A DNA stretch of 64,000 bases from Chaetoderma sp. LZ-2023a (Eukaryota > Mollusca > Caudofoveata > Chaetodermatida > Chaetodermatidae), in the NCBI GenBank assembly GCA_034401795.1, contig CM067372.1, positions 15,718,424 through 15,782,423 on the forward strand, in the 5' to 3' direction. Of the stretch, positions 1 to 64,000 are shown piece after piece. The notes under the pieces are model-generated. The model saw only the letters and a program-made list of their open reading frames with translations. It was not told the origin of the DNA and searched no databases. The first letter of the stretch is position 1, and each line of letters opens with the position of its first letter. The translations under genes and the position numbers were made by a program.

Positions 1-113
1 CGCGCATGCGCCGACTACTACTTCCTCTGACTAATTTATTGGCTGACACACATGCAACTAATAAGAGCCTGAAGACCGAGCCTCTGTGGGGTGGAGAGGC
101 CGGGTCCGTATCT

Positions 114-208
114 AGGGAGGTAAGTATCAACTCTCTCGTGAAAAAAGAAATCCTAGATTTCGTTTATTTCACATCAAGAGTATACTTACCTCCCTAATAC
201 TTTTGATA
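114..208. repeat. Internal complementary region of copy A
   Basis: The first half is the reverse complement of the family's left end (GGGAGGTAAGTATC then CTCTCGTGAAAAAAG). The second half is the reverse complement of the right end (CACATCAAGAGTATACTTAC). The two meet at ATTTCGTTTATTTC. This is the complement of a right-end/left-end junction, as in a circular DIRS intermediate. In DIRS elements this region is thought to template completion of the termini. It lies between the recombinase stop codon and the left ITR. Confidence 0.88.
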
Positions 209-747
209 TTGCCAGAATTCGACAGGGAATTCGGCGGGAGGGAGGCGAGGTCAAAAGACCAGCTCTTTCCTATGCGCTTTCACGCATTCAAGGCACTTAA
301 ACGTCTGAAACTGTGTGAAACACAGTCAGGATTTGAAGAAAATATCGGCTAACACCAACCGATGGATGAGATGACCGATGTCATATGCGCTCCCCCACCC
401 CGCCTCCTTCCTGGAGGGAAGACTAGCATGACCTCAATGTCTTATACGCTCTTTAGGTACCAGTGCCATGTACTATAGGACAGAGATGAAAAGGCTCCAC
501 TTTCGTATACTCTCAATGATGAACCACATCAAAACACAAACCATCACCATATTAATAAAAACAGGTAACGTGACAATACAATCAACAATGAACAACACAT
601 GAACAAGACTGACCTTGTTGAACTTGGCCGCTGCCATCCTCTTCCCAGTGGAGAAGACCGATGCAGTCCCAAAAAGTGGATGTTTCCATTGATTAATTGT
701 GAAGTATATAAGCAATGAGGAAATCCTCCTCAAAAACATATAAGCGA

Positions 748-2277
748 TTATTTTTTCAAAATCGACAAGGCGAGAGGATTCGAGGTGTCACGGAGATAAT
801 GGTCTGTAAAACTTGACTCACAGTGCCACTGAGCCACGGACATAATGTCATCCACAGGGACCCCATTAAATAGGGCAGTGGAAGTCACTACGCCCCGGAC
901 GCTGTGAGCCTTAGCTATGTCAACCTGCTTACCAGTGGCGGATTTGTGACAAAATTGGATACACTCTACAATCCACCTGGAAATGGTGTCCTTAGACACC
1001 CTGCCATGGGGTTCAATATATGACAACCATAACGCTGACTGATCGGTCCGCCACTCCGAAGTACGCTGTTTGTACCGAAGTAGCGCCCGAATGGGACACC
1101 ATGCTTTAGAATTAGGATCATATCTAGTTAAAGCAGGCAAAAAAATAGGTTGACCTGGATATTTCAAAGACTGATTTTTAGCTAAGAAATTAATCCTAGG
1201 TAGTAACTTAAGGCCTTCCCCTGTAACCACAAAACGGTCATCCTCGGCTGATAAGGCATGAATCTCACTCCTACGCCTAGCCGAGGCCACAGCAATTAAA
1301 AATACAGTTTTAAGAGTGAACATTTTCATAGAAAAGGAACTAAGTGGTTCAAAAGGCTTATCTCCTAGTACTTGAAGCACTAGCGATAAACTCCAAGACG
1401 GAATCACCGGGGGATTCCTTGGTCTTAGATTGCCCATGCCTTTAATTAACACATTTAATGTACTTACTTCATCACTTCCCCTCCTAGCCAAGCAAGGAAT
1501 AACAGTCATTAAAGCTGACTTATAACCAGCAATAGAGTTAGGCTTGAGGCTATAGGCATCATACAGGTGACAGAGGAAATCAGCTACTACCTGAATAGAT
1601 GAATCCATTGGATTAATACATCTTTTTGAGCACCACTCTGCAAATCTGTTGATTTTATAGTTATATGCTCTGGAGGTTGACCCCCTCCTGGCTTTGGCCA
1701 TAAACATGGCTGCTTGCTCAGAAAAGCCCTCCTTAATTCTAGATTCCTTGACAACATCCATGCAGTCAATCTGAACATTGACGGATTGTTGTGAAGGGCC
1801 TTGCACTGGAAGATAATGTCGTCCATCAGAGGTAGAGGAACCGGATTGCAGACCAGAAGGTCCAGCAGATCCGTATACCATGATTGGCTTGGCCAATCCG
1901 GGGCGATCAGAAGCACTTGGCATTCCTCCTGTCTGATTTTCTGAAGAATTTTTGGAATCAGGATTGCTGGAGGGAATGCATATGCATACATTCTCCCCCA
2001 GCTGATAGCTAACGCATCTGTTGCGAAAGCGCATGGATCTGGAATCGGAGAGACGTACGTCGTCATCTTCGCATTCCTCTTCGTTGCGAACAAATCGATG
2101 TTGGGTTTCCCCCAATGGTCGAACAGACGATCCGCCACACATTGATTTAGTTGCCATTCCGTCGGTAAAACACTCATCCTTCGGCTCAATGAGTCTGCTA
2201 GCAGATTCAACCTTCCCGGAATATGAACTGCTTTCAAGGTAATCCTGTGATCCAGGCACCAACAAAGCAGTCTCCAT
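748..2277 (-). CDS. Tyrosine recombinase ORF of copy A (intact, 509 codons)
   Basis: This is the integrase of a DIRS element, which inserts a circular DNA intermediate by strand exchange. The first ~175 codons overlap the RNase H/methyltransferase-like frame of the RT ORF and may be translated from a later start. The recognisable part begins near residue 180. An N-terminal core-binding region (AYNYKINRFAEWC) is followed by the catalytic set: Arg in ARRRSEI (334-336), H-x-x-R in AHSVRG (H458, R461), Trp/His in AQWHCE (484-485) and the nucleophile Tyr494 in DHYLRD. No stop or frameshift interrupts it. Copy C has a near-identical ORF. Lys370 or Lys372 may be the beta-hairpin lysine, but that is a guess. 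Confidence 0.88.
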   Translation of the reverse strand: METALLVPGSQDYLESSSYSGKVESASRLIEPKDECFTDGMATKSMCGGSSVRPLGETQHRFVRNEEECEDDDVRLSDSRSMRFRNRCVSYQLGENVCICIPSSNPDSKNSSENQTGGMPSASDRPGLAKPIMVYGSAGPSGLQSGSSTSDGRHYLPVQGPSQQSVNVQIDCMDVVKESRIKEGFSEQAAMFMAKARRGSTSRAYNYKINRFAEWCSKRCINPMDSSIQVVADFLCHLYDAYSLKPNSIAGYKSALMTVIPCLARRGSDEVSTLNVLIKGMGNLRPRNPPVIPSWSLSLVLQVLGDKPFEPLSSFSMKMFTLKTVFLIAVASARRRSEIHALSAEDDRFVVTGEGLKLLPRINFLAKNQSLKYPGQPIFLPALTRYDPNSKAWCPIRALLRYKQRTSEWRTDQSALWLSYIEPHGRVSKDTISRWIVECIQFCHKSATGKQVDIAKAHSVRGVVTSTALFNGVPVDDIMSVAQWHCESSFTDHYLRDTSNPLALSILKK

Positions 2278-3649
2278 GTCATCATACAGAGACCGGGCCC
2301 AGGACTACTGCTCTTAGCTCCAGTAGATTTATATGTTCTTTTGACTGTTCCAGATTCCAAAGCCCTGATATTGTGGATTCTTCCAGGCAAGCTCCCCACC
2401 CCTCCATCGATGCATCTGTATACACAGTCACCTGAGGGTCGGGAGGGGTTAGCATAACCCCCACCAAGAGATTCTCCGTGTTCAACCACCATTGCAGGTG
2501 GTGAATCAGAGGGGCCAACACTGACACGTTCGAGTCCAGCGAACCTGTACTCTGGGTCCATTGTGTCATGAGAAATAACTGGATCGGCCGCCTGCGTAAG
2601 GCGGCCTGAGGAATGACTGGTTCCAATGAAACGATCAACCCCAGCATTCTCAAGTAAACCCGTGCCAGGACATGACGACTGTCGCACACTGACTGAATTA
2701 CTGAGATGAGTTTCTGAACTCTCTCCTGAGTAGGATAAACATATCCTGTCTCTAGATCGAAGAACATCCCCAGGTAACCAAACTTCTGGGATGGAGTCAT
2801 CTCCGATTTTTGGAAATTGATTATCCAGCCCAAGTCTGTGAGAGTCTTCAAAACAATCTCCTGGGTGTGTGCTTTTAACAGCCAGTGGTCTATGTACGTG
2901 TGGACTGCTATGCTTCTCCTGCGGAGGTATGCGGTGATCGCAAGAACCACACGGGTGAAAACCCGAGGAGCCATGGAAATTCCGAAGGGTAACACCCTGA
3001 ATTCCCACTGTCTGCCCTGGAATGCAAATCTCAGGAAGCGACGGAAACTCCTGGCTATGGGGATGTGGAAATAAGCATCCTTCAAATCTATCGACGCTGT
3101 CCACATTCCCCTCTCTAACCCCGCCAACACCGAGCGCACAGTCTCCATCTTGCAACTGGGCGTCTCTATGAACTTGTTCAATGGCTTGAGGTTGAGAATT
3201 GGTCTCCACCCTCCGGTGTTTTTTGTTACTAAGAACACGGTTGAATAGAAGCCCGGACACCTTTGTGCCGGCTGAATAGCTCCTTTTTGTATGAGGGAAG
3301 TTATCTCCTCCTCGATACACAACCTTTGATCTGGATCTCTCGGATTCGGAGTCCAGATCGGCATGAGAGACAGTCGTGACGGCGGGCCTGTCATCCAATC
3401 GGGATGATACCCGACTGAAAGCCATCGCAAGACTAAACGGTCCTGAGTCAACCGTTCCCATTCTTGCATGTGGGCGGCCAGCCGGCCTCCCACCGGTCCA
3501 CCTAGGGAGAGAGGTGGACATAAGGAGTGCAAGAGTGGCACTGTCTCTTCCGCCAGAAACACCAGAGTGGTTCTCACCGTAGCAATCGGCCCATCAGGCA
3601 CGATTACCACGACCAGATCCCCGCGCGCCACGCCCAGCACCACGCGCAA
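1587..3649 (-). pseudogene. RT / RNase H / MT-like ORF of copy A, broken
   Basis: Reverse transcriptase lies in 2282-3649. It has the PILNLKPLNKFI, DLKDAYFHIPI and VLPFGIS motifs, but the catalytic YIDD reads YIDH, so the RT should be inactive. RNase H begins with YTDASMEGWG. A deletion of about 115 bp near 2290, relative to copies C and D, removes the RSDNSTVVTYINRQGG segment with a catalytic Asp and shifts the frame. The rest of RNase H (HIPGRLNLLADSLSR) and the MT-like region (NIDLFATKRN) continue in another frame down to 1587. The 3' part overlaps the recombinase ORF. Confidence 0.85.
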
Positions 3650-3703
3650 CTCGGTGCGCGGGTGGCTGTCTGGCTGGCTGTGCCTGGGGAGCCTGCGCCC
3701 CCC

Positions 3704-4483
3704 TCACTGCTGGCCGAAGCGCACGCGGCCTAAGCCGACGCTGCGATGGCGGGTGGCCTCTGACTTGGCCACATCCCCAGACGGCGACCCTAGCAGGAAA
3801 TCCTCTTCCTCCTGGCCAGAAAGATTAGACTCCGGGTCAGCAAAGAGAGCTAACCCGGACTGGCCAGGGAAGGTGCCATAGGAGGTACTGGCACCCGCGG
3901 CGTGCGGATCCCCCTGGACTGATAAGCAGCCCGCGGGTTCCTGCGACAGCCGTCCACGGCCCCTCGGCGCGGCACCAAGCCTGCTGCCAGGGTCGAGGAT
4001 CGACCCCACTAATGGGGCCACCTCTGAATCGTCGAACAACATAACCGACCTATGGAAAAGTGACTCAGAGGTGGGGATCACCTGCTCTGAAGCAGACGCC
4101 GAGGACAACAAAGGATCTGGTCCAGGAAGCATGCTACGAAGCAACTCTGGGACCAAATCCTTTATCGTCCTCTTCATCTCTCCCAACATTTCGGACCGGA
4201 AGGCCTCCATATCCACCGCGGACGAGGCCTTCCTCTTACCCTTCTTACTGACACCCTCTCTCTTCTGCTTCTTCTCCTCCTCCACCACCTTGTCCTTAGC
4301 CTGTAAACACAGAAACTCAGACATTAGCTCGCCCCCCCCCCCCCATTGCTTACAGACCTCACACTTAAGCAGTGGTCCACAGGGACTACAGCTAAAGCAT
4401 AAGTGGGGGACGAAACGATCCTTTAGGAACCGGCCACAGGACGGACAACCAGGTCTCTGAAACAGGACACAGGACGAGGACAA
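3704..4483 (-). pseudogene. Gag of copy A, internally deleted, fused to a Cys-rich leader
   Basis: The frame opens with a Cys-rich leader of zinc-ribbon type (PGCPSCGRF, then HLCFSCSPCG and KCEVCKQW). It passes through a run of 13 G and enters gag (ELMSEFLCLQAKDK, then a basic SKKGKRKASS segment). At about 3775 the acidic LLGSPSGDVA stretch jumps to the basic C-terminal tail (RHRSVGLGRVRFG). About 1.2 kb present in copies C and D is missing. Short matching sequence at the two break points (GGCCAC versus GGTCAC) suggests a microhomology deletion. Of the five copies examined, this is the only one where the Cys leader and gag share a frame. Confidence 0.75.
4332..4344. repeat. Homopolymer tract (13 C on +, G in sense) at the gag start, copy A
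   Basis: A pure G run in coding sense separates the Cys-rich leader from gag. Lengths in other copies are 12 (B2, 21863-21874), 17 (C, 39783-39799), 9 (D, 52838-52846) and 10 (E, 56277-56286). The length decides whether leader and gag are in one frame. Confidence 0.85.
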
Positions 4484-4499
4484 TGAGCAAGTTAGTCAA

Positions 4500-5068
4500 C
4501 GTTAGAAAAAACTCAAAACCAACTAAAGAGAGGGAAAAGATCATAAAGATCAGTAACCATAAGAAACCAGCGTTGGACAAAACTTTAAATGTAAATAAAG
4601 AGCAAGGCTGATTATGACGTCATCAATCCCATGACAGAAATTAAATCGGTCCGCAACAAGCATCTAAGTGCAAGAACGAATTGTATTCCTAACATAACGT
4701 CCTCACTTGGATATTCAGACTACACACCATCAGATACACAATGATAACAATGGTAAATACAGTCATTATTTTCTCAAATAATTAACATCACCTCATATCA
4801 TTAGTTAGATACCTGATACCTGGTATAGACAAACCATCCACCTGATGCACTGTATCACTCCACCAAGACCACGCCTCTTAACTCTCTCCACCTTAGGGGA
4901 AGGAATTGGATCAAGAGGGCAAAGTGAGATCTTTATACTAGGCCTCCGACTCACTGGACATAGACTTTTTGGTTAGATAACCTAACAGTATTAGTAGGAA
5001 ATGGAACCAAGGTGGAGAAAAACAAACTCTCTGATACTGTGATGTCCATTACATATCCTCACCTAGAC
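4500..5068 (-). other. 5' UTR of copy A, exon-2 part
   Basis: No coding sequence is seen between the Cys-rich leader and the apparent intron acceptor. A second candidate 3' splice site (TACTAATACTGTTAG, sense strand, near 5000-4985) is also conserved in B2, C and D. AT-rich and shared by all close copies. Confidence 0.5.
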
Positions 5069-5213
5069 CTGTGGACATAAACACAAAGAGAGATTAGCAT
5101 TATATAGCACCTAGTTGAAATAAACCAACTAAACAAGGCGCTTATCACGGTAAACGCGAGTCCCGGAAACACATTTCAACGGGAAAAACTCGCTAGAATA
5201 TATTTGAAATCAC
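5069..5213 (-). promoter_or_regulatory. Predicted 145-nt 5' UTR intron, copy A
   Basis: In coding sense the segment starts CAG|GTGATTTC. It ends with a CTAAT branch-like site, a pyrimidine tract and TTTATGTCCACAG. The same start and end, exactly 145 nt apart, occur in B2 (22604-22748), C (40529-40673) and D (53579-53723). In the more diverged E it is 160 nt (57166-57325). B1 keeps the acceptor (about 23322) but its donor is changed. Conservation of both borders between subfamilies is the evidence. Splicing itself is inferred. Confidence 0.5.
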
Positions 5214-5640
5214 CTGATATAAGGATCCTGCGCCTTCCTCCGGCGAAGTAGCTCTCTCAGACATAATCCAGGTGATATACTCTCACACAACAAGACTAAA
5301 TAAACCCAGAACGAGTGGAAACTTTGCACAAGCATGCGCGGTGGTGGGGCTGGCATCCGCCGGACTACCCTCTGTCTACCTGCCCAGTAAACTCGCTAGA
5401 ATGTCATTGAAATCACCTGATAAAGAGATCCAGTTCCCTCCTCTGGTGAATTTGTCCTCTCAGACATCTCTCTTCACTAGTACTCGAACACAACAGACGT
5501 GAAATAGGCTTAAAACGCGTGAAACTTGAAGATAACTGCAAGCACATGTGTTCTCCTTGCCAATAAATTAGCAAAGAGGAAGTAGTAGTCGGCGCATGCG
5601 CGGTGGTGGGGCTGGCATCCGCCGGACTACCTCTGACTAC
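5185..5640. repeat. Tandem duplication of 5' UTR plus ITR segment in copy A
   Basis: The block starting AACTCGCTAGAAT and ending CTGCCCAGTA occurs twice in a row, at about 5187-5392 and 5391-5648. Each copy includes the GGTGGGGCTGGCATCCGCCG part of the ITR. Copies C and D have one copy only, so this is private to A. Confidence 0.75.
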
Positions 5641-5750
5641 CTGCCCAGTAGGGGCACCTAACTGTTTTTAATCTGAGTGTTTATTGAGTGAACGCCAATA
5701 TTTAGCAATATCAAAAGTATTAGGGAGGTAAGTATACTCTTGATGTGAAA
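5575..5750. repeat. Right (5') inverted terminal repeat of copy A
   Basis: It runs from the AATAAATTAGC region through GCGCATGCGC (5592-5601), CTGCCCAGTAGGGGCACC and GGGAGGTAAGTATACTC to the end. It is the reverse complement of the left ITR of C (33444-33619), plus a short terminal extension unique to this end. Confidence 0.88.
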
Positions 5751-5810
5751 ATAGATGGTTACCTGAATAAGTTTCCTTTGAAGTGTTAATTACAAACTTT
5801 AAATACACAC

Positions 5811-5919
5811 CTGAAGGTCCAGAGTAGTTCTATCAATCACATGTAAGCGCAAGACATCCAGTGGTCTGTTTGTCGCAACCACAAACAACGATATCAAAGC
5901 CGAGCTTGTCAGCGGATCA
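5811..5919 (-). CDS. Host gene exon (follows the 12.0-12.2 kb exon)
   Basis: Acceptor ATTATTTCCAG| and donor CTTCAG|GTGTGT bound 109 nt. The exon is entered in phase 2 and left in phase 0. Joined to the exon at 12008-12248 it completes a Ser codon and reads SDPLTSSALISLFVVATN then RPLDVLRLHVIDRTTLDLQ with no stop. The alternating hydrophobic pattern suggests beta-strands of an extracellular domain. No named family is claimed. Phase agreement with the upstream exon is the main support. The 30-bp satellite lies in the intron between them. Confidence 0.65.
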
Positions 5920-6579
5920 CTGGAAATAATTAAAACAATTTCCTAAATGCCCAGAGGTTGGGATTGTCATCCACAGGTAGGACCGCATATATGCAACTGT
6001 CATGTTGTTAAACTGCTGACTGCTCTATAAGAGTTATTAAGTGCTTTCTTTATAGGCTTTACTGGTAATATGATTCAAAGGTAGGAACTTTATTAATGTT
6101 GACAAACTTTCATAGAAAAATGTGTAAGCTACATAAGGCCTATTCTCGCAACACCATCGGACCATACTAATTACGTCTGTCCGGAGTTACGACATCATGG
6201 AGGATTAACCCTCTGCCAGCGTGAGAATGCATAAGGCTTAGAAAGTACACCCCTGCCATATCAAGACATCACACTTTGTTCTCAAAGGCTACATAGGCAC
6301 ATCACCCACCACACATCATTTGAGTCACCCATATCCTCTGCTTCAAATAGGGCTTGAGAATGATACATTAAAATGTCTACCAAACATCTTATTGGCTTAC
6401 AATTTGTTCACAGGGGTTATGTCCCCATTAGTTGTGGCAACAGCTGTTCAGTTGGTAACTGATGAACTGTTATTATTGTGTCAGAGATGTGCTAATCACT
6501 CAACAAATGCTTCTCCCAAAAAGATTAGCATTCTCACTTCCTGGTTCCACAATAATATTCTAAGGCAAATTTGAAATAT
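5920..6579. other. Intron sequence, no gene seen
   Basis: AT-rich intron between the host exon at 5811-5919 and the satellite. An 84-codon plus-strand ORF (6320-6574) shows no family motif and lies antisense to the host gene. I treat it as chance. Confidence 0.5.
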
Positions 6580-9500
6580 CTGATAGTAGTAAAAGATCAA
6601 CCCTTTAGCACTGATATTAGTAAAAGATCAACCATTAGCACTGATATTAGTAAAAGATCAACCATTTAGCACTGATATTAGTAAAAGATCAACCCTTTAG
6701 CACTGATATTAGTAAAAGATCAACCATTTAGCACTGATATTAGTAAAAGATCAACCATTAGCACTGATATTAGTAAAAGATCAACCCTTTAGCACTGATA
6801 TTAGTAAAAGATAAACCCTTTAGCACTGATATTAGTAAAAGATCAACCATTTAGCACTGATATTAGTAAAAGATCAACCATTTAGCACTGATATTAGTAA
6901 AAGATCAACCCTTTAGCACTGATATTAGTAAAAGATCAACCATTTAGCACTGATATTAGTAAAAGATCAACCATTAGCACTGATATTAGTAAAAGATCAA
7001 CCCTTTAGCACTGATATTAGTAAAAGATAAACCCTTTAGCACTGATATTAGTAAAAGATCAACCATTAGCACTGATATTAGTAAAAGATCAACCCTTTAG
7101 CACTGATATTAGTAAAAGATCAACCCTTTAGCACTGATATTAGTAAAATCAACCATTAGCACTGATATTAGTAAAAGATCAACCATTAGCACTGATATTA
7201 GTAAAAGATAAACCCTTTAGCACTGATATTAGTAAAAGATAAACCCTTTAGCACTGATATTAGTAAAATCAACCATTAGCACTGATATTAGTAAAAGATC
7301 AACCATTAGCACTGATATTAGTAAAAGATCAACCATTTAGTACTGATATTAGTAAAAGATCAACCATTAGCACTGATATTAGTAAAAGATCAACCATTAG
7401 CACTGATATTAGTAAAAGATAAACCCTTTAGCACTGATATTAGTAAAATCAACCATTAGCACTGATATTAGTAAAAGATCAACCATTTAGCACTGATATT
7501 AGTAAAAGATCAACCATTAGCACTGATATTAGTAAAAGATAAACCCTTTAGCACTGATATTAGTAAAATCAACCATTAGCACTGATATTAGTAAAAGATC
7601 AACCATTAGCACTGATATTAGTAAAAGATCAACCATTTAGCACTGATATTAGTAAAAGATCAACCTTTAGCACTGATATTAGTAAAAGATCAACCATTAG
7701 CACTGATATTAGTAAAAGATCAACCATTTAGCACTGATATTAGTAAAAGATCAACCATTTAGCACTGATATTAGTAAAAGATCAACCATTAGCACTGATA
7801 TTAGTAAAAGATCAACCCTTTAGCACTGATATTAGTAAAAGATCAACCATTAGCACTGATATTAGTAAAAGATCAACCATTTAGCACTGATATTAGTAAA
7901 AGATCAACCATTTAGCACTGATATTAGTAAAAGATCAACCATTTAGCACTGATATTAGTAAAAGATCAACCATTTAGCACTGATATTAGTAAAAGATCAA
8001 CCCTTTAGCACTGATATTAGTAAAAGATCAACCATTTAGCACTGATATTAGTAAAAGATCAACCATTAGCACTGATATTAGTAAAAGATCAACCATTTAG
8101 CACTGATATTAGTAAAAGATCAACCATTAGCACTGATATTAGTAAAAGATCAACCCTTTAGCACTGATATTAGTAAAAGATCAACCCTTTAGCACTGATA
8201 TTAGTAAAAGATCAACCATTAGCACTGATATTAGTAAAAGATCAACCCTTTAGCACTGATATTAGTAAAAGATCAACCATTTAGCACTGATATTAGTAAA
8301 AGATCAACCATTTAGCACTGATATTAGTAAAAGATCAACCCTTTAGCACTGATAGTAGTAAAAGATCAACCATTAGCACTGATATTAGTAAAAGATCAAC
8401 CATTAGCACTGATATTAGTAAAAGATCAACCATTAGCACTGATATCAGTAAAAGATCAGCCATTAGCACTGATATCAGTAAAAGATCAACCATTAGCACT
8501 GATATTAGTAAAAGATCAACCATTAGCACTGATATTAGTAAAAGATCAACCATTAGCACTGATATTAGTAAAAGATCAACCATTAGCACTGATATCAGTA
8601 AAAGATCAACCATTAGCACTGATATTAGTAAAAGATAAACCATTAGCACTGATATTAGTAAAAGATCAACCATTAGCACTGATAGTAGTAAAAGATAAAC
8701 CATTAGCACTGATAGTAGTAAAAGATCAACCCTTTAGCACTGATATTAGTAAAAGATCAACCCTTTAGCACTGATATTAGTAAAAGATCAACCATTAGCA
8801 CTGATATTAGTAAAAGATCAACCATTTAGCACTGATATTAGTAAAAGATCAACCATTTAGCACTGATAGTAGTAAAAGATCAACCATTTAGCACTGATAT
8901 TAGTAAAAGATCAACCCTTTAGCACTGATAGTAGTAAAAGATCAACCATTTAGCACTGATATTAGTAAAAGATCAACCATTAGCACTGATATTAGTAAAA
9001 GATCAACCATTTAGCACTGATATTAGTAAAAGATCAACCATTTAGCACTGATAGTAGTAAAAGATCAACCATTTAGCACTGATATTAGTAAAAGATCAAC
9101 CCTTTAGCACTGATAGTAGTAAAAGATCAACCATTTAGCACTGATATTAGTAAAAGATCAACCATTAGCACTGATAGTAGTAAAAGATCAACCATTTAGC
9201 ACTGATATTAGTAAAAGATAAACCCTTTAGCACTGATATTAGTAAAAGATCAACCATTAGCACTGATAGTAGTAAAAGATCAACCATTTAGCACTGATAT
9301 TAGTAAAAGATCAACCATTTAGCACTGATATTAGTAAAAGATCAACCATTTAGCACTGATAGTAGTAAAAGATCAACCATTTAGCACTGATATTAGTAAA
9401 AGATCAACCCTTTAGCACTGATAGTAGTAAAAGATCAACCATTTAGCACTGATATTAGTAAAAGATCAACCATTAGCACTGATAGTAGTAAAAGATCAAC

Positions 9501-11724
9501 CATTTAGCACTGATATTAGTAAAAGATAAACCCTTTAGCACTGATATTAGTAAAAGATAAACCCTTTAGCACTGATATTAGTAAAAGATCAACCATTTAG
9601 CACTGATATTAGTAAAAGATCAACCATTAGCACTGATATTAGTAAAAGATCAACCCTTTAGCACTGATATTAGTAAAAGATCAACCCTTTAGCACTGATA
9701 TTAGTAAAAGATCAACCATTAGCACTGATATTAGTAAAAGATCAACCATTTAGCACTGATATTAGTAAAAGATCAACCATTTAGCACTGATATTAGTAAA
9801 AGATCAACCATTTAGCACTGATATTAGTAAAAGATCAACCATTAGCACTGATATTAGTAAAAGATCAACCATTTAGCACTGATATTAGTAAAAGATCAAC
9901 CATTTAGCACTGATATTAGTAAAAGATCAACCATTTAGCACTGATATTAGTAAAAGATAAACCCTTTAGCACTGATAGTAGTAAAAGATCAACCATTTAG
10001 CACTGATATTAGTAAAAGATCAACCATTAGCACTGATAGTAGTAAAAGATCAACCATATAGCACTGATATTAGTAAAAGATCAACCATTAGCACTGATAT
10101 TAGTAAAAGATCAACCATTTAGCACTGATATTAGTAAAAGATAAACCCTTTAGCACTGATATTAGTAAAAGATAAACCCTTTAGCACTGATATTAGTAAA
10201 AGATCAACCATTTAGCACTGATATTAGTAAAAGATCAACCATTAGCACTGATATTAGTAAAAGATCAACCCTTTAGCACTGATATTAGTAAAAGATCAAC
10301 CCTTTAGCACTGATATTAGTAAAAGATCAACCATTAGCACTGATATTAGTAAAAGATCAACCATTTAGCACTGATATTAGTAAAAGATCAACCATTTAGC
10401 ACTGATATTAGTAAAAGATCAACCATTTAGCACTGATATTAGTAAAAGATCAACCATTAGCACTGATATTAGTAAAAGATCAAACATTTAGCACTGATAT
10501 TAGTAAAAGATCAACCATTTAGCACTGATATTAGTAAAAGATCAACCATTTAGCACTGATATTAGTAAAAGATAAACCCTTTAGCACTGATATTAGTAAA
10601 AGATCAACCATTAGCACTGATATTAGTAAAAGATCAACCATTAGCACTGATATTAGTAAAAGATCAACCATTTAGCACTGATATTAGTAAAAGATCAACC
10701 ATTTAGCACTGATATTAGTAAAAGATCAACCATTTAGCACTGATATTAGTAAAAGATCAACCATTTAGCACTGATATTAGTAAAAGATAAACCCTTTAGC
10801 ACTGATATTAGTAAAAGATCAACCATTAGCACTGATATTAGTAAAAGATCAACCATTTAGCACTGATATTAGTAAAAGATCAACCATTTAGCACTGATAT
10901 TAGTAAAAGATCAACCCTTTAGCACTGATATTAGTAAAAGATCAACCATTTAGCACTGATATTAGTAAAAGATAAACCCTTTAGCACTGATATTAGTAAA
11001 AGATCAACCATTTAGCACTGATATTAGTAAAAGATCAACCATTAGCACTGATATTAGTAAAAGATCAACCATTTAGCACTGATATTAGTAAAAGATCAAC
11101 CATTTAGCACTGATATTAGTAAAAGATCAACCCTTTAGCACTGATATTAGTAAAAGATCAACCCTTTAGCACTGATATTAGTAAAAGATCAACCATTTAG
11201 CACTGATATTAGTAAAAGATCAACCATTAGCACTGATATTAGTAAAAGATCAACCATTTAGCACTGATATTAGTAAAAGATCAACCATTAGCACTGATAT
11301 TAGTAAAAGATCAACCATTAGCACTGATATTAGTAAAAGATCAACCCTTTAGCACTGATATTAGTAAAAGATCAACCCTTTAGCACTGATATTAGTAAAA
11401 GATCAACCATTTAGCACTGATATTAGTAAAAGATCAACCATTAGCACTGATATTAGTAAAAGATCAACCATTTAGCACTGATATTAGTAAAAGATCAACC
11501 ATTTAGCCCTGATATTAGTAAAAGATCAACCATTTAGCACTGATATTAGTAAAAGATCAACCATTAGCACTGATATTAGTAAAAGATCAACCCTTTAGCA
11601 CTGATATTAGTAAAAGATCAACCCTTTAGCACTGATATTAGTAAAAGATCAACCATTAGCACTGATATTAGTAAAAGATAAACCATTAGCACTGATAGTA
11701 GTAAAAGATCAACCCTTTAGCACT
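6580..11724. repeat. 30/31-bp satellite array, about 5.1 kb
   Basis: The unit is GATCAACC(A/C)TTTAGCACTG then ATATTAGTAAAA. The main variants are 31 bp (ATTT or CTTT), 30 bp (ATTA), GATAAACC, a short form that has lost GAT, and a GATAGTAG form. About 165-170 copies. Variant order repeats over several units (for example 8850-9110 against 9030-9290), so there is higher-order structure. Runs of pure 30-bp units keep frames open and give a spurious repetitive ORF at 8335-8709. The last unit runs directly into a MITE body at 11725. Confidence 0.97.
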
Positions 11725-11930
11725 CAAGCCTCCCAAAAATGGCTTCTGCAGTGGTCATGAGAAATGTCCATTTGCAAACCAAGAGAAGACGATTTTGGAA
11801 AATTTACCACTGTAGTGACTCGCCCATCATTCCAGTGATAAATATTTTAAAATAGTCATCTCTTGGATTGCAAATGGCCATTTTCTTTGAGAAAATTGAA
11901 ATTTTCTTGAATGTTTTGAGCATCGGTAAG
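11712..11930. mobile_element. Palindromic MITE remnant at the satellite edge
   Basis: It starts CCCTTTAGCACTCA, which is also the last satellite unit. It continues GGCTTCTGCAGTGGTCATGA, matching the MITE at 23852-24083. The second half (ATTTTAAAATAGTCATCTC, GAAAATTGAAATTTTCTTGA) is the inverted partner. The far terminal repeat has decayed. It ends near the GAGCATCGG sequence. Confidence 0.75.
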
Positions 11931-12007
11931 TGAATATTATCTGAAGTAATCATTGCTATGAAGCACCATGGTAGACATAAACATAGAATATCCTTCAACA
12001 TTATTAC

Positions 12008-12248
12008 CTGACCGCGGTGAAGAGGCTCTCAACCATACCGCGGTTGGTGGTTGAGGGACTTGTACAATTGATGAATACTGGGATAGCAGAACAATCAGCA
12101 GCATTGCAAAGTGCCTGTGACCAATTAGAATTAATAACACCAAATGTTGTCCGGAGCTGCTGCTTGAAGGCATTATTGTCATTGCTACACGTTGTAGGAA
12201 ACGTGTACATTAAACGAAACAATATGTTTAAAGCGGGATTTGCTGATG
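12008..12248 (-). CDS. Host gene exon, Cys-containing extracellular module
   Basis: Acceptor ACCATTTCAG| and donor CGGTCAG|GTAATA bound 241 nt, phase 1 in and phase 2 out. The translation includes FRLMYTFPTTCSNDNNAFKQ, ALCNAADCSAIPVFINC and GMVESLFTAV. The three clustered Cys and the hydrophobic pattern fit a secreted module. It may continue the module begun in the 14277-14495 exon (ACT|ASANPALN). The domain family is not recognised with confidence. Longer plus-strand frames across the same bases are antisense. Confidence 0.65.
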
Positions 12249-12249
12249 C

Positions 12250-12834
12250 TGAAATGGTAGTATACAACAATATAAATACATCTTCAGAGATATTGTCTGC
12301 ATCAGTTTTAAGAAATTAATCCATCTAAATATAACAAAACAAAACATCTTAAGAAATTGTTTGACTTATATTAAAAGGAGTAAAGATGAAAATAGTTTTA
12401 AAACTCTGAAACACAAATTTATATATTTTCTTAAAGATTAATTAATGTACCGTACTTGATTAGTATATTTTTTACAATCAATACATTATTAGTACAATAA
12501 TGATTCCAGGTCTTGAAATACAAAATTCTAACAGCCTGCTCATTGAGAAGAAACGTGTTAGCTTAAATACCTATACAGCTACCATAATCAGACAAGTCAA
12601 GTCAACATGGGTACGTATATTAAGACAGTTGTTTCTCCACAAGACATCCTTTCTATGTAAGTCTGTATGATGACTTTCACTCTGAACCAGAGCAACCTGG
12701 GATTTCAGACATTTGTTCTTGGCATTTCTTTCTTTTTTCTTTTTGGATGAATACCAAATCTGTGAAATCCCATTACTGAGACACCTGTTATTGGCAAGTA
12801 GATATCAAATAAGTACCCTTTTAGACACAGCCCC
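12250..12834. other. Intron, no feature seen
   Basis: AT-rich sequence upstream (in gene sense) of the 12.0-12.2 kb exon. I see no ORF, repeat family or RNA gene. Confidence 0.5.
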
Positions 12835-12935
12835 AGAGAAACAGGCACACAAATACTACAAGTGGGACACAAGTACTACAAGTGGGACATAAATACTACA
12901 GGAGGACACAAATACTACAGGAGGGATCTCCGCAA
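12835..12935. repeat. Short tandem repeat, about 19-20 bp unit
   Basis: About four to five copies of ACACAAATACTACAAGTGGG and variants. It directly precedes the G-rich minisatellite and may be its seed or a separate array. Confidence 0.8.
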
Positions 12936-14045
12936 AACTTGGGTGGGAGGGAGGTCCTTGGTCCTCAGGAGTGGGTGGTAGGGAGGCCCTTGGTCCTCAG
13001 AAGTGGGTGGGAGGGATGCCCTTGGTCCTCAGAAGTGAGTGGAAGGGAGGTCCTTGGTCCTCAGAAGTGGGTGGGATGGAGGCCGTTTGTTCTCAGAAGA
13101 GGGTGGGAGGGAGGCACTTAGTCCTCAGAGGTGGGTGACAGGGAGGCCCTTGGTCTTCAGAAGTGAGTGGGTGGGAGGTGCTTGGTCCTCAGAAGGAAGT
13201 TGGTGGGAGGGAGGCCGTTGGTCATCAGAAGTGGGTGGGAGGGATGCTGTTCATTCTCAGAAGTGGATGGGAGGGAGGCCCTTGGTCCTCAGAAGTGGGT
13301 GACAGATAGGCCTTTGGGCCTCAGAAGTGAGTAGAAGGGAGGCGCTTGGTTCTCAGAAGTGGGTGAGAGGGTGGCCTTGGTCCTCAGAAGCAGGTGGGAA
13401 GGAAGCCCTTGGTCATCAGAAGTGGGTGGGAAGGAGGTCACTGGTCCTCAGAAGTGGATGAGGGAGGCCCTTGGTCCTTAGAAGTGGGTGGGCAGGCGAC
13501 CGTTCATTCTCAGGAGCGGGTGGGAGGGAGGCGCTTGGTCCTCAAAAGTGGGTGACAGATAGGCTGTGGTCCTCAGAAGTGGGGGGGGGGGGGCGATGCA
13601 CTTGATCCTCAGAAGTGGGTGGGAGGGAGGCCCTTGGTACTCGGATGCTGGTGAGAGGCCCTTGGTCCTCAGAAGTAGGTGGGTGGGAGGAACTTGGTCC
13701 TCAGAAGTGGGTGGGAGGGAGATCCTTGGTCCTCAGAAAGGACTGGGAGAGGCCTTTGATCCTCAGAAGTGGGTGGAAGGCAGGCCCTTGGTCCTCAGAA
13801 GAACACTTGGGCCTGCAGAAGTGGCTGGGAGGGAGGCCTTTGGTCCTCAGACATGGGTGGGAAGGACGCACTTGGTCATCAGAAGCGGGTGGGAGGGAGG
13901 CCCTGGGTCCTCAGAAGTGGGTGAGAGAGACCCTTGGTCCACAGAAGCGGGTGGGAGGGAGATCCTTGGCCCTTAGAAAATAGTGGGAGGGAGGCCTTTG
14001 ATCCTTAGAAGTGGGTGGGAGGCAGGCCCTTGGTCCTCAGAAGAA
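12936..14045. repeat. G-rich minisatellite, about 32-bp unit
   Basis: The unit is GTGGGTGGGAGGGAGGCCCT then TGGTCCTCAGAA, about 33 imperfect copies. Each unit carries GGGTGGGAGGGAGG, a potential G-quadruplex motif on the plus strand, so the host transcript would be C-rich here. ORFs with PLVLRSGW-type repeats are by-products of the unit. It lies in a host intron. Confidence 0.93.
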
Positions 14046-14276
14046 CCCTCGTAATCGTGTGACCAAAATGTCAAAGGTCATGGTCATTGAAAAGGCTGGG
14101 GCTAGGAAGTGTCTGAATATTTGTTTTAAAATTTAAGTTATTCAATTTTAATAATTGTATCATTAAAGGGTCCTATATGACTGATTGATTTATTGATGGG
14201 TGGGGGGGGGGGGGGGGCAGGGAACTAGCTACTTAATCTTTTCAGGGGAATGGCTGCTTGTTATATATATAGTTAC
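14046..14276. other. Intron with a poly-G run
   Basis: Short intron segment holding a pure G tract near 14200-14217 and a GTGACCAAAATGTCAAAGGT stretch typical of dispersed invertebrate repeats. No gene. Confidence 0.5.
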
Positions 14277-14495
14277 CTGTACAAGCTGGATACTGGTAGG
14301 ATGTCGACATTTCTTGTGTCCCAAACATCGAGTATACGTCACATGAGTAATGCCGTGGTGCCGGGTACGATGGTAATGACGCCGGCACAGTACACTCTAC
14401 TGAACACTGAACAGATGTCACACCCGGTGTACTAGTTGTAAGGTCACATGTGCGCCGACCATCAATAGGATTGCCAGATTGTGCACATTGATAGC
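14277..14495 (-). CDS. Host gene exon, Cys-rich module
   Basis: Acceptor TTACCAATCAG| and donor TTGTACAG|GTAACT bound 219 nt (73 codons), phase 1-1. The translation has six Cys in the order QCAQSG, RRTCDL, SVQCSVECTV, HYSCDVYSMFG and YPACT. The closing Y-x-C ... YPACT pattern resembles small Cys-rich, sushi-like modules that often follow HYR domains. It comes directly after the HYR exons. The exact domain name is uncertain. Confidence 0.75.
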
Positions 14496-14499
14496 CTGA

Positions 14500-15231
14500 T
14501 TGGTAAACACAGTGACCAGATACAGAACAATTTAGGGGAAACACCATATAAACCAACACTCCCCCTCACCCAAACCCCCCTAAAAATTAACATTGTAATT
14601 TGTAGATAATTAATATCAGTACAGTCAACCAGAGTTTCACATAAGGGTCCTTTTGAGGGTATGGACCCCAAAATGTAATTTGGGCACCCCCCCAAAGGTT
14701 GTGGTAGCGGGTTCCATAGAATATTAATTAGTTTTATAGACTTTTGCACAAATATACCCACAGAATCTAGCATGAGACCACATAATTCATAGCTAAGAAC
14801 CCATGGTACTCTCTAATATTAACATGGATGAGAAAAACTGCATGGGAATCTCAAATTTCAGTTTGGGACCCCCACATTGCAGGTTGGGACCCCTAGATTT
14901 CTAGGTGTGGGGTCTGTAGGACCTCCAAAATTCAGATGCCATGAGATATACTGCAGACAACTCTCTGATCTGCTAGACATACTTGTGTGTGTGCGTGCGT
15001 GTGTGCGTGCATGCATGCGTACGTACGTGCGTGCGAGCGTGCATGCATGCATGCGTGTGCATGCATGTGCTTGGTCGTCGCACATGTGCATGCATGCATG
15101 CGTGTTACTTCATGTATATTTATATGCACATCTGTGCAGTCACTAGTCCTGCTGGTTAATAAGTATAAGAGAGATAAACAGGTGTAAATCAAAGACATAT
15201 AGATTCAAGGCATGTTTTCAGCCATACTCAC
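14500..15231. other. Intron with GTGC/ATGC microsatellite
   Basis: It contains an alternating purine-pyrimidine tract at about 14983-15105 (GTGCGTGC, ATGCATGC), which is potentially Z-DNA-forming. It also has degenerate GGGACCCC-type stretches at 14640-14930. ORFs of Cys/His/Ala/Met repeats over the tract are artefacts. Confidence 0.75.
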
Positions 15232-15327
15232 GTCGATTAACGAGACGAATATTGCAGACACTGATACCTCCATATCTGTCCTCTGCAGTGTATGGTACAT
15301 GATGTGTACCCCAGCCAAGCACTGCAC
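15232..15327 (-). CDS. Host gene exon, second half of HYR domain
   Basis: Acceptor TTAATTCTAG| and donor ATCGAC|GTGAGT bound 96 nt (32 codons), phase 1-1. The translation includes GWGTHHVPYTAEDRYGG followed by SVCNIRLVN. This matches the typical second half of HYR (hyalin repeat) domains: G-T-H-x-V-x-Y-T-A-x-D-x-x-G then C. The first half is in the exon at 25753-25878. The intron between them is about 10.4 kb and holds B1, B2, a MITE and the 60-bp satellite. Confidence 0.8.
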
Positions 15328-15449
15328 CTAGAATTAACATCAAATGACAGGTAATAATAATCATCTCCCTAAAGAATCCACTAAGTGTGCATCAACACTA
15401 GCAATTGTTAAATACAGTCAAACCTCCATAAAGAGAACACTCTCTAAGG
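15328..15449. other. Intron and B1 insertion flank
   Basis: Short non-coding stretch. Its end (GTCAAACCTCCATAAAGAGA) looks like a dispersed repeat that continues beyond B1's other end (AGAAACCTCTCTGAGTTGAG at 23797), consistent with B1 inserting into it. Confidence 0.5.
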
Positions 15450-15702
15450 AAATAAACAAAATCATGGTTATAATTACCTCCCTAACACTCTATGACATTT
15501 CCTAAATATCGACCTTCACTCAATAACCCCAGATTAAAAAAGATAGGTGCCCTTACTGAGCAGATACAGGTGACAGTCTGCTGGATGCCGGCACCAACCT
15601 TGCGCATGCGCAGACTGACACTGCCTCAGCTTGACTATTGGCTAACACATGCAACTTAAAAGCCTGAAGACCGAGCCTCTGTGGGGCAGAGGCCAGGTCC
15701 GT

Positions 15703-15800
15703 GTTAGGGAGGTAAGTATAACTACTCTCTCGTGAAAAAAGAAATCCGTGATTTCGTTTATTTCATTTCAAGAGATATATTTACATCCCTAACACTCTAC
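15703..15800. repeat. Internal complementary region of B1
   Basis: GTTAGGGAGGTAAGTATAAC through GAAATCCGTGATTTCGTTTA to TACATCCCTAACACT. It has the same two-half layout as in A and C. The outer left end of B1 has drifted and no longer matches this region as well. Confidence 0.8.
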
Positions 15801-16334
15801 GATATTGCCAGAATTCGTAAGTGAATTCGGCGGGAGGGAGGCGAGGTCAAAAGAGCAGCTCATCCCTGGCACGTTTTTGCGCATGAAGCACTAACATCTG
15901 AAATTGTGTGACAGACACAATCAGGCAATGATTTGAACATCGGATGGCACAACCAATGGTGAGAGTAATGACCATATATCAAATGCACTCCCTACTCCCT
16001 CCTTTTGGGAAATCAGAGACTATGACCTCAATACGCTCTCTTAGTACTGGCGCTAAATACTACAGGACACGAGATGAAAGACTTCATTTTCATATACTCT
16101 CAATAGATACACAGGTAGCATTACATTCTTATTAAGAAAGGGTAATACATCGTGACAATAAATTATGTAACAACAAAAGGCAGTACTGACCTCATGCATG
16201 TAAGCTGTATCCATCCAGTCCACATCAGTGAAGGAAAAATGATATCGAATATGCGGTTGTTTCCACAATTAAAATGTGCTGTCTGAAAACAGCAAGTGCA
16301 ACTTATCTACAATATATACACCTGATCATCTTTT

Positions 16335-17330
16335 GAATATCGATAAGGCAAGAGGATTAGTGGTGTCAAGGAGGTAATGGTCGGTAAAACCTGACTCACA
16401 GTGCCACTGAGCTACAGACATAATGTCATCCACCGGCACCCCGTTAAACAGGGCTGTGGATGCCACTATGCCATGGACAATGTGAGCCTTGGCTAAGTCA
16501 ACTTGTTTACCAGTGGCGGATTTGTCGCAAAATTGAATACATTCCTCAATCCACCTAGATATAGTGTCTTTTGACGCCCTGCCATGGGGTTAAATATAAG
16601 ACAACCATAACAAGGATGGGTCCGTCCGCCATACAGTTGTTTGTACTTGTTACCTGTGTGGACTGGACACCATGCATTTGAATTAGGATCAAACCTAGTC
16701 AAAGCTGGTAAAATAATTGGTTGACCTGGATATTTCAAAGACTGATTCTTAGCCATGAAATTAATCCTAGGTAGAAGCCTAAGGCCTTCTCCTATAACCA
16801 CATAACGGTCTGCCTCAGTGGATAAAGCCTCGGCTGCAGCAATTAAAAATAGAAATGGCACTTAGTGGTTCAAAGGGTTTATCAGCTAGAACTTGAAGCA
16901 CTAGAGATAAACTCCAAGATGAAATCGCTGGTGGATTTCTCGGTCTTAGATTACCCATGCCTTTTATTAAAGTGCTCAATGAACAGACTTCGTCACTTCC
17001 CCTATCAGCCAAGCAAGGGATAACTGACAATAAAGCTGACTTGTAGCCAGCAATAGAGTTAGGCTTGAGGCTGTAGAGTGACAGAAGAAATCGGCTACTA
17101 CCTGAATAGATGCATCTATTGAATTAACATCTCTGTTTGAGCACCATTCTGCAAATCTATTGATTTTATAGTTATATGCTCTGGAGGTTGTCCCCATTCT
17201 GGATTTTGCCATAACCATGGCTGCTTGCTCAGAAAAGCCCTCCTTAACTTTTGATTCCTTGACAACATCCATGCAGTCAATCTGAACATTGACGGATTGT
17301 TGTGAAGGGCCTTGCACTGGAAAATAATAT
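16335..17330 (-). pseudogene. Tyrosine recombinase of B1, decayed
   Basis: Fragments in three frames cover the domain: AYNYKINRFAEWCSNR near 17150, LSTLIKGMGNLRPRNPPA near 16950 and PRINFMAKNQSLKYPGQP near 16740. The ARRRSEIHALS segment with the first catalytic Arg is largely deleted. The H-x-x-R motif reads AHIVHG, so the second catalytic Arg is lost. Frameshifts separate the pieces. Confidence 0.85.
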
Positions 17331-19640
17331 TGTCTATCAGAGGCAGAGGAATCGGATTGCATACCAGAAGGTCCAGCAGATCCATATACCATGATCGGCT
17401 TGGTTAATCTGGGGCGATCAGAAGCACTTGGCACTCCTCCTGCCTGATTTTCTGAAGAACTTTTGGAATCAGGATTGCTGGTGACAATGCGTATGCATAC
17501 ATTCCCTCCCAACTGATAGCTAACGCATCTGTTGTGTAAGTGCTTGGATCTGGAATCGGAGAGACGTATGTCGTCATCATCGCTTTCTTGTTCATTGCGA
17601 ACAAATCTGTTGGGTTTCCCCCAGTGGTCGAACAGACGATCCTCCACACATTGATTTAGTTACCATTCCGTGGGCAAAACACTCATCCTTCGGCTCAATG
17701 AGTCTGCTAGCAGGTTTAGCCTTCCCGGAATGTGAAATGCCTTCAAGGTTATCATATGATCTAGACACCAGCAAGGCAGTTTCCAAGTCATCATACAGAG
17801 ATGGGTGACTTCGTTCCGCCCTGGCAGTTTATGTAAGTCACTACTGTTGAGTTGTCTGATCGAACTATAACAATCTTGCCCTGAACTTTCTTTAAGAAAT
17901 GTTCCAAGTCCAGAACTACTGCTCGTAATTCCGGTCGATTTTTATGTTCATGTGCCTGATCTAGATTCCAAAGCCCTGATAGTGTGGCTTCTTACAGGCA
18001 GGCCCCACATCCCTCCATTGATGCCTCGGTGTACATCATTATTTGAGGGTGGGGAGGGGTGAGCATCACCCCGCCAGGAGATTTTCTGTCTTCATCCACC
18101 ATTGAAGGTAGTGAATATGAGGTTCCCACACTGACACCTCTGAGTCCAGGGAACCTGTCCTCTGGGTCCACTGTGTCATGAGAAATAACTTGATAGGCTG
18201 CCTGTGCACAGCCGCCTGTGCAATGACTGATTCCAGAGAAACCATTAACCCCAGCATTATCAAGTTCCAGATTCCACAGCCCTGATATCGTGGATTCTTC
18301 CAGGCAAGCTCCTCACCCCTATATCGATGCATCCGTATACATCATTAAATGAGGGTGAGGAGGGGTTAGCATCACCCCTGCCAGGAGATTCTCTGTCTTC
18401 ATCCACCATTGAAGGTGGTGAATATGAGGTTCCAACACTGACACCTCTGAGTCCAGGGAACCTGTACTCTGAGTCCACTGTGTCATGAGAAATAACTGGA
18501 TATGCCGCCTGCACAAGGCCGCCTGTGCGATGTCTAATTCCAGAGAAACCATCAACCCCAGCATTATCAAGTAAACCCATGCCAGTACATGATGACTGTT
18601 GCACACTGACTGTATTACTGAGATGAGTATTTCTACTCTCTCTTGATTAGGATAAACATATCCTATCTGTAGATCGAAGAACATTCCCAGATAAACAAAC
18701 TTCTGGGATGGAGTTAGCTCTGATTTCTGAAAGTTTATTATCCAGCCTAAGTCTGTGAGAGTTTTCAAAACTATCTCCAGATTTGCTGCAAGACTTACCT
18801 GATTGTGTGCTTTTAACAGTCAATCATCTATGTAAGTGTGGACGGCTATGCTTCTCCTGCGGAGGTATGCTGTTATTGCAAGAACCACCCTGGTGAAGAC
18901 CCGAGGAGCCATGGAAATTCCAACTAGTAGAACTTTGAATTCCTACTGTCGGCTCTGGAATGCGAATCTCAGGTACCAACGAACTCTTCGCAATTTGAAT
19001 GTGGAAATAAGCATCCTTCAGATCTGTTGACACCGTCCACATTCCCTTCTCCACCTCGCCAACACCGTCTTGACTGTTTCCATCTTGAAACTTGGTGTGT
19101 CTATGAACTTGTTCAATGGCTTGAGGTTGAGAATTGGTCTACACCATCCAGTGCTCTTTGCCACAAGAAACATGGTTGAATAGAAGCCTGGGAAATTTTG
19201 CGCCGGTTGAATTGCTCCTTTTTGAATGAGGGAATTTATCTCTTCCTCTACACACAACCATTGATCTGGATCTCTTGGAATTTGAGTCCCGATCAGAACC
19301 AGAGCTAGATGCGATGATGGGCCTATCGCCCAGTTGGGCTGGTACCTGGCTGAAAGCCATCGCAAGACCCAGCGGTCCTGGGTTAACCGCTCCCACTCTT
19401 GCTTGTGGAGAGCCAATCGACCTCCCACGGGTCCACCTACGGAGAGAGGTGGACATAAGCAGTGCAAGAGTAGGACTGTCTCTGGTTCTAGCATTGGTTT
19501 GGTTCTTGTTGAAATCAGGACATCAGGCACGATTACCATGACCAGATCCTCGCATGCCACGGCTCGCGCCGCCCGCGCCACGGCCCTCTTCGGTGTGCGT
19601 GGCTGCCTGCGCGGGGAGGAGCCTGCACCACCACCACCCC
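17331..19640 (-). pseudogene. RT / RNase H / MT-like region of B1, decayed and partly duplicated
   Basis: The RT N-terminal part is readable at 19018-19640 (PILNLKPLNKFIDTPSFKME). The central part (about 18824-19017) has shifts. The palm segment survives as LGWIINFQKSELTPSQKF at 18319-18768. RNase H and the MT-like region appear in fragments (17404-17649). A tandem duplication of about 305 bp lies inside. Confidence 0.82.
17961..18571. repeat. Direct tandem duplication, about 305 bp, inside B1
   Basis: Two copies of the segment from CCAGATTCCA(A/C)AGCCCTGAT to CCAGCATTATCAAG, at 17961-18265 and 18266-18571. They encode the RT-RNase H linker (LFLMTQWTQ, LDSEVSVWEP/LEP). They differ at scattered sites, so the duplication is not recent. 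Confidence 0.82.
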
Positions 19641-20505
19641 CTCCCACTGCAGCCTGGTGCTGGCATGACCGTGGCCTATGCTGCGCCAGTGGCTGGCCTC
19701 TGACTTGACCAGCGCCACTCGGGCCTGCTGTGGACGGTACACAGGGGTTGCTGTGCAAATGTGCTCCCTACGAAGCACCTCAAATTGCTCGCATAGCGCC
19801 TTCTGATTGTTGACTAGTGACTATCTCTTGGAAGTGTCTACATCCCTCTCCCCCAAAGAGACCAGGACCTGACATAGGCGTCTGCAGCAGCCTGTTGTAC
19901 AAATCCTGGGACGGACACACATTGTCTAGTGCAAATGTGCGTCTCGCCCTGACACTTCTAGTCACTGCCCTAGTCACACAGTCCAGAGTCAGGTTAATAC
20001 CATCCTGGATGGCTCTCTGAACCGAGACAGGGCTTGCTTGGCACAATGCAGATGCTGTTACTACACCTTGTAACAGCTGGAAGACATGCGAGAGCACCGC
20101 TACGGATGCTCTAGATTTATCCTCTGCATCGCGTAATGTGGTATTAGATGAGCGCAGCGCTCCTGTGTCATAATGGGAGTCTGGCTGCGTGTTCTCGCCA
20201 AGCATTGCGCGATCTTCAGCGCTCGGCTTTGGCACTGTACTGTACTTCTGGTATTGGCCAGCAATGATACGACATCGCCTCGCCACCTCGCGGGGGGGGG
20301 GGGGGGGGGTGGGGTTGGGGGGGGGGGGCTTTGCAAGCTGTCAATTAAGCTTAATGGACGTCTCTGCGGCCGTGAACATATCAACTATATGTTCTGCTAA
20401 TGGCAGAGATGGCATAGCGGTAACTGTCGGCTTTCCAGTCAACCACGGGCGCTGGTCCCGCTGGCTTGCCGACTGTTCTACACAGAGCTCTGGCCTAACG
20501 CTTAC
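19640..20505 (-). pseudogene. Gag of B1, C-terminal half only
   Basis: The frame includes VQRAIQDGINLTLDCVTRAV, ARRTFALDNVCPSQDLYNRL and GPGLFGGEGCRHFQE, as in D. It is broken by an expanded G/T tract (20291-20330) and ends abruptly at 20505 in the VEQSA region, where B2 begins. Confidence 0.82.
20291..20330. repeat. G-homopolymer expansion in B1 gag
   Basis: Two long G runs separated by TGGGGTT replace the ACCTCGCGAGGGGCC seen in other copies. A slippage expansion private to B1 that wrecks the frame. Confidence 0.85.
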
Positions 20506-20556
20506 TAAACGAAATCAAGGATTTCTTTTTTCACGAGAGAGTTGATACTTACCTCC

Positions 20557-21960
20557 AGCGCGTTCGAACACAAGGCTCCCGTGTCAGAATGGGAGCCTGG
20601 CCGCGTATCCTCACCTAAAGCCGCGCGGTCATCCACGCTAGGCCTAGGTACCACACCGTACCTCTGGTAGTCCATGGGTACGATGTGGCAGCACCTTGCG
20701 ACCTCGCGAGGGGCCTTCGCGAGATGCCCATTCGCCTTGATGGACATCTCCGCTGCCGAGAACATATCAACGATATGCTCTGCTAGCGGCAGAGATGGCA
20801 TGGCGCTAACAGTCGACTTTCCAGCTAACCACGGCCTGTGGTCTCACTGGCTAGCCGACTGCTCCACGGGCAGGTCTGGCCTGACACTTATCAGCCATTG
20901 ACAAGCGTCAGACCAATCCTCCTCCGTGGCTAACTGCGAAAGCTCTACTAGACGAGGGCCTTCGTCTTCCTCCTGAGCTAACGCAGTCGAGCTTGACGTT
21001 GGATATGCTGACACTCCTGGCAAGCCAGAGAAAGCATGCGGGCCCGAAAGAGCAGGCATGTTAATCTGACTGGCTTGTCCAGGAGCAGGCGCCGTGGTAG
21101 AGCGTGGGGCAGATACCGCCACACCACGGCCCCGGCCAGCACCAGCAACACTCTCGGCAAGCCGAGGTATGCGGAATAACTGACCATCAGATCCAACCAG
21201 GGCCACCTTCTGAGCTGTGAATTCTACTCCTGCGTGAGTAGAACCATGGATCATGTCGGCTGTATTCCCCGCGAGGGGTGCACAGACGTCAAAATCCATG
21301 GCCACGGCTTCAGAAGGGGACCCCAGCAGATAATCCTCTTCTTCCTGGCCAGAAAGATTAGACTCCGGGTCAGCAAAGAGAGCTAACCCGGACTGGCCAG
21401 GAAAGGTGCCATAGGAGGTACTGGCACCTGCGGCGTGCGGATATACCCTGGGCTGATAAGCAGCCAGCAGGTTCCAGCGACAACCATCCACGGACCACCG
21501 GCGCGGCAAGCCTGCTGCCAAGGTTGTGGAACTCCCCCTCTAATGGGGCCACCTCTGAATCATCGAAAACTGGTAACGGCCTATGGAAAGTCGATTCAGA
21601 GGTGGGGATTATCTGCTCCGAAGCAGATGATGAGGACAACAAAGGATTTGGTTCAGGAAGCATGCCACGGAGCAACTCTGGTACCAAATCCTTTATTGTC
21701 CTCTTCATCTCTCCCAACATCTCACTACGGAAGGCCTCCATGTCCACTGAGGACGAGGCCTTCCTCTTACCCTTTTTACTCACAACCTCTCGTTTCATCT
21801 TCCTCTCCTCCTCCGCAACCTTGTCCTTCACCTGTAAGCATAAAAACTCCTTCAATAGTTCGCCCCCCCCCCCCAATGCTTACACACATCACAATTAGGT
21901 AATGGCCCACAGGGGCTACATTGGGAACAAAGATGTGATATAAACTTCTCCTTCAGGAAG
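20557..21960 (-). pseudogene. Gag of B2, partial and frameshifted
   Basis: The N-terminal part is at 21370-21876 (ELLKEFLCLQVKDKVAEEER, then SKKGKRKASSSVDMEAF). After a shift the middle is at 20844-21521 (GLALFADPESNLSGQEEEDY, SDACQWLISVRPDLPVEQSA). The last piece is at 20557-20801. The C-terminal basic tail is missing because of the deletion at the B2 left edge. Confidence 0.82.
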
Positions 21961-22603
21961 CGACCACAGGACGGGCAACCAGGTCTCTGAAACAGGACAG
22001 AAGATGAGGACAATGAGTATTTTAGTTAAGGTTAGAAACTCAAAACCAAAAATAAAAGAGAGGGAAACTGATCATAAAGATCACTATTCATATGAGAAAA
22101 CCAGCGTTGGGCAAAACTTTAATTGTTAATAAAGAGAAAGGCTGATTATGACGTCATTAATTCAAGACAGAAATTAAATCGATCCGAAAACAAACATCCA
22201 GGTGTAATGACGAATTGTATTCATAACCAGAACATCTTCAGGATAGATATTCAGACTACACAAACATCAGATACACAATGATAATAGTGGCAATTTATAG
22301 TTTACATAATTATCATCACCTCATATCATTAACTAGAATACTTGACACTTTGTATCGACAAACCATCCAATGTGATGAACTGGAGCACTCCACCAAGACT
22401 ACGACCTCTTAACTCTCTCCACCTTAGGGGGAAGGAATTGGATCAAGAGGGCAAAGTGAGAAGACCTTCTTACGAGGCCTCCGAGTCACTGGACATAGAC
22501 TTTTTGGTTAGATAACCTAACAGTATTAGTAGGAAATGGAACCTTGGTGGAGAGAAACAAACCCTCTGTTGATGTGATGTCCCATACATATCCTGACAGA
22601 TAC

Positions 22604-22748
22604 CTGTGGACATAAACACAAAGAGAGATTACTATTATATAGCCCCATGTTGACATAAAACAACTATACTAGGCGCTTATCATGATAAACGCGAGTCCCG
22701 GAAACACATTACACCGGGGAAAACTCGCTAAAATATAATAGAAGTCAC
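22604..22748 (-). promoter_or_regulatory. Predicted 145-nt 5' UTR intron of B2
   Basis: Donor CATCAG|GTGACTTC and acceptor TTTATGTCCACAG| in sense. Same length and borders as in A, C and D. Confidence 0.45.
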
Positions 22749-23087
22749 CTGATGGATAGATCCTGGGCCCTCCTCTGGCGAAGTAACTCTATCTGCCATC
22801 TTTACCGGTGTTCTAAACTTCTAATAAACGCTTAAAAAGACTTGAAAAAGACTTGGAAAAGCTTTGAGCACAAAAGCATGTGTACACCCTCTGCCAATAA
22901 ATTAGCAAAGAGGAAGCGCTAGTCTGCGCATGCGCGGTGGTGGGGCTGGCATCCGCCGGACTGCACTCCGACTCCCTGCCCAGTAGGGGCACTTAACTGT
23001 TTTTATTCTGAGTGTTTATTGAGTGAAAGCCGATATTTAGCAATATCAAAGAGTATTAGGAAGGTAAATATACTCTTGAAGTGAAAT

Positions 23088-23600
23088 ACCTGCATCTTTA
23101 GCAAAGGCATACCACCACTTCCTGCTCTTGGAAGCTCCACTAGACAACCACACTTCATCACCACTCACTTATAAAGGGAGGGGTGGGACCAGAGGGCAGA
23201 ACAACAAGCTCTCTCTTAAGGGAGCCTATATCATTCTGGGTAGTCTTTTTTCCTAACATTTATAGGGAAATAGTGGAGACAAACCTCCTTAGATGTGTAC
23301 AAACCTCATTACTGAAACCTGTGGACACAATCATAAAGAGAGATTAACATTTATGGCGCCAGATAAAATTACCAGTTTTCTGGACGCCTATAAAGTCTAT
23401 ACCACATCAAGGAAATAGGTGACACCATGTAATTAAGACGTAATTAAGACATAATTGTAATAGAGATCACATGATAACTCAGTCCTGAAGTGGCCTCAGA
23501 TGAATTATGATGATCAGACATGATAACAAACACTCTAGAACAACTTTAGACAGATAATTGAGCAAAAACTTAGCAAGTAGTAGATAAACACAAGCATGTG
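23088..23600 (-). other. B1 5' UTR remainder
   Basis: Non-coding. It matches the 5' UTR of other copies only in blocks, such as GTGGACACAATCATAAAGAG near 23324. It lies between B2's right end and B1's right ITR. Confidence 0.55.
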
Positions 23601-23851
23601 GTTCAGGCCAATAGTCAAGACAGAGGTCGTGACAGTCTGTGCATGCGCGAGGTTGGGCCCGACATCCGGCTGACTGTCACCTGTCTACCTGACCAGTACG
23701 GGCACCTATCTTTTTCGAATCAGGGGTTATTGAGTGAAGGTCGATATTTAGGAAATATAATAGTGTTAGGGAGGTAAGTATTTCTTGAAGTGAAAAGAAA
23801 CCTCTCTGAGTTGAGCAGATTTCTTAGTCCGGATTTATATCTTATATTTAA

Positions 23852-24083
23852 CCCTTTAACACTCATATCGGCTGAAAAGGGCTTCTGCAGTGGTCTTGAA
23901 AAATGTCTATTTGTAGACCAAGAGAAGACTATTTTTGAAATTTTACCACTAGAATGACTGGCTCGATAACTGAGCCAGCCATTCCAGTGGTAAATCTTTT
24001 AAAATAGTCTTCTCTTCCGCTGCAAATGCATATTTTCTATGAAGAAATTGAAATTTTCTTGAACAAATTCGAGGGTTAAAGGG
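23852..24083. mobile_element. Palindromic MITE with TTAA target duplication
   Basis: 232 bp flanked by TTAA on both sides (23848-23851, 24084-24087). The ends are CCCTTTAACACTCATATC and GAGGGTTAAAGGG, inverted. The body is a near-complete palindrome centred on ACTGGCTCGATAACTGAGCC. TTAA target plus CCC/GGG ends is typical of piggyBac-type MITEs. No coding capacity. Confidence 0.85.
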
Positions 24084-24114
24084 TTAACATAAGCGTTAAC
24101 CTGAAATGTCTCCA

Positions 24115-25497
24115 AACCTAACAAATGTACATGTCCCATAAAGGCTTCCTTTGGAGAGGTTCCTCTGTACATGATGGCTAACAAATGTACATGTCCCATA
24201 AAGGCTTCCTTTGGAGAGGTTCCTCTGTACATGATGGCTAACAAATGTACATGTCCCATGGAGGCTTCCTTTGGAGAGGTTCCTCTGTACATGATGGCTA
24301 ACAAATGGACATGTCCCATGGAGGCTTCCTTTGGAGAGGTTCCTCTGTACATGATGGCTAACAAATGTACATGTCCCATGGAGGTTTGCTTTGGAGAGGT
24401 TCCTCTGTACATTGTGGCTAACAAATGTACATGTCCCATGGAGGCTTCCTTTGGAGAGGTTTCTCTGTACATGATAGCTAACAAAGGTACATGTCCCATG
24501 GAGGCTTCCTTTGGAGAGGTTTTTCTGTACATGATAGCTAACAAAGGTACACGTCCAATGGAGGTTTGCTTTGGAGAGGTTCCTCTGTACATGATGGCTA
24601 ACAACTGTACATGTCCCATGGATGTTTGCTTTGGAGAAGTTCCTCTGTAGAGGATGGCTAACAAATGTACATGTCCCATGGAGGCTTCCTTTGGAGAGGT
24701 TCCTCTGTACATGATGGCTAACAAATGTACATGTCCATGGAAGTTTGCTTTGTAGAGATTTGTCTGTACATGATAGCTAGCAAATGTACATGTCCCATGG
24801 AGGCTTGCTTTGGAGAGGTTCCGCTGTACATGATGGCTAACAAATGTACATGTCCCATGGAGGCTTGCTTTGGAGAGGTTCCTCTGTACATGATGGCTAA
24901 CAAATGTACATGTCCCATGGAAGTTTACTTTGTAGAGGTTTGTCTGTACATGATAGCTAGCAAATGTACATGTCCCATGGAGGCTTGCTTTGAAGAGGTT
25001 CCGCTGTACATGATAGCTAACAAATGTACATGTCCCATGGAGGCTTGCTTTGGAGAGGTTCCTCTGTACATGATGGCTAACAAATGTACATGTCCCATGG
25101 AAGTTTGCTTTGTAGAGGTTTGTCTGTACATGATAGCTAGTAAATGTACATGTCCCATGGAGGCTTGCTTTGGAGGTTCCTCTGTACATGATGGCTAACA
25201 AATGTACATGTCCCATGGAGGTTTGCTTTGGAGAGGTTCCTCTGTAGAAGATGGCTAACAAATGTACATGTCCCATGGAGGCTTCCTTTGGAGAGGCTCC
25301 TCTGTACATGATGGCTAGCAAATGTACATGTCCCATGGAGGCTTCCTTTGGAGAGGTTCCTCTGTACATGATAGCTAACAAATGTACATGTCCCATGGAG
25401 GCTTCCTTTGGAGAGGTTCCTCTGTACATGATGGCTAACAAATGTACATGTCCCATGGAGGTTTGCATTGGAGAGGTTCCTCTGTACATGTTGGCTA
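24115..25497. repeat. 60-bp satellite, about 23 copies, with 180-bp higher-order pattern
   Basis: The unit is ACAAATGTACATGTCCCATG then GAGGCTTCCTTTGGAGAGGT then TCCTCTGTACATGATGGCTA. Because 60 is divisible by three, frames stay open on both strands and give long spurious ORFs (up to 534 codons, minus strand). Between about 24720 and 25140 every third unit is a variant (TTTGTAGAGGTTTGTCTGTA, GATAGCTAG), giving a 180-bp period. The array starts 30 bp after the MITE. Confidence 0.96.
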
Positions 25498-25752
25498 ATG
25501 ATTCAGCAGCCCATGTACTTCTATTTGAATGCGGATGTGAAATTTTCAGGCATTGAACACTTTTTCTTTTCAAATGCTGCGTTGAAATACAATATTGATT
25601 CAATTCACATCTGTGCCCCTTTTGTATGTATATATGGCAGGTTTTGAGCCTTTAAAGAATTGCATCCTACACAAAGTCACACACACACGCGCACAATAGG
25701 AGGCTTTTCTTGAAAGTAGCCTAGTAAGCATTCTGAGTGGATGTGGGAGTAC

Positions 25753-25878
25753 CTTGTTGCTGGCTTGAGGTGACCGTTACAGCGTTTTTGAACACTGGTT
25801 CTCTCCAAGTGAGCTGAGCTTCTCTATCTGTGCTGATCAACAGCTGATGTTCAATACAGCTCACAATCCCTACAGCAT
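25753..25878 (-). CDS. Host gene exon, first half of HYR domain
   Basis: Acceptor TTTGTATACAG| and donor CAACAAG|GTACTC bound 126 nt (42 codons), phase 1-1. The translation begins DAVGIVSCIEHQLLISTD and includes AQLTWREPVFKNAV. This matches the opening of HYR domains: Cys, then a strand, then a T-W-x-x-P segment and an aromatic/Asn turn. The partner exon is at 15232-15327. HYR domains are extracellular adhesion-type folds. Confidence 0.78.
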
Positions 25879-26002
25879 CTGTATACAAAACAAGGAAAGT
25901 TATACATGTATATTTCACAAATCTGAAACAAAAATTAACAATGCATAGGTCAGAGAGAGATCGTAACATTGCAAATGTATAAACAGAATACTTCACTTTG
26001 CA

Positions 26003-26442
26003 ACAACCATACACACGAAGGTCCTCACATGGCAGACACACACAGGGTCCTCACTTGTCAAACAAACACACACACACGAAGGTCCTCACTTGTCAAACAC
26101 ACACACACAGGTCCTAACTTGTCAAACATACACACGAAGGACCTCACTTGTCAAACACACACACACGAAGGTCCTCACTTGTCAAACACACACACGAAGG
26201 TCCTAACTTGTCAAACATACACACAAAGGTCCTCACTTGCCAGAGATACGCACGAAGGTCCTCGCTTGTCAAAAACACACACGACGGGCCTCACTTGTCA
26301 AACATATACACGAAGGTCCTCGCTTGTCAGACATACACACGAAGGTCCTACCTTGTCAAACATACACACGAACGGCCTCACTTGTCAAATACACACACGA
26401 AGGTCCTCACTTGGCAGACACACACACGATGGTCCTCACTTG

Positions 26443-26521
<79 letters not shown>

Positions 26522-26539
26522 GCACACGCACGCACACAA

Positions 26540-26594
<55 letters not shown>

Positions 26595-26700
26595 CACACA
26601 AAGTCCTCACTTGTCAGAGACACACGAAGGCCCTCACTTGGCAAATATACACACAAAGGTCCCCACTTCGAAAATCTATACACAAAGGTCCTCACTTTTT
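26003..26700. repeat. About 34-bp tandem array with CA and CGCA microsatellites
   Basis: The unit is CACACGAAGGTCCTCACTTG then TCAAACACACA, about 18 copies. A (CA)n block lies at about 26438-26518 and a (CGCA)n block at about 26523-26597. Long His/Thr/Arg- or Cys/Val-rich ORFs on both strands reflect the repeat. It ends about 185 bp before element G. Confidence 0.93.
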
Positions 26701-26919
26701 TTTGTTCAGAAAATAAGTTTGGACGAGCGCGAGAATGCATGGTTTGCCCTTTTCGGACAGCGGGCAAGTGCCCGATTTGTCTCTTCCAGTGTTTCCATAT
26801 GTGAGCATGCAGAAATGCATATAAATCATCAACTTAAACTATAACTTGTCAGTTAATATTATTATAATTGTATGTAAATAAATCGACCCAGACGTGTATA
26901 TATACTGGTCTGGCGTTTT

Positions 26920-27218
26920 GTTAGCTTACTAAAATACTTACCACTCAATTCACTGTTAGCTATAAGTCACCTGACTTAGATATCTCAGAAAATTTTAACC
27001 TATTCATTCCCATGGTGTGGGTTCCCTTGAAACAAGGTTAGCAGAGATACATCCATCCATTGGGTAGTCTTGATAGTATCTCTTTAACTCTAAAGCAGTC
27101 ATTGCTCTAGGGAACCGGTTCCTATATTCCTATAGAGAACATATAAACGAGTCTGTGAGCATGCGCACTTATGCTACTATGCATGCGACCGAGTCCAAGC
27201 CGTCATTAATTAATTCCA
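26920..27218. repeat. Left inverted terminal repeat of G
   Basis: ACTAAAATACTTACCACTCA to CCAAGCCGTCATTAATTAAT. It is the reverse complement of 42890-43165 with few differences. It contains AGCATGCGCA near 27159. Confidence 0.85.
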
Positions 27219-27274
27219 CAAATTTTTAATAATGATTTGCAATTTAACGATGCGGGGTGGCCGAGGTGGGCCAC

Positions 27275-27390
27275 AGTGAATTGAGTGGTAAGTATTTTAG
27301 TAAGCTAACAAAATGCCAGACCAGTATATATACGTCTGGGTCATTTTGTAACACAACAAAAATACTAAGCCACTCAATTCACTGTTTGCT
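27275..27390. repeat. Internal complementary region of G
   Basis: The first half, GTGAATTGAGTGGTAAGTAT to TATACGTCTGGGTC, is the complement of the left end (26885 onward). The second half, TGTAACACAACAAAAATACT to CACTCAATTCACTG, is the complement of the right end (to 43186). They join at ATTT. This defines both element borders and marks G as DIRS-type. Confidence 0.82.
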
Positions 27391-27749
27391 AAAACATATA
27401 ATTGGTCAGAGCCCAAATACTAGGTGGGTTGGTAAATTGCAAATCAGGAATGAAAGGTTAATCACCAAAAATACTAAAACAAACTAAATCGCTGAAGTGC
27501 TGAAAGAGCACGAACAAACAAATGTTCTAAATAAAATACAATAATATAATGATAATTAGAAAATCTCAGCAAAGAGAATTTAAAAACAGCCGTGAGATGG
27601 TGAAGAAGACGGCTGACTAAAGAATCTAGGCAATTGAGCCTAGGTTTGAGTGGCGAAACGAGAAATGTCAGATTGTGAATTGAATCTGATCTTTCAGATA
27701 AAAATAATGTAGAATCTGACATTTATACTGCAACTTACATAATGTCGTC

Positions 27750-28095
27750 CACTGATAGATCTGCATAGAATGCGAAGGAGAAGGCCATACCACGAACATC
27801 GTGTGCCTTAACACAAACTGAGTGTCTCCTGGAGATACATTCTAGTGTCAATTAATGGTGTCTGTAATCCAGTTGATGAGATGCGCGCTTACTAAACAAA
27901 TTCGCATAAGTAATCTGAACGGTAGATCTGCATAGAATGCGAAGGAGAAGGCCATACCACGAACATTGTGTGCCTTAACACTTGCTGAGTGTCTCCTGGA
28001 GATACATTCTAGTGTCGATTAATGGTGTCTGTAATCCAGTTGATGAGATGCGCGCTTACTAAACAAATTTGCATAAGTAACCTGAATGGTGTTTC
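27750..28095 (-). pseudogene. Recombinase C-terminal remnant of G, tandemly duplicated
   Basis: In sense the first copy reads KAHDVRGMAFSFAFYADLSV then DDIM and a stop. Family 1 reads KAHSVRGVVTSTALFNGVPV then DDIM. The H-x-x-R box is therefore recognisable. A direct repeat of about 168 bp puts a second box (KAHNVRGMAF) at about 27950-27980. Stops and shifts surround both. Confidence 0.72.
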
Positions 28096-28099
28096 AAAA

Positions 28100-28939
28100 A
28101 GATCTTTTAAATTGGGCATAGTTTTCGGAAAGGATTGAAAACAATTAATTAGGTTTTATATATATAAGATCTCTTCAAGGGCAAAGAATGAGGCCAGATC
28201 TCCTACCACCTAGAAAAGATCATTCACAAAAAGAATATGAATATCAAAATGCCATCTAACAAACGCGGCCGCCAGTACAAAAAGAATGATTTCAGAGTTA
28301 TACAATTAAACAGATGGACCCAAGAAGGAATTAATAGAGGAATTTATTATAGGTATTTGCCTTTGTGCTATACCCTAAAAATACCGGTACCATGGATAAA
28401 TGATGTAAATACTTAATAACTCTCAAACCGGCTTCTAGAAAATAAAGAAGGATAGATGCTAGTGAAAACCATAACACCACCCCAGCATACAGGGATTTAA
28501 ATCATCAAAAAATATCCCATGAATCTATGACATGATGATGGGATGCAGAATCGGGAAGATAATGTGTTGTTCTAACAACCATTTGAAAACCTTAAATATA
28601 CTCTGGTAAATTCTCCTGTAACAGATAGTTTGAATTGATTAAGAATACTAAAGTTCAGACAAAAAATCAATTTCTGAAAAACAGGTCTCTTGGAAAATAC
28701 CATATATACATATTGAAGATTTGTGGAATGATGAACTGAAAGCTGCTGTTAAACGAGATAGAAAATCAGCAAAATTGGTAAGACGCTTTGGATTTCCACA
28801 AAGAGGACTACGAGATCCACTGAATAACTCTCATTGGACCAAGCAGGAGTGATTAAAGGGATAATACATTCTGCTGACAAAAGTTCTTAAAGACAAAATG
28901 TGAAGTCTATGACTGGGCCAGAGCATCTACCGCCAGATC
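28100..28939. other. Non-coding interior of G
   Basis: AT-rich, with no readable ORF in either strand. By position it should be the rest of the recombinase and the MT-like region of G. A VDALAQS relic lies just left of 28940. Confidence 0.4.
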
Positions 28940-29160
28940 CTAGCCTGGAGGAAGAATATGAACATCAAATCTGGACACTATACTGATTAGAAACTTAATG
29001 GGATGTAATAAATGAGCTACAAGGAAAATCATTCTACCTGGAATGTGAGCTGCTGAAAGTTTTCCTGACATCTCCACCGCAGGAGGAAGACCAAGACTCC
29101 AGACAAAATATGATAACCTCAACTGCCCTGCTTGTTGATGAAGGTCACTACTATAGAAAT
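28940..29160 (-). pseudogene. RNase H C-terminal remnant of G
   Basis: The sense frame reads SDLHQQAGQLRLSYFVWSLG, then KLSAAHIPGRMIFLVAHLL. This lines up with SDNSTVVTYINRQGG and LKAVHIPGRLNLLADSLSR of family 1. The catalytic Asp after GR is changed (VAHLL for LADSL). Support is motif spacing plus position upstream of the recombinase relic. Confidence 0.65.
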
Positions 29161-31334
29161 GACTGCATGAGCAGATAGGTGGCTTGCGAAAGAGACAATA
29201 TCTCTTCATTCTCCAATATTCCAGAGTATTGAAGAGGATTACTAGAGTATTAGTTCCTGTTCTAGTTCCTGAAAAGGAAGAGAGTAGTAAGACTACTTTA
29301 TCTGATTCCATAGACACAAGAACGAGAGGAAATTCTATAGCGATCCCCTCCCCCACACACGTAAGAACAAGACATCAAACTGGACCTGCAGATGGATAAA
29401 CTGGTGAATTGGTACCGATGACACCCAGCGAATGAAAATGCAGTGTATGCGGTCGTGGTGAGGGACAAAATTCTGAATTACCAGACTTGACCGTCGTACA
29501 CAAAACTGACTCCATTCGGCCCAAATTTTAACACAATTAAGCAACCTTCCAAGCCAGAGGAATCCCAGACTGGCTATGATGTAATTAAAAGAACCCAGAT
29601 CCAGTTAGGATCAATTCTGTATATATAGAAATATCAGAAAACACTGTCCCTTATCCTTGACGAGACCAGTGATGACTAGGCAAAATGACTCCATGTCCAT
29701 ATTATTCCTTTCATCGATGAACTCCATTTCTGAGACAACATAGCAGGAAAAGAGTTGAATATAAAACGATTGACTAAGTAATTTTTGTCTCAAACGGTAT
29801 CAAAGCAGCCATGGGTTCCAGACAAAATAATTCCAAAATATACAACAGAATTAGTATTAAATCATAAGGACCTGAAGTGTAAATTTTTTGGAAGTTGTCA
29901 GAAAAGGATAAATATGAGTTGAAGATAAGAGCCGAGACCCTATAAAAGATGATCTGCCAGCACCTCATAATCCTTAAAGTCTGGATTCTGCCATTCCTCC
30001 ACTGTATCCTACTTGAAAAGAGCAGAAAATTATTGATCAGGAACAGAAGCAGGACTAATGTCAAAGGAGACCAACATGGTTTGATAGAAAAAAGGGGGAT
30101 TCAATGACTACATTGATTGTACCTTATATGTAGGAAATCTGCTACCTAAGACATGCATGAGGCTAGCTATACCCATCCCACCCCTGATAGAGTAGAGATT
30201 ATATAGAAGCGCTTAAGCATGACAGCTAGGACCAGAATAAACCTGCAGAATCTTATTTTACAAATCTAATTTTAAAACAAAGCTAGTATGATATGAGCCC
30301 AATTGTTAATATCTTTATCAGATGATTAAACAGGAAAGAAGTCCATCAAACCTGTGACCAGATCAATGATGGATAAGGACAAAGGACTGAAACTACACAG
30401 AAGGGTGAAAGGAAAAAACCATATTCCACAATCCATGCGAAGGCAATAAATAATCCAATCATCTTGGTTAGGCCCCCTTGAGGAATTTATTTAATAATGC
30501 CTGGGAAAGTTAGAATTTAGAAGAATAAAAAATAGGCTTGAATAGATAAGGCTGAGAAGACATCTCCATATGACAATAATAGAAATAGACATATCCCTAG
30601 ACAAATAAAAAGATCAAAATTTCTACTGAACTCGAGAAAGGAGCGGTGTAAATCTTGATAAGACAAAAAAGATTTTGTTATTGTGACAAGCTTACATTCA
30701 CCCATAGATATGCTTCTTCATGGCGAGGGATCCTACTGATAGAAAAGAAAGACTGAAAAACTATGTTAAAAATAAATCAGGCCAGATATGATACTAAAAG
30801 ATAGCAAACCACTATTCACAATTAAAATAATAAAGTCTGATGCACTTATTTGCAGATTGATATTAGGAGAATCGAAAGATGATTGATTCCAATTTTTTGA
30901 GAGAACAGGTCGAAAGATGGAGGCTGATAGGAAGAGAGTAATACATGAGAAGATTCAGGAGCAAAACGAAATCTAGTGAAATCAAAACGACAAAAGCACT
31001 GCTAGGATCATAAGAAAAAATTAAATCATTCCTAGAAGATAAATGCGAAGAGTTGGGTGTACACAAGGTTTCGAAGGATGAGGATAATTGGATGGTTCAG
31101 CCATTGCACTAAGAGCAACTAATAAAGAATTAAAGAATTAAAAATAAGAGCCCCTGAAATAGGGCATTTAAACTGTCAAGTGATTTAGAAACAAACAATA
31201 CCAGCAAAACAACAGAAGTGATTTGATTTGGCATACCTAAACCAGAAGTTTAATTATAATCAGTTGCTATGCCATAAAAATTGAGAGTTATAATTTAGGT
31301 AATAATACTGAGCAAAGGACAATTAGGCCCCATG
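29160..31334. other. Degenerate interior of G
   Basis: By position this should hold the RT of G. I could not find the RT core motifs in any frame. Short minus-strand ORFs (29335-29544, 29774-30064) show no family signature. Confidence 0.4.
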
Positions 31335-31800
31335 GTCATCTCTTCTTCATTTATCTCCATGCCTGTGCCGTCACTTCTAGTCATGGGTTGCATGTACGGT
31401 GTAGTCATACATTGGCTTGACTATGCCAAAGCCTACCTAAACCATTTTCGAATGTTTTAAGAGATGGTGTGGAAACAACATGTTCAGACCAACATTTCAC
31501 AGTTTACACACCCCTTAGAGAGAAAATTTTTCTAACTAGGTTAGTTCTCCCCCTCTTCTGGTAGACTTTCAGATGATTTCCACGAGTAATGGTCCATTTG
31601 CAAGCAGAATGTTATATTTGACTATAACAATTAATCGATTGAGAGCCGATAGAATGATCCATCATAGCTTGGGTACGTGCTCTATATATCCAATTTCACC
31701 CAAGTTAAGTACCTGCAGAAAGAATTTCCAAAATGATGACAGATTAGATTATACATTAAGTAGGGAAAAACCCCATCTTAGGGCTAATAAAAGTGGCTGA
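31335..31800 (-). pseudogene. Fragment of a LINE reverse transcriptase C-terminus
   Basis: The sense frame reads TRGNHLKVYQKRGRTNLVRK, then IFSLRGV, stop, and CWSEHVVSTPSLKTFENGL. This is the standard closing segment of CR1/L2-like LINE ORFs (TRGH...KL, FS.R..., W..L...VV.A.S...FK..L). It has stops and is a short 3' piece, probably inserted into G after G died. Confidence 0.6.
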
Positions 31801-33400
31801 TAGTCAAGAACTTTCCTGATCCAAAGGCTATGCTTGCTACTAAAACACTGAGATCAACACACATCTCTGATATAGTAAAACTTGGTCATCAAAGTTTGTA
31901 GCGTTTACTATCAAAATATCAACCATTTAACTCTCGAAGTTATTAGTCATAAGTTGCAACTGAAATAAGTTGAATCTGAATGAGTACCAGCAAATATGGG
32001 AGTGGCGTATTTACTTAAAAATCCATATGTAGGTCGCACATTTATGCTCAATTTACATGTTCTAAAAAATGTGCGCGCACTATATACAAGGATAAAACTT
32101 ATTTTCCTCTGAATTTTTAAACATCTTAACGTCTGAAGATACCACGAAAAAACCCTTCACAAATCTTGTCACCTCGCGGCTATGCTTAATGTGTACCTCA
32201 AAACATCATTCGCAGAAGTGAAATTATTAAATTGAGCAGCCTAAATATTGCGTATCCTTTAATAAAGATTGTTTTTTTCCCTCAAAATTAATCCTAACTT
32301 GACATAAATGTCGTCTTTATAATATATAAATCAGAATCACGTGATAATCACATGATATATAAATCACGTGATATTATCTGACCAGATCAGGTTAAAGCAA
32401 ATTTTAATGAAGTAGCTTAAGCGAGTACTCGGATATAGATATCCTGGAATCGGAAATTCGGCAATGAGATCTACGCTTCTCGTCAGCGCCTCCAAACGGA
32501 GATTTACTTTGCCACTGTCCGGCTCGCTAACAATAGACGCGGGCTACCCAGTTTAATTATCGGCCGTTCATGCAATTTTTCTAGAACATCGCATTACGAT
32601 TTAGATCATTTTATGTTGGTCACTCACATTACAATATAACCATGCAGTAATATATATGATAAATTTTATCGCTAGACTTAGAAATCAAGTGAACGCAAGT
32701 TTCCCGCTAGTTTTACAAATCAAGTGAACCTGATAATCTGGCCCAGGCTTAATAGCCTATCTAACAAAAGAGGGTTATACGATTATGAGGATTCAAATCA
32801 GTATCGTAATTTTGAACATCCGGGCATTCCGAGATCGTCCAACATTTGCCAATTTACGACACACTAACGAGGATATCCCATAGCAACGCAATGTTTAAAT
32901 TTTTCATGAAACTAAGGGCATAAAAAATACTTGCGTCGAATAACCCCGCCAGGTATTAGAAAACATAAAATCTCGAGTAATTTTTATAAGATATTAAATA
33001 AATGGTAAAAAGGTTTCACGGCCCATTGCTAGTAATGTTAAATTAGCCCGCAAAAACGCCGCGAATTGAAAGCGAACACCGAATCGCGAATTAATACTGA
33101 TGGTCTCGTCTTTATTGTAATACGACTGACATGACTGATCATCATGAAGTAATTGCGAGTTTCAGTAAGTTGGTTAGTAACAGTCCTTAGAAGGACCACT
33201 CGCTTTTCTTCAGGGGATGATCGTGGTGTATCATTGTGGTGTTCATCCGGTCCACCACGCCTGTTTGCACCACTCTCACATTCTTAATAGATCCAATAAC
33301 TTCCCAACCGGTATATGACATAGTTATGTAGGATACCTTATGTAGGATTCGGTCCAAACTGGTATGTAGTATACCTTATGTAGGAAAGAATGACGCTCGG
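31801..33400. other. Interior of G, no gene seen
   Basis: Non-coding. It contains two short motifs near the C insertion (33283-33318 and 33319-33391) that recur at 41027-41065 and 42564-42637. Confidence 0.45.
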
Positions 33401-33443
33401 AAATAAACGAAATCTAGGATTTCTTTTTTCACGAGAGAGTTGA

Positions 33444-33619
33444 TACTTACCTCCCTAATACTTTTGTTATTGCTAAATATTGGCGTTCACTCAATAAAAC
33501 ACTCAGATTAAAAACAGTTAGGTGCCCCTACTGGGCAGGTAGACAGAGGTAGTCAGGCGGATGCCAGCCCCACCACCGCGCATGCGCCGACTACTACTTC
33601 CTCTGACTAATTTATTGGC
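33444..33619. repeat. Left inverted terminal repeat of C
   Basis: ACTTACCTCCCTAATACTTT to CTAATTTATTGGC. It pairs with 40816-40994. Outside it lies a 40-bp extension unique to the left end (AAACGAAATCTAGGATTTC, CACGAGAGAG). GCGCATGCGC is at 33578-33587. Confidence 0.9.
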
Positions 33620-33690
33620 TGACACACATGCAACTACTAAGAGCCTGAAGACCGAGCCTCTGTGGGGTGGAGAGGCCGGGTCCGTATCTA

Positions 33691-33784
33691 GGGAGGTAAG
33701 TATCAACTCTCTCGTGAAAAAAGAAATCCTAGATTTCGTTTATTTCACATCAAGAGTATACTTACCTCCCTAATACTTTTGATA
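33691..33784. repeat. Internal complementary region of C
   Basis: The complement of C's own left end (33405-33460) joined to the complement of its right end (40985-41010). The two halves meet at TTTCGTTTATTTCAC. Confidence 0.9.
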
Positions 33785-34319
33785 TTGCCAGAATTCGAAA
33801 GTGAATCTGGTGGGAGGGAGGCGAGGTCAAAAGACCAGCTCTTCCCTATACGCTTTCACGCATTTACGGCACTTAAAAACGTCTGAAAACTGTGTGAGAA
33901 CACAGTCAGGATTTGACAAACCATCGGATAACACAACCGATGCATGAGAGATGACCGAATGTCATATGCACTCCCCATCCCCCCTCCTGGGAGGAAGACT
34001 AGATGACCTCAATGTCCTATACGCTCTCTACGTACTAGTGCCACGTACTACAGGACAGAGACGAAAGTACTCCATTTTCGTATACTCTCTATGAACCACA
34101 ATCCACACAAACCATCACCATATTAATAATAACGGGTAACGTGACAATACATTTAACAATGAACAACACATAAACAAGACTGACCTTGTTGAACTTGGAA
34201 GCTGTCATCACGTTCCCAGTAGAGAAGCCTGATGCAGTCCCGACAAGTGGTTGTTACCATTACTTAAATGTGATGTATATAAGCAACGAGGAAACGCTCC
34301 TCATAAAACATACAGGCGA

Positions 34320-35370
34320 TTATTGTTTCAAAATCGACAAGGCGAGAGGATTTGAGGTGTCACGGAGGTAATGGTCTGTAAAACTTGACTCACAGTGCCA
34401 CTGAGCCACGGACATAATGTCATCCACAGGGACCCCACTAAACAGGGCAGTGGATGCCACGACACCACGGACACTGTGAGCCTTGGCCATGTCAACCTGT
34501 CTCCCGGTGGCGGATTTGTGACAAAACTGAATACATTCTACAATCCACCTGGAAATGGTGTCCTTAGACGCCCTGCCATGGGGTTCAATATATGACAACC
34601 ATAACGCTGACTGGTCGGTACGCCACTCCGAAGTACGCTGTTTGTACCGGAGCAGCGCCGGTACGGGGCACCATACTTTAGAATTAGGATCATATCTAGT
34701 TAAAGATGGCAAAAAAATAGGTTGACCTGGATATTTCAAAGACTGATTCTTAGCCAAGAAATTAATCCTAGGTAGAAGCTTAAGGCCTTCCCCTGTAACC
34801 ACAAAACGGTCATCCTCGGCTGATAAGGCGTGAATCTCACTCCTACGCCTTGCCGAGGCCGCAGCAATTAAAAACACAGTTTTAAGAGTCAACAATTTCA
34901 TAGAAATGGAAATAAGTGGTTCAAAAGGCTTATCTCCTAGTACCTGAAGCACCAGAGATAAACTCCAAACTGGAATCAGTGGTGGATTCCTTGGTCTTAG
35001 ACTGCCTATGCCTTTAATTAATACATTTAATGTACTTACTTCATCACTCCCCCTGTTAGCCAAGCAAGGAATAACAGTCATTAAAGCTGACTTATAACCA
35101 GCAATAGAGTTAGGTTTGAGGCTATAGGCATCATATAGGTGACAGAGGAAATCAGCTACTACCTGAATAGATGAATCCATTGGATCAATACATCTTTTTG
35201 AGCACCACTCTGCAAATCTGTTGATTTTATAGTTATATGCTCTGGAGGTTGACCCCCTCCTGGCTTTGGCCATAAACATGGCCGCTTGCTCAGAAAAGCC
35301 CTCCTTAATTCTAGATTCCTTGACAACATCCACGCAGTCAATCGGAACATTGACGGATTGTCGTGAAGGG
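34320..35370 (-). CDS. Tyrosine recombinase of copy C (intact domain)
   Basis: The open frame continues upstream to 36350, but only this part is the recombinase. It shows AYNYKINRFAEWCSKRC, then Arg in SARRRSEIHALS, H-x-x-R in KAHSVRGVV, AQWHCESSF and the Tyr in TDHYLRD, ending LALSILKQ. All catalytic positions agree with copy A, with no stop or shift. The upstream extension overlaps the RNase H/MT-like frame and has unrelated composition. The true start is unknown. Confidence 0.88.
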
Positions 35371-36314
35371 CCTTGCCCTGGAAGATAAGGTCGTCCATCA
35401 GAGGCAGAGGAACCGGACTGCAGACCAGAAGGTCCAGCAGATCCGTATACCACGATCGGCTTGGCCAATCCGGGGCGATCAGAAGCACTTGGCACCCCTG
35501 CTGCCTGATTTTCTGAAGCACCTTTGGAATCAGGATTGCTGGAGGGAATGCGTATGCATACATTCCCGCCCAGCTGATAGCTAACGCATCTGTTGCGAAA
35601 GCGCTTGGGTCTGGAATCGGAGAGACGTACGTCGTCATCTTCGCATTCTTCTTCGTTGCGAACAAATCGATGTTGGGCTTCCCCCAATGGTCGAACAGAC
35701 GATCCGCCACACATTGATTTAGTTGCCATTCCGTGGGTAAAATACTCATCCTTCGGCTCAATGAGTCTGCTAGCAGATTTAGCCTTCCCGGAATATGAAC
35801 TGCTCTCAAGGTAATCCTGTGATCCAGGCACCAACAAAACAGTTTGCAAGTCATCATACAGAGACTGGGCGACTTCGTTCCGCCCTGGCGGTTTATGTAA
35901 GTCACTACTGTTGAGTTGTCTGAACGAATAAGAACAATCTTGCCCTAAACTTTGTGTAAGAAATGTTCCAGGCCCAGGACTACTGCTCTTAGCTCCAGTA
36001 GATTGATATGTTCCTTTGACTGATCCAGATCCCAAAGCCCTGATATTCTGGACTCTTCCAGACAAGCTCCCCACCCCTCCATCGATGCATCTGTATACAC
36101 AGTCACCTGAGGGTGGGGAGGGGTTAGCAAAACCCCCAGCAAGAGATTCTCTATATTCAACCACCATTGCAGGTGGTGAATTAGAGGCGCCAACACTGAC
36201 ACGTTCGAGTCCAGCGAACCTGAACTCTGGGTCCACTGTGTCATGAGAAACAACTGGATCGGGCGCCTGCGTAAGGCCGCCTGCGGAATGACTGGTTCCA
36301 ATGAAACCATCAAC
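35159..36314 (-). pseudogene. RNase H / MT-like part of copy C, cut off from RT by a LINE
   Basis: RNase H is readable: YTDASMEGWG, LLELRAVVLGL, then a shift near 35945, then HIPGRLNLLADSLSR. The MT-like region follows (NIDLFATKKNAKMTTYV, PDPSAFATDALAISW). The LINE insertion at 36315 separates it from the RT palm. Confidence 0.82.
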
Positions 36315-36818
36315 AGCTTGCTTATTGGTGCACCAAAACAACTTATTCATAAGCTACAGATTGTACAAAATACCGCTGCTAGAATCATATCACTCCGCCG
36401 AAAGTATGATCACATAACCCCTGTCTTACAGAATTTGCATTGGCTCCCGATCGAGCAGAGAATCACTTTCAAAATTTTATGCTTGACTTACCAATGTGTT
36501 TCCGGTACTGCCCCTGCATACTTAACTGAACTAGTACAACCCTATTCGCCTGGTCGATCACTCAGATCTGTCAATCAGATGCTGCTAAACGTCCCAAAAG
36601 TAAATTCTACTACATATGGCCACAAAACTTTCGCTTATGCAGCTCCCACCGAGTGGAACAATCTACCACTTAGTCTAAAAAACTCAGCATCATTAGATAT
36701 TTTCAAATCACAACTGAAAACCACCCTTTTCAAACGAGCATATTCTCAGTAGATATAGCTATTACGCACTAGCGCTTAGAGCACGCATTGTCATGGATTC
36801 AGCGCTTTATAAATGTAC

Positions 36819-36868
<50 letters not shown>
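36315..36868 (+). mobile_element. 5'-truncated LINE (CR1/L2-like) inserted in C
   Basis: The plus-strand frame (stop at 36752) reads LQIVQNTAARIISLRR, ITPVLQNLHWLPIEQRITFK and YGHKTFAYAAPTEWNNLP, ending FKSQLKTTLFKRAY. This is the C-terminal tail of a LINE RT. The 3' end has AGCGCTTTATAAATGTAC followed by an (ATT)n tail (36824-36868). It interrupts sequence that is continuous in D (CCATCAACCCCAGC), with ATCAA repeated on both sides as a short target duplication. Only the last ~145 codons remain. Confidence 0.85.
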
Positions 36869-36870
<2 letters not shown>

Positions 36871-36879
36871 CAAACCCAG

Positions 36880-37900
36880 CATTCTCAAGTAAACCCGTGC
36901 CAGGACATGACGACTGTCGCACACCGACTGTATTAAGGAGATGAGTCTCTGAACCCTCTCCTGAGTAGGATAAACATATCCCGTCTCCAGATCGAAGAAC
37001 ATGCCCAGGTAAACAAACTTCTGGGATGGAGTCAGCTCTGATTTTTGGAAATTGATTATCCAGCCCAAGTCCGTGAGAGTTTTCAAAACAATCTCCAGAT
37101 TGGCCGATAACGTTTCCTGGGTGTGTTAACAGCCAGTCGTCTATGTACGTGTGGACTGCTATGCTTCTCCTGCGGAGGTATGCCGTGATCGCGAGGACCA
37201 CACGGGTGAAGACCTGAGGAGCCGTGGAAATTCCAAAGGGTAATACCCTGAATTCCCACTGTCTGCCCTGGAATGCAAATCTCAGGAAGCGACGGAAACT
37301 CCTCTCTATGGGAATGTGGAAATAAGCATCCTTCAAATCTATTGAAGCTGTCCACATTCCCTGCTCTAACCCCGCCAACACCAAGCGCACAGTTTCCATC
37401 TTGAAACTGGGCGTCTCTATGAACTTGTTCAATGGCTTGAGGTTGAGAATCGGCCTCCGCCCTCCGGTGTTTTTTGTTACTAAGAACACGGTTCAATAGA
37501 AGCCCGGGCACCTCTGCGCCGGCTGAATAGCTCCTTTTTGTATGAGGGAATTTATCTCCTCCTCGATACACAACCTCTGATCTGGATCTCTCGGAATCGG
37601 AGTCCAGATCGGCACGAGAGACAGTCGCGATGGTGGGCCTGTCATCCAATCGGGATGATAGCCGACAGAAAGCCATCGCAAGACTAAACGGTCCTGAGCC
37701 AACCGCTTCCACTCTGGCAAGTGGTCGGCCAATCGGCCGCCCACCGGTCCACCTAGGGAGAGAGGTGGACATAAGGAGTGCGAGAGTGGCACTGTCTTCT
37801 CGGCCAGAAACACTGGAGTGGTTCCCACCGTGGTAACCGGCCCATCAGGCCCGATTACCGCGACCAGATCCCCGCGCGCCACGCCCAGCACCGCGCGCAC
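36880..37900 (-). pseudogene. Reverse transcriptase of copy C, frameshifted
   Basis: ILNLKPLNKFIETPSFKMET, DLKDAYFHIPIERSFRRFL, LPFGISTAPQVF and the intact catalytic TYIDDWLL are present. A loss of about five bases near 37127, relative to D, shifts the frame just after YIDDWLL. A second shift or stop near 37495 separates the N-terminal piece (37493-37900). Confidence 0.85.
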
Positions 37901-39868
37901 CTCGGTGCGCGGGTGGCTGCCTGACTGGCTGCGCCTGGCGAGCCTGCGCCCCCCCTCGCTGCGGGCCGAATCGCACGCGGCCTAGGCCGTCGCTGCGATG
38001 GTGGCTGGCCTCTGACCTGGCCACCTCCACCTCGGGCCTGCAGGGGACGATACGCAGGGGGTGTTGCGCACACGCTCGCACGACGGAGCACTTCAAATTG
38101 CTCGCGCAGCGCCCTCTGGTTGTTGACCAGAGTCACCGTCTCCTGGAGGTGCTTGCATACCTCACCCCCAGAGACCAGGACCTGTCATAGGCGTACGCAG
38201 TAGCCTATTGTACAGGTCCTGGGACAGGCACAGATTGTCCAAGGCAAACGTGCGCCTCGCCCGGACACTCCTGGTCACCGCCCGCGTCAAGCAGTCCAGA
38301 GCCAGGTTGATACCATCCTGGATGGCTCTCTGGACTGTGACCGGGCTTGGTTGGCGCGATGTGGATGCCGTTACCACCCCCTGTAACAGCTGGGAGACGT
38401 GGGACAGATCAGCAATCGACGCTCTCCCACTCTCCTCCGCATCACGCAGCGCGGCATTTGCCGAACGCAACGCGTTCGCGCACAGGACACCCGTGTCAGA
38501 ACGGGAGCCTGGCCGCGCATCTTCGCCCAAAGCCGCGCGGTCATCGACGCTTGGCTTGGGCACCACACCGTACCGCTGGTAGTCCAGGGGCACGATGCGG
38601 CAACGCCTGGCCACCTCCCGAGGGGCCTTCGCGAGACGCCCATTCGCCTTAATGGACGTCTCCGCCGCCTCGAACATGTCCACGACATGCTCAGCCAGCG
38701 GCAGAGATGGCATAGCGTTTGCAGTCGGCTTAGCAGCTAACCACGGCCTGTGATCTCGCTGGCTAGCCGACTGCTCCACGGGCAGGTCTGGCCGAACACT
38801 CACCAGCCACTGGCAAGCGTCCGACCAATCCTCCTCCGTGGCTAGCTGCGAGCACTCTACAAGACGGGGGCCTTCGTCTTCCTCCTGAGCGCATGCAGCA
38901 GAGCTTGACGGCGGGTATGCTGATACCGCTGGCAAGCCAGGGAAAACATGCGGCCCCGAAAGACCAGGCATGCTAAGCTCACTGGCTTGACCAAGAGCAG
39001 GCGCCGTGGTAGCGCGCGGGGCAGACACTGCCCCACCACGGCCCAGACCAGCACCAGCGACACTCTCGGCAAGCCGAGGTATGCGGTAACGCTGGCCTTC
39101 AGCACCGCCCAGGGTCACCTTCTGGACCGTGAATTCTACTCCTGCGTGAGTAGAACCATGGACCACGTCGCCTGCATTCGCCGTGAGGGGTGCACAGACG
39201 TCGTAGTCCATGGTCACGTCCCCAGACGGCGACCCTAGCAGGAAATCCTCTTCCTCCTGGCCAGAAAGGTTAGACTCCGGGTCAGCAAAGAGAGCTAACC
39301 CGGACTGGCCAGGGAAGGTGCCATAGGAGGCATTGGCATCCGCGGCGTGCGGATACCCAGGGTCTGATGAGCAGACCGCGGATCCCTGCAACAACCGATG
39401 TCCACGGCCCCTCGGCGTGGCACCAAGCCTGCTGCCAGGGTCGTGGAACGCCCCCATCAACGGGGCCACCTCTGAATCGTTCTCAAACAACGGAATCGAC
39501 CTACGGAAATTAGATTCAGAGGCGGGGATAACCTGCTCTGAAGCAGATGCTGAGGACAACAAAGGAGCTGGCCGAGGAAGCATGCTGCGAAGCAACTCTG
39601 GGACCAAATCCTTTATTGTCCTCTGCATCTCTCCCAACATTTCGGACCGGAAGGCCTCCATGTCCACCGCGGACGAGGCCTTCCTCTTACCCTTCTTCGA
39701 AACACTCTCTCTCTTCGCCTTCCTCTCCTCCTCCACGCCCTTCTCCTTTGCCTGCAACGACAAAAAGTCAGACATCAGTTCGCCCCCCCCCCCCCCCCCA
39801 TTGCTTACATACATCGCACTTAAGCAGCGGTCCACAGGGACTGCAGCTGAAGCACAAATGGGGAACAA
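37855..39868 (-). pseudogene. Gag of copy C, one frameshift near the C-terminus
   Basis: Long frame at 38162-39868: ELMSDFLSLQAKEKGVEEER, ALFADPESNLSGQEEEDFLL, CQWLVSVRPDLPVEQSA and RRTFALDNLCLSQDLYNRLL. It ends after TGPGLWG because of a one- or two-base loss, compared with GPGLFGGEGCRHLQE in D. The basic tail continues in another frame at 37855-38136. The 17-G tract puts the Cys-rich leader out of frame. Confidence 0.85.
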
Positions 39869-40528
39869 ACCGATCCTTCAGAAACCGGCCACAGGACGGA
39901 CAACCAGGTCTCTGAAACAGGACAAAGGACGAGGACAATGAGTAAGTTAGTTAAGGTTAGAAACTCAAAACCAAACTAAAAGAGAGGGACAAGATCATAA
40001 AGATCAGTAATCAAGAAAAACCAGCGTTGAACAAAACTTTAAATGTTAATAAAGAGCAAGGCTGATTATGACGTCATCAATCCCTTGACAGAAATTAAAT
40101 CGGTCCGCAACAAGCATCCAAGTGCAAGGACGAATTGTATTCGCAACTAGAACAACCTCACATGGATATTCAGACTACACACCATCAGATACCCAATGAT
40201 AACAATGGTATAAAACAGTCATTATTTTTTCAAATAATTCATATCACCTCATATCATTAATTAGATACCTGACACCTGGTATAGACAAACCATCCAACGT
40301 GATGCACTGGAGCACTCCACCAAGACTATGCCTCTTAACTCTCTCCACCTAAGGGGAAGGAATTGGATCAAGAGGGCAAAGTGAGAAGACCTTTATATCA
40401 AGCCTCCAACTCACTGAGCATAGATTTTTTGGTTAGATAACCTAACAGTATTAGTAGGAAATGGAACCGTGGTGGAGAGAAACAAACCCTCCTGTGCTGA
40501 GATGTCCACTAATAATGCAAATCCATAC

Positions 40529-40673
40529 CTGTGGACATAAACACAAAGAGAGATTAGACTTATATAGCACCGAGTTGAAAAAACCAACTCAAACCGGCGC
40601 TCATCACGGTAAACGCGAGTCCCGGAAACACATTACACCGGGGAAAAACTCGCTAGAATATAGTTGAAATCAC
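40529..40673 (-). promoter_or_regulatory. Predicted 145-nt 5' UTR intron of C
   Basis: Sense donor TATCAG|GTGATTTCAA. The acceptor is preceded by TCTAATCTCTCTTTGTG and ends TTTATGTCCACAG|. Same length as in A, B2 and D. Confidence 0.5.
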
Positions 40674-40815
40674 CTGATAAAGAGATCCAGCTCCCTCCTC
40701 CGGAGAAGTCGCCCTTTCTGACATCTTTCTCTTTCTTTCCAGGTATATTCAGACTATTTTACACAGGTAAACGAGTGAAAACTTTTTAACAAGCACAAAC
40801 GCATGTGAACTCTCT

Positions 40816-40994
40816 GCCAATAAATTAGCAAAGAGGAAGTAGTAGTCGGCGCATGCGCCGTGGTGGGGGCCGGCATCCGCCTGACTACCTCTGTCTACCT
40901 GCCCAGTAGGGGCACCTAACTGTTTTTAATCTGAGTGTTTTATTGAGTGAACGCCAATATTTAGCAATAACAAAAGTATTATGGAGGTAAGTAT
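40816..40994. repeat. Right inverted terminal repeat of C, candidate promoter end
   Basis: It pairs with 33444-33619. It contains GCGCATGCGC (40849-40858), an exact match to the core of the NRF-1 binding palindrome. As the 5' end of the element in coding sense, it is the natural place for the promoter. Promoter function is inferred. Confidence 0.85.
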
Positions 40995-41010
40995 ACTCTT
41001 GATGTGAAAT

Positions 41011-42889
41011 ACGTACCTAGTCAAAACTCTTAATTGATCCACTAACTTCCCAACCGGTATGTTACATATTGTAGATATGGGATTGTCTTCTGGGGGGTCA
41101 TGACCCCGGGGACATCTTATATTTGCAGTCCAAGACCACCAGCGAAGAATATGACAAGACCCCCAGCAAAGAATATGACTATATTTTTTAATACCAGACG
41201 AGCTAGGGAACGGATAACACAATGAGCGAAAATGTATTAGCGCGATCTAGTGTGTGCATCAAGTCGATGCAAAACTGACACGAAAATATAGCTGATACAA
41301 AAAGTGAAATTGGAATATGAAATCGGAATAGAATAGACTAAGACTTAGGGCAGTGAGCTGATGGAATCTATCGGCGATTGAAGAATGAAAGCTGTTGCTG
41401 CAGGCGCGGCATAACCCTTTATAGTATTCAGCAGAAGTTATGACCAATAGTTTTCTAAATATTCAAGCAAGAGCGTCGGTAGAATGCTACGCACAGAGTG
41501 TACATAGCACAGACTGAATGACTCATAGAATGACGTAGTAAACGTGGCGACGACCGACTTACCATAAGGACCGTAATAAGGTGACCGGGTTTCTATATTT
41601 CTATAGAGGCGACCCACGACACCAGATACGACACCAGATGTTGGTGAATCAGATGTACCACAGGGTCACTACATCATGGCACCCTTCTGAAATGCAGGCG
41701 TAGGCCTAATAAGCAAGGGGCTGGACGTGGACATGATAGCGTCTGGCGCCAAGTAGATTAGAAAACCAGACAAAAAGTTGACAGAAGACGTTAGTCAGAA
41801 TAAGATATTAAGAAATGATTAGCAATGATTGTCGAAGCAATGTCCATCACTGTCAAGTTTGTGGGAGGATATCGGATAGGATTCCATCACTTAACTTGTT
41901 CGATGTTCTTTTCCTAAGAGAGAAACTCGGAGTTTGATTAGTCAGGATGACGTCACAATCAATGAGCATCGAATCAAACTCTGGAAAGAAGAACCCAAAC
42001 GAACATGGTAAAGAGCTCCAAAGAAGTATAAGATATGGACTTTAACTTTAATGGGGAGTCCGGTCCGCCTCGCACCTCGTACAAGTTCTTGATGAACGTT
42101 TGTTTTGAGTAGAGCTAGTTGAATAGCATATCAGATCAGAGCGACTGAGAGTAATGCTATTCAGTTAGGAAAATATTGAATTAATTTCTTGGTCATTATA
42201 AGATACGAAAATCGGTCACAGTAAAAGCGACTAACTTTGTAAAGTTTACTGTATAGTTAAAGATGACAAATAAAAGCATCACCTTGTGAATTTACTACAA
42301 GGCAAGAGTTTGTGTTCTCGCTAAAGTTACTCCGACATCTACGGAAGACCACCGTAGCTTACCATTATCTTCATAGAATAGTCAGATCAGGCCCGGGTAC
42401 AAACGAAATATCGTTACTTTCATCTTCCAACGAGGCGAGCGTGTACCCATCACTTTCGTCGTCAGTAAGACTGGTTGTCGCAGCAACCACGCATACAGAT
42501 CTTATTGAATACGTAAGCGAGTGTAGTCAGTTCGAGTTTAGGAGATACCAGAAATCTTCAATATGTTATGTAGGATACCTTTCGTAGGAGATGTTCCAAA
42601 CCGGTATATAGTATACCTTTCGTAGGAACGAGCCTCGGATCAGAGTTATTGACTCCACCTGGCTTGTAATGTGAAGCTGGCGCCATTTTCTTTCAACTTG
42701 GTCACAACGAACTTTCTGTTCATATTCACGTAAATTATAAACATTTTACATAAGTACTATAACTTATTCAACAAAGACCGCTTGTACTGTGGTATTCATG
42801 AAAAATCAAATGTGGATGTATCTCCACAAGATTATGGAATGAATAGGATTTGTTGAGATAAAAGTTAGGTGTTTCCCGTAATACAGAAA
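41011..42889. other. Right interior of G
   Basis: This should be the gag and 5' UTR region of G. No readable coding sequence. It contains repeats of motifs that also lie left of C (41027-41065, 42564-42637) and a shortened internal copy of G's ITR at about 42825-42880. Confidence 0.45.
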
Positions 42890-43186
42890 ATTAATTAATG
42901 ACGGCTTGGATTCGGTCGCATGCATAGTAGCATAAGTGCGCATGCTCACAGACTCGTTTATATGTTCTCTATAGGAATAGAGGAACCGGTTCCCTAGAGC
43001 AATGACTGCTTTAGAGTTAAAGAGATACTATCAAGACTACCCAACGGTGGGATGTATCTCTGCTAACCTTGTTTCAAGGGAACCCACACCATGGGAATGA
43101 ATAGGTTAAAATTTTCTGAGATATCTAAGTCAGGTGACTTATAGCTAACAGTGAATTGAGTGGCTTAGTATTTTTGTTGTGTTACA
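42890..43186. repeat. Right inverted terminal repeat of G
   Basis: ATTAATTAATGACGGCTTGG to GTGAATTGAGTGGCTTAGTA, ending TTGTTGTGTTACA. The last bases set the border by matching the second half of the ICR at 27275-27390. Confidence 0.85.
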
Positions 43187-43458
43187 GAACATATGGATAT
43201 TCAGACTAACTGGGTCGACTTGAATAGGCTCGAAATTTCACTATATAAGATGAACACTGGTAACAGATTAATTATTTCCTGAATTTTGCTAACTCAACAA
43301 AGAAAATCTGGATATTTGACAAGATGTCTGGAAATCTGGAAGCCTGTTAAAAAATCTGTATTTTTCAGATAAATCTGGAGAGATGGTCGCTGTGGAGAGA
43401 TAAACACGAATGCCCTCACATGGCAAGTAAACACAAAATATTTTCAAAATTAAATTAC

Positions 43459-43479
43459 CTCTCAGGCAGACATCGCTAC
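43459..43479 (-). CDS. Possible 21-nt host microexon
   Basis: CCAGAG|...|GTAATT bounds seven codons in phase 1-1, reading GSDVCLR between the LamG exon end and DAVGIVSC of the HYR exon. It would place a Cys just before the HYR domain. The two flanking exons also join in phase without it, so support is weak. Confidence 0.25.
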
Positions 43480-43681
43480 CTCTGGTCCAATAATATTAAT
43501 TCAGGGTCTAAGGGTTAAGGATGTAAGTTACTGCCCATAATGCAATTCTACTCATAGTGTTACTTTTTGACATACACTTAAATTTCAAAATCAACATTTT
43601 CATCACCTATTTCAGTAGACATAAAGTTCTATAGATATCTAATTTCGTTTCTTATTTTGCTAGGGTGGTGAGTTATCATAC

Positions 43682-43953
43682 CTGTTACAACAGAGGCTGC
43701 ACATGTCTGTTCTGCGGCACACTTAGCCTCTCTGGATGTAAATGTACTGTACAGTTTTGCAGCTGCAGATTTTACAACAAGATCATCAGTTAATGCCAGT
43801 AACGCGTTATTAGGTATGAAACGAGGATTCTGAAATAGTTCTGCAACTTCCACCGGGTAACTTATCTCTTGGCTAATGACGCGAAGCTCACTAACTGTGC
43901 CACGGAATTGAGAGGTGGTGCCAGATGATGCTCCGCCCAATTCCAACATGATG
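43682..43953 (-). CDS. Host gene exon, C-terminal part of LamG/pentraxin-like domain
   Basis: Acceptor CACTTTGTAG| and donor GTAACAG|GTATGA bound 272 nt, phase 2 in and phase 1 out. The exon starts IMLELGGASSG and continues SQFRGTVSELRVISQEI, the F-x-G-x-(V/L)-S-(E/D)-(L/V) strand typical of LamG and pentraxin folds. It then reads EVAELFQNPRFIPNN and ends with two Cys (KCAAEQTCAASVVT). Joined to the previous exon the Phe codon is restored (SLPP-F-IMLEL). The next recognised exon is about 17.8 kb away across element G. Confidence 0.82.
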
Positions 43954-44018
43954 CTACAAAGTGAAGAAGTAATAATATCCATACAGGGTACATCCAATAG
44001 TCTGTTAATAATAAACGT

Positions 44019-44200
44019 TTAACTCTCAAATTTGCTCAAGAAAATAAAAGTTTCTCCTGGAATATGTCCAATTGAAAAACAAGAGACTATTTTTTTTAAT
44101 TTACCAGTGGTAAATTTTCAAAAATATTCTTCTCTTAGTCTGCAAATGGACATTTCTCACACAGCAGCAACCGTTTTTGGCTGATATGAGTGTTAAAGGG
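44019..44200. mobile_element. Palindromic MITE, core-deleted copy
   Basis: Reverse orientation relative to the copy at 23852. It ends GGCTGATATGAGTGTTAAAG then GG and TTAA (44201-44204). The left end is short (TTTAACTCTCAAATTTG). The central ACTGGCTCG palindrome is missing, leaving ACCAGTGGTAAATTTT. Confidence 0.75.
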
Positions 44201-44548
44201 TTAATAACTAAACAATAATGTCAATGGTGAATTCTATTTTATCCATCAATCATATGATGTCATAATCAACTATGTGATGTGTAGGATGAGGTCATAATCA
44301 ATTACATCACAAACGCTTAATTGATGATGGACTAAGTGCTGTTGTATGAATTGCATATCTTTACCATTCAATAAACATAGGCAACAACAACATCAAGTCA
44401 AGTTAGTTTCAAAATATTCAACAGCATACTTGTATAGTTGTTTAGAAATTGAGATTCAGAGTGCAGGGATCGATCGATCCCAACATGAGCAAAAAGTCAG
44501 TGGGTCGCTCTCCCATTGCCACCAATCATGATTAGTACTAGTACTTAC

Positions 44549-44779
44549 AATGGCGGTAGTGACTGCATGTAACCTGCACTTGTTCCTGATGGTTGCTTAT
44601 CCACGTAGAACTTGACTTGACCACTAAGACGTGACCAGGTGAGAATGACATGATGACAAACACAATCATTAATAACGTTGCGCAAGGTAACATTCCGACC
44701 GACACCACCAAACATTAGTCTGGCTCCAGCATGGTCAATGGTCAGAACTTCAGACTTCACACCAGCAGGATTGTCAGAA
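44549..44779 (-). CDS. Host gene exon, middle of LamG/pentraxin-like domain
   Basis: Acceptor TTTACTTTTAG| and donor CGCCATT|GTAAGT bound 231 nt, phase 2-2. The translation has DNPAGVKSEVLTID, NVTLRNVINDCVCHHVILTW and SGQVKFYVDKQPSGTSAG. The C-x-H-H-V-x-x-T-W then K-F-Y-V-D pattern is the hallmark of LamG/pentraxin domains. The donor is a consensus GTAAGT. Confidence 0.88.
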
Positions 44780-45232
44780 CTAAAAGTAAATGTAATAAGA
44801 AACACAATTAAATATCTCTTATGTCATGCTGATTATAACTAAACACCAGAGCTTAGGTTAAAAGTCTAACTCATTTGGTAGCTAAACGAATTGTTATGTT
44901 TAGTTGCAATACATTAACTGTCTCATCGCTGGAAGTCACCAGACAATAATTTCAATGGGCAATAACTCTGAATATGCTGAATATTTTGAAAACAATTTGA
45001 CTGAGTTGTTGGTTCCTTAGGTCCCAACAACTTTCAGTCCAATTATTTTCAAAATATTTACCAGGTCTAGTGATATAACCCTTGGAATATGTCGTCTGCT
45101 AAAACTCAGCAGTCAGTCAAGTTCATGATAAAAAATAAAACACCGATACATACACATTTACTGGATATTACACATGGAGTGGGTTTATTTGTGCATATGA
45201 TGACCTTTCACACACTGTGATTACCACCTTAA
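44780..45232. other. Intron, no feature seen
   Basis: AT-rich intron between LamG exons, upstream (in gene sense) of the MITE cluster. Confidence 0.5.
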
Positions 45233-45439
45233 CCCTTCACACTCATATCAACCAAAAACGGATTCTGCTGTGAGTTTGAGAAATGTCCATTTGTAGACAA
45301 AGAGAAAACTATTTTAGAAAATTAAACCACTGGAATGACTGGCTCGGTTATTTTCAAAAATAGTCTTCTCTTGGTCAGCAAATTGACATTTTCTATGAGA
45401 AAATTGAACTTTTCTTCAATAAATTTGGGTGTTAAAGGG
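45233..45439. mobile_element. Palindromic MITE, first of three in a row
   Basis: Preceded by TTAA (45229-45232). Starts CCCTTCACACTCATATCAAC, ends GTGTTAAAGGG. The core is partly deleted (GGCTCGGTTATTTTCAAAAA). Confidence 0.8.
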
Positions 45440-45635
45440 TTCTCTTAGAGAAAAATGTCCATTTTCAGACAAAGAGAAGACTACTTTTGAAAATCTATCA
45501 CTTGAATGACTGGCTCGATAACCGAGCCAGTCATTCCAGTGATAAATTTTCAAAAACAGTCTTCTATTCGTCTGCAAATGAACATTTCTTAAGACCACAG
45601 CAGAAGCCGTTTCTTGGTTGATATGAGTTAACGGG
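45440..45635. mobile_element. Palindromic MITE, second of three
   Basis: It keeps a perfect core stem (TGACTGGCTCGATAACCGAG then CCAGTCA). It ends GAGTTAACGGG and TTAA (45636-45639). The left terminal repeat is truncated against the previous copy. Confidence 0.78.
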
Positions 45636-45639
45636 TTAA

Positions 45640-45830
45640 CCCTCAAATTTCTTATGAAAAACGTCCATTTGCAGACTAAGAGATTAATTCTTTAAACTTA
45701 ACACTGGTTAACCGCTCGGTTATCGAGCCAGTTCTTCCAGTCGTACATTTAAAAAAATAGTATTCTCCTGATTTCAAAATGGAGATTTCTGAAGGAAAAC
45801 TTATCTTTTTGAGTATCGTAGCGTTAATGT
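45640..45830. mobile_element. Palindromic MITE, third of three, diverged
   Basis: Starts CCCTCAAATTTCTTATG after TTAA. Core GGTTAACCGCTCGGTTATCG then AGCCAGTTC. The right end fades into the next tandem array (GCGTTAATGTC). Confidence 0.65.
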
Positions 45831-46545
45831 CTCGGAGAGATGTACACTGACTCTCATTCTGCTCTAAGATATGGACTAAACAGTAGTTTTAATGTCTGAG
45901 AGAGATGTACACCATGGCTCTTATTCTGCTCTAAGATATCAACTAAACAGTAGTATTAATGTCTGAGAGAGATGTACACCGTGGCTCTTATTCTGCTCTA
46001 AGATATCAACTAAACAGTAGTGTTAATGTCTGAGAGAGATGTACTGTGACTCTTATTCTGCTCTAAGATATCAACTAAACAGTAGTGTTAATGTCTGAGA
46101 GAGATGTACTGTGACTCTTATTCTGCTCTAAGATATTAACTAAACGGTAGCATTAATGTCCGAGAGAGATGTACACCGTGGCTCTTATTCTGCTCTAAGA
46201 TATCAACTAAACAGTAGCATTAATGTCTGAGAGAGATGTACTGTGACTCTTATTCTGCTCTAAGATATCAACTAAACAGTAATGTTAATGTCTGAGAGAG
46301 ATGTACTGTGACTCTTATTCTGCTCTAAGATATTAACTAAACGGTAGCATTAATGTCTGAGAGAGATGTACACCATGGCTCTTATTCTGCTCTAAGATAT
46401 CAACTAAACGGTAGCATTAATGTCTGAGAGAGATGTACTGTGACTCCTATTCTGCTCTAAGATATCAACTAAACAGTAGTGTTAATGTCTGAGAGAGATG
46501 TACACCGTGGCTCTTATTCTGCTCTAAGATATCAACTAAACGAGG
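45830..46545. repeat. 65-68-bp tandem repeat, about 11 copies
   Basis: The unit is TAATGTCTGAGAGAGATGTA, (CACCATGG or CTGTGA)CTC, then TTATTCTGCTCTAAGATATC and AACTAAACAGTAG. Two length classes differ in the TACACCGTGG/TACTGTGA segment and are interspersed. It lies in the intron between the first two LamG exons. Confidence 0.95.
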
Positions 46546-46774
46546 CTGACATTGTCATATTAACCCTTTCACCGACAAATCCCCGAAAAACTAAATACTT
46601 TACTAGGTATAGCATATTCTGTTGAATATTTTAAAATTAAAATGACTGAAGCCTCAGGCAGTAATGTTTTCCAGTCATATTAATTTCAAAATATGCAACA
46701 TCTTTCTTGTATGATTGCCATGAAATTGAGGTACAGGGAAGTCATAAGTTAAACTTAATGTTCGGTAAATATAC

Positions 46775-46940
46775 CTAAGGCTGTATATTGTCAGAATCTT
46801 CCCAGTTGATGTGTCACTCATGTAGTCTACCCAGAAGGCAACAGTTAGGCCATTTCCTGCAAAGGAATGTGGTCTCTGACTGATAATTGGGGATGCTTCT
46901 GGGCTGATATTAATGATAAGGCCTGCCGTATAGGGAACAT
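46775..46940 (-). CDS. Host gene exon, N-terminal part of LamG/pentraxin-like domain
   Basis: Acceptor TTACTTTCAG| and donor AGCCTTAG|GTATAT bound 166 nt, phase 1 in and phase 2 out. The translation starts DVPYTAGLIINISPEASPII and has GNGLTVAFWVDYMSDTSTGK then ILTIYSL. The L-T-V-x-F-W strand is the usual first core strand of LamG/pentraxin domains. It joins the 44549-44779 exon as SL-S-SDNPAG. Confidence 0.85.
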
Positions 46941-47615
46941 CTGAAAGTAAGCAAAATATCATTATTACGACAACATTTCATGGTATTCATATCATTGGTA
47001 ATTAATCATTAATCTTCTTCTGTATTAAACAAATAGTTAAATAATCGGAATATCTTGTTTATAATAACATTCTGCCCTCAATATTTAAAACTTTCATTTG
47101 TGAAAGTCCAGGATCTCCACAGGCATGCTGGTATATATTCTGAAAATAAAGCTACTCGAAAACACAACACATATATATGATGGCAGAATATTCACCATCC
47201 TTAATTATGTATCACCTAGGAATGCTGCAGAGTTCAGAATAAAGAGTTAAATTAGAAGTAATTATAACAAGAATGACAATCACAGTTTGTTGAAATCTAT
47301 ACACCACCTCACACAACTACCCCATCTCACCCCCACCAGCACGCAATGGATCAATGGAGCACGAAGATCGTCTAACAGTGCAGTGTCAAAGGAAATTGAC
47401 AGCGCATATTGTGTTCATGCTTATTTATGTACGTGAGCATGTACTGCGCTGATGACATTCATTCAACCATAAAAGGCATATTATTAAAAGTAAAAATAAT
47501 CAACATTGCCATAATTCTGTCACCATGACCTTTGACCTTTTGAAACCATAATTAATAGGGTTCTTGCGGACCCCCAAGGGCAACTCACATGCCAAGTTTG
47601 ATGATTTCTATGTAC
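46941..47615. other. Intron left of element E
   Basis: No exon seen. The end (TAGGGTTCTTGCGGACCCCC, then ATGCCAAGTTTGATGATTTC) resembles a dispersed SINE-like tail common in invertebrates. E inserted just beyond it. Confidence 0.45.
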
Positions 47616-48104
47616 GAAATAAGAAAATTTATCAAATTTCTTTTTCACGAGTGAGATGACATACTTACCTCCCTAACACTCTTGATATACTAGTATACCG
47701 GCTCTAAATTCAATAATATTCAGAATTATAAAAAGTTAGGTGCCCCTACTGGGCAGGTGGAATGTACACAGGCATGCACATGTCAGACCCCACCTCAGCG
47801 TATGCGCATACTGGTATTTCCGTTACTAAATACTGGTTGACATAGAAGCAACTATTCAAATACCCTATTAAATAATAACATGACACAACCAACAAGACAA
47901 AAAAAAAGGTCACATATACTGACCTCTGATGACTTGAGTGCAGAAATCACCTCTTCCCCATACGGATGAAGAGAATGTAACCAGAAACAGTAGGGATTCC
48001 CTACTAACAAATGTGATATTTGTAAATAGCAGAGGAGGAAAACTAATTACAAATAAATACCTCTGCACTATTTACTGAGGACTAAGATGGCAAGCGGGGT
48101 GGAA

Positions 48105-48880
48105 GTGTCACAGAGATAATGGGCGGTAAAACTTTATTCACAGTGCCACTCGGCTACTGACATAATGTCTTCAACAGAAACACCATTAAATAATGCTGTG
48201 GAAGTTACCACACCAGAGACACCATGAGCCTTGGCTCTATCTACTTGTCTTCCAGTGGCTTTTTCTTGTACTTATTTAAGGCACAGACAGGACACCATGC
48301 TTTAGCAGCAGGATCATATCTGGTTAAGGCAGGTACAACTATAGGTTGACCCGGATTTTTTAAAGATTGATTCTTAGCCACGAAATTCAATCTCGGTAGA
48401 AGCTTAAGGCCTGCACCTGTAACTATATAATGGTCAGGCTCAGCAGACAAGGCATGAATTTCACTTCTGCATCTGGCTGAGGCTGCCGCAGTTAAAAATA
48501 CAGTTTTAAGTGTCAATAATATTATAGAAATAGCACTAAGTGGTTCAAAAGGTTTATCACTCAAAACTTGAAGAACCAGAGAAGGACTCCATGACGGTGT
48601 CTGTGGAGAATTTCTCAGTCTAAGATTGCCCATACCTTTGATAAGAGTATTTAGAACACACACTTCATCACTTCCCCTATTTGCCAAGCAAGGGATAACA
48701 GTCATTAATGCTGATTTAACACCAGCAATAGAATTAGGCTTAAGACTATAGGCATCATACAGGTGACAAAGAAAATCAGCTACTACCCGAATAGATTCAT
48801 GCATTGGATTGATACATCTCTTTGAGCACCATTCTGCAAATCTGTTGATTTTATAATTATATGCTCAGGAGGTTGACCCC
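48105..48880 (-). pseudogene. Tyrosine recombinase of E, decayed
   Basis: The frame at 48241-48804 covers DAYSLKPNSIAGVKSAL, IKGMGNLRLRNSPQT, SARCRSEIHALSAEPD and PRLNFVAKNQSLKNPGQP. It is clearly more diverged from A and C than the RT next to it. A TGA replaces Arg near 48868 (TS-stop-AY). The IEPHGR...IQFCHK block is deleted. The H-x-x-R box reads AHGVSG, so the Arg is lost, and a stop precedes SFTAHYL. Confidence 0.85.
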
Positions 48881-51239
48881 CTTCTGGCTCTGGCCATAAA
48901 ATTGGCTGCTTGCTCAGAAAAGCCCTCCTTAATTCTAGATTCCTTGACAACATCCACGCAGTCAATCTGAACATTGACGGATTGTTGTGAAGGGCCTTGC
49001 CCTGGAAGATAATATCGTCCATCAGAGGCAGAGGAACCGGATTGCAGACCAGAAGGTCCAGCAGATCCGTATACCATGATCGGCTTGGCCAATCCGGGGC
49101 GATCAGAAGCACTTGGCATTCCTCTTGTCTGATTTTCTGAAGAATTTTTGGAATCAGGATTGCTGGAGGGAATGCGTATGCATACATTCTCCCCCAGCTG
49201 ATAGCTAACGCATCTGTTGCGAAAGCGCTTGGATCCGGAATCGGAGAGACGTACGTCGTCATCTTCGCATTCTTCTTCGTTGCGAACAAATCGATGTTGG
49301 GTTTCCCCCAATGGTCGAACAGACGATCCGCCACACATTGATTTAGTTGCCATTCCGTGGGTAAAACACTCATCCTTCGGCTCAATGAGTCTGCTAGCAG
49401 ATTTAACCTTCCCGGAATATGAACTGCTTTCAAGGTAATCTGGTGATCCAGGCACCAACAAAGCAGTCTCCATGTCATCATACAGAGACTGGGCGACTTC
49501 GTTCCGCCCTGGCGGTTTATGTAAGTTACAACTGTTGAGTTGTCTGAACGAATAAGAACAATCTTGCACTGAACTTTCTGTAAGAAATGTTCCAGGCCCA
49601 GGACTACTGCTCTTAGCTCCAGTAGATTTATATGTTCCTTTGACTGTTCCAGATTCCAAAGCCCTGATATCGTGGATTCTTCCAGGCAAGCTCCCCAGCC
49701 CTCCATCGATGCATCTGTATACACAGTCACCTGAGGGTGGGGAGGGGTTAGCATAACCCCCACCAAGAGATTCTCTGTGTCCAACCACCATTGCAGGTGA
49801 TGAATCAGAGGCGCCAACACTGACACATTTGAGTCCAGCGAACCTGTACTCTGGGTCCATTGTGTCATGAGAAATAACTGGATCGGCCGCCTGCGTAAGG
49901 CGGCCTGAGGAATGACTGGTTCCAATGAAACCATCAACCCCAGCATTCTCAAGTAAACCCGTGCCAGGACATGACGACTGTAGCACACTGACTGAATTAA
50001 TGAGATGAGTTTCTGAACTCTCTCCTGAGTAGGATAAACATATCCTGTCTCTAGATCGAAGAACATCCCCAGGTAAACAAACTTCTGGGATGGAGTCAGC
50101 TCTGATTTTGGGAAATTGATCATCCAGCCTAAGTCTGTGAGAGTTTTCAAAACAATCTCCAGACTGGCCGATAAACTTTCCCTGGTGTGTGCTTTCAACA
50201 GCCAGTCGTCTATGTACGTTTGGACTGCTATGCTTCTCCTGCGGAGGTATGCGGTGATCGCAAGAACCACACGGGTGAAAACCCGAGGAGCCGTGGAAAT
50301 TCCGAAGGGTAGCACCCTGAATTCCCACTGTCTGCCCTGGAATGCAAATCTCAGGAAGCGACGGAAACTCCTGTGTATGGGGATGTGGAAATAAGCATCC
50401 TTCAAATCTATCGACGCTGTCCACATTCCCCTCTCTAACCCCGCCAACACCGAGCGCACAGTCTCCATCTTGAAACTGGGCGTCTCTATGAACTTGTTCA
50501 ATGGCTTGAGGTTGAGAATTGGTCTCCACCCTCCGGTGTTCTTTGTTACTAAGAACAGGGTTGAATAGAAGCCCGGACACCTCTGTGCCGGCTGAATAGC
50601 TCCTTTTTGTATGAGGGAATTTATTTCCTCCTCGATACACAACCTTTGATCTGGATCTCTCGGATTTGGAGTCCAGATCGGCACTAGAGACAGTCGCGAT
50701 GGCGGGCCTGTCATCCAATCGGGATGATACCCGACTGAAAGCCATCGCAAGACTAAACGGTCCTGAGTTAACCGTTCCCACTCTTGCATGTGGTCGGCTA
50801 GCCGGCCTCCCACCGGTCCACCTAGGGATAGAGGTGGACATAAGGAGTGCAAGAGCGGCACTGTCTCCTTTGCCAGAAACACCGGCGTGGTTCTCACCGC
50901 GGTAACCGTCCCATCAGGAACGATTACCCCGCCCAGATCCTCGCGCGCCACGACCAGCACCGCGCACACCTCGGTGCGCGGGCGGCTGCCTGGCTGACTG
51001 CGCCTGAGGAGCCTGCGCCCCACTCGCTGCTGGCCGAATCCCACGCGGCCGAGGCCGACGCTGCGATGGTGGTTGGCCTCTGACCTGGCCACTACCACCT
51101 CGAGCCTGCAGGCGATGATACGCAGGGGGTGCGGCGCGAACGTTGGCACGACGAAGCCCCTCAAACTGCTCGCGCAGCGCCCTCTGGTTACTGACCAGAG
51201 TAACCGTCTCCTGGAGGTGCCTACATCCCTCACCTCCAA
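48783..51239 (-). CDS. RT / RNase H / MT-like polyprotein of copy D, intact 818 codons
   Basis: The longest real ORF in the window. A basic N-terminus (1-100) overlaps gag by 326 nt in another frame. RT covers about 200-430: PILNLKPLNKFI (240-251), DLKDAYFHIPI (278-288), VLPFGIS (309-315), catalytic YIDD (342-345) and LGMFFD (390-395). RNase H has the full acidic set: D509 (YTDAS), E541 (LLELRA), D566 (RSDNS) and D617 (LLADSL). Residues 640-730 (NIDLFATKKN, PDPSAFATDALAISW, YAFPPAILIPK) occupy the place of the DAM-like methyltransferase region of DIRS elements; that identity is tentative. No internal stop. Confidence 0.9.
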   Translation of the reverse strand: MEVRDVGTSRRRLLWSVTRGRCASSLRGFVVPTFAPHPLRIIACRLEVVVARSEANHHRSVGLGRVGFGQQRVGRRLLRRSQPGSRPRTEVCAVLVVAREDLGGVIVPDGTVTAVRTTPVFLAKETVPLLHSLCPPLSLGGPVGGRLADHMQEWERLTQDRLVLRWLSVGYHPDWMTGPPSRLSLVPIWTPNPRDPDQRLCIEEEINSLIQKGAIQPAQRCPGFYSTLFLVTKNTGGWRPILNLKPLNKFIETPSFKMETVRSVLAGLERGMWTASIDLKDAYFHIPIHRSFRRFLRFAFQGRQWEFRVLPFGISTAPRVFTRVVLAITAYLRRRSIAVQTYIDDWLLKAHTRESLSASLEIVLKTLTDLGWMINFPKSELTPSQKFVYLGMFFDLETGYVYPTQERVQKLISLIQSVCYSRHVLARVYLRMLGLMVSLEPVIPQAALRRRPIQLFLMTQWTQSTGSLDSNVSVLAPLIHHLQWWLDTENLLVGVMLTPPHPQVTVYTDASMEGWGACLEESTISGLWNLEQSKEHINLLELRAVVLGLEHFLQKVQCKIVLIRSDNSTVVTYINRQGGTKSPSLCMMTWRLLCWCLDHQITLKAVHIPGRLNLLADSLSRRMSVLPTEWQLNQCVADRLFDHWGKPNIDLFATKKNAKMTTYVSPIPDPSAFATDALAISWGRMYAYAFPPAILIPKILQKIRQEECQVLLIAPDWPSRSWYTDLLDLLVCNPVPLPLMDDIIFQGKALHNNPSMFRLTAWMLSRNLELRRAFLSKQPILWPEPEGGQPPEHIIIKSTDLQNGAQRDVSIQCMNLFG

Positions 51240-52830
51240 AGAGACCAGGACCTGTCATAGGCGTACGTAGTAGCCTATTGTAGAGGTCCTGGGACGGGCA
51301 CAGATTATCCAAGGCAAAAGTGTGCCTTGCCCGGACACTCCTGGTCATCGCCCGCGTCATACAGTCCAGAGCCAGGTTGATATCATCCTGGATGGCTCGC
51401 TGGACTGTGACCGGACTTGGCTGGCGCGATGCGGATGCTGTTACTACCCCTTGTAACAGCTGGGAGACGTGGGACAGAGCGGCAATCGAAGCCCTCCCAC
51501 TCTCCTCCGCATCACGCAACGCGGTATTTGCTGAACGCAACGCGTTCGAACACAAGACTCCCGTGTCAGAACGGGAGCCTGGCCGCGCATCCTCACCCAA
51601 AGCCGCGCGGTCATCCACGCTCGGCTTAGGTACCACACCGTACCGCTGGTAGTCCAGGGGCACGATGCGGCAACGCCTGGCCACCTCGCACGGGGCCTTA
51701 GCGAGACGTCCACTCGACTTAATGGACGTCTCCGCCGCCTCGAACATGTCAACGACATGCTCTGCCAGCGGCAGAGAAGGCATAGCGTTAGCAGTAGGCT
51801 TACCAGCTAACCACGGCCTGTGATCACGCTGGCTAGCCGACTGCTCCACGGGCAGATCTGGTCTAACACTCACCAACCACTGGCAAGCGTCAGACCAATC
51901 CTCCTCCGTGGCTAGCTGCGAGCGCTCTACAAGACGGGGGCCTTCGTCTTCCCCCTGAGCGCAAGCAACAGAGCTTGACGGCGGATACGCTGATATCCCT
52001 GGCAAGCCAGGGAGAGCATGCGGGCCTGACAATACCGGCATGCTAATCTCAGGAGCAGGCGCCGTGGTAGAGCGCGGGGCATATACCGCCCCACCACGGC
52101 CCCGGCCAGCACCAGCGACACTCTCGGCAAGCCGAGGTATGCGGTAACGCTGGCCTTCAGCGCCCAGGGCCACAGTCTGAACCGTGGATTCTACCCCTGG
52201 GAGAGTAGAACCGTGGAATAAGGCGCCTGTATTCCCCGCGAGGGGTGCACAGACGTCATAATCCATGGCCACGTCCTCAGACGGCGACCCCAACAGGTTA
52301 TCCTCATCCTCCTGGCCAGACAGATTAGACTCCGGGTCAGCAAAGAGAGCTAACCCGGACTGGCCAGGGAAGGTGCCATACGAGGTACTGGCACCCGCGG
52401 TGTGCGGATACCCCTGGACTGATAAGCAGCCCGCGGGTTCCAGCGACAACCGTCCACGGTCCCTATTGGGCGCGGCAATAAGCCTGCTGCCAGGGTCGTG
52501 GAACGCCCCCTCTAATGGGGCCACCTCTGAATCTTCAAACAACGGAAGCGTACTAAGGAACGGTGATTCAGAGGTGGGGATTACCTGCTCCGAAGCAGAT
52601 GATGAGGCCAACAAAGGATTTGGTCCAGGAAGCATGCCACGAAGCAACTCTGGAACCAAATCCTTTATTGTTCTCCTCATCTCTCCCAACATCTCGGTCC
52701 GGAAGGCCTCCATGTCCACCGCGGACGAGGCCTTCCTCTTACCCTTCTTACTTACAACCTCTTTTTTCAGCTTCTTCTTCTCCTCCTCCACCACCTTGTC
52801 CTTCGCCTGCAAGCACAAGAATTCGGACAT
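50914..52830 (-). CDS. Gag of copy D, intact 638 codons
   Basis: Starts MSEFLCLQAKDK just after the G tract. A charged, Lys/Glu-rich, probably helical segment (to SKKGKRKASS) is followed by an acidic middle (DPESNLSGQEDEDNLLGSPS) and a conserved block (SDACQWLVSVRPDLPVEQSA). A helical C-terminal domain follows (VQRAIQDDINLALDCMTRAM, HTFALDNLCPSQDLYNRLLR, GPGLFGGEGCRHLQET). It ends in an Arg/Gly/Pro-rich tail likely to bind nucleic acid. It overlaps the RT ORF by 326 nt. Assignment as Gag rests on position and shared features, not on a known fold. Confidence 0.82.
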   Translation of the reverse strand: MSEFLCLQAKDKVVEEEKKKLKKEVVSKKGKRKASSAVDMEAFRTEMLGEMRRTIKDLVPELLRGMLPGPNPLLASSSASEQVIPTSESPFLSTLPLFEDSEVAPLEGAFHDPGSRLIAAPNRDRGRLSLEPAGCLSVQGYPHTAGASTSYGTFPGQSGLALFADPESNLSGQEDEDNLLGSPSEDVAMDYDVCAPLAGNTGALFHGSTLPGVESTVQTVALGAEGQRYRIPRLAESVAGAGRGRGGAVYAPRSTTAPAPEISMPVLSGPHALPGLPGISAYPPSSSVACAQGEDEGPRLVERSQLATEEDWSDACQWLVSVRPDLPVEQSASQRDHRPWLAGKPTANAMPSLPLAEHVVDMFEAAETSIKSSGRLAKAPCEVARRCRIVPLDYQRYGVVPKPSVDDRAALGEDARPGSRSDTGVLCSNALRSANTALRDAEESGRASIAALSHVSQLLQGVVTASASRQPSPVTVQRAIQDDINLALDCMTRAMTRSVRARHTFALDNLCPSQDLYNRLLRTPMTGPGLFGGEGCRHLQETVTLVSNQRALREQFEGLRRANVRAAPPAYHRLQARGGSGQVRGQPPSQRRPRPRGIRPAASGAQAPQAQSARQPPAHRGVRGAGRGARGSGRGNRS

Positions 52831-52837
52831 TAGCTCG

Positions 52838-52846
52838 CCCCCCCCC
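52838..52846. repeat. G tract (9) before gag of D
   Basis: With nine G the upstream Cys-rich leader (NCEICKHW in sense) runs into a stop three codons after the tract. It is therefore not fused to gag in this copy. Confidence 0.8.
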
Positions 52847-52990
52847 AGTGCTTACATATCTCGCAATTAAGCAAGGGACCACAGGGACTACACTGAAAAC
52901 AGAGATGAGGACCAAACTTGTCCCTCAAAAATCGTCCACAGGACGCACAACCAGGTCTCTGAAAAAGGCCAAAGGACGAGGAGTATGAGC
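52847..52990 (-). pseudogene. Cys-rich leader upstream of gag, copy D
   Basis: The sense frame has a C-x-x-C-type cluster like that of A (CASCGRFLRD, HLCFQCSPCG, NCEICK). It could bind zinc. It is out of frame with gag here. It may be a separate small ORF, a leader fused by frameshifting, or a relic. Confidence 0.5.
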
Positions 52991-53578
52991 AATCTAGTTA
53001 AGCTTAGAAACTCACCAACTCAAGAGAAGGAAAATGATCATAAAGATCATAATTTATCAGAAAACCAGCTTCGGACAACTTTAATTGTTAATAAAGAGCA
53101 AGGCTGATTATGACGTCATTAATCCTATGACAGGAAAAAATCGATCCCCAACAAACATCCCAGTGCAAGGACGAATTGTATCTCTAACCAGAACATGTGC
53201 AGAATGGACATTTCGACTACACAACCATCAGATATATACTGATAACAATGGCAAATACTGTTAATTATCTCCCTTTCTCTAAATAATTAACATCACCTCA
53301 TATCAATAATTAGATACCTGACACCTTGTCTAGACAAACCATCCAACCTGATGAACTGGAGCACTCCACCAACTGAACGCCTCTTAACTCTCTCCACCTC
53401 TAGGGGAAGGAATTGGATCAAGAGGGCAAAGTGAGAAGACCTTTATAATAGGCCTCCAACTCACTGGACATAGAATTTTTGGTTAGATAACCTAACAGTA
53501 TTAGTAGGAAATGGAACCATGGTGGAGAGACACAAACCCTCTGCTGATGTGATGTCCATTATATTTCTTCACACAGAC

Positions 53579-53723
53579 CTGTGGACATAAACACAAAGAG
53601 AGATTAGTCTTATATAGCACTTAGTTGAAATAAACCAACTAAACAAGGCGCTTATCACGTTTAGCGCGAGTCCCGGAAACACATTACAACGGGACAAAAC
53701 TCGCTAATTTTACTAGAAGTCAC
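53579..53723 (-). promoter_or_regulatory. Predicted 145-nt 5' UTR intron of D
   Basis: Sense donor AATCAG|GTGACTTC. Acceptor GACTAATCTCTCTTTGTG then TTTATGTCCACAG|. Same length as A, B2 and C. Confidence 0.5.
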
Positions 53724-53865
53724 CTGATTTAAAGGTCCTGGGCCCTCCTCTGGCGAAGTCACTCTTCCTGCCATCTTTATCAGGGATAAACACTTCTTAA
53801 CTTTCACAAAAACACTTAGAATTGAGCCACGAAAAGCACTAGCACAAAAGCATGTGTAGACTCTC

Positions 53866-54058
53866 TGCCAATAAATTAGCAAAGAGGACGTGCTAGTCTG
53901 CGCATGCGCGGTGGTGGGGCTGGCATCCGCCAGACTACGCTCTGACTCCCTGCCCAGTAGGGGCACCTAACTGTTTTAATCTGAGTGTTTATTGAGTGAA
54001 AGCCAATATTTAGCAATATCAAAAGTATTAGGGAGGTAAGTATACTCTTGATGTGAAA
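53866..54058. repeat. Right inverted terminal repeat of D
   Basis: From GCCAATAAATTAGC to the element end. GCGCATGCGC at 53900-53909. There is no left partner, because D's left end is lost. Confidence 0.85.
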
Positions 54059-54540
54059 CAGAACTCTGCATCCACTGAGTCATGAGAAACAGCTGAATCG
54101 GCCACCTGCGCATTAAAACCACGAGACCTAGCATTCTTAGATAGACTCGTGCTAGAATATAATGACTGCTGCAAACCAATTGAATGCACGAGGAGATTTT
54201 CCACTCTCTCTTGGGATGGATAAACATATCTTATCTCCAGATCGAAGAACATACCCAGGTAAACAAACTTCTGGGATGGAGTCAGCTCTCATTTTTGAAA
54301 GTTGATTATCCAGCCTGATTGTGTGTTTTCAAAACTATTATCCACTCTTTACCATATCAGCGCGAAATCCATTGCAAGACTAAGCGGTCCTGAATTAACT
54401 GCTCCCACTCCTGAATGTGTAAAGTCAATCGACCTCCCACTGGAGCACCTAGGGTTAGCGCGGTGCACACAAATTTTAGAAGTGGGCATGTCTCTTGTAC
54501 GTGTGACAACACCAGAGTGGTACCTGTGGTAACCGAAATT
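54059..54540 (-). pseudogene. RT fragment of E, core deleted
   Basis: It retains sequence matching QKFVYLGMFFDLE (about 54230-54290). It then jumps at about 54316 to the N-terminal RT region (QEW..L.QD.LVL.W near 54400), losing the DAYFH and YIDD parts. The left side is cut by the D insertion. Confidence 0.75.
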
Positions 54541-56308
54541 ATTTTATGCCATCAGGCCCGGTTACCACACGCTGCACCGCGCACGCCATGCCCAGCATCA
54601 CGTGCACCTCGGTGCGTGGGCTGCTGCCTGGCTGGCGGCGCTTGGAGCGCTGGCTGACGCACAGCAGCATATTGCTGCTGGCGAGGTTTCTGAACCCGGC
54701 CGGCCTGCTGACCTCTGACACTGCCAGCACCGCCACGAACATACTGCTGCCGAACAGCCCAGGGCTGAACACACACGTGTTCTCTGTGCAACACTTCAAA
54801 TTGTGCGCACAGAACCCTCTGGTTGTTGACCCAATTCAGTCTCTTGGAGGTGCTGACAACCTTCACCTCGAAACAGACAAGGGCCTGCCATCGGCGCTTG
54901 CAATAAGCGCGAGTTGAGCTCTTGGGATCGGCACAGATTGTCCAGTGCAAATGTGTGCCTCGTCCGCAGTGCTGCTACTAACCCTGACAGCATCTGAGAG
55001 ATGTGAGACAGCGCACTGATTGCTGCTCGTGAACTCTACTCGGTATCACACAGTGCGGCGTTTGCTGAGCGCATATCGCCCGAGCACAGCGCACCCATGT
55101 CAGCATGAGGGCCTGGTCGCGTGTCTTCAGCCAGAGCGGCGCGGTCATTTGACTGACTGGCAGTAACTCGACAACGTCTAGCAACCTCTAGGCGACCATT
55201 TGGTCTAATCGACTCCTCTGCATATGGCAGAGATTGAGCCGAGGTGGCCAACGGCTTAGCCTGTAACCACGCCCGCGGGTTAGTGGCAGCCGTTTCATTC
55301 ACGGATAGCACTGGTCTGACAGCGAGGAGCCACGCGCATGCGTCAGACCCGTCTTCGTCCGTGGCCACCTGCAAATTGCCGACGAGCAGCAAGCCCTCGT
55401 CATCTTCAATGGCTTTCGCAGGTGTGGCCGTGGAGGAGGCTACATATGAACCCGACTGCCCGGGGAATGCATCCGGGCCCGCAATGGCTGACAAGACATT
55501 CTCCATGGGTAGGATGCACACTGGGGGCCACGCTCGTATGAGGGGCATAAGCCACACTAGCGCGGTCCGGGTCGTCCGTATAAGATTTCAGGGATAAGCG
55601 TGGTATCTTATACGGGCGGCCATCCGCTCCAAATCGGCCCACAGGTTGAATCATGAAACCCACTCCTGAGGGAATGGTACCATAGGCGCGAGCAGCCACG
55701 CTCCCCATGAGGGGAGTGTAAACGCTCGCATCCATGGCTTCATGTTCATCCCGTGGGTCGAGCAAGTTGTCTTCGTCATCTTCCCAGTCAGGAAAGTTAG
55801 ACTCCGGGTTAGCAAAGAAAGCTAACCCAGACTGACCAGGAGAAGGCCCGTAGGCAGATGACGAGGGTACTCCACGAGTGATCATGGTCAGGCCACTGGT
55901 CGGGTCCCGCCTGATGCTACTCGCACTGCGGGATCACCAGGCGATGCGAACATCAAGCCTGGGTCCAAGTCGGCCGCCCCGGTTCACTGAAAGCTTTGTC
56001 CGAACTAGGAGGGCATGATCCAGGAACGGGGCTACCTGCACTGAGGTCGATGCACAGGAAGTTGAAACATCTGTGCCCGGCAACATGCCACGAAGCATGT
56101 CAGGCATTAGGTCCTTCAAGGTCCTGAGCATCTCACTCACTAACTCTACCTTGAAGGCCTCCAGCTCACCCTTCTCGGAGGCCTTCTTCTTACCCTTCTC
56201 CTCCTTCCTCACCCTCTTGCCGTCCTCTGCCATCATCTTCGCCTGAGAACAGGAGAATTCAGAGGTTAGCTTCCTGCCCCCCCCCCACCCAGTCTTTACA
56301 AATAGCAC
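54540..56308 (-). pseudogene. Gag of E, decayed
   Basis: Pieces in several frames match D at low identity: HTFALDNLCRSQELNSRLLQ (54796-54993), SDACAWLLAVRPVLSVNETA (55036-55557) and GLAFFANPESNFPDWEDDED (55406-55885). The N-terminal KLTSEFSCSQAK is at 55934-56308. Many shifts. It shows which gag blocks are conserved between subfamilies. Confidence 0.8.
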
Positions 56309-57450
56309 ATTTGTTAGACAGCCTACAATTGGTACAAGATGGGCAGAGGTGGGGGAAGAATCTAGCCTTAAGATGCTTCAAACAAGATGGACATGATGAC
56401 TTCTGAAAGGTATCCATACGAAGAGATTGAGTATTTTAGTTTGTTAATTTTCTTAAAGAAATTTTAAAAAAAAGCTCAACAGAGAAGACAACCACTGTTA
56501 TTACTGACAACCCCCGAAGGTACAGATGTCTTCATAAAAAAATAAGGAATAAAAAACACAGCCAGGGATAACATGAGAATGTTAGAAAGGATGAGAGACT
56601 GATTATGACACCCAGTTATCTCTACACATTCATAACATAATAATGATAATGACATCAAGAGATCCTCTATTTTTAAAACAAGATTATAAAGTCAAGGAAA
56701 AGGAGAAAAAACTGGCTGATTATGACATCAAACCTCAATGCAAAGCCTCTTCAAGGAGAGGAGATATCAGATTATGAATGCAAGAAATACCTAGGACTAC
56801 ATATATTCATCACTCAAGAATAATATAATACCATAATTATATATCTGAGAACCCATGCACAACCACAAGAGAGTATACAGTGCAATAAGGATGGCAACAA
56901 AAATTGATAAAAATTTCAAATAATTAGGTGCCATAACTAATAAACTCCCTTATCCTAAACACAGGTAAACCATCCTCTTGTGCAGAAAGTCACGTCCATA
57001 TCATTCGCCGAATCTATAGAGTCTGATGAAGTCGATGGGGCAAAAGGAGGGAGATATTTTTCGTTTTATATCTCCGACCCTTAGATATATCATATGATGT
57101 CAGAAAAAAGGAGACGTGATCAACCTCCGAGTGAAGAACAGGAGCTCTACCATCATAAACTGAGCCTATGGACATAAAGACACAAGGGATTAGTAGAATT
57201 TAAGCGCTGGGATAATTTAACAAGGATTCCCACCGCCTAAAAATGTGCTAACGTTAGGTCAGCCACGAACGTAAACCGGCAATGTATAAATGTTACGTCT
57301 TAAATAAAAAATGGAACAATATCACCTTAATGGATGATGAAGCAGACTTCTCTGATGCTTTAGGTTCAGCCATAGTGAAAAATGGATGAAAGAAATGAAT
57401 GAAATTCTACAAAAGAGCTTGAAATTGTTTTCAATGTTGCTTATAAGCCA
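56309..57450 (-). other. 5' UTR of E with predicted 160-nt intron (57166-57325)
   Basis: The Cys leader relic (KCAICKDW) is near 56315. The sense acceptor CTACTAATCCCTTGTGTC then TTTATGTCCATAG| and donor CATTAAG|GTGATATTG are conserved in form with A/C/D. The rest is unlike A. Confidence 0.45.
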
Positions 57451-57643
57451 ATATATTAGAAAACGGAAGTACCAGTATGCGCATGCGCAGAGGTGGAGTC
57501 TGACATGTGCATGACTGTGTACATTTCACCTGTCCAGTAGAGGCACCTAACTTTTTATAATTCTGAATATTATTGAATTTAGAGCCGATATACTAGTATA
57601 TCAAGCATGTTAGGGAGGTAAGTATGTTCTCATGATGTGAAAA
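57451..57643. repeat. Right inverted terminal repeat of E
   Basis: It contains GCGCATGCGC (57479-57488), CCAGTAGAGGCACCTAAC and TTAGGGAGGTAAGTATG. It pairs with 47650-47850, where the palindrome has one change (GCGTATGCGC). Confidence 0.85.
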
Positions 57644-58033
57644 CAGATAACCCTAAGTTCATTCACCATATCAATCACAATATATTATTTATTTGCACAT
57701 AAAGATTTTGAATATTCATGATTTTGCTAAAATCGCAACAACTTCGATTTCAACATTGCAATATTATGGTATGATTACTTTTAGAAGTTGAAGTGACACA
57801 TTTCACTGACGATTCTTATACACATTTGACATTATGTCGTAACGTCATATGTATGGCAGTAACAGGAATGACAGACCATAGTCGAGGGTTAACATTTAGA
57901 TAATAGTACTTTAACTCACTGCTGTCTTACAATCAAACGAAACTCACAATTCAAAAGTAACTAGTTATAACAATCTGTGGCTACTGCTGATATTGGTAAT
58001 ACTACATCAATAATATTAGAAGCAATTCTCTAC
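57644..58033. other. Intron, no feature seen
   Basis: AT-rich intron between E and the second EGF exon. Confidence 0.5.
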
Positions 58034-58174
58034 CTTTATTGCACGTGTTTCCCATTTTGCCCATCGGACATTCACATGTGAATGTATTCACGCCATCAGC
58101 ACAGGTTGAACCTACAGGGCAGCTGCCTACTCCGCAGTCATTGACATTTGATTCACAGAGACGACCTATGAACC
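58034..58174 (-). CDS. Host gene exon, EGF-like domain
   Basis: Acceptor GTGATTGCAG| and donor AATAAAG|GTAGAG bound 141 nt (47 codons), phase 1-1 as usual for EGF modules. The translation has GFIGRLCESNVNDCGVG, SCPVGSTCADGVNTFTCECP and GKMGNTC, giving the six-Cys EGF spacing. The N-D-C opening lacks the usual D/N-x-D/N-E/Q calcium signature. It follows the EGF exon at 58503-58616. Confidence 0.88.
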
Positions 58175-58502
58175 CTGCAATCACATACACACAAATGTAG
58201 TCTTTTTTAATTTAATCATTTATTTAACTTATCAGGGATTGTCATCTCTAATTCCATTACATATCAATATATTTAAGTTTGATATTCAGGTTTACAACGC
58301 AACACATTAAACTTCACCTGAATAAGTATCATCAATATTGTAATCCTAGATAAATAAATTATCACGTAAGGAATCATCCATCCATTCGTTCGTCACAATG
58401 CAATCACCACCCATGCAACCACCCACCCACACATCCATCCATCCATCCATTCATTCCCTGAGTCAAAAGTGGCAATTTTAAATAGACAAGTTGTTTGCTC
58501 AC

Positions 58503-58616
58503 CTGTGAGACATGAGCAGATGAAGAGACCCGGCCTGGACACACATGAGCCTTGATTCTGACATGTAACACCATCACAGCTGTCTACCACCACTTCACAT
58601 CCATCACCACTAAAGC
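58503..58616 (-). CDS. Host gene exon, EGF-like domain
   Basis: Acceptor GCTTGTCCAG| and donor CTCACAG|GTGAGC bound 114 nt (38 codons), phase 1-1. Reads GFSGDGCEVVVDSCDG, VTCQNQGSCVSRPGLFICSC. The C-x-N-x-G-x-C core is typical of EGF. It is the most upstream exon seen; the gene continues beyond element F to the right. Confidence 0.88.
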
Positions 58617-59037
58617 CTGGACAAGCAATAGAAAACAGTAGGAAAACCAGAACATTGCACGACTGACAAATATTAGTAAAAACTATACAGATTTCAGTAT
58701 CCGATTCAGAGGCAAATTCAACATAACCGTAGCTCATTAATGCAAGCCTCTGCAATGTTCATGAGAATTGTTCATTTGTGGAATAAGACAAAATATTATA
58801 GATAACATGTGCTGGAATGCCGGCCTCATTAACTCTTCCACGAATCCGGGTTTTAAGTTTTCTAAATCTTCCTCTCTTAATTCATAGATGGATGTTCACT
58901 AAGTGAAATTTGCTGATCCATTTTGATAATTAAATGAGTAAACACACACAGACAAAGTTTTTCTATGCAAATCAAAATGATCCGAATCAAACACAGGATT
59001 TTAAACCAGTTCTCAATTTAATATGTAAATTTAAAAT
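58617..59037. other. Intron with a degenerate MITE copy
   Basis: 58740-58910 resembles the palindromic MITE (CATGAGAATTGTTCATTTGT, GCTGGAATGCCGGCCTCATT) without clear ends. The rest is AT-rich. Confidence 0.45.
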
Positions 59038-59322
59038 AAAATAAATGAAATCACGGATTTATTTTTTCACGAGAGTTAATACTTACCTCCCTAACACTCT
59101 TTAATATTCCCAAATATCGACTTTCCCTCAAAAAATACTCAGATTAAAAAAGTTAGGTGCCCCTAATAGGCAGGTAGTCAGATGACAGTCCGGCGGATGG
59201 CAGCCCCAACCTCCGCGCATGCGCAGACTAGTACTTCCTCTGACTAATTTATTGGCTGACACTATGCAACTTTAAGAAAGCCTGAAGACCAAGCCTCTGT
59301 GGAGCGGAGAGGCAGGGTCCGT

Positions 59323-59418
59323 GTTAGGGAGGTAAGTATCAACTCTCTCGTGAAAAACGAAATCCGTGATTTCGTTTATTTCACTTCAAGAGTATACTTA
59401 CATCCCTAATTCTTTGAT
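59323..59418. repeat. Internal complementary region of F
   Basis: GTTAGGGAGGTAAGTATCAA to GAAATCCGTGATTTCGTTTA to TACATCCCTAATTCTTTG. The first half matches F's own left end (AATCACGGATTT). Confidence 0.85.
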
Positions 59419-59961
59419 ATTGCCAGAATTCGGTGGGAGGGAGGCAAGGTCAAAAGACCAGCTCTTCCCTATGTGCTTTTCTGCGTTTAAGGCACTTAAA
59501 CTTCTGAAATTGTGTGAAAACACAACCAGGGATAAATTTCAACATCGGATAACACAATCGATGGCTGAGAGAAGACCATATGTTATATGCGCTCCAGCCC
59601 GCCCCCCCCCACCCCACCCCTTTCTTGGGAGGACGACAGAATGACCTCAATGTCCCATACACTCTCTACATACAAGTGCCATGTACTATAGGACATTAAA
59701 CGAAAAGGCTTCATTTTCGTATACTCTCAATAATGAACCACATAAAACACATACCATCACCATATTAATAACGAAGGGTCACGTGACAACACAATCAACA
59801 ATGAACAACACATAAAAAAGACTGACCTTGTGAAGTTAAAGTTGGCTGCTGTCATCATCTTCCCATTGGCGAAGGCTAATGCAGTCCAAGTAAGTGGTTG
59901 TTACCACTGATAAATTGTGAAATAGGTAAAAAATGAGAGAACCATATCAAAATGTGTACAC

Positions 59962-61104
59962 CTACATGTAGATTATCCTTTCAAAATTGATAAGGCGTAA
60001 GGTGTCACGGAGGTACTGGTCGGTAAAACTTGACTCCCAGTGCCACTGGGCTACTGACATAATGTCATCCACAGGAATCCCATTAAACAGGGCAGTAGAA
60101 GCCACTACGCTGTGAACACTGTGAGCCCTAGCTAAGTCAACTTGTTTACCTGTGGCGGATTTATGACAAAATTGAATGCACTCTACAATACACCTGGAAA
60201 TGGTGTCCTTAGATGCCCTGCCATGGGGTTCAATATATGACAACCATAACGCTGCTGGGTTCATCCGCCATTCCTGAGTACGTTGTTTGTACCGATTTAA
60301 TGCTCGGAGTGGACACCATTAGAATTAGGATCATATCCAGTCAAAGCAGGTAAAAATATGGGTTGACCTGGATATTTCAGACTGATTTTTAGCCATGAAA
60401 TTTATCCTAGGTAGAAGCTTAAGGCCTTCCCCTGTAACCACAAAATGGTCTGCCTCGCCTGATAAGGCATGAATTTTGCTTCTCCGCCTTGCCGAGGCCG
60501 CAGCAATTAAAATTACAGTTTTAAGTGTCAACATTTACATAGAAATGGAACTTAGTGGTTCAAATGGCTTATCAGCTAGTACAGAGCACTAGAGATAAAC
60601 TCCAAGACGGAATCACTGGGGGATTCCTAGGTCTTAGATTGCCCATGCTTTTAATTAAAGTAGTTAATGTACTTACTTCATCACTTCCCCTATTAGCCAA
60701 GCAAGGGATAACTGTCATTAAAGTTGACTTATAGCCAGCAATAGAGTTAGGCTTGAGATTAAGGCATCATAGAGGTGACAGAGGAAATTGGCTACTACCT
60801 GAATAGATGAATCCATTGGATTAATACATCTTTTTGAGTACCATTCTGCAAATCTGTTGATTTTATAATTATATGCTCTGGAGGTTAACCCCCTTCTGGC
60901 TTTTGCCATGAACACAGCTGCTTGCTCAGAAAAGCCCTCCTTAATTCTAGATTCCTTGCCAACATCCACGCAGTCAATCTGAACATTGACGGATTGTTGT
61001 GAAGGGCCTTGCCCTGGAAGATAATATTGTCCATCAGAGGCAAAGGAACCGGATTGCAGACCAGAATGTCCAGCAGATCCATATACCATGACCGGCTTGG
61101 CCAA
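59962..61104 (-). pseudogene. Tyrosine recombinase of F, decayed
   Basis: Pieces: AYNYKINRFAEWYSKRC (60718-61104), SARRRSKIHALSGEADHF (60331-60534) and ALWLSYIEPHGRASKDTISR to TDQYLRDT (59962-60264). The H-x-x-R box reads RAHSVHS, so the Arg is lost. At least three frameshifts. Confidence 0.85.
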
Positions 61105-62810
61105 TCAGAAGCACTTGGCACTCCTGTCGGATTTTCTGATGAATTTTTGGAATCAGGATTGCTGGAGGGAATACGTATGCATACACCCAGCTGATAGCTA
61201 ACGCATCTGTTGTGATACCGCTTAGATCTGGAATCGGAGAGACGTACGTCGTCATCTTCGTATTCTTCTTCATTGCGAATAAATCTATATTGGGTTTCCC
61301 CCAGTGGTTGAACAGACGATCCGCCACACATTGATTTAATTGCCATTCCGTAGGTAAAACACTCATCCTTCGGCTCAATGAGTCTGCTAGCAGATTTAAC
61401 CTTCCGGGAATATGAACTGCTTTCAAGGTAATCCTGTGATCCAGGCACCAGCCAAGCAGTTTCCATGTCATCACACAGAGACTGGCCGACTTCGTTCTGC
61501 CCTCGCGGTTTATGTAAGTCACTACTGTTGAGTTGTCTGATCGAACTAGAACAATCTTGCCCTGAAGTTTCTCTATGAAATGTTCCAGGCCCAGGACTAC
61601 TGCATGCAATTCCAGTAGATTGATATATTCTTGTGACTGATCGAGATTCCAAAGCCTGGATACTGTGGCTGCTTCCAGGCAAGCTCCCCACCCTTCCATC
61701 GATTCATCTGTATACATCATTAACTGAGGGTGGGTAGGGGTTAGCATCATCCCCGCCAGGAGATTCTCTATCTTCATCCACCACTGAAGGTGGTGAATAA
61801 GATGCTCCAACACCGACATGTTCGAGTCGTGATCCTGTACTCTGGGTCCACTGTGTCATGAAAACTGGATAGGCTGCCTGCGTACGGATACCTGTGGAAT
61901 GACTGGTTCCAAAGAAACCATCAACCCCAACATTCTCAAGTAGACCCATACAAGGACATGACAACACTGACTGTATGACTGAGATGAGTACTTGTTCCCT
62001 CTCCTGATTAAGATAAATATATCCTATCTCTAGATCGAAGAACATTCCCCGGTAAACAAACTTCTGGGATGGAGTCAGCTCTGATTTTTGAAAGTGGATT
62101 ATCCAGCCTAAGTCTGACAGAGTTTTCAAAACTATCTCCAGATTTGCTGATAGACTTTCCTGATTGTGTGCTTTTAACAGCCAGTCATCTATGTATGTGT
62201 GGACTGCTATGCTTCTCCTGCGGAGGTATGCTGTTATAGCAAGAACCACCCTGGTGAAGACCCGAAGAGCCGTCCAAATTCCGAAGTGTAAAACCCTGAA
62301 TTCCCACTGTCTGCCCTGAAATGCGAACCTCAGGAACCGAAGAAAACTCCTCGCTATTGGAATGTGGAAACAAGCATCCTTCAGGTCTATTGATGCTGTC
62401 CACATTCCCTTCTCCAACCCTGCCAACACCATTTTCACTGTTTCCATTTTGAAACTGGGTGTGTCTATGAACTTGTTCAATGGCTTGAGGTTGAGAATTG
62501 GTCTCCACCCTCCAGTTCTCTTTGTCACTAGGAACATGGTTGAATAGAAGCCCAGGCACTTTTGTGCCGGTTGAATTGCTCCTTTTAGTATGAGGGAATT
62601 TATTTCCTCCTATATACACAACCATTGATCTGGATTTCTTGGATTTTGAGTCCAGATTGGCACCAAGGACAGCCGCGATGGCAGGCCTGCTATCCAATCG
62701 GGATGATAACCCACTGAAAGCCATCGCAGGACTAAACGGTCCTGAGTTAACCTTTCCCACTCTTGCTTGTGGTGGGCCAACCGGCCTCCCACTGGACATA
62801 AGTAGCGCAA
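61034..62810 (-). pseudogene. RT / RNase H / MT-like region of F, decayed
   Basis: RT 61704-62537 keeps YIDDWLL but has DLKDACFHIPI for DAYFH and LHFGIW for LPFGIS. RNase H 61034-61819 keeps YTDESMEGWG, LLELHAVVLGL, RSDNSTVVTYINREGR and HIPGRLNLLADSLSR in one frame, then NIDLFAMKKN. Shifts separate RT from RNase H. Confidence 0.87.
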
Positions 62811-62879
62811 GAGTGGCAGTCTCCTGGTCCAGAAGCACTGGAGTGGTTCTTACCATGGTACCCGACCCTTCAGGTATGA

Positions 62880-64000
62880 CTACCACGACCAGATCCTCGT
62901 GTGCCATGGCCCGCACCTCGGTGCACGGACGGCTGCATGGCTGGCAGCGCTGGAGGAGCCTGCACCCACCTCGCCTGGCCGCATATCCTCGCCTAGTGCA
63001 GCGCGATCATCCGCGCTTGGCTTAGGCACCACACCGTACCTCTGATACTCCTCAGGTACCATGCGACATCGTTTCACCACCTCGCGAGGGGCCTTAGCGA
63101 GACGTCCTTGCACCTTGATGGACATCTCTGCCGCTGTAAACATATCTACAACATGTTCCGCCAGTGGCAGAGATGGCATAACGGCAGTAGTCAGCTTACC
63201 TGCCAGCCACAGGCACTGGTCCCGTTGGATGGCCGACTATTCCACAGCAAGACCTGGCCTGATGTTTATTAGCCAATGACAAGCGTCAGACCAGTCTTCC
63301 TCTGTGGCTACCTGCGAATACTCGACAAGGCATGGGCCTTCGTCATCCTCCTGAGCAATCGCAGGCATGTACGTGGCTGGAGGAACTGATACTCCTGGCA
63401 AGCCAGAGAAAGCATGCGGGCCTGAAAGCCCAGGCATGCTAAACTGACTGGCTTGACCAGCAGGCGCTGTGGTATTGCATGGGGAAAATTTTGCCGCACC
63501 ACGGCCTTGGCCAGAGCCTGCTACACCATCGGCAAGCCGAGGTATGCAGTAATGTTGGCCATCAGATCCAGCCAGGGATACCTTCTGTGCCGTGAACGCT
63601 ACTTCTGCGCGAGTAGTTCCATGGAAAATGTCGCCCGTACGCCCCGTGAGGGGTGCACATACGTCAATGTCCATGGCCATGCCGCCAGAAGGAGAACCCA
63701 GCAGATAATCCTCTTCTTCCTGGCCAGAAAGATTAGACTGCAGGTCAGCAAAGAATGCTAATCCAGACTGGCCAGGAAAAGTAACATAGAAGGAAGTGGT
63801 ACCTATAGGGTGCGGATAATCCTGGCCTGATAAGCAGGCACCAGGTTCCAGCGATACCTGTCCACGAACAACCGGCGCGACAAGCCAGCTGCCATTGTCC
63901 TCATAGTGGACTGCTCCCTCTAATGGGGCCACCTCTGAATCTTGGACAAAAACTGCTAAGTCCCTACAGAGCACCGATTCAGAGGTGGAGATTATCTGCT
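62880..64000 (-). pseudogene. Gag of F, partial, with central deletion
   Basis: 63237-63974 holds the middle (GLAFFADLQSNLSGQEEEDY, SDACHWLINIRPGLAVE). 62880-63179 continues (MPSLPLAEHVVDMFTAAEMS) but jumps after GEDMRPG to the basic tail (HAAVRAPRC). About 450 bp found in D are missing. The N-terminus is off the window. Confidence 0.82.

Follow-up and report, generated by a model that had tools for sequence, protein, structure and literature searches.

A 5-kb tandem array in the Chaetoderma genome ends inside a MITE, which raises the question of whether its repeat unit is an amplified transposon end or a segment of the border between transposon and host DNA. How a tandem array began can seldom be seen, since turnover afterwards removes the traces of its founding. 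In what follows, "the window" denotes the whole 64,000-nt stretch of DNA that was analysed, and all coordinates are window positions. The features that bear on the question are as follows.

6549..6579, strand not assigned: host flank directly left of the array, not similar to the unit's MITE half
6580..11723, + strand: minisatellite array of 168 head-to-tail units, modal length 31 bp (Tandem Repeats Finder, unit split, private core)
6580..6610, + strand: first unit, CTGATAGTAGTAAAAGATCAACCCTTTAGCA, sharing its type with the last unit
11692..11712, + strand: putative host-derived portion of unit 168, with 15-17 bp of former flank (11692-11708) followed by TCAA (11709-11712)
11709..11933, + strand: parent MITE copy, TTAA-type with snapback (profile match 11711-11916, envelope 11709-11933, E=1.9e-61), aligned with 38 genomic copies
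23848..24087, + strand: full-length MITE, the reference copy of the initial annotation (E=7.2e-76)
44011..44204, - strand: MITE copy (E=8e-37)
45229..45833, strands mixed: three abutting MITE copies or fragments from the profile search (45230-45441 +, 45439-45638 -, 45655-45814 +)
58746..58934, + strand: degenerate MITE copy (E=7.1e-13)

The array and the element attached to it

Tandem Repeats Finder placed the array at 6580-11724, with a period of 31, 168 copies and 93% matches. Splitting 6580-11723 into units likewise gave 168, of which 110 are 31 bp, 53 are 30 bp, four are 28 bp and one is 32 bp long. The commonest form, CTGATATTAGTAAAAGATCAACCATTTAGCA, accounts for 52 of the 168. The final unit (...GATCAACCCTTTAGCACT) passes directly into the MITE body, bearing out the initial annotation, which had described a 5-kb array whose last unit runs unbroken into the element.

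Both edges of the array lie at the identical unit phase, with the left edge at CT|GATAG. Type CTGATAGTAGTAAAAGATCAACCCTTTAGCA is found only in units 1, 71 and 168, and the chance that both end units would come from those 3 of 168 is 2e-4. The end units also carry the canonical MITE terminus CCCTTT, which is present in 45 of the 168. The shared edge phase, the attached MITE and the identity of the end units can thus be read directly from the sequence. An 11-unit block recurs 20 units apart within the array, suggesting growth by blocks. No function is indicated for the array.

When a 20-base unit core was searched against the 2.44-Gb assembly with at most one mismatch, 163 of 163 matches fell inside this array. 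The unit is therefore not a family spread over many loci, as in satellite DNA. Nor does it occur genome-wide without MITEs, the pattern that the initial annotation had named as fatal to a MITE origin.

The attached element belongs to a family of short (~240 bp), paired-end MITEs of high copy number; its terminal 12-mer occurs 32,570 times in the genome, compared to 427 for a reversed control. The copy that had been proposed at 23850 is real, and as a single strand (23848-24087) it folds into a snapback structure (z=-11.1). Among 39 aligned copies, 30 have TTAA at the left end, 23 at the right and 16 at both. The array's own MITE has TCAA at its left end, which is in phase with the array, and its right end is degenerate and lacks a clear TTAA. 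We read the TCAA at 11709-11712 as the target site TTAA with one change. Directly inside the TTAA, the family consensus (TTAACCCTTTAAC...) carries CC[C/T]T, the terminal motif described for TTAA MITEs (PMC2872659). The genome contains 119 matches to PF13843. Kolobok elements also use TTAA, and for this reason our assignment of the MITE to the piggyBac-type superfamily, made from its piggyBac-like ends, is provisional.

Origin of the repeat unit

The initial annotation held that the unit closely matches the MITE terminal repeat at 23850, and that about 30 bp of this repeat was amplified in place. The likeness is present at the start of the unit, with 17 of 20 bases matching by eye and 13 of 14 identical over bases 1-14, but beyond base 14 only 7-8 of 17 bases agree. 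The unit and its attached MITE are identical through CACT and diverge after base 14. Such identity followed by divergence, together with the same-phase left edge, is what a duplication spanning the border predicts.

MITE sequence makes up just 10-12 of the unit's 31 bases (14 when the AA of the target site is counted), and the remainder is most readily taken as host flank. On our preferred reading, host flank supplies 15-17 bp of the unit, the target site TCAA supplies 4 bp and the MITE end contributes 10-12 bp. Amplification in place at one MITE end is upheld, but amplification of about 30 bp of terminal repeat is not supported. We infer that the end-unit sequence is ancestral and that its non-MITE part is host flank, because the edges share one phase, the same rare type stands at both ends, and there is no MITE-like half-unit to the left. 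The array is a well-preserved transposon-derived minisatellite, an already known kind: its 168 units have a modal length of 31 bp, within the ~10-100 bp of such repeats, and contain 10-12 bp of the MITE terminus, matching the attached copy in phase.

In the left flank, no MITE half-unit was detected at 6549-6579 (P=0.998 in comparison with shuffled sequence, 0.92 with random stretches of the window). A MITE remnant further out is a weak candidate: compared with the MITE on either strand, 6500-6598 gave P=0.02-0.07 and 6400-6598 gave P=0.055-0.13, and 6500-6598 is not among the matches listed by the MITE profile search. An empty-site search, in which the best 40 of 535 candidates were scored, turned up no other copy of the left flank, and none of the 39 other matches covered 6242-6585. 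No unexpanded allele or orthologue was seen, which counts against a duplication over the border.

We estimate a probability of about 0.78 that the array arose by a ~31-bp tandem duplication across the host/MITE border and was later amplified to 168 units. A TTAA-type MITE with piggyBac-like ends would have inserted into host DNA, giving a predicted pre-array sequence of ...CTGATAGTAGTAAAAGA-TTAA/TCAA-CCCTTTAGCACTCAAG. A later duplication over the left MITE border would have taken in 15-17 bp of flank, the target site, which had meanwhile become TCAA, and 10-12 bp from the start of the MITE. The resulting two-unit array would then have expanded to 168 units at one locus through block duplication or unequal exchange, with the two outermost units remaining near the founder.

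The main competing account is a unit made wholly of MITE, in which the first ~31 bp of a CATATCAG-type end was amplified, either from this copy before a subterminal change or from an abutting second MITE. Ungapped comparison of unit bases 15-31 with the same bases of CATATCAG-subtype MITEs, evaluated against random 17-mers, favours this account (P about 0.002-0.013 for the best matches). The putative ancestral unit reached 11/17 (P=0.013; mean P=0.006) and the commonest unit 12/17 (P=0.0016; mean P=0.003), and these were also the best scores among 39 other MITE copies. Gapped local alignment of the same stretch gave P=0.45-0.57 for the ancestral and 0.056-0.10 for the commonest unit. MITEs abut each other at 45229-45833, and other loci (L082, L087, L090 and, with less certainty, L084) have arrays of MITE sequence only. 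However, 37 of 40 MITE copies have a sister matching at least 14 of 17 bases over this stretch, against 11-12 at best for the unit, and the array's own MITE matches at just 6 of 17. A TIR-only duplication also predicts a start at TTAACCC and an end at base 31, neither of which the array displays, and the left flank lacks the MITE half-unit. We therefore regard an all-MITE unit as unlikely. The TIR-only model of the initial annotation fits a different locus, L087, which has 173 units of 21 bp.

Chance insertion of a MITE in or beside a pre-existing satellite is conceivable given how common both MITE ends (32,570 terminal 12-mers) and minisatellites are in this DNA. Against it, MITE terminus sequence, canonical or derived, is present in the units in register with the element, the whole array is to one side of that element, and no further copy of the core was found in the genome, making such a coincidence very improbable.

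Arrays at other MITE borders

A genome search for tandem MITE termini gave 119 matches, of which the first 100, reaching C173, were listed and 19 are unclassified. The listed matches make up 18 places, counting separately two arrays on C3 that have different units and lie 9 kb apart. All 17 places besides the window were fetched and classified. Eight of the 17 are border-spanning, with MITE sequence attached and 2 to 38 units. A captured join with the parent element had been considered unusual; with the same type of join at these eight loci, that view is not supported for this genome. Four of the 17 are MITE-only, including the 173-unit array. Copy numbers for L090 and L080 are lower bounds, as these arrays exceed the fetched stretches.

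The short arrays that the initial annotation had suggested seeking at other MITE copies were found. Border arrays in the genome form a size series, from two-copy cases (L078, L079, L081 and L088) through 7, 25 and 38 units to the 168 of the window. L079 is an exact two-copy case: the doubled segment, made up of 8 bp of flank, TTAA and 23 bp of MITE, is followed by the rest of the element. With flank and element both retained at these loci, each founding duplication would be readable base by base. Founder-like end units, an attached parent and two-copy sister loci together make the step of origin countable and testable. A transposon terminus within a unit does not make the whole unit transposon, as host flank can be half of it or more.

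Formation of the founding duplication

We compared nine founding joints, namely the window and the eight other border-spanning loci. Predicted joint bases were found at 45/45 in five of the nine; the window, at 34/45, is the poorest fit because its next internal unit carries derived bases. Relative to the first base of the MITE, breakpoints fall 10-30 bp into the element and 7-35 bp out into the flank, the range on the MITE side being set in part by a search pattern that requires the terminal 12-mer. None of the nine lies at the TTAA, and we therefore reject a simple transposase-cut origin.

Summed microhomology over the nine joints was 8, compared to 6.6 by chance (P=0.35), and four joints had none. 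By eye, most joints had seemed to share 2-6 bp, and the count did not uphold the microhomology-driven slippage that this suggested. Fill-in and end joining are described as making small duplications, with microhomology much more frequent at those made by polymerase theta (PMC8355091). Since the joints are without microhomology excess and away from the TTAA, a staggered break repaired by fill-in and end joining is the probable source of the founding duplications. An alternative is replication slippage between short direct repeats, following the Haber-Louis model as outlined in PMC3389668, which could draw on the 2-bp repeat (CT) at the window joint and the 3-bp repeat (CAG) at L075. With the total at chance and four of nine joints bare, slippage is the less probable route, though a serious one.

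MITE ends might also be special, with transposase nicks or fork stalling at the snapback making their borders a minisatellite hotspot. The many independent cases, right-type termini at two of four places and the strong strand fold (z=-11.1) are in line with this. The window and the first 58 MITE loci also hinted at it, with three of five window arrays (at least 4 units of at least 10 bp) within about 30 bp of a MITE. The hint was not upheld with 118 loci (113 with a MITE entered the test; arrays mostly inside a MITE were skipped; L096, without a MITE, and L131, not from the terminal 12-mer listing, belong to the 118). Of 14 arrays with at least three copies, 5 lay no more than 30 bp from a MITE, compared to 3.96 expected (P=0.34); under two alternative cut-offs the counts were 5 of 13 (3.87 expected) and 7 of 31 (6.94 expected). 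Direct-order termini 20-60 bp apart occurred in none of the 118 fetched MITE loci, and breakpoints avoid the TTAA. The MITE interior yields tandem arrays as well: among the first 100 of 186 matches, which reach only C13, an internal word was paired in tandem at about 19 places when matches within 10 kb were merged, and the terminus, merged by the same rule, at 17 (first 100 of 119, reaching C173). In 38 loci chosen by body similarity (L009-L046), the terminal word occurred 24 times and the internal word 35 times, and tandem rates per word look similar. Another internal-word control had 130+412 matches, more than the 119 of the terminus; those listed came from one 46-bp array on C1, hence no locus count is given. 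Taken together, these data make a hotspot quite improbable. A tentative broader suggestion is that successive stages of minisatellite birth at MITE borders remain legible in this genome, begun by ordinary fill-in end-joining duplications, with the transposon only marking the border.

Relation to known tandem repeats

One close parallel is Xstir of Xenopus, associated with the Xmix MITE (Hikosaka and Kawahara 2004, as described in PMC12628747, PMC9659126 and PMC2872659). Xstir repeats are short and MITE-derived, with composite MITE-plus-array structures reported, and PMC2872659 refers to the study in connection with arrays derived from a piggyBac-MITE. As these sources describe it, the Xstir unit is MITE sequence (internal in PMC12628747, TIR in a table of PMC9659126) and is found in several Xenopus species. 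In contrast, the Chaetoderma unit is private to one locus and appears to be part host flank: the match to its own MITE ends at base 14, although the nominal similarity of bases 15-31 points the other way.

In Drosophila virilis, terminal-region repeats of the foldback DNA transposon Tetris were amplified into the TIR-220 satellite, with arrays still attached (PMC4079207). Those repeats are 220 bp long, lie within terminal inverted repeats and number 610 on 69 contigs, and the passages on TIR-220 do not describe host DNA in the unit. Human transposon-derived minisatellites likewise overlap transposons; most have no direct repeats at their flanks and consist of just two units, and in 136 cases part of an Alu is repeated next to a complete one (PMC3389668). 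They involve human transposons, Alu prominent among them, and units of host flank plus element end are not singled out in that account. Coral CMITEs, piggyBac-like TTAA MITEs with CC[C/T]T ends, also form tandem arrays, and since the inter-element sequence is repeated too, these arrays were attributed to replication slippage (PMC2872659); there, full-length elements are repeated rather than a 31-bp border segment.

A private minisatellite that runs into a MITE

Three features of the window (C14:15718424-15782423 of the 2.44-Gb assembly) bear on the array's origin.

6580-11723: the array, 168 head-to-tail units with a modal length of 31 bp
11711-11916: MITE profile match entered directly from the array's last unit (envelope 11709-11933)
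23848-24087: full-length MITE copy

The initial annotation described a tandem array that runs into a MITE body and originated at one end of that element, and both statements hold; the last unit continues into the MITE. The 20-base core CACTGATATTAGTAAAAGAT matched 163 times assembly-wide with at most one mismatch (163 forward, 0 reverse) and 163 times within the window, always inside 6609-11709. Therefore, the array is a minisatellite private to one locus rather than a family of dispersed satellites; genome-wide occurrence of the unit apart from MITEs, considered earlier, was not seen among these matches.

Unit type CTGATAGTAGTAAAAGATCAACCCTTTAGCA is found at both ends of the array and otherwise only once (units 1, 71 and 168). 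The chance of both end units being of this type is 2e-4. This shared rare type suggests that founder sequence was kept at the ends while the interior turned over. Growth by blocks is visible in an 11-unit block repeated at 20-unit spacing, and at lags 6-7 the unit type agrees at 28-30% of positions, compared to 21% expected.

A dispersed repeat of about 90 bp (6131-6241) lies left of the array and has at least 39 other genomic copies, 81-94% identical, among the best 40 of 535 candidates scored. The surroundings also hold long repeats (1-5750, 15602-23088, 33577-41009, 48089-54058 and 59214-64000), with longest self-matches about 74-93% alike. Reverse-transcriptase domains (PF00078, minus strand) occur in 2 of 7 scanned open frames (63 frames listed), and these repeats are a cluster of related retroelement copies.

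The MITE family

We aligned the array's MITE, the copy at 23848 and 38 further fetched copies. The consensus spans 240 bp, its ends being TTAACCCTTTAACACTC...GAGGGTTAAAGGGTTAA. Excluding the array's copy, TTAA is intact on the left in 30/39, on the right in 23/39 and on both sides in 16/39. The copy at 23848 folds much better than shuffled sequence (z = -11.1). The terminal word CCCTTTARCACT occurs 32,570 times in the genome, compared to 427 for the reversed control. The genome has 119 matches to piggyBac-family transposases; the MITE's placement in that superfamily is provisional.

The unit most likely spans the host/MITE border

The unit and its attached MITE share AACCCTTTAGCACT and then diverge, the unit continuing GATAG... 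and the MITE CAAGCC.... The array's left edge lies at the identical phase (GAAATAT-CT/GATAGTAGTAAAAGATCAACCC, edge at the slash), which is expected if a segment spanning host flank and MITE end was duplicated. The phase is not predicted by a duplication confined to the MITE's first 31 bp, and no MITE half-unit is present in the 31 bp immediately left of the array. Together with the rare end-unit type, these data point to a unit of host, target site and MITE, which reads as 15-17 bp of host, 4 bp of target site (TCAA) and 10-12 bp of MITE; the 2-bp range reflects a shared CT. The unit is most likely a host/MITE border segment rather than the amplified piece of terminal repeat proposed earlier.

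Derivation of the whole unit from the MITE end appears unlikely to us, even though bases 15-31 of the unit are somewhat closer to CATATCAG-type MITE copies than random 17-mers are, at best 11/17 for the ancestral unit (the end-unit type; P = 0.013) and 12/17 for the commonest form (52 of 168 units; P = 0.0016). Taking the mean match over 39 copies yields P = 0.006 and 0.003, respectively, and window 6500-6598 against the MITE gives P = 0.02-0.07. However, gapped local alignment to the MITE is unremarkable for the ancestral segment (P = 0.45-0.57) and borderline for the commonest form (P = 0.056-0.10), and the array's own MITE, of the CAAGCC type, matches at only 6/17 positions.

Similar joins elsewhere in the genome

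We searched the genome for two MITE termini in direct order, 20-49 bp apart, and obtained 119 matches compared to 0 in the control. The first 100 of the 119 represent 18 places, one of them the window; merging two C3 arrays that lie 9 kb apart and have different units would make it 17. All 17 other places were fetched as 18 stretches and dissected.

Other loci (L-numbers) with paired MITE termini

Border-spanning duplication, MITE sequence after last unit (8/17)
L073: 25 x 48-50 bp; followed by no more than the first 54 MITE profile positions
L075: 38 x 43 bp; attached MITE internally deleted (L074, adjoining a stretch of N, is a local copy)
L077: about 5 units
L078, L079, L081, L088: two copies each
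L089: 7 x 32 bp
MITE-only units (4/17)
L082: 2 x 23
L084: 9 x 26; least certain of the four
L087: 173 x 21 bp at 707-4310 of C15:156584000-156589500; MITE attached at 4303-4535
L090: at least 23 x 26; MITE attached
Without adjoining MITE body (2/17): L076, L086
Neighbouring MITE pairs without duplication (2/17): L083, L085
Outside these classes (1/17): L080

The join of array and MITE, initially called unusual, is therefore one among several in the genome. Short arrays at other MITE copies include the two-copy loci and the seven units of L089. The proposed amplification of terminal repeat fits L087 better than the window array. The right-type terminus pattern gave 14 matches at 4 places; right-type bases continue past the word at two (both C11) and left-type bases at the other two.

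Satellites derived from MITEs include Xstir, miDNA4, BIV160 and HindIII, according to reviews (PMC9659126, PMC12628747), with Tetris/TIR-220 as the foldback-element counterpart (PMC4079207). In human, PMC3389668 attributes 7,276 minisatellites to transposons, most with two units and not accounted for by flanking repeats. Among literature titles covered, which mostly exclude subscription journals, we found none announcing units of host flank plus MITE end, and we claim no priority. The window array is a clear and ordinary example of an already known kind, and its interest lies in the good preservation of the founding step.

Founding and growth

Breakpoints were located by a scripted rebuild of the unduplicated order (flank, then MITE) at nine loci, the window array and the eight others of border-spanning type. 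Relative to the first MITE base, they lie 7-35 bp outside and 10-30 bp inside, the inner minimum being partly ascertainment, as most of the terminal 12-mer has to lie in the unit for the search pattern to match. None of the nine loci breaks at TTAA, which disfavours a simple transposase-cut origin. Microhomology summed over the nine joints is 8 compared to 6.6 by chance (P = 0.35), and 4/9 joints have none. PMC8355091 describes small tandem duplications that form at breaks bearing complementary 3' overhangs, where Pol alpha-primase fill-in is combined with end joining. It reports microhomology as far commoner in duplications from polymerase-theta joining. The nine joints fit fill-in and end joining better. 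Such a tandem duplication across the host/MITE border probably founded the array, which would then have enlarged through blocks of units. Slippage, judged on the same nine loci, may alternatively account for the founding.

Tandem arrays and MITE borders

The MITE border is probably not a hotspot for arrays. Within the 118 MITE loci fetched, which total 142 kb and 226 MITE matches (113 loci contain a MITE), we counted 14 arrays with 3 or more copies outside MITEs, 5 of them within 30 bp of a MITE compared to 3.96 expected (P = 0.34), and two other cut-offs gave similar results. No termini in direct order 20-60 bp apart were found in these 118 loci; the at least 18 paired-terminus places among 32,570 terminal words correspond to about 1 in 1,800. 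The internal MITE word GCAGACCAAGAG gave 186 tandem-pair matches, the first 100 listed representing about 19 places when matches within 10 kb are merged, and reaching contig C13. A second internal word gave 542, those listed being dominated by one 46-bp array on C1. Abundant MITEs and their borders seem to be hit alike by tandem duplication.

An array of 46-bp units containing internal MITE sequence extends at least 5 kb at C1:53403968-53409038. At L023:630-918 (C17:95988800-95989800), a six-copy 47-bp array begins just past a MITE's right TTAA and includes no MITE sequence. In the window, a 65-bp minisatellite (45818-46542) starts within the final few bases of a degenerate MITE fragment (region 45655-46542; GTAGCGTTAA/TGTC...) and may be a second border-spanning array, its MITE end being very degenerate. 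A 60-bp minisatellite of 23 units (24118-25498) begins 30 bp past the right end (24087) of the full-length MITE copy, and its unit is unlike MITE sequence.
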